From the NCBI GenBank assembly GCA_010015655.1, contig ML976731.1:318804-382803 (forward strand): a DNA stretch of 64,000 bases, given 5' to 3'. The notes under the pieces were generated by a model, which was not told where the DNA came from, did no database searches, and saw nothing but the letters and a program-made list of their open reading frames with translations. The translations under genes were made by a program, and so were the position numbers. Source of the DNA: Bimuria novae-zelandiae CBS 107.79. Taxonomy: Eukaryota; Ascomycota; Dothideomycetes; Pleosporales; Didymosphaeriaceae. Shown piece by piece: positions 1 to 64,000 of the stretch; position 1 is the stretch's first letter; each line of letters starts with the position of its first letter.

Positions 1-2927
1 GAGTGGGCACATTGTTGACGTGCGTTAGAAAATTGGTCGGTGCGAGGCCGTACATGTACGCGGGGGAGCCGCGGCTGCGCGAGGAAATGTATACGTCGGA
101 GTGGATGCGGGAGATTTGCTGGCGCACGGCTTGGTGGGGACGGTGCAGCGTTGCGCCGCAGAAGTTAACGACGCGGTCAGTTTCGAGGTCTTCGGTTGCG
201 ACGGTGGGCACCTTGAGCGTGAGCTCCTGGCGCTTACGCACGATGGCAGCGTCGAGGAACTCATGGTCGTACATGACGTCCAGATCGGGCGCGCGCGTGA
301 TGAGCTTACCGTTGAGCGTGAGCAGCACATCGCCTTCCATGAGGCCGCCCTCATGGCCTGAGTCGACCTTGCGTACCATGAAGAGCTGGTGTCGCTCGGG
401 GTCCTCGTGCTCGGTCTTCTCGATCCACTCTTCGGGGACGCCCATGACGCGCGCCTGGCTCATTTGTACGGTTTGGAATTCAACATTGAGTATACGGAGT
501 TTAGGGGTCTTGCCGCTCTTGATCTGTTCCAGTACGGGCAGAATCAGGGGCGATGCTAAGCCGAGGTGGTACTCAACGTCTTTCCCGCTGGAGGAGGTGC
601 GCTCGCCGAGGTAGGAGAGCCATAGCGCTTGCACTGTACCATCTTCCGCCACAAGAACGCCCGAGTGGGAATGTGAGGCCTGGTTCGTGTCCACGGTGAT
701 GGCGTCGAAGTTGGTGGCGCGGTATCGAGGCGTCAGAGCGCTAGAGGGAATGGCGACTGTGCTGATGTCTGTAACTGTCGTCTTCGTCACAACTGGCCTA
801 AAGTTCTGATTAAGGCCGAAGAAGATCGTCTCGTCGCCCTTCTTGATGAAGTCGGTCGAGAATTTAGGTGTCTTCACAGGTGCATCGACGAGCGAGGTAT
901 CGTACTTGATGATGGCGTAGTTTTGCAGGGGATGCATAAAGACGACCTTTGCGTCAACGAAGATGGAGTCTGCGATGATGAGGGAGATGTCACAGAGATC
1001 GTATGGCAGGAGCGCTCTTGAGACGAGCACAAGGCCTTGTTCAGCGTCCACGACTAGACCGTACCCTTGCTTTGTACTCTTCGGGAAGCCGTCAAGTTTG
1101 ATGGGCATATGGACGTGTACGCGCACGAAGCTGCGAACAATGTCGACGGCATCTGGGTAGTTTGAGCTCAGCTTGACAAAGTTGGCCCGACGGGGGACTG
1201 GAGTTTCGGCCGGGAGTGCTTCGGCTATTGTGCTGAAGTCCCATAGACCCGTCGTGTCATTCCGCTTCGCCACTCGCATCTTAGCGTGCCAATGCCGATC
1301 GATGGTTGTGATGCTCGTGTTCGCAGTGTGAAGGTCGCGGAGGTGTTTGTAGACAATCACTACCCGCTTCCGGTCCGGAATCTTCGCCATGACCTCGATG
1401 AACTTCTCCAGATTAGGCGTGGGCTGGTTGTCGACCTCTTGCACTAGCCATCCGGAGGCGAAGCCGTCGGCGAAACGAAAAGAGCCAGCAGCTTCGCATA
1501 CGTAAACACCCGCGTTTTCCAACGAGATGGCGTATAACCTAGCTTGCTGATATGAAAGGTCGTGAAATGAAGCCCCTGCGACGGATATGAAACGGTCCGG
1601 GGTGATGTCGTGAAGATCGCCGACATCCAATTCCACGTCGAGGTCCTCGCCGGCACGTTGTATAGTGACGGACACTTTGCCACCCACGTTGTCATCCAGA
1701 ATAGAGTCTAGACGTACAAATTGTGTTAGAAACTCGCCGTTGACCTTGACAAGTACGTCGCCCTCTTCGATCTTCTTTGTCGCAGGGCCGTTGGCGAGGA
1801 TGACTTCAGCGACCAGCATTCCAGTCTCTTTGGGGAATTGTGTTCGAATTGCCTTCTCCACATCCGATGAAAGACCCAGGCGGCGACATTCGTCAAAAGG
1901 CTTCAGTATCCACTGCGTCTGGACGGTACCCCGCGACACGTGCTTGCCTTGTCGTATCAGCTCCAACGCACGCAATGGCCGGTCGAGAGGGAGGAAGTAG
2001 TCTGTCGCCGCGCCGTCTGCCCTGCCACCAGCCTGTAGTGCTACCGCGAAGCCGTCTTTGTTGACCACAGGACTACCCGAACTGCCTCCACTCGCCGCGG
2101 CGGCGGCCTGGATGTAGTTGGTGTTGAAATCGGAGTAGCCCTCGCCATACTCCGGGGCATTGCGGTCCAATCTACTTATAACACCCGACAAGATACTGAG
2201 CTTCTCGCCGGCGTCGTTGCCGACGACGCGGATCTCGACGCCGACCTGGGCCTTTTTGGGATGCAGCTCGAGGGCCGTCACGGGCATGTACTTGATGCGC
2301 TTGGGGTCGAAGCGCAGGATGCCGAAGTCGTGGACGGGATCGCGGTATACGGGGTAGACATCACACTGTCAAGCCGTTAGCTGAGCTAGCAATTGTGCCA
2401 CAAGGCTGACCTTACCTCTTCGTGGTTGTCGAAGATGCAGTAGCCGATGAAGGGCCCTGCTCCGACGACGTGCTATGTCCCTGTCAGCTCTCTTTCTTTC
2501 TCTCTTCTAGTGTATGTATAGCGCAACGCACCCGGTTGGTGAGGATGTAGCCCCTCTCCGCGTCGACAACAAAGCCTGTCGCCTCGCTCGCCACCGCCGG
2601 GTCCGTGTCGAACGAGCACGTCTGACAAAAGTGGATTGACACGACGCTCTTGACCACCGTCTCTATTGTCTTCTGCCACTCGGCTGTGTCGTGTAGGCCG
2701 CCCGCGATGTGCGCCGGGGCAAGGTCGTCCATGCTGACGTCCATGCTGGGTGTGGGTGTGGGTGTTTGCTCGCGGGCCAAGGGCTCTGGCGAGGTGGCCG
2801 CATATGTACCGTTGCGCGTGTGGTCGTCTCCGGGTTTGATCTGCTTCAGCGGGCGCTCGTTGGAGGGCGTGGGTGGTTGCTTGCGCTTGGAGCGGGTGTC
2901 GGGCGGCTCGCCATAGTCGGCAGGCAT
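1..2927 (-). CDS. nma111: Nma111-type nuclear serine protease (HtrA family), C-terminus cut by window edge
   Basis: Protease of the fungal Nma111/Ynm3 family, HtrA-like trypsin-fold enzymes with PDZ modules, located in the nucleus and linked to apoptosis in yeast (family knowledge). The chosen start gives [10 protein letters not shown], followed by a basic, Pro-rich N-terminus ([16 protein letters not shown]) that could act as a nuclear signal. The catalytic triad is readable: His in TNRHVVGAGP, Asp in VHDFGILRF, and Ser in [10 protein letters not shown] (about 2071). Two introns with GT-AG ends: 2473-2531 (59 nt), lying between TNR and HVV, and 2366-2415 (50 nt), after DNHEE. About 939 codons are present; the family is about 1,000 residues, so only the last few dozen residues lie outside. 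An in-frame upstream Met at about 3200 is possible but would add a tail not typical of the family. No damage seen. Confidence 0.93.
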
Positions 2928-3535
2928 CGAGAATGCTGTGAGGCAGCGGCGGTGGACTCGACTAGGCGTACAACGTAAGATCTTTTGAGGAGCGTGGGTG
3001 GCTATTCTAGGAGGAAGGCGAGTGTGCAGCAAGGGATGTGCGGTGGTGACGGCAACTGCGAAACTTCTTTTGAAAGCCACAGTTCGGGTTTGACCGCCGA
3101 GCATGGAGGCGCGGACAATCGCGCAACCGTTCCTTCCGCAGTTCAGATACGGCCACGTAAATACAAACTGACAGCGACGAAAAAGAATGAACAACTGCAA
3201 ACTCTTGCCACAACGATGCGCCGCAATGCAGTCCTAGGCCATGTCGCCGACCTGCAGAAAGCGCAAGCATCAGGGTTCACACACCGGCCCAAGCGGCCTC
3301 CCGCTTCTGTGCCCTTGGAGCCTGGTGCTACTCACGACAGTGAAGTCACGAACCATTGGCCAGTGTATAGCCTATCCTGGGGTAACACATGGCATTGAAA
3401 GTTGATATGTTTTCGATCAATTGCATTCAACTATTGCCGACCATGTGATGTCGTCATGCCAATCGTTCATATGGAAACCTCATCCTGGGTCAACTCCGCA
3501 CCCCAAACCCCCATACCTATCTCTCCCATCACCAG
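2928..3535. other. intergenic region
   Basis: Separates the nma111 start from the stop of the next minus-strand gene. It should hold the nma111 promoter and 5' leader and the 3' end of the upstream gene. No ORF with a recognisable domain and no RNA gene seen; the ORFs through it overlap one another in several frames. Confidence 0.6.
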
Positions 3536-4049
3536 CTAAATCTCGTTCTCTGGTTCATCCTTGATCTCGGTCTTGATCGCCCCCACTCCAACCTTCTTGC
3601 CCCTCTTCGTCGGGGAACCGTCCGCGTCCTCATCGCCATTGCCCTTTCGCTTTGGCGTGCCCTCAGCCTTCGCACCCTTCTTCTTCGGGGTGGCCTTGGG
3701 AGTAGCCTCGCCGTCAAATGCCTGGCCTGCCTTCAGGGCTTCGATCTCCGCCTTGTATGCCGTCTTGAGCCGTCCAAACATCCGCTCGCACGCGATCTCG
3801 CTGCGGCCAATCGGGCGGGGTGCGTTCTGTGGAATTGTCAGTAGGTGAAAGGGAATCGGAGACGTTTGGAACTCGCCTTGAAGTCTAGCTTGGTGCCGGT
3901 GCTCTCAAGGAGGCCGATCAGGTAGACCAGCTGTTGTGCGGTTAACTGTGTTACCCCGGGTAGGTAGTACGGCAGATACTCACGCGCTCCTTATCAGTCC
4001 AGCCCGTCTTGGACTTGTCGCCGCCAGCTTTCTTCTCATTGTCGAACAT
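3536..4049 (-). CDS. small conserved fungal protein with Lys/Pro-rich tail (possible chromatin protein)
   Basis: Three exons (4049-3984, 3930-3877, 3826-3536) give about 136 residues. The N-terminal part has WTDKERLVYLIGLL and NAPRPIGRSEIACERM, a compact helical segment typical of short conserved ascomycete proteins of unknown function; the WT-x-KE-x-L pattern is loosely Myb/SANT-like. The tail (ATPKATPKKKG, EGTPKRKG, SPTKRGKK) repeats TPK/PKR motifs like linker-histone or AT-hook tails, suggesting nuclear DNA binding (inference). Intron 1 (3931-3983, 53 nt) uses GTGAGT and the second of two possible acceptors; the nearer acceptor would leave only 38 nt and add five residues (LTAQQ). Intron 2 (3827-3876, 50 nt) starts with GCGAGT, a GC-AG intron, and reading through it meets a stop. 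Family not named with certainty. Confidence 0.75.
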
Positions 4050-6200
4050 GGTGGACTTGCGGAGGCAGGTGGGTGATATGAGAGTGTAGTCTTGCGATAG
4101 CAGTCGCGGAACAGAAGAGTAGAGTTCGTGGCGGAAGAGAGGAAAGTGGTGGTGGAGGAGGAAGGTCGATAGAGGTTGCGCAACTTTTATACAGCCTTCG
4201 CTAGAGAACTGGTCTTGGCGCGGTGAGAGGTGAAGGTGAAGGTGAATACCTTTGGTGCCAGCTTAGCATGTCGAGGGCTATCTCTCACCTAGACCTATCG
4301 CAGACATAAGAAGGCACTTTTTGTAGTACCCTGCCTCTGCGTGACCCATCCTGCTATACATCATGCCCAAGCCTTGGTCATGATGCTAGATATTCGAAAA
4401 GACAATCGCTGTGTCCTAGGCGGATAAAGAGGCAAACGATTCAAGGGAAGACCAGTCCTGAAAGATCATAAGAGTGATCTGGCTATGAAATCATAGGAAC
4501 ACTCTAGTCTGGAAGGTCGAAGATTGTGTTATCGAAGTATACGAACGAAAATATGCGTGAAATCTCGCGAATAGCTAAACGAGAACAAGTGCGCAAATAT
4601 TGAACGCAGAACGGGTGTTCAAGGGAAGTGCATCGATAACTGTTATGGATCAAGGTCCATACAATTTCCGACAGAGAGAGTGACCGATCATTACTAGAGT
4701 ATTCTTGTCAGAATTCTCCCACGCACAGTAGGACAGGAGCCGAACTGTAGGCGAGGTTTGAGTGCAGCCCCCACTACGTGCGACAATCGCTTCGCAACGC
4801 GGGGAATATATGGATCGTGGTACACGTCAACAGCCCTACGTCGATCGCATGGAGCTAGCTTGCTGGGGTTGTACTGCCGCCGTAGTTCCTGAGCAGCCAT
4901 CCCGGGCTGCATATCTTGGTCTCAGCTCTTCAGCCTCATGTCAGACGACAATCTTCCTCACTGGCAATTATCGAGACGCAAAAAGACAGTTGCGACGTCT
5001 GAGTGTAAGCGAGTGCAAATGTCATCACGAACGATATGCGCCGCACCTCCAGCCACTCTTACATGGGGCGAAAACCGCGTGGAAAGCCGGGGCTGTGGGA
5101 GCCGAATCGGCCAGTACGGCCGAGATCTCCTAGGCGTTTTCTCCGACCCCGGTTCTCCGTACTCGTGGAGTCGGTGTATCGTAGGATATCGAGGAACTGG
5201 GGACGGAGGAATGACGGAGACATCGGAGAGCGGAGCGGAGTGGAGAAATTTCCGTCGATCTGGAACCATCTGCCCTCAACGCATCGCACGGTGACATTTC
5301 ACTACTCGACGTTCCTGGACTGCTCCAGTGCAGTAATATCGGTCTTGGCGAGACATCGTTGTAGGAGCAATCATCTGGTCGCATCGAGCCGCGGTTCTCG
5401 CAAGATACGAGCTCATTGCGCGTCTGCATTGCGTACGTGCCTAAGGTAGTGGCTCATCGCACTGCATGAAGGGCCGTCAGGCAGCAGCGTTTTCGAATAC
5501 CAGGAACTGTTTCGCTCAGTTGGTCGAATTGTTCGCATTCCTGCGCCACGATGTCAAGTAGGAGCAAGGGTGCGCGCCTTCCTCGATTGGGGACCGCGCT
5601 TACCCAAAACTGTGCACACTTGCGAAAGAAACCCGCGCTTCTTTCCACCGTCAAACAGCTATGACTGTGGTTTTGCGAGCGGAAGCGACGCTCGCACTAA
5701 AATGCATACCGCGTTGTCGCACCATCTTATTTCGTTTCTCACTCTGATAGGCTCATTCGTGTACTCGCGCGCGTCTTTGTTTACTTTTGACCGTTGTGTC
5801 GGCCCAGCTTTGCGCATTCGCTACAACCGGCGCGCGCGGAACGAGCAGAAACGACGTTTCGTTCGACACGCAAATTATCCAGGTGTGGCTTTGCCCTGCA
5901 CACATAGGTCATTCAGGGCTGAAGCTGACTTCGATCGAGAGTGACACTTTTTGGCGACCGCTTGTTTGAGCAGAGTCCTGATGGTATTCGTAGGCACAGA
6001 GGCGGAGTGCCCCATTGTGCATCATCGAGTAACTGAGATACCTACTCCCGATATATAGCTGCTGCTTCTGGTACTTGTTGCGTGGGATTGCCGGACTAGC
6101 TGGACCGCACTTCCTGGTTTGTGTTGATTATTCTTGATCTTCTTACGTTCCTTGAGAGTCTGCTTGAGTTTGTGGATTGGCTTTGAAAGAGATATCGAAT
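4050..6200. other. long divergent intergenic region, no gene recognised
   Basis: Lies between the small minus-strand gene and the plus-strand Zn2Cys6 regulator. Base composition is like the flanking genes, without RIP features. Overlapping ORFs of 100-137 codons occur on both strands between about 4760 and 5950, but none has a recognisable domain, consistent splice sites or a clear codon bias. It probably contains two promoters; the stretch just before 6201 is the likely leader of the regulator. Confidence 0.5.
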
Positions 6201-8389
6201 ATGGTGTATACGGGTAAGCCTTCCAAGGGCTGTGGGATGTGCAAGAGCCGGAGGATCAAAGTACGTGGAAATCTTCTAGTTTTACGACCTTCATCTCTCC
6301 TATCTTTCTTAAATAACACGAGTGGTGTCGCTTACCTATGGTCTTGTGTACGCTAGGATCTCGCACCCTAAGCGGCATCTTTTGTCACCTGAATTACGAC
6401 TGACGGAGCATTAGTGCGACGAGAAACGTCCGATATGTGGCCAATGTCAAAAGAGCGGACGGACGTGCCCTGGCTACCCGGATGAATTTGATTTGATGTT
6501 CCGTGACGAGAACAAAGCGCTCGCAAGAAAAGCCAAAAAGGGCAGTGGTCGGAGTGACAAGAGCGAAGGGAGTCGTTCGGCGTAAGTCAGCTTTGCTTCT
6601 TGTTGTATTGTTATATGCTGCGATCAACCGAAGCTATGTTATCGAAAAACGACACCGATGTTGTTACTCACTACTCGGTAGCTCTGTGTCTAAGGAAATA
6701 GCTCTTCGAGGACCGTTGATCGACTTCATAGGATAAATATGACTAACAAATCTCAGATCGCCGGGTACACCATTCAATCTCTCCACACCACCACAAGCCG
6801 AGAGCTGGAAATCACAACCGCCAACCTCTGAACCAAGTCAAAGTCTTTCTCTCACTCCACCATTTGCTTTGCCTCCTGATCTTGCGAACTTCCATGACTT
6901 CATGTGGCAGTTCGACCACTCCATTCCCAGCGCAATAGTCGTGGCCCCAGAATTTGAAGCCATCCCGTTCTTCTTCCGCAACTTCATCACTCTGCCACAA
7001 GAAGCCGAGTCTATGCGCGGCTATCTCGAGCTTATGGTGCCCATGTACAACCGCGCACAACCTTCGTCCGCTCTCCACCTTGCCACCACCGCCGTTGCCC
7101 TTGCAACCTGTGGCAACTACCCGGGAAAGCAGCATCTACTCCGCGATGCTGCAGCTACATATGGAAAAGCCATCCGCAAACTCAATGAAGACCTTAAGCA
7201 CCCCCATCTGGCTAGATCCGATGAAAGTGTACTGGCGACGTTGCTCTTCTCCTTGTATGAAGTAAGTCGACTCATTACTTCAGCAAGGTCTTCAGTAGTC
7301 TTCCTTCCTATGAGCGTGCATATAATGGAAGACCAAAACTAATCACTCGCAGACCATCATGAATACCGACGACACGATTACGGCATGGGGCAACCACGTC
7401 GACGGGGCAGTGGCGCTGACAAAACTTCGTGGAACTGAACAGTTTCAAGATCCCATGAGTCACGACGTGTTCCGAGCTGTTAGGACCATGATGGTATTTT
7501 CCTCCGCATCCAACCCCTCTTCCCACGTGTTGACGTCGCATGCAGATCACATCCTGCGTCCAGCGCTCCAAACCCATCGACACCTTCCCCGGCGCCGCTG
7601 GCTGGCTCGTATCCCCCCTCTCCGAAGAAAACGCAGCAAACCGCCTCACATTAATCTGCATCGACCTCCCTAACATCCGCTCGCGAGCAAACACCCTCAC
7701 TAAAACCGCATACCACGCCTCCCATGAGTCCGAAGCGCTCTCCGTTCTCGAGTTCGCTCAACTCGTCGACTCCAATTTGCAGCAGTGGTACCTCACCCTC
7801 CCGCCAACGTGGCACTACCACACCATCGGCGTCGTCACGGAACAAGTGGAAGACCCTGCCACGGCGGAAAGGTGGATGGGCGAGCAGCACATGTACCACG
7901 ACGTCCCGCTCGCCAGCATCGTCAATGATTATCGCGTGTGCAGGATCTTCTGCATGAGAGTCATCATGGCGTGCGTGTCGTGGCTCGCAGTGAACCCAAA
8001 GCACGACCTGACCTCCGCCTACAAGAATGCTGTCTACGTCATTCAGCAGATGGTCGACGAGATTTCGGCGTGTGTGCCGTTTCATATGGTATTTCTCCCT
8101 CCATTGTGCTGGCTTTCATGGCGGTCAACTGATGTGAAAGTAGAACTACGACCTCCAACCCGTTGCCAAGGAACTCGGCCAGGAGCGCAATGCCGCGGAA
8201 GCGTTTGGTGGCTACTCGCTCGTCTGGCCGCTTTATGTCGCTGCGAACGCGGAAACAGTCCCGCAAGCGCAGAGGGACTGGCTGAGCGGCAGACTGATGA
8301 AGATAGGCACGCGTTTTGGACTTACCTCTGCGCAGGTGCTGGTGCTAGCAAGGAGGCATGTGCTCACGTGTGGGCCAATGTTTCCATGA
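6201..8389 (+). CDS. Zn2Cys6 (Gal4-type) fungal transcription factor
   Basis: DNA-binding regulator with an N-terminal zinc binuclear cluster spread over the first two exons: CGMCKSRRIK, then CDEKRPICGQC and SGRTCPGYP, giving all six cysteines. A basic linker (ARKAKKGSGR) follows, then a Pro/Ser-rich stretch and a long helical region (from about residue 100, including FMWQFDHSIPSA and ALHLATTAVALATCGN) as in the Fungal_trans_2-type domain of C6 regulators. Exons: 6201-6260, 6415-6581, 6757-7261, 7353-7493, 7546-8088, 8144-8389, total 553 residues. All five introns are GT-AG and keep frame; branch-like CTAAC or CTGAT precedes several acceptors. Stop TGA at 8387. No damage seen. It faces the P450 pseudogene tail to tail, so it may have been the local regulator of a metabolic cluster (inference); its targets are unknown. 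Confidence 0.9.
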
Positions 8390-8631
8390 GGCCGCTTATG
8401 CTAGACATTATGCCAGACACAACGCTTAGGTTAGGATTGGTACGGAGTTGAGTATGTAGGTCAGGCACACGGAACTAGAAGGGGAAAGTGAGCGTACACG
8501 AACAAGGTCTGAAGGTTTGCTCTGTAGAATACATGCTGACATGTAAGCTTTAAAGAGGTTGTAATTTGAAAACTCTCCCAGCATCATGGATCCCGGGCCT
8601 GATGTGGCTCTTTCACATACAAAGTTATGGG

Positions 8632-10181
8632 TCATGTAGTCCCGTTCGCTCCACGACCTTGTGGCATGCCTGGTGTGTACACTAACACTAGCGCTTCACT
8701 GATGTTATCTTGACGAGGAGCAGGTTGGTCCCACGTCACGAAATGCTTTCCGCGCTCAAACCAGTCGTGCATGCCCAGACGAAGCTCGTGGTCAAGATGC
8801 CAGGGCACCTTAGCAAGAATGACGCGCATCTCTGCATGCGCGAGGTACTTGCCCAAACAATTGCCCGGGCCGAACGAGTAGGGACTGAAGACGGAGTGAT
8901 TGTCCTATCGCACTACATCAGCGCTCTTCGCCATCACGACGTAGGGTACCACTCACATTCTTAAACTTTTCCGGGTGTCGTTCAGCCCGCGCTCGGGAAC
9001 GAAAGAGTCTGGCTCCACAAAGTTCCTGGCGCTATGGTATGTAGCGTGCTGCGAGACGTACACCGTCGTATCTTCCGACAGGTAATATCTTGAGACACGG
9101 TCCACGCCTTTGGGCACGACGCGGGGGAAACTGGTTGGCGAAGGCGGGTAGTACCTAAGCGCTTCCTGTATCACTGCGAGCGTGTATTCGAGCTTCTCGA
9201 CCGCCACGAAAGTGACCTGATCCGCGCTCTTGAAATTATCGCGGATTTCCCTCGTCAGCCTGTCGTAGACCCGCGGGTTCTTCAAGATCAAGCACGTCAA
9301 GCCGGAAAGTAGTGTCGCCGTGGTTTCACTGCCTGCGGTCAATATGAGGAGAGAATTTTGCACCATTTCAGCGGCAGTAAGACCCTTGTCGCTAACGCCC
9401 TGGTTCTTGATCACGGCGGAGAAGATATCCGGTCTGTCCGCTCCGAGTTCCAGGCGCTGATGTACCTTCTCGTTCACCGCCTTGCCGAACGCCATATGTA
9501 GTCGCAACGCCGCAGAATTATCCTTAAACAAGGAAACAAGGTAGTCGTAGTACGCAACCACCGAGTACATCCGCTGCATAGCCCGAATGCCGCCACTTTT
9601 GAGGAGGCCAGAAACAAGGTTCACCCAGGGTGGTACCTGCGGTCGCGCAGACAGTGGAGAGATTCACCAAAGAGTAGATCCGCATCAATGTCAAACATGG
9701 CATAGTTGTACCATTTCGAGATGTCAATTTCCTCGTTCCCGCCTTCGGCGAACTCGCCGAGCCACTGGATCAGCAAGTCGATGAGGGATTGCACAAGTGG
9801 CTCTTGGTCTCGCAATGCTCGGTCGGAAAAGCCATGACTCACGCTCGTGCGCTGACGCGCGTGGCTGGCGTCGTCGGCAAGGAGCATCGAAAATACACCA
9901 CTGTATGGCACAGAGTACCAGATGGTGCTCTTTTAGTAGCTCTTGCCCTTGTTACGGACGCTGTAAATGTCCTGCCAGGCCGTCTCGGCCGAGATGAAGG
10001 AGCATTCGAAAGGGGCCACGCGGACCACCTCGCCGTATTTCTGGTGGATTTTGTAGATCCAGGGTACCATGGTGCCATTCTTGATACCCACAATGTAAGG
10101 AATTGGTGTGGCGCGTGCCCAGAATGGTCCGGGAATGTGGGCAAGCGGGTGGAAATACAGGTTGTAGATGCACTTGTACAA
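8632..10181 (-). pseudogene. cytochrome P450 pseudogene (CYP65 / isotrichodermin C-15 hydroxylase-like)
   Basis: Haem monooxygenase of the microsomal fungal type. Visible in order: Pro-rich hinge HIPGPFWAR, helix-I motif LTAGSETTATL, ExxR as EALRYYPP, the PER motif, and the haem loop FGPGNCLGK with its Cys ligand. One intron, 8905-8956 (52 nt, GTGAGT..TAG). Lesions: no ATG in the frame before the hinge (the frame opens with TTG at 10181 below a stop near 10228); an in-frame TAA at 9933-9935 after GKSY; a one-base loss near 9624-9629 at RYHP; a second one-base loss near 8986-8989 just after PER. The TAA would be one C-to-T change from a Gln codon, as RIP leakage could produce; the indels would not. 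About 500 codons, the usual P450 size. The gene lies about 0.4 kb from the hAT element. A role in secondary metabolism is an inference from family and context. Confidence 0.87.
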
Positions 10182-10602
10182 AGAGTAGAGTACTACCCGG
10201 ACAGTGTCAGCTAAAGGCTAATCTATATTTCTACAACCGATATTGCATTGTTTCATGGCCATGAGAATAGATTCCAAAGGCGCTGAGGGAGCAAAGCCGT
10301 GCAGGGAAAAAGTGCTACTCACTGAAAAAAGGAGGACGCCAAAGGCGAAAAATACTGCGGCCGGGCTGAAAAGCCGAAAATTACTCCATAGTAACGGGGT
10401 ACTCATTATGACCCGCAGTGATCGTGAATGTCAATGCCTTGGCAACCTTAAAAGAGGGCGCGAGGTATCAATCTCCGCTATGGGAAATCTTGACGATATA
10501 GATGAGAAGCATGTGGCAAAGTCTCGAGATGATCGGTTAATCAGGCAGGCACCTAGGGAGTTGCGGCGGCACGGTAGGTGTGCATCGGACTCAGGCAGGT
10601 GC
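10182..10602. other. host DNA between P450 pseudogene and hAT element
   Basis: Balanced composition, no RIP look. It should contain the former P450 promoter and lost N-terminal anchor. A minus-strand ORF at 10218-10406 has a hydrophobic run (AAVFFAFGVLLF) but is not in frame with the P450 and is closed by a stop, so it is not annotated as coding. Confidence 0.5.
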
Positions 10603-11379
10603 CTTTTAACTAAGGTTGTCAACAAACAAATATGCTTTAAAATTTTAACATAATTTTATTTAATTTTTTGAATTTAAATATATAGATCTTTTATACGCTA
10701 AATTAATAAATAAATTTAATTTGATAAGCCTTTTTCTTTAAATATTATAAGTTTATCTTAAATAGCTATTATAACCTATTATAGCCTAGCCCTACTATAA
10801 TATTAGCTAGCTAATTACGTATTTCTTATATATACAGCGCGTTAACGCTTATCTATTTCCCTTACTTTAGCTTACTTCCTTATCTTTATAGCTTATTTTT
10901 TCGCATCTTTACATACCTTTACGCCTATTATGCCTCTAAAATAAAGTTATAAGCTTGCTAAGGTAGCCAAATATGCGCCTAAACGTCCCTATTATGCGCT
11001 AAAGCATTAATAGTTAGCTAACTAAGCGCGATAGTACGCCTAAGCCTCTATCTATACAGCCTGTAAAGCCGCCTATAGAGCCGCCGGACACGCCGCCATC
11101 CAGCCAAAGTCACTGCTAGATGCTTCGTCCTAGCGAGCATCTCTACGCCTGAACATATAGCTAGCTATTCTTAAAATTTTATAAAACAGTACTAATATTG
11201 CCTAAGAGTTATAGTTAATACTTTTTAAGTTTTAAGTATTTATAACGCATCTAATAGATAGCTTTAATATAATAATAAAAGTAATAATAAAGATAGATTC
11301 TACCCCTAAAGAGGGCCAGGTTAATAACTATAATAACTATAATATTAATAAATAAGATAATATAATAAAGCTACTTACT

Positions 11380-12560
11380 ATACTAGAAAGTAATACTAGC
11401 TAGGTTTATAAGTATAGCTATCGCGTGTAGAAAAAGCATATATATAAGCCAGAGTAGCTCTACTTTGTGTGTAAGTACTATTACACGCGCAATTTCCCCA
11501 CAGCTATATACTAAATAATAAAGTTAATTAGCGCTACTATATAATACCTTGCCTAAGATAAATTTAGCTATTATATTTATAAAGATAGCTTTATTGCCCG
11601 TAAGCCTACGCGTAAATCTAGCTAAATATTACTATAATTTACTACTAAGGGCGGCCTTAAAATTACTATAATAACTTTTAATAAACTAAGTAATTTTAAT
11701 TTTATAGTTTTGAATATATAGCTATATTTTAGCTTATTAATAATAATAGAGCCTATTAGAAGTTTAAAATACGAGCTTCTAATAAAATAAAAAATTTACT
11801 AACTGTAAGGTAAAAGTAGCGCTATAAAGCTTTTATAATAGCGTAGTAAGCTTTATAATAATGCTATAGGGAGTGCGCGCGTTAGTAAAGGCAAAGAGTA
11901 AGGTGTAATGTACGTCGCCCTATACCACGCCGCCATATATCCCTAAAAGTAACGAGTAACGATAGCTATCGTTACAAGGCATAGGATAGTATATATAGTC
12001 ATCGTGACATAAGGTATATATAAGCTTTAATAGGTAGACTACGAAAAGTGGTAAACGTGACTTCTTTACTATAGTTACGTACTATATTAACTATAAAGAC
12101 GTAACAGTTAACCTGCCTATAGCGCTACTATAAGTTATAAGTACTTACGATAGTAAGGCTATAGCTAACGCTATTACTACTATTCTAAAATACTTTAATA
12201 TTAATTATAATAAACTTAAATATTTTATACTTAATAATGCCACTAATAATAATAATGCTACTATTAATAAGCATACTATAATATAAAACTTTAATAGTAC
12301 TAAATAACGCCTTTACTATACTTACTATATACTTCACTTTATTAGCTAAATAATTATATTTAGTCGCAACGCTAACGAGTATAATAATGAGCTTAAAAAT
12401 ATAAAAGAAAAAGAGTTTTATATAAAGAATTGGTAAAAGGATACACTATTAAGCGTCTTCTATAATATAATAAACTATATTAATACGCTAAATTAGTATA
12501 GACTCTGTATAAGTTATTAGTAATAGGCTATAAAGGATATGCCTTAAAGCGCTATATTAT
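11380..12560 (+). pseudogene. hAT transposase relic, N-terminal and central part
   Basis: Broken reading with many TAG/TAA codons. Recognisable pieces: a BED-like zinc-finger start (WLYFVCKYYYTRNFPTAIY near 11440-11510), then KDSFIARKPTRKSS, a WTSPYH-like segment near 11930 and a LNNATNNNATINKH stretch near 12230, matching the conserved catalytic-region pattern of hAT transposases, followed by an LHFIS-like segment. Acts on the terminal repeats of the host element (family knowledge). Stops at former Gln/Trp codons fit RIP. Confidence 0.75.
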
Positions 12561-13567
12561 ATGGGCTATACGTACCTAAGCTTATTCAGGATAAGGGAAG
12601 GATAGGTTAAGGGTAAAGCGTCTCGTGGATATTTTGTAGTCGAGAGTAGTAGTAGCAACGCTAGGTTTATAAATAATCTAATTTTATAATAAACTGTAGA
12701 ATAACTAACTAGGAGGTTTACTAATCTATTATAGAAGATCTACTCGTAGTGTATAAAAGTTAATTATAAAGAGTAGGAAAAGTACAGAAAGTATCCTAGA
12801 CTATATACTAATTATCTTATTTTTTAATATCTTAGAATTGCTTTAGTTTCCGAGGAGACTTACTCCTTAGTAAGGTATTTTTTTTAGTTTTTTTTACTAA
12901 GCTAGTGTGTTTTTAGGATTCTATCCTCTTAGTAGGATTCTATCCTCTTAGTAGGATCCTAATTACGTAACTACTAACCTAATCCTACTCCGTTCGCTAG
13001 CGTGCTAGGCCTTATTAGCCCTTCTATATAATCCTTTACTAACCTATAATTCACGAGAGCTATATAGCTATAACTCTTCGTGATTATAACACGCTGCCTC
13101 TATTAGTATACGTAAGTTAGTTAAGGCTATAGTTACGTGCTAGAATAGCTACTATAGTGTAATTAAGCGTAAAATTAAACTTTTATAAGCTATTACTTTA
13201 TATATTAATTATTATATAATAGAGACTAAAGTAGCTAAATCTACTATGCGAACTTATAGTAATAAGATTCTATTAGTATTATAATAAATAAGGTTAATAG
13301 GGCTTATAGTTGTAAATTAGGTAGTTATTAATAATTGTATTACTATACTGTAGTTACTTAAGTTTATAGCTAATTACTTTTGTAATTATAGTAAAAGTAG
13401 TTATTACAGCACGCTATATAAGGTAATTTTTATATTAAAATTTATAATTACTAAGTTAGATACCTATCTTAAACTTTATAAAGACGTTAATTTTACCTTA
13501 ATTAAGGAGTCTATAAACTACTTACTAATTAACTTATGCGCCGCGAAAAAGAAAGTAATTAAATACT

Positions 13568-13739
13568 TAGTACAAAAGGCACCTTACTAGAGCTTTCTGC
13601 GCTAGCTGGGGTTAAGTCGAGTAGCCAAGCAGCCAAGCACGCGATCCCCTAAACTTATAAATAGCTAGTTATTATAGAGCTTCCTCTTCTTAATAGACTT
13701 TATTTTTAAGCTCCCTAATCGTTATAAATATACGCTATA
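13568..13739 (+). repeat. left LTR of element A
   Basis: 172 bp, starting TAGTACAAAAGG and ending GCTATA; TG/CA ends altered by transitions. It matches 15759-15930 and, inverted, both LTRs of element B. Confidence 0.82.
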
Positions 13740-14209
13740 GTTATAAGCCTAATATTTTTTATAATACTTTATAATATACTTGCTTTATCCTAGCTAATAA
13801 TTATAATAATAAATTATTTTTTGCTTTTTATTATCTTTACGCTTACATCTTAATGCTTATAACCTATAATAGAGCTAGAATATATAATAACTACTATAAA
13901 GCTCTTAGTAAGTAACTAATTTATAAATTATAACTTATTCCTATCTTAGTACGCGTAGCTTAAGTACCACGTAAAAGCTTAAAGGATATAAAGTTATATT
14001 AACTTTAAGGATCCTAAGTAGATAAATATACACAACTAGGCTCTAAAGCTACTAAATATAAATACTAAGGGCAAGCCTTATGCATAATAACTTAAGCGCT
14101 ATAAGCTAAAGTCTACTATTTATAGTTAGTTTATAATAAAGCTTTAGGTACTTTAGAACTAGGTCTATACTATAGTTAATTTATAAAGGCTAAAGCTTAT
14201 AATACTATA

Positions 14210-14642
14210 TGTTATGAGGCTCTCACACCTTGTTCCGATCCGGGTTAGGGCGGTAAGGTATCGTGGTGCTTCAAGGATTATTTAGTGGTACAAGTTAATG
14301 CGACACTTAGCGCGGCTGGACAATTCAATCTTATAACGAATAAGATAACTATTAGTCTATATAGGAGAACGTACTCGCACAGAAGATATATAAGTTAACT
14401 ACGAGGAAGGAAACAACAATAGGAAAGTCGCTACACTATATACTAGCCTATTCCTTCTTCGTAGTCCCGCCAAGGCCCTGTAGTCCCATGGGACTTCCCT
14501 TTATGCGGGACTTCGTCACGTGACTGCTGACTAAGCTGCCCCGCGCCCGTTAGGTCCCGTTAACTCTGCTACTTCGTCAACAATTACTCTCTTGGCGTAA
14601 TTGTCTGGCTTCTTCATCCTTGTGGGGTTCGTGGTCGTAACA
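14210..14642 (-). mobile_element. solo LTR R1, little RIP, inside element A
   Basis: 433 bp, TG..CA ends (TGTTACGACC on the minus strand; ATAACA end), flanked by a perfect 5-bp duplication CTATA (14205-14209 and 14643-14647). Nearly identical, in opposite orientation, to R2 at 23219-23652. It stands out as GC-richer and unmutated within RIP-decayed DNA, so it arrived, or was reduced to a solo LTR, after RIP of its surroundings. Confidence 0.9.
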
Positions 14643-15758
14643 CTATAGTTAAGTAAGTAGTAGACGCTGTAGGCGCTAATTAAAGAACTTAAAAATAATC
14701 TTTATTTAAGTAATAAAAATTAGAAGGAGTAGGTATAATATATATATAAAGAGGTTACCCTACGCCTACAAAGTAGCAGAATAATAAATATAACTAAATA
14801 GCTATCCGAATGGAACCGCGTGCACGCTAACGCTATACTCCTAGATCTTTTAAAGATAAAGGGTACGCTACTAATAAAGGATTTCCTACGCTTAGCACTA
14901 TAATATAACTATAAATAGGCTTAAAGACAGCTTAATAACCTATCGCGACTAGGCGTAGTAGTAACTCTATTTCTAAAAGGATACGCTCGCTAGCTCGCGT
15001 AGCTTAACTAAATAATTAAGCACGTAGGTATATACGCTACGCTTAAAGGGCGCACTCCTAAAATAAGCTATAAGTACCTATATAGAGTAAATAGCTAGTA
15101 TTAATAGAAGCTTATAAAGTATAACCGCCTTTAGTACGCGCTCTAGGGAGAAGCTCTTTATAAGCTTTATAATAAGCTTATAAGTAAGGAGATTAGTAAA
15201 ATTAGGAGCTAAATTTAAAAAGATTAGTAGAAGGTATTATTAACTAAGCTTAAATATAAGGGGTAGATAGTAGACCCTCCTCTAGTCTTTCTAGGGAATA
15301 TTAAAGCATAGATTATAATAAGCCTATAAGTAAGTAAGCCTTTACTAGCTAGGCGCTATAATCCTATAGCTACCTATTTTTTATATTTATATATATAGGT
15401 ACTCACACGGGTTATATTATAAGTAAATAGCTACCCTTAAATATTTATTAAAGCTTTATAGTAAAAGTATGCTATTTTTTTTTTTTTTTTTTTTTACGCA
15501 GGTACTCCCGCGGGTTATATTATAAGTAGATAATTACCTTTAAATATTTATTAAAACTTTATAGTAGAAGTACGCTATTTCCTTTTTTTTCCTTACCTTT
15601 TTTTTAGAACTATATATAAACTAGCTACTTAGACTAATTACCTAACAAGCTAAAAATCTAAGCTAGACGCTTTTTAAGCTCTACGCGTAAGTTTACTACC
15701 TTTTATACTTTAAGTTATTATTTAGCTTATTTTACTACGCTCTATAAGCTAAGGGGTG

Positions 15759-15930
15759 TATTATAAAAGATATTTTATTAGAGCTTTTTAGGCTAGCTAG
15801 GGTTAAGCTAAGTAGCTAAGTAGCTAAGCACGCGATTTCTTAAACTTATAAATAGCTAGTTATTATAGAGCTTCTTTTCCTTAATAGACTTTGTTTTCGA
15901 GCTCCCTGATTATTGTGACTGTGTACTACA
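15759..15930 (+). repeat. right LTR of element A
   Basis: 172 bp, starting TATTATAAAAG and ending GTACTACA, followed directly by the ATACT target duplication. Confidence 0.82.
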
Positions 15931-16309
15931 ATACTTTAAAAAGCTACCTAAAGCACCTATTTACTATGCTACTATAGTACTCTAGCTATGCTATAAGATA
16001 TACTATAAGTGTTTATAGCTAAGGTCCATAACTACTGCTACGCGTAGTTTCTGCAACTATAGGCAGCCTATAAGCTTACTAACGCTATAACTATAATACT
16101 AATTATACTACTAAAGCCCTTAATAAGTAGCTTTAATAATATTATTAGTTTTATACTTAACGCTAGCGATCGCGAGTACACTAAAATAATAAAAAATAAG
16201 TATAATTAGAAGATAAAAGGGCTACTATAAATAGCTTAATAATATAAAATAGGTATTATAGCTATATAGTACTAGCTTAGGTTAAACTAAAGTACCTATA
16301 TCTTTTATA

Positions 16310-16520
16310 GCTTATAATTAACTTACTTTTAATCCCTACTACTAGTAGCGACTGTAAAATAGTCTTCTTTAGTACTAGCGATATAGAGGCGGAAAATAAG
16401 CTTATAGTTACTAGGTACCCTAATTTATATGTAGTAATAGATAAGGGCAGGTTTTAAGCTTCTAAGCACGATAGTAGTAGTATAGCACTATAAAGAAACG
16501 CTCGTTAAAAGCTTTAAAAT
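16310..16520 (+). pseudogene. hAT transposase relic, C-terminal dimerisation region
   Basis: On the far side of nested element A. Segments such as IVFFSTSDIEAENKL and SKHDSSSIAL resemble the C-terminal hAT dimerisation domain (usually a CERVFSSxGD pattern). It completes the transposase split by element A. Confidence 0.6.
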
Positions 16521-16733
16521 AAAGAAGTAAAAGGAGTTGCTATAGTAATTATTATATAAATTACCTTTTATAGTCTCTAGCGTCTTAGAATTTAAATAAA
16601 TGATTGAAATAAAAGCACCCCTATAGTCTATTAAAATTAAATAAATAAACTATAATACTATAAAATTGTTAAATAAAGCAAAAGTTAGCTTTAAATATTA
16701 TTTGTTTTGTTTGTTAACAACTCTGCTTTTGAC

Positions 16734-17566
16734 TGTGAAGGTGTAGATAGGAAGTTTTGATTTTTAAATGTCATACTTGAGCACTGCAATGGTAGCCTAG
16801 GCACATCCGTGTTCCTCGCATTGCCACGTAGGGCCTCCCACAGACCTATATATCGCATTGATGGATTGGCCATCGACGTCGTCGCAACTGTGCCGTTCTG
16901 ACAGTAGCAGATCTGCGCCGCATTGGCACGTTGGGACTCTCTTCTGCCCATTGCACGCGCACGGTTATTTAGACACTGCAACAATTGAAATAGAGACGCT
17001 TCCGCGGCCTAGCGACGTGTAAAACTTCTGCCTTCGTTCTTCACGTGTTGCAAGAGACGATCCTAAGTCATATAACGCACCATGTTGTGCGCGGAGCTCC
17101 GTGCCCACGAGTCATCGATGTGTGTTATAAGCTGTGAGAGGTGTATGGTTTGAACAAGCTTTACAAGGATGAAAAGGGTAGCAGAGGTGGCACAGAGAGG
17201 GAACTAAGGGTCTTGGGGGTCATTGTCCACCAGATTGTAGAGAAGTCGATGAGATGGTGTCGCCGAGGTGAGATCCAGATAGTCTGCCTGTGGCTGGACG
17301 ATCTAACTCATCCACACCACGTAAGAAAAGCGTCACTACCAACTGGTAGCATACAATCCGGAATTGAAGGATCGCGTCCACCTGCGTCTTTGGGGAAAAT
17401 AGTCCCAAGAATCCTCGCAGCAGCAGCATGCCAGCAGCCTTATATTCCAGCGATCCACGCTGCATTGCTCTTGCATCTCTCCAGTCCGCTTATTTCGTCT
17501 TCGACCGACCCCCACTCGACTTCTTGTCACTGTAGCTCGACGATCGAGAATTCAATGCCGGCCTAT
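16734..17566. other. host DNA island, 3' flank of the small membrane-protein gene
   Basis: Balanced composition. Before the hAT insertion it was continuous with 10602. A plus-strand ORF of 145 codons (17141-17578) overlaps the tail of the minus-strand gene and shows no domain; judged non-coding. No RNA gene seen. Confidence 0.5.
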
Positions 17567-17969
17567 CTATGCAATTAGCCCTGAAACATCTTTTCGTCCC
17601 AGAAGCATTACGTACGCCGAGCCATCAGCCTGCGCTGCATTCCATGTCTTCACGAATGCCTTTTGTGTGCGGTCGGTGTAGTCCTCGGCCTTGACCTCCT
17701 TCACAGCCACCTTCGCTCCATCCTTGGTGAAGATGACATTCTTCTTCTCCATTTTTCGGACGCCGCGTTCGGCTAGTTCGTTGGAATAGAGGTAGATCTA
17801 GATATCACCTAGGTATCAGCTAATTGATTGGAGGAGCAAGAGCCTCTCGTACGCTAAACAAGTGGAAGTGTTGCGAGCAGAAAGAGCATACCTGATAGCC
17901 TACCCATCCTGCACCCGCAACCACAGCAAACAAAATGACCAGAGGAATGAGATTGCCTATCGCGCCCAT
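17567..17969 (-). CDS. small single-pass membrane protein, conserved fungal type
   Basis: Two exons: 17969-17892 (MGAIGNLIPLVILFAVVAG, start of a hydrophobic segment to about residue 26) and 17797-17567 (IYLYSNELAERGVRKMEKK, then NVIFTKDGAKVAVKEVKAED). The intron 17798-17891 is 94 nt, GTATGC..TAG, with a CTGAT branch-like site. Total 102 residues: one N-terminal transmembrane helix, then a basic and charged tail facing the other side. Short proteins of this layout are widespread in ascomycetes with no assigned function known to me. The last about 25 residues are less typical than the rest, so the exact 3' end is the weakest part. It is the only intact gene between the two repeat blocks, with no RIP damage. 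Confidence 0.75.
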
Positions 17970-18628
17970 TTTCGCGTCTTTCTCTTTCTTCAAATGTGTC
18001 GTGTGCCTGGAGTTCCTGCTCTAACGCTTCTAAACTGCCTGTCTTACAGCGCTGCTGTCGAACGCGGGGTAACCGTCACACGAGCGCCTTACGTGCTCTA
18101 CTGTCGCACAACCGCAGTAAAAAAATGAGAACAAAAACGGACGTGATGAATGGAAGGAGGTATCGCAGGCAGGTTGAAAAGGAAACGAAGTTGCAGTTTA
18201 ATTACGTCGAACGGAGTGTGCACAACGGCGTTTCACGTTTTCCAGCTGGGGATGAAACACGCCGCAAGGCACATGCGCGGTTCGCGCAGGGGTTACCATG
18301 TCTCGGCTGTCAGCGCGCAACATCACTCAATACGCAACCCCGCATGATCGCGCACCTACTTTGACGCGCCATAACTCTACTAATATGGACCTAATTAATG
18401 CTGCGATATCAGTAATTAAATTATAAAACTTAAAAGATTTTTTATTATATAATAAAATTATAAAATAATTTAGCGTTATATATTTAATATTAATACGTAG
18501 GCACTAACGCATTACGTAGGCACATATAATTACTAATACTATATACTATATATATAGCCTATAATAAGAAAAGTAGCTTTTATAATATATTAAATACCTT
18601 GCTAAACGTGGCCTTTGTCTTATATAGT
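17970..18628. other. promoter-side host DNA passing into AT-rich repeat block
   Basis: To about 18390 the DNA is host-like and should carry the promoter of the membrane-protein gene. From about 18400 it turns AT-rich. The 10-mer ACGTAGGCAC occurs twice near 18495-18525. No gene seen in the second half. Confidence 0.5.
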
Positions 18629-18938
18629 TATTAAATCCTTCGGAACAGTTAGTCCTAAAGGTGACTAGGGTTAGTTCTTAAGTAAAAGTAATATTAAAAT
18701 ATATAAAAGGTATGAATAGCTCGCGCGTATTAGTAGAGTTATTAGTATTAAAAGTAAACTATAGTTATAAATAAATTAATTAGCGCTAAAATATAATCTA
18801 AATAATAGATTAATACACTAGGTTAAACACAAAGTTAGAAGGTCTGTCTTTAGTATTCTTATATATAAATCTTGTCTTATAGATCTTAGAGTCTTATTTA
18901 TCCTAAGATTCTATGTGTTAAGATATTCCTAAGACTTC
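18629..18938. repeat. solo LTR X1, left part (split by copia element)
   Basis: Starts TATTAAATCC after the target duplication ATAGT (18624-18628). It continues beyond the copia insertion at 24738-24861, where it ends CCTAATA and is followed by ATAGT (24862-24866). Combined length 434 bp; it aligns with X2 (432 bp). TG/CA ends are RIP-altered. Confidence 0.78.
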
Positions 18939-19161
18939 TGTCAGATTAAAAGGTAATCTTGATAAGATGGAATGATTATTAATTAATCTAAGGTTATTGT
19001 CTCTTGTCTAAGTATCTAAGAGGTGAGACGCCTCTATATCCCTTACTTTATTATAGAATGCAAGGGTGGAAGCCACCTTAGGCAAAGGTAGAATACGTCT
19101 CTAGTAAGGATACAAGTGCGCCAGCCACCTTACCAAAATAAAGGGACTATATAATTAAACA
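18939..19161 (-). repeat. 3' LTR of copia element
   Basis: 223 bp, TGTCAGATT..AAACA as read on the plus strand, the less mutated of the two LTR starts. It is bounded by ACTTC on the left and internal CACCCCCTTAGC on the right. Confidence 0.85.
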
Positions 19162-20280
19162 CACCCCCTTAGCTTAGGCGTATCCTTAAGCTAGAAACTA
19201 TCTATTAGTAATCTAATACTATTATTCTTTATAGTTTAATTTTAAAAGCTTCTATCCTTTGCTCTAGCGTAAGTAGGTTAACCTCTTTATGTATAATCTT
19301 ATCTTTAATCTCTGTAAGTCCTAATTTATTTAAAAACTTACTCTACTTATTAGCTAGTAAGGCCTTTATAAGCCTATCTATAACTATGTCCTCTAAGCGT
19401 TAATAGTTTATCTTAATTGTCCCTAATGCGACCTTTTGTCTTAGCTAATAATTATAAATATTTATATAGTAAAGCTTAGTCTGTAGTTTAGCAATCTCTT
19501 TAGTAATAAGTTAGATTATTTACTAATTATTATAATTAATGATAATAAGGGAATTGCTAAGGTTAATCTTTAGCTCCTTTAGTAATTATAAGGTAAATAA
19601 AGCCTTTTTAACAACTTATAAGAGAGCTAGTAATTTAGCCTCTATAGTTAATATAGTAACTGTATCTTGCTTATTTACTTTTTAGGTAATTAGCTTACTA
19701 AATAGCTTAATAATATATCCTTATAAGCTCTTGCGGTCGAGCGTATTATTAGTAAAAAATACGTTACTTACTACTTTTAAAGTATCTACACCCCTAAGCT
19801 AAAGACCTAGTAATCTAGTATTAGTAAGGTAGAGAAAAACTTAATTAGCAGCTACTTAGTACTCTTTACTTAAGTTTATTAAAAATTATAATAGTTAAAA
19901 ACTTATAAAAGTAATATTTAGTTACGTAATTACTATAGCGTAGAGAATTAATCCTATTTTCTACTAATATTAGTTAACTTTAGCCTTGCTAGCGAGTCTA
20001 GTTTAAGGAAGTAGTTTAACTACTACTATAAGTATTTTATACTATATCTTATGTTTATTAATAAGGCGCGAGATTTTGTTAATATATAAAGCTTACAAAA
20101 GCTAGATCTTTCTATTTAGGCGGTCTCTAATAATTTCGACCCCTAGAAACCACTATAGTTTATTACTATTAGTAAGTGTAAATTTAGTACTTATTTTTAC
20201 TAGAGTAGCTTTAGTAGCTTGCTTTTATCACTTGTTGTACGTAATAATAAGGTTATTTATATAAAAGAAGATAATAATAC

Positions 20281-20511
20281 CATCCTTAATAAGACAGCAT
20301 GGCTCGTGGGGCACTGTTTAGAAACCCATATCACGGAGCATTAATGTAAACTCTCTCTGCCAGAGTAGTAAAGATATACGCAGCCCGTAGAGTGCTTTGT
20401 GTAGTTAGAGGACTGTGCCTGCTCGCGAGTAACCACGAGGCATCCTCATGTAGATTTCTCTGTCCAGCTTTGCGTGGATAAAAGCATTAGTAACGTCGTG
20501 TTAAATAAGCT
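20281..20511 (-). pseudogene. copia reverse transcriptase fragment
   Basis: Minus-strand translation shows the copia RT signature in order: DVTNAFIHAKLDREIYMRMP, GY.., LHKALYGLR, WQREF, then IIIFFYINN, where copia has YVDD. The catalytic Asp pair reads Asn-Asn, each one G-to-A change away, so the enzyme is dead. In-frame stops occur at a codon before LHKALYGLR and after MGF. This roughly 220-bp patch keeps a much higher GC content than the rest of the element. Confidence 0.85.
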
Positions 20512-23218
20512 CTAGGTTAAACTAAGCTATAATTACTATAAGTATATAAAATAATTATCCTGCTAGCGTTACTACGTAGGTATATTATAAAGTAAGGTAC
20601 TACTATTAATCGCCTTTTACTACTAACCTCGCCTTACACTTCTATAATTAATAGTACTTATTAAACTTATAGGTATATACCTATATATAATTAAGGATTT
20701 AATACCCTACTACTTTTATTAGAGTAGTAATAACTTTACTTTAAAACTTTATTTTTTTATAGCTCTAAAGATAGGATTGCTTAGCCTCCTTTTATATATT
20801 ATAGAGAGGATAATCCTTAAGCTTTCTTTAGTATATAGGTGCCTTTAGTAGCATGCTCTAATACGGCTTCTTACTTACTATAATTATTTATTAAAGTTAT
20901 GCCTTATTAAGAGCCTTACTATTATATTTATTACTACTACTAGCTTTAGTACCTGCTATAAAGGCTACGGCCTACGGGCTTATTTATAATTACCCTGTTT
21001 ATATTACTAAGAATAAGAGCTAATTATCTCCTACTATTAATTATATAAGGAGTGTAACTAGTAGTAGCGTTAATAAAGGCGTTAGGTAATTATAGTTAGC
21101 CTTTTAACTTTACCTATACTTTTAGACCCCTTTAACCTCTTCCTTTAGTGTCTTAGTAATTATCTTATCTTTATAAAAGGACTCCGTAACTTAATCCTAT
21201 TAAGGTAAGGGAGGTAGCTCTATTAATTATACCTAAGCTACTATCTCTTCTAGTATATTATATATAAAGTTATCTATTAGGTCTTTTATTTTGCCTAAGA
21301 ACACTATATTTTTATTAAAAATAACGTTATAAGTGCTTATTATCTTCGCGAGGGATAGAATCTAGATCCTCTAAATATTAGTTAATTAGTAACTAATAAG
21401 GTATCTAATCTAGGCTTTTAGATCTAGCCTTTATAGTTTACTCTTACTATATTTTATATCGTCTATTATCGCGAACGCTTTGTAGCTATATATCTTTAAG
21501 TAAGCTTAATTAGGCTTCTTTAGTTAAGTAATAACGCTATTTTAAAAGGCTACTATTGTAAAGAACATTTATATAGTAATTACTATTAATTATCGTACTT
21601 TAGCGTTTAGTTATAGAGGTATATAGCTGCTTAAATAAATTTAGGGCATATTTACTAAGGTAAATTTAAATTAAGATGTATTACGCGAGATTTCTCCTAA
21701 ATTACACCCCCTAAATATTTAGCTCCTTTATTTTATATTTAGGTATTAGATACTAAGGTCTTAATCTTAATGCCCTGCGCTAAGTATCACTTCCTAACGT
21801 TTACCTTAATAAAGAAGATCTTGTTATTAGATTTAATAACCTTTACTATAACGTTAAATTATACTTTTATAAATCGTATAAAAGTGCTTAGTAGTTTAGT
21901 AATTAAGCGTGCTAGTTAGTTATCCTTAAAATAGAAGTTCTATGCAAAGCTAGAGAATTAATTAATAATTAGTATTTAGCTCTTCTCTCCTATTAAGCTA
22001 TCTACTTTATAGTTATAAAAATTAATTATAACTTATTTACAAGAGCTTTTAGTTAGCTTCCTAGCTTGCTAGCGTATTTACTATTTTAGTTTTATTTTTC
22101 TACAGGGGTTATACTTAATAGTAGGGAGGTCTTTAATCTTTACCGCTTTAGATTACTACACGAGGTATTCGAGAGCCTAAGGGCCTAAATAGCCTAATTA
22201 TTAGTACTAGGTTAATATATTTACATTCTATAGTCTTTATTTAGTGCGTATATTAGTCTTGTGGGTAGCATGCGTAGCTTTAGTATAAGTACTACCTACT
22301 AGCCTTATCCTATATTCTAACACCCACTGTCTATGCAGCTCTTAAAGTTCTACTAGTATAGTATTATTTTTTTTCTTTAGAGTTATTAGATCCTCTTATA
22401 TATCCTACTAAAGGCCTTGCCTTTAGAGTAATTAGAATAATACTAGATTATAGAGTAGATTTAGGTAATAGGTAATATTATCTAGCCTAATTATTTAGTT
22501 ACCTCTTATGCTTTATAGTCTAAAATAGACGCTCTCGTATCCTTTTATCTATACTTATGCGTTACCCGCCCATATAAAGTCTCCTGGTAATAGTGGCCTA
22601 AAAGAGACGAAGCAATTAATATTGTTAAAAATATAGCAAGTAGTGCCTAAATTAAGTATAGCTAAGTATCGTAATAGATACGTATTTAGGTTAGTATAGA
22701 AGGATGCGGCATTAAAGCTTGCTAGAATTTTAGTAATCTAGCGTCTATCTAGTTACTTATTATTAGCTTTAGTAATTTAAGTAAGAGTAAGAGTATATAA
22801 TTATTTTAATTTAGAGTTCTGTAACCTAGCCCTAAAATCTTACAATTTAGATCTTTTAACTACCTTTAGGCTTTCTTAAAGCTCTAAGTTATTTTCTAGC
22901 CTATATCTTATTAGAGCAGCTATTCTAGGTTTTAGCCTAAACTAATTTAGCTACTTATCTAAAAAAGCGTAAAAGTAGTCTTATAATACGTAGCGTTATT
23001 TATAAGTAAGGCACTTAAGGCTACTAGCTATTACTAACTTATTATTTATAATCGCAGACTACTTAGCTCTAGTACGTTAACTATTATTTTATTATTTATA
23101 ATTCTAAGGTCTTCCTTAGCTTTTAAATAATACTACTTTATTTATAAGAGAGGCGTCCCTATCTATAGCCTAGATAAATTTACTACCGTTAGTGAGAAAT
23201 AAACCTATAGTAGTAAAA

Positions 23219-23652
23219 TGTTACGACCACGAACCCCACAAGGATGAAGAAGCCAGACAATTACGCCAAGAGAGTAATTGTTGACGAAGTAGCAGAGTTA
23301 ACGGGACCTAACGGGGCGCGGGGCAGCTTAGTCAGCAGTCACGTGACGAAGTCCCGCATAAAGGGAAGTCCCATGGGACTACAGGGCCTTGGCGGGACTA
23401 CGAAGAAGGAATAGGCTAGTATATAGTGTGGCGACTTTCCTATTGTTGTTTCCTTCCTCGTAGTTAACTTATATATCTTCTGTGCGAGTACGTTCTCCTA
23501 TACAGACTAATAGTTATCTTATTCGTTATAAGATTAGATTGTCTAGCCACGCTAAGTGTCGCATTAACTTGTACCACTGAATAATCCGTGAAGCACCACG
23601 ATACCTTACCACCCTAATCCGGATCGGAACAAGGTGTGAGAGCCTTATAACA
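23219..23652 (+). mobile_element. solo LTR R2, little RIP, inside copia element
   Basis: 434 bp, TGTTACGACC..ATAACA, flanked by a perfect 5-bp duplication TAAAA (23214-23218 and 23653-23657). Near-identical to R1 at 14210-14642 apart from scattered substitutions and one extra G. No internal sequence remains, so it arose by LTR-LTR recombination or is one of a family of solo LTRs. Confidence 0.9.
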
Positions 23653-24509
23653 TAAAAGCGCCCTTTTATTTGCCCTTAATTAGGTGCTGCAGGATTATGT
23701 AGTCTTAGAAGAGTTTTATTATATACTTTTATAAGATAATTATATCCTTACTTCTATATTGCTAGCAGGTTATTACCTATATAGGTGCGACATAGATAAC
23801 TGCCTTTATAAAGTCTTCTTTAACTAAGTCTAGCCTTTAAAGCTCTATAACGTGATTAGTCTCTACTTCTATAGCTACATAATTATACTTAAATGGCTAT
23901 ATAGCCTATAATCTAGCTATTCTTATTAGCTTAAAAGCCTCTTAGTATCGTGCCCTTACTTATTAATATTTATCTTAATAGTTAACCCTAATTATAATTA
24001 TAAAGTTATTAATCTATTACTTTAATATTATTTTAAAAATATAGTAATTATTCTATAGGTACGTAGAGATTATTAATTAGAAAAAGGTAACTACCTTATT
24101 AAGGTCTGCCTTTTCTTCTTAGTAGGCTTAATCTATAATCTTATAGGTCTCGAGCTATCCTTTATAGTAGTTAATATCGTCCTTATATGCTTTCGCACCC
24201 GCTAGTAATAGATATAATAGTAATAGTAGTGCACTATTTAAGTTTATAGTTATATAGACAGCGTTTAGCTAGTAGTTACTTATTAATAAAGGCACCAGTA
24301 TCGCGGGTTTCTACTTTAGTTTATCTATTAGCGCTAGGTTAATAATATTCTAGACTTTTAGAAATTAGCATCTTATTTTAAGCTAATTTAGCTATAGCGT
24401 ATAGTTCGTGTAGTTAGTTAGAATTACTGTAGGATCTCTAAGAGTTAATAAGGCCATAGTAATTAGCTTAGTTAAGGTAGTAATTAATTAAGGCAGTAAG
24501 ACTCTTAAT

Positions 24510-24732
24510 TATTAAATTAAAAGGTAATCATAATAAGATAGAATAATTATTAATTAATCTAAGGTTATTATCTCTTATCTAAGTATTTAAGAGGTAAGAC
24601 GCCTCTATATCCCTTGCTTTATTATAGAATGCAAGGGTGGAAGCCGCCTTAGGCAAGGGCGAAATGCGTCTTTAGTAAGGGTATAAGTGCGCCAGCCACC
24701 TTGCCAAAACAAAGGGACCATGTGATCGGACA
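24510..24732 (-). repeat. 5' LTR of copia element
   Basis: 223 bp, starting TATTAAATT and ending GATCGGACA on the plus strand, followed by ACTTC. Same length and order as 18939-19161. Confidence 0.85.
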
Positions 24733-24737
24733 ACTTC

Positions 24738-24861
24738 TAATATTTCTAGGACGCGTAACTTAATACGTAATTTATAGCTAAGTTAGGAATCTTGGCTTAG
24801 GTGCATAGATAAGTGCCGATACCCTACTACGCATTATATTAGATTGTAACAGATCCTAATA
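24738..24861. repeat. solo LTR X1, right part
   Basis: Continuation of 18629-18938 after the copia insertion; ends CCTAATA and is followed by the ATAGT target duplication. It aligns with the end of X2 across the shared GGACGCGTAA and ATACCCTACT blocks. Confidence 0.75.
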
Positions 24862-24940
24862 ATAGTAAATAATATTAACCTTTACGTTCTATATTACTTA
24901 AAAAAATATAAGTATATTTTAGGCTAATTATCTATTTACC

Positions 24941-25326
24941 TATTAAGTCCCTATGGGGTAGGTAGCCCTAAAGAGACTAAGGCTAGTTCTCAAACGAGAG
25001 TACTATAAGGTAAGAAAAGGTTATTAATGACTTGTACGTATTAATAGAGTTGTTAGTATTAAAGGTAGTGCACGGTTATAAACAAATTAACTAAAGCTAA
25101 AGTATAATTTAAATAATAGATTAATAACTTAGATTAAATACGAGTATAAAAGGGCTATACTTAACGTTCCTATATATATAACTAATTTTATAAATCTTAA
25201 TAGTCTTATGCATCCTAGAGTCTTATATACTAAAATACTTTTAAGATTCTTAATACTTTTAGGACGCGTAATTTATTATGTAACTTATAGCTAAGTTAAA
25301 ATTCTTAGCTAGGCGTATAGATAAGT
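24941..25326. repeat. solo LTR X2, left part (split by element B)
   Basis: Starts TATTAAGTCC and aligns with X1 for its whole length; interrupted at 25326 by element B and resumed at 27258-27303 (ends CTTAATA). Combined 432 bp. Flanks TTACC and TTAGC match at four of five bases, so the target duplication is imperfect. Same orientation as X1, 79 bp away from X1's right end. Confidence 0.72.
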
Positions 25327-27252
25327 TGTGGTGCACAGTCACAACGATCAGGGAGCTCGAAAACAAAGTCTATTAAGGAGAGGAAGCTCTATAATAACTA
25401 GCTATTTATAAGTTTAGAGGATTACGTGCTTAGCTACTTAGCTATTTAGCTTAACCTTAGCTAGCGTAGGAAGCTCTAGTAAGGTACCTTTTATAATACA
25501 CCCTCTAGCTTATAAAGCGTAGTATAATAAGCTAAATAGTAACTTAAAGTATAAAAGGTAGCAAACTTACGCGTAGAGCTTAAAAAGCGTCTAGCTTAAA
25601 TCCTTAGCTTGCTAAGTAATTAGTCTAAGTAGCTAGTTTATATATAGTTCTAGGAGAAAGGTAAAGAAGAAAAGGGAGTAGTATACTTCTACTATAAAGC
25701 TTTAATAAATATTTAAAGATAATTATTTACTTATAACGTAATCCGCGCGAGTACCTACGTAAAAAAGTAAAAAAATAAAAGAAGTAGCGTACTTTTACTA
25801 TAGAGCTTTAATAAACGTTTAAGGATAGCTATTTACTTATAATATAACTTATATAAGTACCTACGTATATAAATATAAAAAATAAGTAGCTATAGGATTA
25901 TAGCGCCTAGCTAGTAAAGGCTTACTTACTTATAGGCTTACTATAATCTATACTTTAATATTCTTTAGAAAGACTAAAGGAGGGTCTACTATCTATCTTT
26001 TATACTTAAGCTTAGTTAATAACACCTTCTACTAATCCTTTTAAATCTAGCTCTTAATTTCACTAATTTCCTTACTTATAAGCTTATTATAAAGCTTATA
26101 AAGAGCTTCTTCCTAGAGCGCGTACTAAAAGTAGTTATACTCTATAGGCTTTTATTAATACTAGCTATTTACTCTATATAGGCACTTATAGCTTATATTA
26201 GGAGTACGCCTTTTAAGCGTAGTATATATGCTTATATACTTAGTTATTTAATTAAGCTACGTAAGCCAGCGAGCGTATCCTTTTAGAGATAGAGTTACTA
26301 CTACGCCTAGTTACGATAGGTTATTAAGCTCTCTCTAAGCCTACTTATAGTTATATTATAGTGCTAAGCGTAGGAAATCCTTTATTAGTAGCGTACCCTT
26401 TATCTTTAAAAAATCTAGGAATATAGCGTTGGCGTGTGCGTGGTTCTATTTAGATAGCTATTTAGTTATATCTGTTATTATTCTACTTTGTAGGCGTAGG
26501 GTAACCTCTTTATATATATATTATACCTACTCTTTCTAATTATTATTTCTTAAATAAAGATTATTCTTAAGTTCTTTAATTAGCGCCTATAGTATCTACT
26601 ACTTACTTAACTATAGTATTACAAGCTCTAGCCTTTCTAAATTAACTATAGTATAAACCTAGTTTTAAAGTACCTAAAGCTTTATTATAAGCTAACTATA
26701 AATAGTAGACTCTAGCTTATAGCGCTTAAGCTATTATATATAGGGCTCGCCCTTAGTATTTATGTCTAGTAGCTCTAGAGCCTAGTCGTGTATATTTATC
26801 TACTTAAAAGCCTTAAAGTTAATATAACTTTATATCCCTTAAGCCTTCGCGTAGTACTTCAGCTACACGTACTAAGGTAGGAATAAGTTATAATCTATAA
26901 ATTAGTTACTTACTAGGAGCTTTATAGTAGTTATTATATAGTTTAGCTTTATTATAGGTCGTAAGCATTAAGACGTAAGCGTAAAAATAATAAAGAGTAA
27001 AAAATAGTTTACTACTATAATTATTAGCTAGTATAAAGTAAGTATATTATAAAGTATTATAAAAGTACTAGGCTTATAACTATAGCGCATAGTTATAACA
27101 ATTAGGGAGCTTAAAAATAAAGTCTATTAAGGAGAGGAAGCTTTATAACAACTAGCTATTTATAGGTTTAGGGAAGCGCGTGCTTGGCTGCTTGGCTACT
27201 TAGCTTAACCCTAGCTAGCGTAGAAAGCTCTAGTAAGGTGCCTTTTGCAATA
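25327..27252 (-). mobile_element. short non-coding LTR retroelement, copy B (inverted relative to A)
   Basis: 1,926 bp with 172-bp LTRs at 25327-25498 and 27081-27252 and target duplication TAAGT (25322-25326, 27253-27257). It aligns along its length to element A read in reverse, lacking only the solo LTR that splits A. No gag or pol recognised. Its ends set the true LTR start (TATTGCAAAAGG) and end. Confidence 0.85.
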
Positions 27253-27257
27253 TAAGT

Positions 27258-27303
27258 GCTAATACCCTACTTATATTATATTATATTTTAATAGATCTTA
27301 ATA
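27258..27303. repeat. solo LTR X2, right part
   Basis: Remaining 46 bp of X2 after element B and its duplicated site TAAGT (27253-27257). It carries the ATACCCTACT block shared with X1. Confidence 0.65.
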
Positions 27304-27851
27304 TTAGCTCTCCCTTTAGGCTTAATATCCTTATAAGTTAATTACCTACAAAGCTAATTTCTTAATTCGCCTAATACCGTTATTCGTAACCTAATTATCT
27401 TAAGAAATATTATGTATTTACTATAGTTACATGTACATACTACACTAAAAAGTAGCTACCCTATTATCTATCGTCGCTGTACTCGAAGTGCACGAATTAT
27501 ATTTACTATTATAAAAAAACGTAATAAAGGGTAAGTAAAGCAGGAAGCTAAGGAATTTTAATACGTACCTAGTAATATTTATAGATTATATTTGTCGGTT
27601 TACAGGTAGCAAGGAATAAATAAGTAACTCTTTGTCTTTAGTATCTAGTGTCTATCTTGTCTTGTGTGTGTGCTATAATAGTTCTATATACCTTCCTACT
27701 AGTTTTTGTAGATGTGATAGAGTACCAGGTGGTGTAAAGACAAAGGGGTTTTGGTATAGTATTAGGTTAACTAGAAGTGAGGGGGTACAGGGGTATAATA
27801 GGGTTACACAGTTCCCTTAGTGCGGAAGGCGAGGCTGTGTAGATAGTATAG
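27304..27851. other. unassigned stretch, partly free of RIP
   Basis: The first half is AT-rich and RIP-like. About 27590-27840 keeps many TG and CA dinucleotides (for example GTCTTGTGTGTGTGC) and looks unmutated. A 62-codon ORF here (27632-27820) has no recognisable domain and is not annotated. It may be part of an LTR or a late insertion. Confidence 0.4.
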
Positions 27852-28692
27852 TATCCCTAGCACTAATATTAAGTCCACGGTAGTTAGTTACGCGGAACCA
27901 CTAGGCGGATTAAAGAAGGGAGGGTGGCTTCTTTTTATTTAGGGGGGAGGTAAGTAGGTGTATAGATAGGTAAAAGCTAGCTGCCTACGCAAGGCGCTAG
28001 GTATAGGTATCTTTAGTTTAACTTAGACTAAAAGTAAAGGGTAATATTGCTTAGCTTTTAGGGTTAACATTACCGCCTAAAATAATTAGGGCGCTATAAA
28101 TGGCGTTATATAGCTAGTTAAGGGAGAGAATATTTATTAACGTAAGTATAGAATCTACGAGCGCAAAATAATTAAGGTTAATAAAGAGAGTAGTAGTCCT
28201 AATGCTTTTATAGTAGAGAGAACGTACGTTATAGTGTAATTATATATAAGAGCCAATTCTCTAAGTCCTTAGCGTCTAGCGCTCTATGCTATCTATTAGT
28301 TAGGGCGTTAGTAACTACGTAACGCCTCTACCTACCCTGCTTAGTATAATAACCTAAGACGGCGCGATAGGCACCTACTAGCGTTGGCTATATAGTTATA
28401 AGGTTTTACCACGTATTTAGATTATTATATGTAGCGTGGATATAATAGTAGGTATAAATAAAGGTAAGCGCGGCGCTAAAAGGTAGTTAAAGAAAGATGG
28501 CACGAAGCACCTCCACTAGTAGCTATATAAGAAAAGCGTAAGCACGGGCCATAAAAGAGAGTAAGAAAGAGTAAGGGAAGAATCTTTACGTAAGATACTC
28601 TAGAGAATGATAGTAAGGTACTTATTATAAAAAAGAGGGAAGAATAAATATTTTATATTATTAAAAAAATACTAGTAAGGGTAAGTCTTATA
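27852..28692 (+). repeat. LTR-like repeat L1 (partner at 55304-56153)
   Basis: About 841 bp, starting TATCCCTAG and ending AAGTCTTATA; the partner has TGTCCCTAG..AAGTCTTACA, so original ends were TG..CA. It contains a GGAGGGTGGCTTCTTTTTAT block and a TATA-like promoter segment near its 3' end. Differences between the copies are mainly transitions. No matching 5-bp duplication around this copy; both copies are followed by TTATTATA, which may be internal sequence. Probably a gypsy-type LTR; internal coding region not found beside it. Confidence 0.65.
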
Positions 28693-28719
28693 TTATTATA
28701 GCGTTTTCTATTTTAAGAA

Positions 28720-29400
28720 ATCGTGCCATACACGTAAAGGTTAAGCGCTAGCTTAAGATTAAGTAGGACACGTAGTAAAAGGCAAGCGTAGAGTAGTAGT
28801 AGGTATAAAAGGTACTTAATAAGGTGCGAAAGAGATACGTGATATACTAAATAATTAGGGTTAACTTAGAATACACAGACCTTTAGTATATTAACCAGGT
28901 CTACAATCTAATACGCGCGCATACGTACGCGCTACATAATAAGAGCAGTAGCGCACACGCACACCAAATCTCTCTACATGGTATAACTAGTGGGGCCTAG
29001 CATACACCCCCTCCAGGCAACCGCCGGAGCTGGAGCTCACACGCCCCGCCCTGGCCAAGCTCCTATCCATGAGGACAAGACACGGCAACTACGCCTAGTA
29101 CCATAGGAAGTTCAAGCATAATGAGGAGACCCTCACGTGCACCTATAGAGTAGACCTGGCCCCGGACTATATTATACACTGCCCACGGACAGTGCGACGC
29201 TTTAACTATTAGCCGCAACGCCCAACACATCCCCTAACAAACACTAGAGAAGGAATACAGTACCTTAGGGCGCTAAGCCTAGGAGAATACGCAACCCTTC
29301 TTGTACTTAGTATTAATAATAGTACACGTTAGCAAGTAACTAGCTAACCACGTTATAGGCAAGCGGACGTAAACCCTTACTTTAGGTAAAGTAGATACGC
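28720..29400 (+). pseudogene. LINE (Tad1-type) 3' fragment, ORF2 C-terminal end
   Basis: The plus frame reads RPALAKLLSMRTRHGNYA, HRKFKHNEETLTCTYRVDLA, PDYIIHCPRT and NTREGIQYLRALSLGEYATL, the Cys/His-containing tail after RNase H in fungal Tad1-like LINE ORF2 proteins. Upstream domains (endonuclease, RT) are absent, so this is a fragment. 28960-29240 is notably GC-rich and unmutated compared with its surroundings, with RIP-type stops on both sides. Confidence 0.7.
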
Positions 29401-31140
29401 TACCTGCTTACAACTTGCTAGGGTATCTACTATATAAGACTTAGCTCTCTCTTTTGTATACCTATATGCGTGTATATATCTTTCCTTACCTCTAATAAGT
29501 CTTGGCATGCTTCTGTACAGGACTAGGGGCAGCTAGAAGGCCACCCCTTTTCCCACTATTATTACACAAAGGCCAGATTAAACAGCTAAGTCGCCCCTAT
29601 CTAGAGAGGGACAGCAGCAAGAGAGGCCGCTCCTATAGCAGCGATAGCACTAGCATAAGTGGCCCTTACTAAGTGCAGGGCACGTCTACATACCCCCTAG
29701 GAGGTTACATAGGACGTAAAACCAATACTACTACTACTACTACTACTAGTACATTAACCACCCTAATAGCTAGCTAATATACGCTACTAGTAGTAGTACT
29801 ATTCTTAAAAAACGTTAATAAGGAGTTTTACTATCTTATAAGATACTACGTGCTTATTTATAGGAAGCATGCTATAGCGTTATAGAATATTAACGCGTAT
29901 TTTCTTAAATACTATACTATTAAAGGTTAGGACAGGCGTAAACTTATACGGCACTATAGTCGCTATCCTCTTACTACACTATCTAATATCCTGCTACTAT
30001 TACCGCACGAACCACTAATTAAAGAGCTTAGAAAGCTATTAGACAGGGTTTAGTGCCAATAGAGCCGTAGTTACCCCTATATTACTATTAGCCTAGTAAA
30101 GCTATAAATGCACTATAAGAAAGAGTATAAATAATTATAGACTAGAAATATAAAACCGCTTAATAAAAAGGCCAAGATTTAGATTTTTGATAAAGAGAAA
30201 GGATAGAATAGTAGTAGTAATAAAAATAATAGTTAGAAAATAAAAGATAAAGATTAAAAAAAATAGTAATACTAAGAATAGTAGCTTAATTAATAGAAGT
30301 AGCGTAAGTACCGTCGAAACCTATTATCCTATTTATTATAAAAAGAAAAAGATAAATATAATAAAAGATACACACAAGCTCTTTCCCTAAATAAATAAGT
30401 AAAGAATACTAGCTTAAGCGCTATAGGGATGCTTGGATAATAAAGCCAGAAATAATACTTAGCTTAGACGCTAGTTATAAGTGCTATTAAACTTAATTAC
30501 TATATTTATACTCGTTATATTAGGCAATAAGGTATTTAGTAATATACTTCTCTACTATATTGCCCTGCTAGACATTAATACTAACACGCATTAGGTACGC
30601 ACGGTAAAAAACTATTTAAATATACTTTTTTAGTATAGTATATTATATCTAGGTACTAAGTATTAAAAAGTTAATTTTACCGGCGCTACGTAATAAGTAA
30701 ATAAATAATAACTAGAAGCGGTTCTAATAGTATAAAGAAAAATATCTTTCTAATAGCTCTTACAGCCTAATAAGCAAGACGCTTAGCTTACTAGCTAATA
30801 TAAAATATGTTACCTTTATAGTAAGTAACTTAGGCAATGCGTACTAGTCTAAAAAAATTACCTTTTACCTATATAGCCAGCCTATCTACCTTAATCTATT
30901 CCGTAATTTAGTATAGAAAACAGTGGCTAAAGTTAAGTAAATACTATAAAAAGAGCTACTCTAGGTAAACAAAGTAGCTAATTATTTCTCTATTAAGCTA
31001 AAGTAGCTTATTAATAACGTTACATTAACCTAACGAGACGAGTGTTTTATTAGGCACTATAGGAATAGCTTTAAGGATAAGTTTAAATAGATACTATACT
31101 AGGTAGAGAAGAATAAGCAGGGTAATAGGCTATAAATAAT
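29401..31140. other. RIP-decayed DNA, family not recognised
   Basis: A GC-richer start to about 29750, then AT-rich, with broken plus-strand reading. No motif identified. It contains the TAC microsatellite at 29726-29748. Confidence 0.4.
29726..29748. repeat. TAC trinucleotide microsatellite
   Basis: Seven perfect TAC units plus a partial one. Confidence 0.9.
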
Positions 31141-32099
31141 AAATTATAACTAAAATACATATTGTATTTATTAAGAATTAAAAGACATAATAAATATATT
31201 TAATAAGTGGGGAAATGTATAACAAAATATTTATTATAATAATAAATTGTATATTAGGGTAATAATAATATATATAAGTTTTAGGGTTTAGGTTCTTATT
31301 AATAGTATAGAGGGTTTACTATAATAATAATTATAAAATAATATAAAATAATATAAAATGAAATAAATATACAAGTTATAAAACCTCGTATAAGAAAAAA
31401 AAGTAATATTTATAAAATAGTAATACTAACGTTTGTTAATACGGCAATAGGCTGTTGGATCAAGACTTTATTGCAATAATATGGTATTAATTTAATTCTT
31501 AATTGCAGATCTATTATAGTGGGCTATTATAAGAAGTATTTATCGAGCGTGGTTAGTCCCCTGCTAGCCCAATTAGGACTAGCGCAATAAACCACAGGCA
31601 AACTACGCAATAAACCGCAGGCAAACTACATGGCGGTAAAAGCCATAGCAGTGTTACGCAGGTTTAAAGCCAATAACGTTAATAAAATTTATTTTTTTAT
31701 TTTAGGAATATAAAAATAAAACTAAGTAAGCGTAGAATAAATTTGTGTAAGTAAATATATAAATATATTCTAATTATAAAGTAGGTAGTAATTAGCAAAG
31801 AAATAAGTAACTAACAAAATTTAATTTAGAAAACATAAGTAAAAAAATAAAAAATGATTATAAATAAATAAATTAGGGTATTATAATATTAATATTAAAA
31901 CTTAAATAGTGTTAGACAGTGATAAGTATTTTCAAAATAGAACAAAATATATATATATATATATATAAAAGATTAGGCGATAAGACCGTAGTTTTATAAA
32001 AATATAAAACCCTAACCTAAATTATACAAAACAAAAAGTGTGTTATAGGCTACTAGTTTATAAGAAAATTTTTTCTTTATATATAAAAATATATAAATA
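31141..32099. other. very AT-rich segment without recognisable gene
   Basis: Long A/T runs including an AT dinucleotide tract near 31950. It contains a 23-bp tandem duplication (31584-31629). No coding potential seen on either strand. Confidence 0.5.
31584..31629. repeat. 23-bp tandem duplication
   Basis: Two adjacent 23-bp units, both starting GCAATAAACC and ending GGCAAACTAC, differing by one A/G. Confidence 0.85.
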
Positions 32100-32440
32100 A
32101 TAGGCGGTAGACCCTTAGTGGTATTAGAGAAAAAAAAGAAAGGGGGATAAGAAGTAAACTACTAGTATTATAGAAAAGAAAATAAAAAATATAAAAGGCG
32201 GGTAGTAGGATTATTATAATATAAAAAAAATTGTTTTAAAAAATGAAAAGAAATAGGTAGTGGGGTAAGAAATTATTTTTTATAAAAAACTAACAGAGTT
32301 AGGTAGTGGACCCTTTATATTGTAAGAATAAAAAAAACAAAAAATCAAAAGGGACCGGCGTTAGGTCATTAGTGTTATAAAAAATATAAAAGGAATGGGC
32401 GGTGGGCCCTTAGTGTCGTAAAAAAAAGAAAAAAAATTAA
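32100..32440. repeat. degenerate minisatellite-like tandem repeat
   Basis: About six imperfect units, each a GGCGGTRG / RGTAGTGG core followed by a short T-rich part and an A-rich tract; the best units read GGCGGTAGACCCTTAGTG and GGCGGTGGGCCCTTAGTG. Spacing is irregular, roughly 50-70 bp. Confidence 0.55.
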
Positions 32441-32520
32441 CATGTTTTATAAGCGAGCGGCCCATACAAGCGAGTGGCCTATCCTACTAACTTTTTATAG
32501 CATATAAACTTCTACCTACT

Positions 32521-33700
32521 ATGGCGCCCCTAATTTAGGCCCAACTAGCCTCTACTAAGGCTGATATACACCTTACAATCTTAGCTATTAATTAAAACCA
32601 AATTTAGTCTATAAGAGGTGTAGCATATATATTTACTATCCCTTAAATAACGCTCTAACGCCGACGCGCTAGAATTACTACGCGACGCGATTATTAGCCT
32701 AAATTAAAGAAGCTTACTAAGATAGAAGAGGAGGTAATTATTAGTTATATACTTAACCTAGATTTGCGAGGGTTTCCGCCCACGCTAAGTGCTGTGCAAG
32801 ATATGGCGGATAAGCTACTCGCTAAGCGAGGCGCTAAATAGGTTAGCAAGTAGTGGCTGCGTAACTTTATTAAGTAAACAGATTATCTTACTACACGACT
32901 TAATTAACCGTATAATTGGTAGAGAGCTCTATGTAAGGATCTAAATACTATTAGAGCTTAATTCGAGCTTATAGCGCGCATAAAGGATACCTATAACTTT
33001 AACGAGACTAGTTTTATAATAGGCAAGATATCATCTTAGCTTATTATTATAGGCTTAGAGAGACGCGGCAGGCCAAAGGCTATCTAGCCAGGTAATCGTG
33101 GGTAGACTACAGTAATCTATGGAATTAGTGCTACTGGCTGGGCAATCCCGTCCTTTATTATCTTTACTAGCCAGTATTACCTCTCTGCCTAGTACTAGGA
33201 CGATAATATACCGCGCGACTAGGCTTTCGCTGTTAGCAATAATAGCTAGACTACTAATAAGCTTAGAGTAGAGTGGCTAAGGCACTTTATTAAGTATATA
33301 GTAAAGTGTAGGGTAGGCGCGCGCTAGCTACTTATACTTAATAGCTATAAGAGCTATAACTCGCTCGAATTTTAAGAGCTCTACAAGGAGAATAATATCT
33401 ATACTCTTTATATACTACCACATTCGTTGCACCTTTTATAGCCACTTAACGTTAGCTACTTTTCGCCGTTAAAGCGCGCGTACAGCCACTAAATTAAGAG
33501 CCTAATACGCGACTATATTAACTATATTACAAAGCTAGAGTTCTTACCAGCCTTCTACGCAGCCTATAAGTAGTTAATTATAAAGAAAAATATTTACGTA
33601 AGCTTTTAAGGCGTTAGCCTAGTTTTATACGACCTAGAGGCAGTAATATTAAAGCTTAATATTAAGCTTCGTACGCCAACGCCGCCTCTACTAGAGGTTA
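32521..33700 (+). pseudogene. Fot1/pogo-type transposase relic (pogo-4)
   Basis: Starts ATG at 32521 (MAPLI). Readable pieces: a helix-turn-helix entry (IRGVAYIFTIP), LEEEV-like KIEEEVIISYILNLDLRGFP, CENP-B-type DNA-binding segment, then the DDE core with GWAIPSFIIF and LEF.ELYKENNIYTLYILP. All three catalytic Asp sites read Asn: YNFNETSF, LILNSYKSY and PLNVSYF, each one G-to-A change. Numerous TAG codons. Terminal inverted repeats not found; the right side is cut by the TLH1 repeat at 33703. Confidence 0.8.
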
Positions 33701-33702
33701 CC

Positions 33703-35389
33703 CTAACCCAGGGCTGTAACTAGAGTTAGGGCTAAGTCTAGTTTTATAGTTAACTTTATTAGGGATAGAATATCTGCGCTAGGCCAATTCCTGTGCGTAT
33801 ATTTTATCACGTAGGCTAAGTCTAGTAAACACTTACTCGCCGGTCCAGTTAGGTTCCTATAGGCTAATTAACCTAAAATTTAGGCTATAGATTCAGCGCG
33901 TTAAGTTACACGTCCTAGCTAATTTATAGCGCTAGAAACTATATAGTTATAGGTGTTAGGGTTGCGCGTTAGGGTTAGGATAAATATAATAAGGTAGCGA
34001 TTAAACAATAAAGGTAGCTCTAAAATAGAGGCTAATACGTAGCATAAGCAAAGACGCGTTAAGTCGTAAAGAATTTCACGCGTTAAAAAGGCTATACAGT
34101 GTAATAGGGACCTATTATTAGAACCTACCTGTAATAGCGTCGAGCCCGCCATTATGGCGAAAAGTAGTATTACAAGCGAGTATTTTAAACATTTACCTAA
34201 GTATTTATTAGCGATATGCAAAGAATACAGGTACAGGGTTTTACCTAGCCAGGCTAAAAGCCATTTACAGCGTGTCTATAGGCTTAGTAATAAGAAAGCA
34301 TAGCTAGTAGCAAATAAGCTTAGTAGCTGGGCCGGTTTAATATAGTATGCTAGCAAGCTAGAGGTGCCCCATTAGACTATTAAGCCTATTAGCCAGTTGC
34401 TAGTGTATACGGACGGGTTAATATGCCAATTAGATCCAAATTAATGTTATTAGATATTTTAAAGTAAAGAGGTTATAAGAAAGCATTGGTAAAAGGTGCA
34501 TAATTAGTTACTAGTAGGTAGAGGTAGTCGTCCTAGCCGAATAGAGCGAAAGCGCATACAGTTACGCAATAAGCAGGGTTATAAAGCCATCTATTATTAG
34601 AAATTATTCGCCTAAGGCGCCGGTTCGCAGTATTTCGAGGTCTACCAACCTAACTCCACCCCTAAACCCGTAAATGGCGAGGCCAGGTGGGTAAGCGTTA
34701 GTAGGAACATGGACGAGGCGTGGGCCAATATATAAAAGCGGGCTAAAACGACAATCTAGGATAGCGCGCGGGATAAAGTAAATCTATAGCTAGAGTAGAC
34801 TAGGTAGATACTATATTTAGTAGGCATAAAGTGGCCCGAATTATTAGTAAGCGTAAAAGAGCCTAAAGCCAAAGAGGAGCCTATAGCGGCCGCTATATAG
34901 GAGGCTATAAATAGGTTAGCGTAGTTTAGCCAGGCGTCTATTATCTACCGCACGGAGATATTCGTGCGATTAGAAGTAATCTAGATAAAGAAGCACTAAA
35001 CGCGGTTTACGCTATTATAGCCATATATAGATAAAAAGGTAGTTAGTAACCATGCCTAGCTATAGAAGTAGATATTAATATTTTTTTAGTAGACGTAGTA
35101 AGCGCACGCGTAAAAGAGCCCTATATACTAATTTACCTAGTAGTAGCGCGAGGCGTAGGAGGCTTTAGTAAAGGTAGTAGGAGGAGTAGTAGAGGCAAAA
35201 GAGGAAGAAGAAATAGAAGAGATAAGAAATAAAGAGGTAAATAAGGTAATAATAGATAACGTAGATAGTGCGGTGGGGGAAATAAAGGCTAAGTAGGAGG
35301 TAGAGGAGGGTAGAATTATAGGCGAGCGTAAAGCGTTATTAAGTATTAAGAAATTATGTTTAGCGTTTTATATCGCATTATTAAGCCAG
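33703..35389 (+). mobile_element. telomere-linked-helicase repeat, copy TLH1, truncated
   Basis: Begins CTAACCCAGGGCTG, as TLH2 (56177) and TLH3 (58942) do, here within TACCCTAACCC. It carries about 450 bp of leader and the first 412 codons of the TLH protein, then stops matching the other copies at 35389 (after TTAAGCCAG). Alignment to the others shows mostly transitions. Confidence 0.75.
34154..35389 (+). pseudogene. TLH protein N-terminal fragment with zinc-finger motifs
   Basis: ATG at 34154 gives MAKSSITSEYFKHLPKYLLA. Two zinc-finger-like pieces: ICKEYRY..SHLQRVYRL (a second Cys apparently changed to Tyr) and CQLDPN..C with KHW.KVHN (C-x6-C and H-x4-H), as in the DUF3505-type N-termini of fungal TLH genes (family knowledge). 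Then QYFEVYQPNSTPKPVNGEAR, NMDEA and an acidic Glu-rich region near 35200. Several RIP-type TAG/TAA codons. No helicase part remains. Confidence 0.65.
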
Positions 35390-37254
35390 ATAAAGACCGA
35401 AACCGCGTATAAGGTTAGAGAATTTTCGGTAATAAAATTTTTATTTTTATACACTAAAATGTAGAGCGTGCGCGTGCGAATCGAACGTACTCTTTTAAAT
35501 TTTTATTGGGGTTGTGGTTGTAGAGTTATTCGCGCTGAAAGTGGTGTGGTTATATAGTACAGGTCCGGATTTAGTAAGGCGCGGCAAGCGAGGCGCTAAG
35601 CTAAAAAGAGTTATTAACCTAATTTGCTAATAATAATAGTAACAACGCAGACAGCTAATAAAAACGCTAGAAAAAGGTATTAGTTTAAGCTAAGAGATAT
35701 ATAGATTAAATACACTATATAAATTCTTAACTTAAGTTATAGTTTTAGGGTTATTTGTGTTTGGGTTGTGCAATAGGAGACGCTAGGCCAAAAAGAGTTA
35801 TTAACCTAATTTGCTAAGCTATCGCTCCCTAGTCTCTAATATAACGCGTCTGCACTCTGCAACGTAGAGTTTATAGCTTTAAGTATACTAGGAGAAAGGC
35901 TAAAGAAGTATTCCACAATTAACGCTTAGGCTAAGGTAAAGCGAACGCGTAAACACGAAGAGTATATACGCAGAAAGAACTATTCTTTTTAACTAGTAGC
36001 TTACCTTAACTTTATTTACTACGAGCCTACACTTCTAGGCGCTCTAATCACCACCTACCTAGACCTTAGTGTTTAAATTAGTAACGATATTCTTATTCCT
36101 TATAACCCTCTTATCTAGCTAGACAAGTTACTAGAAGGCGAGGATAAATATAGACTAGCATCTCCTCTTACGTCGCAAACAATAGACAACAAAAAGGCCG
36201 CGATAATTATTAATTAACTTAGAGTAAATAATAGGGAATAGACAAACGAGCGTATTAAGTACGAATAACGTATACTATAATAAATAAGCGATAGCGATAT
36301 AAGGGCTACTAGTATTTTACTTATAATATAGGCTGGGACTGCGCAAGTAGGTGCAAGCACAGATATAACTTTAGCTATAAAGGAACCCCCTATTATAAAG
36401 ACTCGTAGTGTTAGTAATAGATTAATACTAATTCTAGCAAGAGCTACAAGCGCTTCTTAAGAGGCTTTAGATACGCTACGAAACTAGCGCAGCGTCTCTT
36501 TAGCTTAGTTAAGTAGTTAACGTAAGACCTTTCTAGCCTAGAGTAATATACTATTGTCTTGGGTTAAACGTGTATCTAGATAAGCGTTCGAGAGTAGGAA
36601 CGCGCCGTAGCTAGCGTAGTTAACTCCTAGCTATAGCACGGCTCTACTGCCACCCTGGCTATTTAATTATAGTATACCTTGGCTACTATAGCCGTCTAGT
36701 AGTAGTAGTACGCCTTAGGTAGTCGCGTAAGGAATACTAGCTGCTACGTTACCCTCCCCCTTTACGCGCCCTAGTAACGTGCCGAGTCTAGTTATTAGCT
36801 AAGTAGTATTACTAGGGCAATTAATACCTAGGGTAGGTAGTCTATACACGCCGCCCACGGAGTAAATCGCGTATAAACTCGCTAAGTAACTACGGAACTT
36901 CTAAGGCTATACGCACGAGGAGTATACAAAGGGGAACTAACTTTACTAAAAATATTACTAGCGCCCTAATATACACTCTATATACTTATTATTTAAGGAA
37001 ATTACGCGCCTACTTCGTGGGGTGCATAATGGGGGAACGCGTCTACTAGATATCTTTAATAATTCTTAGCTAATAAAGCCCTTTACTTTACCTAAAGGCC
37101 TAGATTTAAAGGCTGCGTTTAAGGGCACAAGTCCCATAGCTTTCCCTAAGGATATTGGTACGGCGGACAAGAAGCTACCCCGTAATCTATGCCTATAGCA
37201 GCACTATAATAGCAGTAGAAAAAGACGAGCTACTAAGGTTAGGTTTAATATAGA
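35390..37254. other. RIP-decayed DNA, possible 5' part of the following long ORF
   Basis: Holds the 37-bp repeat pair, then from about 35870 broken plus-strand reading in more than one frame. No domain recognised. Confidence 0.4.
35594..35817. repeat. 37-bp direct repeat pair
   Basis: 35594-35630 and 35781-35817 both read CGCTARGC..AAAAAGAGTT then ATTAACCTAATTTGCTAA, differing at two or three positions. They enclose 150 bp. They could be subterminal repeats of the element that follows, or a duplication scar. Confidence 0.7.
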
Positions 37255-39989
37255 TAGTGTCTACTACTTTCCTAGTAGCCTAGGGTTTACTCGAAACGGG
37301 ATTGACTGGCACCCTCGGGCGTATCTAATTCTAAACCTAGACACTAATATACACTTTAGTCTAATAGTGTCTGTGTATAATAGTTAAGGCGACCTAGCGA
37401 TAAGAAACCTATTACTATATAAGATTCCTTACTATTGCTTTAGTTTAGTTGCAGGTAGTATAAAGTTACTACTAATCTTTATCTTCTTCCTAGAGCTCCA
37501 CCTTAAAAGCCAGTATAAGCATAGTACCTACGTAAGTAAGTAGGATTAGTAGCTCTGGCTAGACGCGGTGCTACTCTTGGCCATAGGTAAGATAGTAAAT
37601 AATTTAACCCTAGCGTCGTACCTTCCCGCGTTTAAGGACACTATTAGCAGGGACGTTACTATAGTATTAGTAAAGACGTTAAAGTAAAAAGAAAGCGCGC
37701 GAAAGCAGCTCTTAGAGTATAGGCTATAGCATAAGTACCTTAATCTACTATAGATAGCTATCCTCGAGCGGATCGCCAAGAACGCTAGGTTAGATTAGTT
37801 TAATAACGCTACCCTATTTATGCACGCGAAGAACACCAAGCTAGCGTATATAAGGAATAAGCTAATGGCTGCGTACGGGCGATAGGAGGATGCCTGGGCA
37901 GAGGCTACTTACCCATAGTTTTATAGCCAAGACAGGACCTTTATAGATATTACTAAGACGATTACATCGGAGGACTACGCTTACCCGTATAACGCCATTC
38001 TAGACAAGTTTAAGGCAGAGACGTATCTCTAAAAGTAATACTACCTAGAGTTGTATACTCGCACGCGCGTAAAGCTACTAGATAATAATAAGCGGGCAAG
38101 AGGGAGTCCTCGCGTAATAACCTACTCGTGGGCCACGATAAGAGACTTAATAGGCCAAACGCTATCGAGCGTGCCGCGTAGCTAGGAGAATATAGAGGGG
38201 TTAGTGTATTTATAGTTTTACGCTAATGTTAAAACGCCCTTTAATAATTCTAAGGTGTACGTGTTTAATAACTAGGCGGTGGAAAATCTAGCGCTGGATC
38301 CTGGCTATATTCGCTCGCTATAGTAGCAGGGTAGGGGCGCGACCTTCTTAGAGAAGGTCTACTAAGGTGCCTACCTATATAGTAAGGGTCGTGCATTCTT
38401 TAGCCTTAGAGACAACTAGAGGAAGTTATACAGGATCTAGAAGGAGCATTAAGTCTTTCTTACTATAATAGACGAGATCTGCGAGTAATGGGGCAAGTGG
38501 GATTTCTACAATAATAGTATTAACAACGCTAACTAGTTACTTCCTTACTATATTATCCCCTTACTAGAGCTATTCAGCTTTCTCCACGCCTAGATTAATA
38601 AGTATTATTTTCTATTTAAGCACACGCTCGCGCATACCGCTAGAACCTACTTACTACCTAAGACTATAGTTATGGTAGTCGCACTATAAGCGCTCCGGTT
38701 CTGCTATAGTAGTAATATACTAGCGAGAGAGTTAGTGCTATATAAAGATCGCTGGGAGCAGAGGCGTGGGCAAGATATTATTATAAAAAAGGGCCTTAGC
38801 ATGCAGGAAACGATAGATAAGTGTAGCCTAGGCTAGTTCCTGCCTAAGTTTAGCTAGATAACCAGGCGGTTGGTTCCGCCGCATGATAATAATATACTTA
38901 TTAGGAACGTGCTAATATATGCCGAGTATAAGCGCAGGTAGCGAGTAGTTAAGGACCTATAGGACGTGTTTATCTAGTTTAACTAAGTAACAGAATAGTT
39001 CTAGTAGCACTACGTCCTACAGCACCCTTAGCTACTTTAAACCTAACTAGAGTATCTACACGTCCTTTCCCTAGAGCAGTTTAACGCTAATATTTAGGTA
39101 GTTATACTCGCCGCGCATAAGAGCTATTTAGAGCTATTAAGCGCTACGCTAAGGCAGGACGGCAACGCGGCGTTCTACTATAAAGAAATAAAACACATGT
39201 TCCTAAATAAAGGTGTAGCTAGGCTATTACACATAGTTACGGGTAATAAAATACGCTTCTTAGTTATTAGTAAGCTACTAGAATTTCTCTTCCTCTGGGA
39301 CGACGAGCTGGAGCGGGCAGGATAGGGAGTAAAGCCCTTTTATTTAATTCTATAAAAGAGCTTTAAGTTTATAGAGAGCCAGCTAGGCCAGTAGCGCGTA
39401 AACAGGTGGCTGGACAAGTTCTTTTACCTGGTCCGCCTAACGCATTGGATCCTGCCCTACCTATCTAATAAGTTATTTAATTATGTCTATAAAAGAAAGC
39501 CGCACGCAAGGCTTATAGGGGTAAATAATATAGTTTTTAGCTATCTTTACGGACCCTAGCATGGTCTGATTACTATTTAATAAACCACCCAGGATAGTCT
39601 ATAGTCTCGTCTACCAAGCGCACTAACACTCGGGCTAAACGGATACGCACAAGCGGGCCTAGGAGATAATAACGCTTATAAAGGCGTGCAGAGGGCGAGG
39701 ACTACGCATATAGAGTATAAATAAGACAGTAAAGCACTAGATCGCTAGGCGGACAAGCGCAGGCGCTAAGGGGTTCCTACCTATATAAGAGTAAGGGATG
39801 CCTCCTACACTATTAATACAAGAGAGAATTAAAGGCTTAAGTTTAAATAAGCTAAATAGGTTAATAGTAGCGCTTGCGCAGGAGCGAGGCGCTACAATTA
39901 GAAAAGAAGAGATAGGCCTAGAGGCTACTCTCGCCATAGCTATTATACCTTTAGAGAGGTCGGCGCGTGTTACCCAAAGTTCTAAATAG
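37255..39989 (+). pseudogene. long decayed ORF, family not recognised
   Basis: One plus frame is readable over more than 2.4 kb despite many TAG codons: SVYYFPSSLGFTRNGIDWHP, AIRNLLLYKIPYYCF, ATLFMHAKNTKLAYI, DRTFIDITKTITSEDYA, YVFNN.AVENLALDPGYIRS, HTLAHTARTYLLPKTIVM, LYKDRWEQRRGQDIIIKKG, LHIVTGNKIRFLVISK. The last stretch (39798-39989) is open for 63 codons in another frame, ending VTQSSK. The original protein would exceed 900 residues. It is likely a transposon-borne or repeated subtelomeric protein because it is RIP-mutated, but I recognise no DDE, RT or helicase motif. Confidence 0.55.
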
Positions 39990-42900
39990 GTAAGGAAGGA
40001 GCGGAGCGAAAGCGGTAGTGTATTTATACTATCTATAAATAGGAATTAAATTAGTCTTATAGGGTAGGAAGGGAATACGCTGTTGGCCAAATACGCACGT
40101 AGTATTAAGGGGGTTAGGTAGGTAGGTAGAGAGCAAGTACTTTTGGTAGGGTACTTAGCTATCTACCTAGTACTCTACTAAAGCGTACCTCTTGTGAACA
40201 CGTGACTAGGATAAGGAGTTAGTAGGTCTTAATTACTTTCTTAACCTAGTACGAATAGATGGCTAGAATACTAGTGTGCAAGATAGTATGCTTATGTCTT
40301 TAGGAATAGGTACTATATATTAGTTATTATAAATAAAGATAAATTAAGGTTAGGGCTTGCGCCTATAGCCACGGCACATAACTTTTTATTTAAGGATAAA
40401 TTAGCTTTACCTCTCCGCGCAGTCTAGTATAGTAATATCCTATAATAGTAGTAAATTGGCCTTACCTTTCTTTAGGGCTTCTTTTCGTATTCTGCAAACC
40501 GCTTCCCTTCTCGCTAAGGATTATCCCACTTCCTACCTGCAGTTAAGCCGTGGCTAGAATTTATTTCACCTACCTCGACTAAACGCCCGCTGTTAAGTAG
40601 CATTTAAACGCGAAACTTAGACACGGATTAGCATAAGCGCATACGCCTTTACTTATAAACGCGTGCTATTAAATCTTAGGCGTTTTTTATGGCCTATTAG
40701 AATAATAAAGTGAGCCACCAATATAGTAGGACGTCTAGTCACTGTGCCGCCGAGGTCTAGATCCAACGGGGATTTTACTTACAGGCCTTCTAAGAACTCC
40801 CTCTATATAATTATTAACCCTCTAACTCTGTATTTGGCGCCGCGTTGGTCAGCAGTGGATTTAGAATTAAGGTAAAGCAAAGCTAGAACTTAAACTACGT
40901 CCTTAAATAACTTCTTATTAGATATTTACTTTACAAACGCCTATGTGCTAATAGAATTAAGAACGAATACCTGTTTGGGCATCCCAGGAAAGTTTCTTAG
41001 GCATAAAAGTAGCTATCTTATCCTCGTAAAGGCAAGAATCTTTCTTTAGCTTGGCTAAAACATGCGTAAAGTATTGTTCTCCACTTTGCTAATAATATAA
41101 ACTAACTTTACATCTATAGGATTAGCAGTTACTAGTATTTTAATACGCCTAACCGCTTCTATCTTTACTCCACGTACATAATAGAGCACGGCGGCGACAT
41201 GTTCGGATACCCGTGCATAATCTATAATAGACGCGGCGGTATCCTGCCTAGCAGGCCCGCCTTAAAGGCTGTAAGCTCACACTCCAGCGATAGCTCTAGG
41301 AGTAAATTAAGCTTTTTTAAACGTGAGCCATAAAAGCTCTAAGCAACTAGCGCTTAACGTTTAGACTACTAGTCCGCCTATTAATAGTGTTATTTGCTAA
41401 AGCGCCTTGCGTAGCTATAGGTTACCCTAAGGTAGTTAACGCAGGCATGTATAGTGCACGTGTAGATAGGGAAGGGATGCCTAACGTGTATAGCAACCTT
41501 ATTAATAAGCTAAAGCGACACGGTACGCTGGGATAAGGTTATCTAAGAGCCTTTAAGCTCTAATTAGCGTGCCGATTAAGAGCTTATTCCTAGCTTAATA
41601 CAAAAGCTACAACACGATCCTTAATAGATTTCTTAAATTAGGGACACAGTCTTCCCTTGTTCGAAACCTACCTTAAGGTATCAAGAGTGGCCTGAATAAG
41701 GAAACCAAGGAGTGTTAACTTTAGAATCCACAAGGGTAAGCGTGATAAGGAGACACTAATGCGTAAGAGGCTAAATTAGTAGGATAAGGCCCTACTAATA
41801 CCTTAGAAGGTATTAGTAATAATTAGTAGTACGTAGGCAAGTCTTCCGTGCGCGTAGAACTACTTCTAAATCCTAATAATATAGATAAGTCTATTTCTAA
41901 AGCGGTATATATACATCTAGCCCGAATATACCCGTCCTTTCTTTTTATAGCAAGAAGAGTATGTTGGCAGTTATATAAAGCAAGAGCGGTATATAATTAT
42001 GCAAAACGTATTTACCTATTTTAGCCACCATGTTTCTTATAGATAAATACTATTTCTAGGGCAAGAGGCCAGAGGCACACATCTTTTGCCCCGAAATTTA
42101 TATTAGAAGTAAACAAATTGCAATAGGCAATACTATCTATATACTATCTAAAAAGCTAGCGACGAGTTTGGGTTAGACATTCTTATAGTAAGGTGTATCT
42201 AATTGTAGCTGCGCAATCTTAACAGCACCTTATTAAATAATAATAATAAAGGACGCCCCTTATAATTTAGAAAGGCAGAGAGACCTATCTTACTTATTAT
42301 TATTTTTTTTACGATAGCGTCTAGCATAGATAGAGCGTCCTGGCTAGTATCCCGGAAAAATTAGGACACTTGGCCTGAAAGTGGAATCTGTTTGGGGGCC
42401 ATGTACTACTCGGGGAAAGATGGGACGTGGGAAAGATAGGAACTTAACCAGGAAAATGCCTACGTGGCTAATGCCCTAGTAAGTCCGGTGGCTATATATT
42501 ACGTTTAAACGTATTACTATCCAACGTGGTAGAGAAATATTAGCGTAGGCTAATGGCCTAACAGCGTAGCTATTATAGTAATATTATTCAGGAGGGGGCA
42601 TACCTAGCACTTAGGAATAGCTAAGGAGGCATAAGCGGCACGCTAGTAGTTAGGTGTAGTAGTAAGACTATCGCATAGCATAAGTAGTCTTGATAGGGCG
42701 TTTAATATTTCGAGGAGAATGCAACATGTACATGTATAAATAGGCTCTATTAACCCTACCACTCTTTATTTACGTGGAAAACGTAACAAACCTCTTTATT
42801 TACCTATAAGGCGCTTTTATTTTATGCTGCAGGTTTCTCCCTAATCTAGGACCTTATTATCTAACTATACTTAGGCGGATCCTAGGGTGCCAGCAACCCC

Positions 42901-43080
42901 TTTTATAACCTATATAATTATTAACACGTACCGAAATAGTACAGGAAGGAAAATTAGTTATATTTTACTATATAATGGCTTCTCTATTATAACTTACCTT
43001 AGCCAGCGCAACCTATCGCGTTTCCCCTCTAAAGCGAGCCGTCTCTTAAGGCATTAAGATAATTAAGCCTACGCTATATA
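39990..43080. other. RIP-decayed DNA with unidentified coding relics
   Basis: A minus-strand frame near 41070-41260 reads coding-like (DYARVSEHVAAVLYYVRGVK, ITVANPIDVKL-like) but is unidentified. A GC-richer patch at about 42330-42480 (for example GGGGAAAGATGGGACGTGGG) is less mutated. Sequence near 40579 (CGACTAAACGCCCGCTG) resembles part of the pogo-2 terminal repeat. No element boundaries could be drawn. Confidence 0.35.
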
Positions 43081-43089
43081 TACCCCAAG

Positions 43090-43866
43090 GTAACTATAAA
43101 TAGCTTTTACTACGCGTCCTCCCCCTTAGCGTATCTATTACTTACAGCCAGGGCTTAAGTAATAAAAATAGGTACCGTAAGTACCTCTAGCACATGTTAC
43201 AACACGCGGGAATAGTAGTTAATATAGTAGGCATGGTATCTTTAGATACTATAAAGGACAAGATACGTTTATCTACACTTTCTTACCCCCTGTTACCGTG
43301 GTGCTAATAGCCAATAACCTAAATAGTAAAACAAAGGTTATTTAGGTACCCTAGTGTATTAAGTCGCCATGCACGCTAAGCAGGACCTTTACTTTTAACC
43401 CTGCCTTATACTAATTAAGTAAGATCTATTATATACAGATGGGCCCCTGCGTAACGCTAATTACGAAGTAGTGCGGGAACGAATAATATGCTTAGTAATT
43501 CTCCCTAATATCCCCTTAGCTCTATTAACCAACAAATAGATAAACTCTTAGATAGACTCTTAGACTAGATTTACTACGTTACTATTATACTTTTTACCCT
43601 TTTACCTAACGCTAATCCCACAGCCGACGAGCGTATTAGGACGATTGTAAATCCTAAGTACCGCGCTATTATAGAGGCGAGACGCCGTAAAGGGTAGCGT
43701 ATTATACTTAGCAATATGCATCTGAACGTTACTAAGGATAGTCTAAGTCCTAATGGGATCCACTCTATGGATATCGGGTATCAGGGCATGGCATTAGTAT
43801 GGTACGAGGCTATAGTAGAGGCGAAAGGCAAGGACATGCTAAGACTGCCAGGCGTATACACGTAAG
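43090..43866 (+). pseudogene. SGNH/GDSL-type hydrolase gene relic
   Basis: RIP-damaged reading of a secreted-type esterase/lipase family. The block I region reads RVLPLSVSITYSQG where the family has a GDSIT motif; then NRYRKYL..HMLQHAGIVVNIVG. The C-terminal part reads ADERIRTIVNPKYRAIIEAR, GQRIILSNMHLNVTKDSLSP-like and NGIHSMDIGYQGMALVWYEA, where the family has D-x-x-H-P followed by GY..MA..WY. Differences at key positions (Asp to Asn, Pro to Ser) are each single G-to-A or C-to-T steps. Frame 43620-43866 is largely open. This looks like a host gene copy, not a transposon gene. Confidence 0.62.
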
Positions 43867-43876
43867 GGAAGAGAAC

Positions 43877-43910
43877 GATAAGATAAGATAAGATAAGATA
43901 AGACAAGATA
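43877..43910. repeat. GATAA pentanucleotide microsatellite
   Basis: Five GATAA units followed by GACAA and a partial unit. Confidence 0.85.
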
Positions 43911-44225
43911 GTGCTAATATCTTAGGTAGCCCTATCTACTTTAGCGTATAGAGAAATAACGAAAGAGCGTGCTTCTTTTATTTTAAACTATTTTCTCCTC
44001 CTCTTTTAATGCTTTCCCTCCTTTACCTTTATTCCGCGGCCATACTATAGTGCCTGGGCGTTGCAGGTTCCTATTATTAGGCCCTATTATGCCAAGCACG
44101 CCCTGTTAAGCTTCGCGCGCACGCGTAGGCGGCTATACTATAACGTACCCGCGTGCTGCTACTAGGACTAATTTAATTATTAGACTTAGGTTTACTCCCA
44201 GCTCGCGCTTAAGACGCCATTTTAG

Positions 44226-44277
44226 GTTATTATTATTATTATTATTGTTATTATTGTTGTTATTATTATCGTTGTCG

Positions 44278-44309
<32 letters not shown>

Positions 44310-44353
44310 CTTCTCCTCCTCCTTCTCCTTCTCCTCCTCCTCCTCCTCCTCCT
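44226..44353. repeat. compound trinucleotide microsatellite (TTA/TTG then CTC/TTC)
   Basis: A TTA tract with interspersed TTG/TCG units passes into a CTC/TTC tract. On the minus strand it would read as poly-Ile/Thr then poly-Arg, which explains the repetitive ORF there. Confidence 0.9.
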
Positions 44354-46027
44354 TTTTAAAGATAGTCCACCGCGAGCTAAGCTGCGAGTACTAGCTATTA
44401 CCATGGCTAGAGGCGCTGGGCCATGGCCGCCGTACCGGCACGCACTCCCTCCTCTTGGCACTATAGCCTAACTATAGTGGCTAGGGCTAAGCGTTCTCTA
44501 AATCTAAGCCGGTTCCTCTTACGTGCTAGTAATACGTTAGCTAAAGGAGGAGACTTAGGCGGGTAATAGGGGAAATGGCTAGATTTATAACTAGGAGAGT
44601 AGCTACGTGCGGCTTTACTATAGTAGGCTTAGTTTAGAGGGTAGCTATAGAATAATCCTTTTTGGGCACGGGCGGGGGGGATTAAAACCGTGTAGCTAGG
44701 TAGCTACTGCTAGGTAGACGCAGGTAGACGTAGTAGAGTAAAAGTAGCGAGTAGAGGAAAATAGCTATAGCCAGCGTAACGAACCTAATAATAGATACTA
44801 TAGGTAGGCTAGAGGTAGTATAGGGCAAGAGGCGGTAACGAGCTATAATAATAACTATAGTCTAGGTCCTTTGCGGTGGTAGGCGTTAGCTTAATACACG
44901 TAGTTACTGGCCTATTATTTATGCAAAGTATTATTGTGGGCTTTATAAGTAGCCCCCGTGTAGGTAAGATCTAAACTATTTTACTTACCTACGCCCTCTA
45001 CCTCGCAGGCACGGTTTTATAGTTAAAGGGTAGTATATTTAGCGCACGCGTGCCAATGCAGTCGTAGCCTATAGTTAGTAAGAAGAAAGGGAAAAAGAAA
45101 GGGTTAGTATTATAGAGGTAAGAGGCGCGAACGGTATTTCGAAACGATAGAGGGAAGAGGGGACGTTTATAAAGTTATAAATAAGAGGCGTAGGTAGCGT
45201 TACGCCCTAACTTATACCTTAAATAGAGGCGTAGCTAGCATGTAGGAAAGCTGCAGGCCCGCGCCTCCTTGGCTAACTAAAAGGGGAACCTAGGCGTTTA
45301 GCACTATAGTCCTACTATAAAAGGGAGGGCGTGGGGGCCGAGGCAGCTGGTAATGGGGATGCTAAGTATACTAGTCTAGACTTACTATAAAGGGTTTGGG
45401 CCAAGCACCCTTAACGTCTAGGCTACCTCTTAGTAACGTCGCGCCTTCTTAAACCAACAGATGGAATAGTGGCCAGGGCCTTTACGCCTCGGAAGATAGC
45501 AAAGGTTCTATAGTAAGGACTTGGTTAGGCTAGAGCTAGGCGGCCAGGCGGGCATCTACGAAGGAGGGGAGGACGTCTAAGCCTATAATAGGTATAATCT
45601 AAGGAAGCAGCGTTGCTAGGCGAGGTAAATAGTGTTAAAAAAGATGCTTTTAGGTATATAAAAGGAGCACTACACTAGGCTATATAAGGCCATTCTGGCC
45701 GCCTTAGTAATCTACTACACTTACGCTTAACTCTATACTTTTATTAAATGGCTTATTATTTTTTAAGGATCCCGTTAGCAAGTAGCGTAGATGGATAAAA
45801 AAAGCTACGCTATCGTGTGCTATATAGGGTTAGGGTTCGCTATAGACTGCCCCTATTATCGGGTAGGCGTTGGTATCCGTCTCGCTAGAGCGCTAGGCAA
45901 GGAAGAGGCAAAAGTATAATAGTAAAACGAGCGTTTAAAAGAGTGTTTAAAAGAGCGTTTAAAAGAGTGTTAGAATTAGAAATAGAAAGAAGCTTGCCTA
46001 AAGTAAAGGAGGGTGTAAGTGCGGTTA
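44354..46027. other. RIP-affected DNA, nothing assigned
   Basis: Mixed composition, with several GC-richer patches. No reading frame or element end recognised on either strand. Confidence 0.35.
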
Positions 46028-46640
46028 CTATAGAATTAACTCTTTTAGCCTAGCCACTATCTCCCCCTTAGAAAACGGACCCAATGGCACCCGTCTAGCC
46101 GGCTCTGGCCCAACCTACTCTACCTGCTCGGTCCCTAGCTGCGGTTGGGCGGGGGTAGGGCCCCTATTAATAGGGATAAAGATAATCTTAGTAGCCCGCC
46201 CTATTACCCCTCTCTATTAATATAGTAGATACTGGTTAATAAACACCGCGTCTATACAGACACCGTTATTCGGATCGGCACTATATAGTAAGATGTTATA
46301 GTTAGCCCTCTAACTCCCTAATCTTCTATAACGCTAAAGTGGCTATAGTTACCTACTTATACTTAATTTTATTCTCGTGCTTGCTCTTCCCCCCCTTCTT
46401 AACACAACTATTAATCTCTATACGTAGGTACCTTTTAATATCTTATTAGTAAACGTCTATACCCGACTTTCCCGCGTTGTGTATGCTAAAGTACCACTAG
46501 TTTCTAATAGCCAGGTTAGTAATACATAGTCCACGCTCCTGGTCCGCTACTAGATTACCTTACAAGTATATTATAGCGTCGTTAACGTGGTCTAACGCAA
46601 ACTACGTATTTATTTCTAAGATTTCGTCTTTATAGCAACT
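46028..46640 (-). pseudogene. unidentified gene relic
   Basis: Minus-strand reading looks coding apart from RIP-type stops: DEILEINT, FALDHVNDAIIYL, NLVADQERGLCITNLAIRN, WYFSIHNAGKSGIDVY, RYLRIEINSCVKKGGRAS, and at the end PARRVPLGPFSKGEIVARLK before TAG at 46028. At least one frame change lies between the two halves. No family recognised, no transposon motif. Confidence 0.35.
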
Positions 46641-47525
46641 GATAGAGGCGAGGGGGAGGGAAAGAAAAAGAAAGAAGGAACTAATAGTAGTAGCTATATA
46701 GGTGTATATCTTAAATTAAGGAAATAAATTAGATAAAGGGGCTGGTACAAAGTAAAAGATAGTAGGGAAATATAGTACTCTGGCTAAGAATAGTTAAAGG
46801 GCGTACCTCCTTCTTTATAGGAATCTAATAGTAAATGCTACTACGTTATAGGCTCTTTACTTTTACGTACGTGTCCCCTCTTCTTTTTAAGACTACTATA
46901 ATACTATCTCCTGCTACCTAGCTTTTAACCCTCTTTATTTACACCGCGCCCACGCCGCCTGCGCTGTTCCCTCCTCTATCTTAAACCTACTCTTATGTTT
47001 AACTATCTACTTAGCACTAAATAGAAGCTGGCCATGCATCTTACTTAACTATCTCTACCTTATTAACCTAACTCCTTTACGGCACGTCCGCAGGCACCTA
47101 GCGAACCAAGAAGCTATTTTTTATAGATATTTACTAACCTACTACGCTAGACTCTAACCAGGTGGCATTCTTCACGCTTATAGCTTCGTTACGCTATACA
47201 CATATAGTTATCGTACCTACCCCTGCCTCTATCCCGCAACGCACTAGGGCCTTATTCCTTTACCCCTATTTTATACCTCTCCTGCACTAATACCTGGCAA
47301 CGCCATACTCTTACTACACTAGCTTTTACTATTGCCACTTATGCCTAGTCTAGATATCTAATAAATCTTATCCTATCTGTATATAAATAAACTTGCCACC
47401 GTGGCTTACGCAGTTGTCCCTGCAGTATAAAAGGAAGTGTATAAAAAAAAGCTTAGAAATATACCGCACTTATATTTCCTCTAAACCTTTTTATTATCTT
47501 ACTTATCCCTACCTTATTACTATCT
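46641..47525. other. RIP-affected DNA, nothing assigned
   Basis: AT-rich with C-rich plus-strand runs. No convincing frame and no repeat partner noticed. Confidence 0.35.
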
Positions 47526-48330
47526 TTGCCTAACGTAATTATAAAGTTTATTTTAGTCTTCCTTGCGGTCTTGCATCTAGCGATTAGATCTTATAATCTA
47601 CTTATTATGCCCACCGTGGCCGGGACGGCGCTAAGTAAGCAGGGATCTATCCCCTCTACTACTAGCGTAGCCATTAAAGCTACCCTAACCTCGCTAGTCT
47701 TGTCTTCGCCAGACGCGGCGTGGCGCCATATAACACCTAGCTAAGAAAATAGACTAAAAAAGCGCGAGCTTAAGGACTAGATATAGATAGTATTTAGCAA
47801 CGCGTGTATATATAGATACGCTAAGACGTTAGCCCGCATGCTTACTTATAACCCCTAACTAACGTATACGTAGCTAACGTGCGTTATTACAAAGTTGGCT
47901 ACTATAGGAGTTACCTATGCTTTCCGTAAAGGCGTTATACCCACCTATCTCTATAATATATAGGGCTTATGCATATAGGTTTCCTTATTCGCCTATTCTA
48001 TAAAACTAATTAACGTGGTTAGTGCGGTGAGCTTATATTACAAGTACTATAAGATAATTATAACTATAATAAATTTAGGGACCAACGCTAGCGCTGCTAG
48101 TTAGGCCGGTAACGCGAAAAGCTAGACAGAGATAACGTGGCTCACCACCGTTATAGGGATAGAGCCGTAATGGAAGCTAGTAGTAGGCCGGGCCGGGGAA
48201 TAGAAGAAGGATTGGCGATAGCAGCCAGACTAGTAGTTCTATCTAGGAGCAGCGTAGGCGACGTTAGGGGATTATAGAATAGGGGATAGTAATTATACTC
48301 TTAAACGGCGTTTATATCTTTATTTTTAAC
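47526..48330 (+). pseudogene. unidentified gene relic
   Basis: Plus-strand frame beginning MPNVIIKFILVFLAVLHLAI, open to 47744, then continuing through TAG codons: YRYAKTLARMLTYNP, CVITKLATIGVTYAFRKGVI, INVVSAVSLYYKYYKIII. Hydrophobic stretches suggest a membrane protein. Family not recognised. Stops sit where Gln or Trp would be one transition away. Confidence 0.35.
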
Positions 48331-48850
48331 CACTTGCACTTCTAGAACTACGTCTAAAAACCACGCGAGTGTACTACCTTAACCACCCTAAAGGGCGTTA
48401 TAACTATATTACACACGGACTAAAATGTGTAAGGTAGATAGTTATGCGCAATCTTTAAATGTTTTATAGCTCTATTTACTATTACCTAGAGGATCTGCAC
48501 GCCGACATGCATTTAGAAGTAGTTTAATTATAGTAGATACTTACTATTATTGTCTTATTTCCGTACGAGTCGAAATCGCATTGTCTATCTCACTTTAAAG
48601 GGGAAGTTAGAGGCGTTAACGCTATCGCCGCCCATACTACTAAAGAGTATCTTTAGCTAGGCCCTAATACTAGAGCACCCAGTTTACTTGTTATCTATAA
48701 AAAAGCCAGGTTTAGTTATCGCGAGGAGATGGCACGTGCTAAAGCGTGCGAGACTATTTACTATAAAGGGCACGGGCAGCGCGTAAAGCGTGGCTAATAG
48801 GAGTAAATAGGTAGTAGGCGGCGCGAGCCCGGTATAGCCCGGGCCGTATA
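48331..48850. other. RIP-affected DNA before the pogo array
   Basis: No gene assigned. A 71-codon minus ORF crosses the left end of pogo-1 and is an artefact. Confidence 0.4.
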
Positions 48851-50951
48851 ACGTGTTCGTGCGCGTAACGATTGGATTCGCGTAATAATTGCCAAACACC
48901 AGAATAGCTCTATTAGCAATAAGGCAATAGAGCTACCCATAGTTAGTATTATTATAAGATTTTCTAGTTAATTACTATATAGATCCTTGCAATTAATTTT
49001 CACTATTTATATCTATTAAGAAGCTTAACGTCGCGGCTGCTACGTGTAGATTTGGTTAGGGCAGTAGATGCGCCCTCTAAGGCCTCCCTAATATCTATAG
49101 CATTAACACCACGTTTCTAACGCTTTTTACTCTATAGAGATAACTGAGAGGCCTTTCTCTTACCCTTTTAAGATAGTTACAGAGCTTTTTTAGCGTTGTG
49201 GGCAGACTTCTGGGCAGCGCGCTAAGTAGCCTTTTTAACCCTCTTCTCCTTCTTTGCCTTCTTAGCTACCTCTCGCGCAGCACGCTTTTCCTGCTATATT
49301 TTCTCCTTATATAGCTTAGCTACCTTCTTTAGCTCTGCTGTCTCTACTTTTTAAAGCTACTATTACTTATCCTCTTGCTCCTTAATTAATTAACGAACAT
49401 GTGCCTCCCTTACTTTCCTCAGTAACTATAAAATAGCCCCACTATAATACCCCTAGCGCTATTAAAGGTTAAGAGCTTTACCCTTCTTTTTACGCTTTTT
49501 CTTAATAGATAGCGCCTGCCTAAGCCCATCGTTGTCATGCTTAAGCAGCTTATTTTGGACAGATAGATAGTAGAGTAATTAACAAAGCTTCTTTATATCT
49601 TAACTACCCTGTTCCTTTACTACTAATCGTAAAAGCCTATCCACCTTTCTCTAATTATAATCGCTAAGCCCTAATAAAGAGCTATTGCCTGATTCTTAAT
49701 CCTGCGTGAACCTATTAAGGATAGAATTAGGATTAGGTGGTGATATGCCTGTGGCTCTAAAAGAGCTAAGGATAGTTAATTTCTTAAAGGAGGCCTTCCA
49801 CGCATTCTAGAATAGGGGGAAGAAGTCGTCTTTAGTAATAGAAGCTAGGCCTTAGCTTCTATAAAGGTATCGTGATAGCTCTGCTGAGTACGCTGTTAAT
49901 AGAGGCTTAAACATCGCAATATTAAGTGGGTAAAGCGTATAAGTTAAGTAAGGAGGCAGGACAGCAAGTAGAATCCTATACTTATTATAATAGTTAATAA
50001 AGTCTATAGTAACATGAGATCCGTGGCCGTCTATAATTAAAAGTTAATAGGATCGTCGAGTCTTCTCTTTTATATAGCGATTAAACACCTGCTTAAGCCA
50101 GGCAAGCCCGATATCGTCGTTTGTCTAGCCAGAGGATAATAAGGTAATAAAGACTTCGTGTTCTCCTGCCTTAATATCCTCTACCCAGCTTAATTGGATG
50201 CCCTTGTTGGCGGCCTCATAGATAAGGCTTAGCGGCAGACCTAATCCATTAGCGTAGATATATGCCAGGAGCGTGATCCATGCGCGATTACTATCTTAGA
50301 GTAATACCCTAACCTCCTTTTTCTCCCACATTTGTCTGCTAAATATCCTCTTTAATCTACTAATAATACCGATTAGGCAGCCTTTCTCATCCGTATTATA
50401 GATATAACGAGGATCTATATAATATTAATCCATCTTGCTGTGTAGAAATTGGAAATAGAAGCGATATTTATCCTCTAAATTAGCTTTGTGGCGATTACTG
50501 TCCATGCCAACCGTCTATTATAAGATGAGATAAATGCTATATTAGTTAATAAAGCGCGTAACCCAGCTCTCGCTAACTGGCTCCTTTACTATTGTAGAGG
50601 CGAAGTTCTGTATTATCTCTCTAGTGGGAGGTATATGTCTCTCTATGAGTCTTTTAATATATTGTACAAGCTCCTCCTCTTGCTAGACGTTAAGCTTTTG
50701 TTGATTAATTCTCTTAGTTGTTCGCGACAATTAAACCCCTCTATAATTTCGCGATAGAGTATTGCGATTAACACTATGCCTACGCGCTATTTTAGGGTAA
50801 GTAAAGCGTTCTCCTGGATTTAGCGATTCGATTTTATCAATCGCAGCTTGAATTGGATCCATGTTAATAGAATTATAACGCGCTAAAGGTTGAGGTAGTT
50901 TGGTGTTTAGCGATTATTACGCGAATCCAATCGTTACGCGCACGGATACGG
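48851..50951 (-). mobile_element. Fot/pogo transposon, pogo-1
   Basis: 2,101 bp with roughly 50-bp terminal inverted repeats: left ACGTGTTCGTGCGCGTAACG, right read inward CCGTATCCGTGCGCGTAACG, both continuing GATTGGATTCGCGTAATAAT. Flanked by TA at 48849-48850 and 50952-50953. Size and structure are standard for Fot1/pogo (Tc1-mariner superfamily). It carries one minus-strand transposase. Confidence 0.9.
49003..50862 (-). pseudogene. pogo-1 transposase, lightly to moderately RIP-damaged
   Basis: ATG at 50862 (MDPIQAAIDKIESLNPGERF). HTH (YPKIARRHSVNRNTLSRN), CENP-B-type region, GMDSNRHKA, then the DDE core: first Asp kept in IYNTDEKGCL, second kept in LLIIDGHGSHV, third changed to Asn in YPLNIAMFKPL. 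The C-terminal tail is Lys/Arg-rich (KKAKKEKRVKKAT) with coiled-coil character. The reading frame is kept throughout; damage is TAG/TAA codons at former Gln/Trp sites. About 620 codons. Confidence 0.85.
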
Positions 50952-50953
50952 TA

Positions 50954-53088
50954 CTATATCTATATACTAAACGCCCGGAGTTACTAAACGCCCGCCGCGT
51001 AACATTTACACTATATTTTAACGCGTAATAACTTAACACTATACTAGGATTAAGTAATGCGCTTGCAGTAATTAATGCACTAAAGCTAGGAAAGAAATCT
51101 ATATATACTTATATTATAGAAAATTATAGTATTTCTTACACAACGTTATTACGCGCGCACTAAGGCGTGCAGGTCCCCTAATATATTAATGTCTTTAATA
51201 ACTACAAACTTAACGACTAGTAAGAAGATAACCTAGTTAAATATATTAAAGAGCTAACTGCGCATTACTTGCTACCTATAAGGAGTATAGTGTAGAATTT
51301 CGTATCTATAATTACGTAGGGACGCGTTTCTAAAAGCTAGGTTACGCGCTTTCTCTACTATTACAATAATTAGCTTACCTCTTAATAGACTACAGGCATG
51401 GACTCTAATTATTATAACGCTAAATTAGTGCATAAGTATAGGCTATACTTTAACTTATTATAGCAGAAAATTACAGAATATAATGTTAAAGAGGAGAACA
51501 TATATAATATAGATAAGAAGGGCTTCGCGATTAGGGTACTAGGCAGGTTAAAACGCATCTTTAGTAGGCGTTAATATAAGAAGAAGGAAGTTAGGCAGGC
51601 TTATTAAGATGGCTTACGTAAGTAAGTAAGCCTTTTGGCCGTAATCTACGCGAATAGTACTGCTCTTCCCCCTGGCATTATCTTTGCATTAAAAAACTCC
51701 ACTATCCAGAGCCACTGGGTGGCGGATATTAAGGCCGGAAAACACGCTATCCATGTGGCTTCTTTACCTTCTAGATAGACAAACAATGACATTGGGCTAG
51801 CCTGGTTAGAGCAGGTGTTTAACCGTTATACTAAGCTAAAGGCTAGGTTAGAGTACCGCCTCTTAATTATAGATAGTTATAGCAATTACCTAACGCAAGA
51901 ATTCCTTAAATACTATTATAAAAATTAGATTATACTAGTAGTGTTACCTCCTTACAGTACCTAGACTTTGTAGCTATTAGATATTATCTACTTTAAGCCT
52001 CTCTCTTCTAACTATAGTAGCGAACTCGACGACTATCTCTAGAAGTCTTAAGGCCTATCCCTACTGTTAAAAGGTAACTTCTTTAACCTATTCTAGCCTG
52101 CCTGGGTTAACACATTTAAAGAAGAGCTTATAAAGAAGTCCTTCTTAGCCACCGGCATATCCCCGGTAAACCTTAACATTATACTTAATAGGTTCCGCCA
52201 TATAACTCCTAAGAACTTAGAATTAGATTCCTCTGTTTCTATAGCTTATTCTGTAAAAGATTGGCTTAAAGCTTGTAGTACACTACGTGTAGAGGCAAAG
52301 GATCCGCGCAGTGTAGGTGCGCGAAAGCTAGGTTAAACTATCCACTACCTCTTAACCTAAATTAAGCTCCTTTATAGCGAAAATAATAGCTTGCGTAAGA
52401 AGCTATACCAGAACAAAAAGTGCAAGAAGTAGGCCAGCAGGCAATTAGATCTATAATAATATTAGGAGTATTATAGTAAAGTAATAATATAGTTGCCTAG
52501 AGCCTTTCGAGAGGCGCGCGCTCGCGCAGCTATTATAGAATAAGAGAGGCAAGCTAAGGAACTAAAAAAGGCTAAGATAAAGGAGTTAGCTTATGCTAAT
52601 AAGATATATAAGGAGAAGATTGCAGAAGAGAAGCGTGAGAAGCAGGCAAGGGAGAAGGTAAAGTAAGACTAGGTTAACGCAGAGACGCGCGCAGGTATAG
52701 AGGAACGTAAAACTAAAAAAAAGCGTAAGAAAGAAGAACGCAACGCTAGAAAAGCGCTATAATTATTTTAAAAAGGTAAACGCAAGGTCTTACAAGCTAT
52801 AGCACTTAGAAAAAAGTAGAAACGTGGTGCTGCGGCTACTTATAGTTAACCTATTATTCGTAAGCGTTCCCTAACTCCTAAGCTTAAAAAGAGCAGTCGC
52901 GGCCGCAAAATTAGACTAAAGAGGATGTGGCAGGCATTAAAATAATTACATAAAGCTATAGAATAAACCATTAAAAGTTCTTATAATAATAGCTATTATA
53001 TGTGGCTCTATAGCCTTATGTCTATAGTGGGCGTGAAGGTGCCAAAGCGGGCGTTTAGTGACTCCGGGCGTTTAGTGCATAAATATAG
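50954..53088 (+). mobile_element. Fot/pogo transposon, pogo-2
   Basis: 2,135 bp. Terminal inverted repeats: left CTATATCTATATACTAAACG then CCCGGAGTTACTAAACGCCC; right read inward CTATATTTATGCACTAAACG then CCCGGAGTCACTAAACGCCC. Flanked by TA at 50952-50953 (shared with pogo-1) and 53089-53090 (shared with pogo-3). The repeat itself contains ACTAAACGCCCG twice. Confidence 0.9.
51045..52965 (+). pseudogene. pogo-2 transposase relic
   Basis: Start apparently changed from ATG to ATA near 51045, then LGLSNALAVINALKLGKKS. GMDSNYYNAK, then the catalytic core: NIDKKGFAIRVLGRLKRIF, LLIIDSYSNYL and LDIIYFKPLSS, so all three Asp remain. A long basic C-terminus (REARARAAIIE, KKKRKKEERNARKAL) follows. Multiple TAG/TAA codons in an otherwise continuous frame. 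Different in sequence from pogo-1 and pogo-3. Confidence 0.8.
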
Positions 53089-53090
53089 TA

Positions 53091-55208
53091 CTGTGCTAAC
53101 GCGCGTGCCGCCCCGGTTCGCGTGCCGCCCTACTAATAATATACCTATTACTATAAAGATAAGGCTGCAGAGAGCCACAAAATAGCTATTATTATAAGAT
53201 TTTTTAGTGGAGAGACTTGTAATATGCTCACGATTGCTATTTACTACTTATATTTACTTGGGAGAGTAATTGTGCGGCCGCGAGAGTCGACTTTTAGTAG
53301 GGCGGCTAGTGTAGCTTCTAGGGACTCCTCTAGAGCTACACTACTACTAGCGCGTTTCTTAGGCTTAGACTTTAAAGAAGGACCTCTTAAGGCTTTACGC
53401 TTACCCTTTTATAAAGTTTAAGATACTTTCTTTATATTTTAAGCTACTCTTTTTGCCTCGCGCGCGGCCTCCTATTTGGCCTTTATTTAATCTCTTTCTA
53501 CTTTAGCTCTCTCTCTTTCTATACGCTTCTCCTCCTTCTCTTTTTCTTTAAGTAGCTTAGAAGACTTTTAAAGTTTCTTTTAATTAGCTTTTACAAGCTC
53601 CTTCTTATACTAGAGTTTTTTATTTACTCTCTCGCGTGCACGTGCCTCTCTAATCTTATAAGGAGACTAGAGTACTATACTACTATAGTACTCTTACCTC
53701 TACTATAAATTAAGAGGCCTGCTACGCTTCTTATAATGCTTTTTAGTATTAAGAGCGACGCTTAAGCCCTCGTTTTTGTGTTAAAGTAGTTAATTTTATG
53801 CTTAGAGATAGTGGAGTGTTTAGGAGAGCGCCTTTAACTTCTTAGCGGCAATATCCTCTACTATAGACTATACAAGACGGTTTAAACAACTCTATTTAGC
53901 CTCTCTAAGAGCCTCTAGACCTACTTTATCTAGCTCCTCTTAATTATTAGTAAAGCGTTTGAGTATAACTATGCAGTCTTTAGGCCATATACTAGTAGCT
54001 TTAAAGGACTTTAGGATAATCTCTATCTTAAAGGAGGACGTCTAGGCACTCTAAAATAGTGGGAAGAAGTCTTCCTTTATAATAGGTACTATCCCTTAGC
54101 TCTTTTAGAGGTAATTAGTAAGGACCTTAGTGTAGGAGCTAGAGAGAGGTTTAAAGTAAATAACGTTAAGTGGCTAAAGCGTATAGGTAGAGTGGGGAGG
54201 AAACATAGCCAGTAGTATATAGTGAGTTATAGTACTCGAGAAACTCCATTATTAGGTGACTATTATAGCCGTCGAGTATAAAGAGACGCTAGTCTCTCCC
54301 TTAGCGCGCTTTTTACTTTATGCAGTAATTAAAAACCTGCTCTAATTACGCTAAACTAGTGTTATTATTTATCTAGCCTAACGAAGTTAAGCTAATAAAG
54401 ACATCGTGCTTGCCAGCTTCGATACTAGCCACCTAAGTTAACTGTAGTGACCCAGATGCTCTTAGAAAGAGAAGAGTAAATAGGAGAGCGCTTCTATTAG
54501 CGCAAATAGCTACTAATATAGTTAACTACTTACGTAAGCTATTTTACAGTAAATCTTTTATCTCTCCTCTCTCCTAAGCTACTTAACTAAAGACGCGTTT
54601 AGAGCGTCCTATAACGCCAATTAAGAAGCCCTTTTTATCTATATTATAGGTATTACATAATAGTATATTATACTCTTCCATCTTTGGGTGCAGCAGATCG
54701 AAGTACGCCTTATACTTAGTTTTAGAGTTGGCTTTATGGCGGTTAGAGTCCATTCCTTTAGTCTATTTATAGATAAGATTTTTACTATTTTAGTGCAAGA
54801 AGCGCGTTACTTAGGCCTAACTTATAGACTTTTTAGTAATTAAGGACGCGTAATTTTGTATCATCTCTCTTATTAGAGGCAGCCCTTTTAGGGATAGATC
54901 TTTAATATACTATACAAGCTTAGCTTCTTAATATAGATTAAGTTTCTTTTAGGAGGTGTTTTTAGCTTCCTGCGGGGCTTAACAGCCTTAGTGTCTTCGG
55001 GCTAACGTAGATCTTAATACACTATACTACTTAATAATTACCCTGTACGAAGATTATTCTCTTGGTTTAGCGTATTTAATTGCTCTAAGTGCGGCCTCTA
55101 TAGCTACTATAATTATTAAGATGCAACGCGTTAAAGTTAGTGTCTTATTTAGTGTTCTGGGGTTAGTAGGGTGGCACGCGAACCGGGGCGGCACGCGCGT
55201 TAGCATAG
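53091..55208 (-). mobile_element. Fot/pogo transposon, pogo-3
   Basis: 2,118 bp. Terminal inverted repeats: left CTGTGCTAACGCGCGTGCCG, right read inward CTATGCTAACGCGCGTGCCG, both continuing CCCCGGTTCGCGTGCC. Flanked by TA at 53089-53090 and 55209-55210. One minus-strand transposase. Confidence 0.9.
53180..55110 (-). pseudogene. pogo-3 transposase relic
   Basis: Minus-strand pieces in order: GMDSNRHKANSKTKYKAYFD, YNIDKKGFLIGVIGRSKR (first Asp), RLFILDGYNSHLIMEF (second Asp), PLNVIYFKPLSSSYT (third Asp now Asn), and a basic tail. No ATG remains at the expected start near 55110. Many RIP-type stops. Confidence 0.75.
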
Positions 55209-55303
55209 TATACTACTATTAGTAAGCGCCTAGTAGAGTTTTTAGTAAAAGAGGCTAAGAACCCAATTGGCTAGCGCGTAAAGTATAACCAGATAATACA
55301 TAG

Positions 55304-56153
55304 TGTCCCTAGTACTAACGTTGAGTCCGCGGTGGTCGGTTATGCGGAATTATTAAGTAGATTAGAGAAGGGAGGGTGGCTTCTTTTTATTTAGGGAGGA
55401 GGCGAGCAGGTGCGTAGATAGGCAAAAGCTAGCCACCTACGCGAGGCGCTAGGTGTGGGTATTTTTAGTTTAACTTAGACTAAAAGTAAAGGGTAATGCT
55501 ACTTAGCTTTTAGGGTTAATATTACCGCCTAAAATAATTAGGGCGCTATAAATGGCGTCGTATAGCTAGTTAAGGGAGAGGATATTTATTAACGTAAGTA
55601 TAAGATCTGCGAGCGTAAAATAATTAAGATTAGTAAAGAGAGTAGTAGTCCTAATACTTTTATAGTAGAGAAAACGTACGTTATAGTGTAATTACGTGCG
55701 AGAGCCAGTTCTTTACGTCCTTAGTATTTAGCGCTCTATACTAGCTGGCGGCTAGGGCGTTGGTAACTACGTAACGCCTCTACCCGCCCTGCTTAGTGCG
55801 GCGACCTAAGACGGCATAATAAGTACCTGCCAGCGTTGGCTGCATAGTTATAAGGTTTTATTACGTATTTAAATCGTCGCATGCAGCGTGGATACAATAG
55901 TAAGTATAAATAAAGATAAGCGCGGCGCTAAAAGGTAGTTAAAAAAAGATGGCACGGAGCACCTCTACTAGTAGCCATAAAAGGGAAGCGCGAGCGCGGG
56001 CCATAAGAGAGAGTAAAAGGTAGCGAGAGAGAGAGAAAGAGAAGAACCTTTACGTAAAATACTTTAGAGAAAAAATAGTAGGGTGCTTATTATAGGAAAG
56101 AGGTAAAAATAAACATTTATATAGATAAAGTATTAGCAAGGGCAAGTCTTACA
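55304..56153 (+). repeat. LTR-like repeat L2 (partner of L1)
   Basis: 850 bp, TGTCCCTAG..AAGTCTTACA, less mutated than L1 at its ends. Its right end is separated from the TLH2 start at 56177 by only 23 bp. See L1 for content. Confidence 0.65.
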
Positions 56154-56176
56154 TTATTATATATAATATTAGTTTT

Positions 56177-58941
56177 CTAACCCAGGGCTGCAACTGGAGT
56201 TAGGGCTAAGTCTAGTTTTATAGTTAACTTTGTTAGGGATAGAATATCCGCGCTAGGCTAATTCCTGTGCGTATATTTTATTACGTAGGCTAAGTCTAGT
56301 AAACACTTACTCGCCGGTCTAGTTAGGTTCCCATAGGCTAATTAACCTAAAATTTGGGCTATAGATTTAGCGCGTTAAGTTACACGTCCTAGCTAATTTA
56401 TAGCGCTAGAAACTATATAGTTATAGATATTAGGGTTGCGCGTTAGGGCTAGGATAAATATAATAAGGTGGCGATTAGACACTAGAGGCGACTCTAAAAT
56501 AGAGGCCAACATGTAGCACAAGTAAAGACGCGTTAAGTCGTAAAGAATTCCACGCGTTAAAAAGGCTATATAGTGTAATAGGGACCTATTATTAGGACCT
56601 ACTCGTAATAGCGTCGAGCCCGCCATTATGGCAAAAAGTAGTATTATAAGCGAGTATTTTAAATATTTACCCGAGCATTTATTAGCGATATGTAAAGAAT
56701 ATAGGTACGGGGTTTTACCTAGCCAGGCTAGAAGCTATTTATAGCGTGTTTATAGGCTTAGTAGTAAGAAAGCACAGCTGGTAGCAGATAAGCTTAGTAG
56801 TTAGGCCGGTTTAATATAGTATACCGGCAAGCTAGAGGCGCCCTATTAGACTATTAAGCCTATTAGCCAGTTACTAGTGTATACGGACGGGTTAATGTGC
56901 CAATTAAATCCATATTAATATTACTAGATATTTTAAAGTAAAGAGGTTATAAGGAAGCATTAGTAAAAGGTGCATAATTAGTTACTAGTAGGTAAAGGTA
57001 GTTATCCTAGTTAAATAAAGTAAAAGCGCATATAGTTACGCAATAAGCAGGATTACAAAGCTATTTATTACTAGAGATTATTTACCCAAGGCGCTGGTTC
57101 GCAGTATTTCGAGGTCTACTAACCTAACTCTACCCCCGAACCCGTGGACGGCGAGGCCGGGTGGGTAAGCGTTAGTAGAAATATAAATAAGGCGTGGGCT
57201 AACGTATAAAAGCGGGCTAGGATAATAATTTAGGATAGCGCGCGGGATAAAGTAAATTTATGGCTAAAGTAGACTAAGTAGATACTATATTTAGTAGGTA
57301 TAAAGTAGCCTAAATTATTAGCCAGCGTAAAAGAGCCCAAAGCTAAAAAGAAGTCTATAGCGGCCGCCATATAGGAGGCTATAGATAGGTTAGCGTAGTT
57401 TAGTTAGGTATTCGTTATCCACCGCACGAGGATATTCGTGCGATTAAAAGTAATCTAGATAAAGAAGCACTAAACGCGGTTTACGCTATTATAGCTACAT
57501 ATAAATAAGAAGGTAGTTAGTAACCATGCCTAACTATAAAAGTAAATATTAATATTTTTTTAGCGGACGCAGCAAGCGCACGCGTGGAAGAGCCCTATAT
57601 ACTAGTTTACCTAGTAATAGCGCGAGGCGTGGGAGGCTTTGCTAAAGGCGGTAGGAGGAGTAGTAGAGGCGAAAGAAAAGGAAGAGATAGAAGAGATAAA
57701 AAATAAAGAGGTAAATAAGGTAATAATAGATAACGTAAACAGTGTAGTGGGGGAAATAGAGGCTAAGTAAGAGGTAGAAGAGGGTAGAATTATAGGCAAG
57801 CACAAAGCGTTATTAAGTATTAAGAAATTATATTTAGCGTTTTACATTATATTATTAAGCTAGTCTATTACCTATAAAGAGTACGATAGCCCGTTAGTGT
57901 GTGTATTAGCCATATTAGGGGTAAAGAAGGATAGGTAGAAGGGCGCCAAATAGTACCTGCCTATTTTATTAGCTATTATTAAGGTTACCTAGTTTATAGT
58001 AGTGTAGTAGGCGTTAGAATTATTAGATATATTTATAAGAGACGATATAGACAGCGATAGCGCGTACGAGAGTAATAGGGATAGTACCTAGTAATAGGGC
58101 CAACTAAAAGGGTATTTATAGTAGATCTAGTAGATAATAGACAGGTTTATAGTGCGCGATAGCCACAGCCCCATGTAGTGGATATTAGATTTACGGACGT
58201 ACGGGCTAAAGATCTATTATAATACGACGTTACGTAGCCATGTAGAGTGGGTAGAGCAGGACGAGTTATTATATAAGGAGCTATAGTTTACTATAACCTA
58301 GTTCCGCAGCATGGTGCACGGGTTAAGGGAGGAGAGTTAATAATTATTAATAGAGAATTTATTATTTACTAATAGCCTGTTCGCCGAGCCTGTCCCTAGC
58401 ATCCCATAGGAGAGTTTACGCGATAATCTAACTAATAAGTAACTAGGGTAGAATTTTTTAAAAAACTAGCGCACCCGCATGCCCGTGGATAAAAAGTAGT
58501 AGTTATATAAGTAGGTTAATTAGGACGCCTAGATTAGGGACTAGTTTATAAAGCTAGGCACTCGTTCGGGCGTTAACCCGTAAGAGGTTAGGCGGTATAT
58601 AGACTAGGTAGTTATATTTAGGGAGAAGTTAATTGCGTTAATATATATTATAGGCGAATAGCCAGCCAAAGGACCCGAGATTATAAGTATTTGGCATAGT
58701 AACATAGTTAAAGGGGGCTATTATAATATATCTATTAAGGACGGTAAGGTAGTGTTTATAATAAGATACTATAAAGGGTATGCTATTAGTAGTAACGTTA
58801 AGATTATTTACCGGTATTTACCACGCGAGGTAGGTAAGTTAGTAGTATATTATATATGGCTAGTGTTGCTGTTCTAGCAGCGGATAGAGGCGATAGTGTA
58901 AAAAAAGAAGGTAATTTTATTATATATATAATTAGTCGACT
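56177..58941 (+). mobile_element. telomere-linked-helicase repeat, copy TLH2, 3'-truncated
   Basis: Begins CTAACCCAGGGCTG and aligns with TLH3 up to a GTCGACTCTAAC / AGCCAACCCTAAC point, where TLH3 starts. It therefore keeps the leader and about 770 codons but lacks the helicase. The junction with TLH3 is head-to-tail at a shared CTAAC. Confidence 0.75.
56628..58941 (+). pseudogene. TLH protein fragment: zinc fingers and part of the recombinase-like domain
   Basis: ATG at 56628. Same order as TLH1 and TLH3: zinc-finger motifs, Glu-rich acidic region near 57680, then the central domain. The Arg of the recombinase-like box I (PARGPEI in TLH3) is Lys here (codon AAA at 58668), a G-to-A change. 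It ends before the second Arg/His/Tyr boxes. Many RIP-type stops. Confidence 0.65.
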
Positions 58942-61359
58942 CTAACCCAGGGCTGCATGAACATGTAGCCCTACATATTAATAGGACCCTGGTTTTATTA
59001 GGGATAGAATATCCGCGCTAGGCCAATTCTTCTATGTATATCTAAGAACGTAGCCCGTATATTAAAGATAGTTAACCCCACATGTCGATAGGTTCCTGTA
59101 GTCCAATTAACCTAAAATTTTAGTAATAGATTTAGCACACTAAGTTACACGTCCCAGCTAATTTACAGCACTAAATAATATGTGGTTATAGGCATTAGGG
59201 TTGCGCGTTAGGGTTAGGGTAAACATGATAAGGCGGCGATTAGACACTAAAGGCAGCTCCGAAATAGAGACTAACGCGTAGTATAAGTAAAGACGCGTTA
59301 AGTCGTAAAGAATTCCACGCGTTAAAAAGGCTATATAGTGCGATAGGGACCTATTATTAGAACCCACTCGTAGCAGCGTTAAGCCTGCTATTATAGTAAA
59401 GAGTAGCATCGTAAGCAAGTATTTTAAATATTTACCTAAGTATTTATTAGCGATATGTAAAAAGTGCAGGTACAGGGTTTAGCCTAGCTAGGCAAGTAAC
59501 TATTTATAATAGATTTATTAGGGTGTTAGGCGCACGCGAGCGTAGTTAGTAGTAGATAAGTTTAGTAGCTAGGCTAGTTTACTCTAGTATGCTGGCGAGC
59601 TAGAGGTGCCTAGTTAGAGTATTAAACCTATTAGCTAGTTACTAGTATACATAGACGGATTAATGTGCCAATTAGCCCTAGGCTAGTATTACTAGATTAT
59701 TTAAAGTTTCCGCGTTATAAAGAACCATTAGCGCCATGTTTATAGTTAGTCACTAGTAGGTAGAGGTAGCTATCCACGTTAATTAGAGAAGCAAAGCATA
59801 TAGTTACGTAATAATTAGGGTTAGAGGCGCGTCTATTACTAACGATTATTAGCCTAGGGCGCCGGTTCGCAGTATTTTAAGGTCCACTAACCCGAACCCA
59901 CCCCCGAACCCGTGGACGGCGAGGCCAGGTAGGTAAGCGTTGGCAGGAACATAGACGAGGCGTAGGCCAACGTGTAAAAGTAGGCTAAGACAATAATTTA
60001 AAACGGCGCGCGAGACGAGGTGAATCCGTAATTAGAGTAGACTAGGTAGATACTATATTTAGTAGGTATAGAGTAGCCTAAATTATTAGTAAGCGTAGAA
60101 GAGCCTAAAGCTAAAGAGGAGCCCGTGGCAGCCACTATATAGGAGGCTATAAATAAGTTAGCGTAGTTTAGCTAGGCGTCTATTATCCACTGCACGGGGA
60201 TATTCGTGCGATTAGAAGTAATCTAGACAAAGAAGCACTAGACGTGGTTTACGCTATTATAGTCGTATATAGACAAGAAGGCGGTTAGTGACTATGCCTA
60301 GTCGTGGAAGTAAATATTAATATTTTTTTAGCAAACGCAGCAAGCGCACGCGTAGAAGAGCCCCACGTACTAGTTTACCCAGTGGTAGCGTAAGGCGTGG
60401 GAGGCGTTAGTAAAGGCGGTAGGAGGAGTGGCAAAGGAGGAAGAGGAGGAAGAGAAGGAAGAAACAAAAGAGATAGAAAATAGAGACGATAGTGTAGATA
60501 AGGTAATAATAGATAACGCAGATAGTGCGGTGGGAGAGATAAAGGCCAAGCAGGAGGCAGAGGAGGCTAGAATTATAGGCAAGCGCAAAGCGTTATTAAG
60601 TATTAAGAAATCGTGTTTGGCGTTTTGCATTGCATTGTTAAGCTAGTCTATTACCCGTAAAGAGTACGATAGCCCGTTAGTATGTGTATTAGTTATATTA
60701 GGGGTAAAGGAGGACAGGTAGAAGGGCGCCAAATAGTACCCGCCTATTTTATTAGCCGTTATTAAGGTTACCTAGTTTATAGTAGTATAGTAGGCGTTAG
60801 AATTATTAGATGCATTCGCAGGAGACGACATGGATAGCGATAGCGTATATAAGAGTAATAAGAATAGCACCCAGCGACGGGGCCGGCTAAAAGGGTGTTT
60901 ATAGTAGGTCTAGCAGATAATAGACAGGTTTATAGTACGCGACAGCCATAGCCCCATGCAGTGGATATTGGATTTACGGACGTACAGGCTAAAGATCCAT
61001 TACAACACAACGTTACGCGCCCATGTAGAGTGGGTAGGGCAGGACAAGCTATTATACAAGGAGCTATAGTTTATTATGGCCTAGTTCTATAGCATGGTGC
61101 ACGGGTTAAGGGAGGAGAGTTAGTAGTTATTAATAAAGGATTTATTATTTAGCAACGGCCTGTTCGCTAAGCCCGTCCCTAGCATCCCGTAAGAGAGTTT
61201 ACGTAATAATCTAACTAATAAGTAATTAGGGTAGAATTTTTTAAAAGACTAGCGCACCCGCATGCCCGTAGACGAGGAGTAGTAGTTATATAAGTAGGTT
61301 GGCCAGGATGCCCGAATTAGGGACTAGTTTATAAAACTAGGCACCTATTCGGGCGTTAA

Positions 61360-61990
61360 CTAGTAAGAGGTTAGGCGGTATATAGACTAGGTAGTTACAT
61401 TTAGAGAGAAGTTAATCGCGTTAATGTATATCACGAGCGGGTAGCCAGCTAGAGGGCCCGAGATTATAAGTATCTGGCATAGCAACACAGTTAAAGGGGG
61501 CCACTATAATATATTTATTAAGGACGGTAAGGTGGTGTTTATAACGAGATACTATAAAGGGTATGCTATTAGTAGTAACGTTAAGATTATTTACTAGTAT
61601 TTACCGCGCGAGGTGGGCGAGTTAGTAGTGTATTATATATGGCTGGTGTTGCTGTTCTAGTAGCGGATGGAGGCAATAGTGTAGAAGAAGGAGGCGATTT
61701 CGTTACACATATGGTCAGCCAACCCTAACAGGCGCAAGTAGACGACAGACTAGTTATAAGAGGTGTTAAAACGCGAGACTAGCGTTAGATTAGGCTAGCT
61801 ATTAATAATTACCACGTACCGTAAGATTACTATTAGTATTAGTTAACGGTTTTTGCGCGGGTCCGTGGCGTTTTAGCCAAAAGAAGGAGACAAAAGTAAG
61901 GTATAAAATAAAGAGAACACGAAAGCGTTAGTAGTAAATTTATAGGCCAGGCACATAGCGCATATGGCGGGTATAGTATACGCACGAGGT
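61360..61990 (+). other. tyrosine-recombinase-like domain within TLH3
   Basis: Box I Arg in PARGPEIISIWHSN (AGA 61451-61453), a beta-hairpin-like stretch KVVFITRYYKGYAI, an Arg in TTYRKITI (CGT 61820-61822; the usual His of H-x-x-R is absent), a His in ARHIAHMAGIVYARG (CAC 61952-61954), and a Tyr exactly nine residues later (TAC 61979-61981), the spacing seen in XerD-type enzymes. Assignment is by motif pattern and spacing only, so it is an inference. Confidence 0.5.
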
Positions 61991-62239
61991 ATTATAGAGT
62001 AGGCTAGGGTAATAGTAGATAGGTAATAGTAGTTTTAGATATTAAGCACGAATTAGTATTAATTTTTAGGGTTTCTACTAAATAGTAGCGAGGAGGATAG
62101 GTGCAAGAAGCGAAAGAGGGCGCCGTTTAAGAGTAAGGTAGACAAGGCCAGAATGGATTAGTAGGGAAGGTTAAGAAAGATAGACACCGCCAAGTAGTTA
62201 TAGAGGATAGCAGGTAAGACGGTAACATTTTAAAGCGTG

Positions 62240-63150
62240 TAGCGAGAGGTAATTAATGCCATTGTAGGTAGAGAGAGCCCCGTGGTGGCAGTAATACTAA
62301 TAAGGGCAGGCAAGAGCATGTTATTTATATTACTAGCGTAGGCTAAGTAGGGCGGCATAACCATTATTATTATCCCGTTAATTATATTACAAGGCAATAT
62401 AATGCGATAGTGTAAAAAGCTAGGGATATTATGTGTAGCGTGGGAGAGCCGGCGCCTACCTAACGCAGTCGCGATAGTATTAGTAATACCTAAGTTGGCT
62501 GTTACGCAGGGGTTTACTACATTTATAAACTATTTAAGAGTAACACGGTAGTTAGACTAGATTATAATTAACGAGTGCTATATTATATTAAATTAGCGGT
62601 ATATATTCCGTAAGCAAATGTAGTAGTTAGGCAAGTTAGTAGCCGCGAAGACGTAGATAGTGTTATTAATAGTAACGTTGCCGCCTAGTAAAGAGAATAA
62701 GTTATTCTAATAGATGTATTTTAATACTAACTAGGTTAAGGTGTTCTGAGTAGAGACGGCGCGGACAAACGTGGCATACTAGGTAATTAAGGTAGGGAGG
62801 GCAGCAAAGAAGCAAGAGGTAGAGGGAATAATATTAGGCGTAGTGTAGTAGAAGTTACGTAAGTATAGGCAAGGCAAGGTAGTAATATATAATAATTTAG
62901 TGCGTAAGATTAAGGCGTTAGCGTAGTAGTTAGGGTACTATGCGTATTATTACGACGCCGTTAGTAAGGTAAGCATGTTAGAAGATTTTATATTAGGTAG
63001 TAAGCGGGTTATTATAGCTATAAGCGCGTTAGGAATAGGCATTAATATTCCTAATATCTAGTGCATCGTCCACATTAATTAGCCGTTTTTTATGTTAGAT
63101 TACGCGCAGGAGAGCGGCCAGGCAGGACAAGATAGGGCATAGAGTAAGGT
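62240..63150 (+). other. RecQ-type helicase domain within TLH3
   Basis: Motif I AGKSMLF, motif Ia-like TIIIIPLI, motif II as NECYI (DECH-like ancestor), motif III-like LIVTLPPS, motif V GIGINIPNI, motif VI QESGQAGQD. Order and spacing fit a superfamily 2 RecQ helicase. Substitutions at Asp and His of motif II are single transitions. Confidence 0.75.
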
Positions 63151-64000
63151 GGTTATAATCGTGCAGGAAGGGGCACAGCAAGCGGCCAAAGATAAGTAGG
63201 AGGAGAAGGAGCATGCATTAGTGCAAGCGTTGGTAAGAGAAGGCGAGACAGCGACGTGCAGGCGGGTAGTGTTGGGCGGGTATTTAGATTATAAAGAAGT
63301 AGAGCGGGTAGGGTGCAAAGAGGGGGAAGAGAAATGCGATATTTATAAAGGAGGCAAAGAGACGGAAGAGGAGGAGAGCGAGAAGGGTAGTAATAGGGAC
63401 AGTAGTAATAGAGAAGAGATAAACGTGGTCGAAGCAAAAAGGAAGAGGGATAAGGAGACTAAGAGGAAAGTAGTATAGCATGTGTTCTAATAGTAGGAGT
63501 AGACACGACGGGGTCTATAATAGAGGTTTATACAGGACTAGTAAAAGGCGTACGCTAGCATGGAATAGTTATGTAGTTAGTTAGCGTAGTAGGTAAATTA
63601 GTGCGGGATATATAAGGGTGCGGGCAACAAATAGAGCGTATATAATATTTAGTAATATTAGCAAGTAAAGAGCTAGTAGGCAAAGGAGCTAATTAAGAAA
63701 ATAAAGTAGTAAATCTAGTACGAGCTATATTTAGGTTATTTTTAGTGTAGGGTGCCGCAGGAGATGTGCTATTAATAAGAGGAGAATAGATAAGGGCGTT
63801 ATTAGTAGGCAGTAGGCGGCGAATACTAGTATTATAGCGTTTTAGTAGGTGGATTAATAGGGATCGTGTATGGCAGCGAGGATTCCGTTAGAAACCGTTA
63901 GGTTAATAGATTATTGCGTAAGAGGGTTGATAGATCGTTAATAGATAAGTTGGTTCAATATTTAGGGACAAAGCAGGCATTTAATTCGGTAGAGAGTAAC

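Follow-up and report, generated by a model that had tools for sequence, protein, structure and literature searches.

Telomere-linked RecQ helicase (TLH) genes have long been known from fungal chromosome ends. In the available parts of three accounts (PMC12857005, PMC10532341, PMC4522978) they are described as helicases, with reading frames of about 3.5 kb in Fusarium oxysporum and Mycosphaerella graminicola and with Ustilago UTASb relatives that contain an OrsD domain. The same parts of these accounts mention no recombinase domain, no fixed left end and no C-pyrimidine (C-Y) target, and they give no mechanism by which TLH sequences spread from one chromosome end to another. The repeat units that we describe here are likewise subtelomeric, multicopy, RecQ-like and often truncated, and the source of one relative names this protein telomere-linked helicase 1 of Pyrenophora tritici-repentis.

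In fungi, Cryptons and Starships with their captains are DNA elements that rely on a tyrosine recombinase. The units differ from them in that they gave no Pfam match to captain families (DUF3435), that a fixed end was found on the left side only and that most copies are directed towards the end of a contig. Telomere-attaching retroelements (rotifer Athena/Terminon PLEs, MoTeR, FoTeR and Drosophila HeT-A) attach terminally, form arrays, possess one fixed and one eroded end and carry a telomere-like repeat at the attaching end (for Terminons, see PMC6431247), as the units do. Unlike these retroelements, the units have their fixed end upstream of the gene, use C-Y targets and lack a reverse transcriptase in the proteins scanned.

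We analysed the units in a stretch of 64,000 nucleotides from Bimuria novae-zelandiae CBS 107.79 (the window) and in the surrounding genome. We put at about 0.6 the probability that they represent a mobile unit of chromosome ends whose own recombinase-helicase joins the left end to C-Y sites, with loss of the distal DNA.

A RIP-decayed gene at the contig end

Positions 59393-64000 are a RIP-mutated copy of a fungal protein with an OrsD zinc finger, a middle domain and a RecQ-type helicase (Table 1). The preliminary description had proposed one frame free of indels from 59393 to 63478 with a zinc-finger N-terminus and helicase motifs. A single frame of 1362 codons does indeed span 59393-63478 (+), although it is broken by 116 in-frame stops (96 TAG, 19 TAA, 1 TGA) and is no open reading frame; the longest stop-to-stop stretch between 57000 and 64000 has at most 106 aa, and the two of at least 100 aa both lie on the minus strand. 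The zinc finger and the helicase are borne out by matches to PF12013 and to Helicase_C (PF00271, residues 1156-1245, E 2.6e-7). In the Pfam scan, DEAD stayed below the cut-off in the decayed window copy (E 0.19), and homologues carry both DEAD and Helicase_C, which identifies a RecQ-type SF2 helicase. The end point did not hold, because the alignment of other copies continues past 63478 to 64000, where contig C76 ends.

The stops bear the mark of RIP. Homologues have a majority residue at 92 of the 116 stop columns, and this residue is Q, R or W in 90 of them, the other 24 columns being mixed. TpA/ApT and (CpA+TpG)/(ApC+GpT) are 1.83 and 0.55 in the unit and 0.72 and 1.1 in positions 1-9000 of the window. 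Stops were found in the matched part of all 100 copies scored (out of 162 candidates), and any activity in this genome would therefore be past or in trans. Homologues with an open frame exist and have about 1550 aa. As judged from sequence, the gene is best explained as encoding one protein in which a catalytic domain of tyrosine-recombinase type would stand between an OrsD zinc finger and a RecQ helicase.

Table 1. Features of the units in the window (a slash marks a junction).
Feature	Position	Strand	Remarks
Dispersed repeat, target of first unit	33002..33702	+	Uninterrupted copies elsewhere show the empty site
First unit, truncated	33703..35389	+	Joined to dispersed non-TLH repeat at /CTTTAAG
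Second unit	56177..58941	+	3' part cut where third unit begins; target equivalent to 61724/CTAAC
Left end of unit: CTAACCCAGGG...TTAGGG with inner palindrome	58942..59003	+	Units start here
RIP-decayed gene of third unit	59393..64000	+	OrsD, recombinase-like domain, RecQ helicase, Cys-rich C-terminus; runs off contig end
OrsD zinc-finger domain	59420..59740	+	Pfam PF12013, residues 10-115, E 2.8e-8
Tyrosine-recombinase-like catalytic domain	61310..62092	+	Limits approximate; no Pfam family; homologue conservation
Box I Arg (PARGPEI), residue 687	61451..61453	+	118/118 homologues
Lys of YHKG turn, residue 722, proposed beta2-beta3 Lys	61556..61558	+	Conservation 1.0
Box II Arg (YRE-A-I), residue 810	61820..61822	+	118/118 homologues
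Box II His, residue 854	61952..61954	+	118/119 homologues; GH in homologues, RH here
Candidate nucleophilic Tyr, residue 863	61979..61981	+	Nine after His; 119/119 homologues
RecQ-type helicase region	62180..63172	+	Pfam and homologues

Left end and target sites of the repeat

The third unit starts upstream of its gene, at 58942. On its left the repeat ends precisely, with CTAACCCAGGGCTGC, for which we found 132 genomic matches with at most one mismatch and a single match for the control. That the 96 occurrences examined agree in their first 15 bases is partly by construction. TTAGGG at 57-62 is kept in 99% of 87 aligned starts, whose first 15 bases had served as search pattern, and among the one-mismatch places listed none differs in the first five bases. 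The 13-mer AACCCAGGGCTGC occurs 72 times and is preceded by CT in 72 of 72 cases; as exact searches with this 13-mer and with the 15-mer that includes CT lead to an identical set of 72 places, the CT is not an artefact of the search pattern. We regard the fixed left end as a new and well supported feature of the repeat. The layout of the unit is best explained by a left end that opens with CTAACCCAGGG and holds a palindrome, followed by one gene and then by telomeric repeat.

The inner palindrome is of the type AACATGTAG-CC-CTACATGTT and reads CTACATATT in the window copy. Four pairs of the inner stem are changed on both sides between left-end types; shuffles equalled the observed number of such changes in 114 of 500 cases and the observed further pair types in 311 of 500. 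Compared with shuffled sequences, the hairpin of the best type reached z -3.45, one type was weak (-0.81) and another no better than the shuffles (0.13). An outer CTAACCC/GTTAGGG stem is supported mainly in one left-end type.

The units are subtelomeric and telomere-facing: where the length of the contig is known, 93 of 97 copies are directed at whichever contig end is closer, and at 4 of 27 examined contig tips a cut unit is capped directly by TTAGGG. Such tips, together with a start in telomere-like CTAACCC (an inverted telomere repeat) and a TTAGGG 57 bases further in, might suggest that the left end is itself a telomere product, formed when fragments capped by a telomere became attached to broken ends through microhomology or fusion. 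We think this quite unlikely, because fusion would give variable repeat numbers, yet the starts carry the same sequence, and because the palindrome behind the start has changed its sequence with pairing kept. Nor does microhomology of 1-3 bases predict the C that is found at 28 of 29 target sites.

These sites were obtained from 71 of the 96 left-end occurrences, which could be compared with uninterrupted copies of the target and represent 29 distinct sites; one of the other 25 occurrences is a chance match. C-Y begins 28 of the 29 distinct sites against a background of 5.5%; one site is off by a base, and at several sites some of the copies start with T. Four of the 29 lie in non-TLH DNA. The first unit is an example: all five empty copies of its target read /CTTTAAG or /CTTTAGG. 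The targets showed no palindrome enrichment (p 0.18). A right-hand target junction was not found, and in the one case examined, that of the first unit, the target does not resume in the window stretch searched, up to 40000. Reciprocal exchange was considered and rejected as the mechanism: of five stretches examined, one was not truncated, and none of the four 5'-truncated TLH pieces, all of them starting within the BLAST query, begins at C-Y where its BLAST alignment starts.

It had been suggested earlier that TLH repeats may be, or descend from, mobile elements, and the fixed left end, the C-Y rule and the non-TLH targets speak for this. Passive subtelomeric DNA like the yeast Y' elements, which homologous recombination or break-induced copying would carry between chromosome ends, would also form tandem arrays, truncated copies and end-facing units, as is usual for subtelomeres, and the 18 of 96 junctions that fall on the single site 61724 may partly be copies of one event; the recombinase-like residues would then have another role or be a fossil. 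This account seems improbable to us, since the same left-end base is used at 29 distinct sites, some of them in sequences without relationship, to which homology could not direct it, and since the active-site residues are invariant among distant relatives.

The middle domain and known tyrosine recombinases

An Arg..Arg..His-x8-Tyr set had been noted between zinc finger and helicase. It proved to be real: all four residues are in frame in the window copy, their counts in an alignment of 120 homologues (Table 1) exceed chance, and they are retained in full-length relatives of 21-31% identity. Among six relatives with 16-27% identity to the first (alignment A5), 12 columns are invariant and five of these are R, K, R, H and Y. 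Mean column conservation is 0.777 in the middle domain and 0.74 in the helicase, so that the middle domain is conserved at least equally well. The catalytic set of tyrosine recombinases, R, K, R, H and a nucleophilic-type Y, is thus present in order. The Lys at 61556 (residue 722) had been missed in the earlier reading.

The order and kind of these residues (R..K..R..H-x8-Y), the Tyr nine after the His and the GH context are common to the domain and to tyrosine recombinases such as XerC/D, lambda Int, Cre and FimB/E. In contrast to these enzymes, the domain is fused to OrsD and RecQ, is missed by Pfam and PDB sequence searches and does not keep the HxxR His, position -3 being A in 67, Q in 39, P in 7 and H in 2 of the 118 rows with a residue. 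This His varies within the tyrosine recombinase superfamily.

When the middle domain was scanned against Pfam, and PDB sequences were searched with profiles A1 and A5, the matches were to unrelated proteins and did not exceed chance level, so that these searches place it in no known recombinase family. PF11917 (captain) and PF00589 (phage integrase) had no match in the proteins scanned, and a PF00589 search of the own genome returned zero matches. First profile comparisons were weak (P 0.14, then P 0.06-0.6), and with single-sequence templates 11 recombinases were not ranked above 18 unrelated proteins (p 0.24). We also compared the domain with a family profile built from 11 bacterial and phage recombinases. 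Of 200 column shuffles, 0 reached the score of FimB, 1 that of XerC, 3 that of XerD and 22 that of lambda Int, and none reached the aligned length of any of the four; here the 11 templates are not independent, since they share a single alignment and differ in the sequence that leads it, and real and shuffled query profiles were both trimmed to match columns, which lifted the real scores over the earlier comparison. For XerD, the box I Arg, Lys, GH and Tyr of the middle domain fall in register and the box II Arg is left unplaced.

A search for relatives of the domain with 119-380 aa yielded one protein of 130 aa among 8000 scored candidates. In 25 loci of viral contigs, the best 80 of 429 bacterial and archaeal contigs and 20 of the 457 plasmid records listed, the best segments lay in or near the helicase part and none started before query residue 856.

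Proposed joining of left ends to C-Y sites

A left end identical to the base is found next to C-pyrimidine at many points that are unrelated to each other, and the OrsD-recombinase-helicase protein, with its predicted active site, may catalyse this joining. The protein would recognise the left end, the helicase would open or extrude it, and the Arg-Lys-Arg-His-Tyr site would cut it and link it to a C-Y site close to a different chromosome end. The new terminal unit would bring or regain a telomere and the old tip would be lost. Nested arrays could arise from subsequent erosion, accompanied by the addition of TTAGGG, and from additional joinings, and duplicated copies would be inactivated by RIP.

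We wondered whether another enzyme, for example a Starship-captain recombinase or a telomeric retroelement, might mobilise the units in trans, with the recombinase-like domain only binding or resolving DNA. The genome contains captain-type genes (102 DUF3435 matches), captain loci match the flank of one unit, the scored copies are all broken, and among 103 relatives there is one, P0148, in which OrsD is fused to a reverse transcriptase. We nevertheless hold mobilisation in trans to be unlikely: the active-site set is complete in the protein that the unit itself encodes, the left end moves with the gene (copies on C7, C20, C42 and C62 have OrsD at a distance of 478 bases from the left end), and a Pfam scan of P0002, P0150 and P0149 revealed no reverse transcriptase. 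The captain (DUF3435) genes themselves were rejected as members of the same family and form a separate family in this genome.

Given that the left end is fixed, that the rule for targets is short and that an active site of recombinase type is built in, the spread of TLH sequences becomes a question within reach of oligonucleotide and plasmid assays. If the protein does the joining, it would provide a DNA-based counterpart of telomere-attaching retroelements and add a recombinase family absent from the Pfam copy used. To a broader proposal we give even odds: the units may form a separate class of DNA mobile elements on chromosome ends, in which a zinc finger-tyrosine recombinase-RecQ protein would link the structured left end of the element to C-Y sites close to telomeres, the chromosome tip being replaced in the process. 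Recombinase-driven transposition, not passive recombination, would then explain the spread of this TLH family and could back up telomere repair.

Integron attC is a structured hairpin site that is read by a tyrosine recombinase, and the left-end hairpin may be likened to it, purely as an analogy.

A recombinase-type residue set beside the helicase

The gene of the terminal telomere-linked-helicase (TLH) unit, read in the preliminary description as one frame from 59393 to 63478, can indeed be read through in a single frame but holds 116 stops, and it does not end at 63478, as other copies still align up to 64000. The window spans C76:318804-382803 and contig C76 comprises 382,803 bases, so the window end coincides exactly with the contig end. 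The homologue residue is Q, R or W at 90 of the 92 stop columns having a majority residue; a further 24 stop columns are mixed. TpA/ApT is 1.83 in the unit versus 0.72 at the window's GC-rich left end, and (CpA+TpG)/(ApC+GpT) is 0.55 versus 1.1. Together, stop columns and dinucleotide indices represent a RIP pattern. Within the genome (77.4 Mb, 191 contigs), all 100 copies scored from 162 candidates carry stops in the matched part.

Using the window read-through with X at stops as query, we found 217 homologues among 8000 candidates scored, of which 120 were listed. Many are near 1550 aa, and they come from metagenomes, Alternaria, Pyrenophora, Plenodomus, Didymella and Histoplasma. Most carry DEAD and Helicase_C, often with OrsD, and the middle stretch has no annotated domain. 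The four residues proposed as a recombinase set are conserved among the 120 listed homologues (R 118/118, R 118/118, H 118/119, Y 119/119, counting alignment rows having a residue there). The surrounding sequence reads GGQPARGPEI, YHKG...K..HRYLP, AYREIAI and QAGHTxHVAGxxYAR, and K722 is likewise invariant. Mean column conservation is 0.777 in the recombinase-like part and 0.74 in the helicase.

Searching again with 14 distant members as queries yielded at least 103 proteins, extending to Orbilia at 21% identity and three more at 27-31%. When 30 new and 8 known proteins were aligned (38 in all), all five residues (R, K, R, H, Y) proved to be kept in the divergent full-length proteins P0141, P0142, P0149 and P0150. 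Among partial or rearranged members, P0144 is without the Lys region, P0140 and P0145 are without parts of box II, and most of the domain is missing from P0143 and P0146-P0148. One of these, P0148 (Talaromyces marneffei, named Transposon Tf2-6 polyprotein), carries a reverse transcriptase joined to an N-terminal part with OrsD. Six fragments with 16-27% identity to the first, picked for divergence from members already seen keeping the catalytic set, share twelve invariant columns (Y10, R34, N45, R51, Y66, K68, P84, P100, R154, Q186, H189, Y198), five of which are that set. A complete recombinase-type residue set adjoins the helicase in one protein and is kept over deep divergence.

Sequence searches of Pfam and PDB gave no recombinase match for the middle domain. 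The first profile-profile scores against lambda Int, Cre, XerC, XerD, FimB, FimE, IntS, IntA, IntR, IntE and IntD were weak (P 0.14; P 0.06-0.6). A profile led by P0150 aligned over the catalytic domain; against XerD, R, K, H and Y fall into register, but the box II Arg does not. Shuffling of match columns equalled the score in 1 (XerC), 0 (FimB), 22 (lambda Int) and 3 (XerD) of 200 cases, and the aligned length in 0 of 200 for all four. With single-sequence templates, the 11 recombinases could not be told apart from 18 other proteins (p 0.24). Given these silent searches, weak profile scores and non-separating templates, it is mainly the invariant residues and their spacing that suggest a middle domain of tyrosine-recombinase type.

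We found no description of a recombinase domain in these proteins in the available portions of the open-access literature, including PMC6431247, PMC10532341, PMC12857005, PMC7367193 and PMC4522978, and the terms sought were absent from PMC9594970. As the comparison covers open papers only, the recombinase-like domain is provisionally new for telomere-linked helicases.

Features of the window, its TLH gene and related loci (residues counted from 59393; C, contig; L, fetched stretch)
Feature	Location	Remarks
TLH unit copies	33703-35389; 56177-58941; 58942-64000	three in window
OrsD	residues 10-115	Pfam, window copy
Recombinase-like part	residues 680-885
Proposed Arg, Arg, His, Tyr	61451, 61820, 61952, 61979
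Helicase	residues 930-1260
Helicase_C	residues 1156-1245	Pfam, window copy
Cys-rich C-terminal part	63540-64000	conserved after helicase in homologues; CGIC...FSGCFWCGVPQDIC...CQYHG in P0002; no Pfam match
GC-rich part	1-10500	GC falls from ~0.55 to 0.3 near 10.5 kb; PDZ/trypsin-like protease ORF, fungal transcription-factor fragment, cytochrome P450 fragment
AT-rich DNA	13568-15931; 23214-27252	long inverted repeats, 80-98% complementary
Divergent left end (L100)	C76:313902-313916	reverse orientation, ~69 kb from contig end, facing inwards
Non-TLH target 1, dispersed repeat		641 first-look candidates in genome; 5/5 empty copies read CTTTA from the junction position
Non-TLH target 2, second subtelomeric element	C62:412705-416415 (L007, L015); C161 (L165)	apparently a target of a TLH unit (L072); starts about AAGGTAAAAAGTAGGGTTAAGG; comes after TLH unit cut at 62400 or after telomere-like TTAGGG
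Non-TLH target 3		locus in or beside captain genes
Non-TLH target 4		repeat in window
Starship-captain family DUF3435	e.g. C164:41226-42552; C38:82088-83414	102 own-genome matches, many with stops, some open

The left end and its target sites

The unit has a fixed left end. In fetched tandem units the downstream unit starts at the equivalent of window position 58942 with CTAACCCAGGGCTGC or a close variant, and the upstream unit is cut at varying points. With at most one mismatch, the left-end 15-mer occurs at 132 genomic places versus 1 for a backward control. Because it begins with CT, the CT-less 13-mer AACCCAGGGCTGC was run as a check; its 72 exact places are identical to those of the CT-bearing 15-mer.

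The alignment covers 87 starts that enclose no other start, one of them (L140) a chance match; in it, TTAGGG at positions 57-62 is 99% kept. Between the start and TTAGGG lies a palindrome whose sequence varies by type, with arms AACATGTAG/CTACATGTT, AACTGGA/TCCAGTT or AAATGTTA/TAACATTT. Across six representatives of two types, 90.7% of inner-stem cells are paired, and four of the nine pairs differ on both sides. The whole-structure covariation score was reached by 1 of 500 shuffles, the number of pairs changed on both sides by 114 and the pair types by 311; slid structures scored lower. Folding z-scores of four sequences (-3.45, 0.13, -1.81, -0.81) indicate a strong hairpin in one type and weak or decayed hairpins in the others.

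For 96 left-end occurrences (from 80 stretches fetched around places among the 100 listed of the 132, plus the window's three starts) an uninterrupted target copy was sought within the sequences collected, the alignment having to reach the last base. Such a target was matched for 71; the remaining 25 include window starts 56177 and 58942, the latter being assigned, with one base unaligned, to the 61724 site common to 18 of the 96. Joining follows a target rule: 28 of 29 distinct sites among resolved occurrences start C-T or C-C, versus a C-Y background of 5.5% of positions in the reference unit. The exception (L101) reads TA, one base off another used site, and several C-Y sites show T in place of C in some copies. 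In the reference, the third base is a purine at the 21 TLH sites tabulated together with counts and at a 22nd, 63884, given by the reference only (C-Y-R background 4.1%); it is T at the CTTACT, CTTTCC and CTTTAA sites. Four target sites are non-TLH.

Joining and orientation at contig ends

The distal target was lost in the cases seen. In a small sample, reciprocal products were absent from all four pieces (0/4), a slight pointer to one-way attachment or copying over simple exchange of chromosome ends. The unit's own protein probably cuts the left end and joins it, the helicase would open the palindrome or help to copy the donor, and joining of the left end would rescue broken ends.

A right-hand junction back into the target was not found, the first window unit having been searched over 33001-40000 against three empty copies. 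Beyond the gene, units continue through AT-rich DNA, and an interior copy on C161 reads TTAGGGTTAGGGTTA after it. We examined 27 contig tips (20, C44 (L008), five more and the window's). TTAGGG arrays end four of them (C174, C34, C44, C4), sitting directly on the unit with a different cut point in each; the fetched tips of C50 and C1 consist of N. The nearer contig end is faced by 93 of 97 copies on contigs of known size (three further copies fall outside this count), and the remaining four are on contigs no longer than 81 kb.
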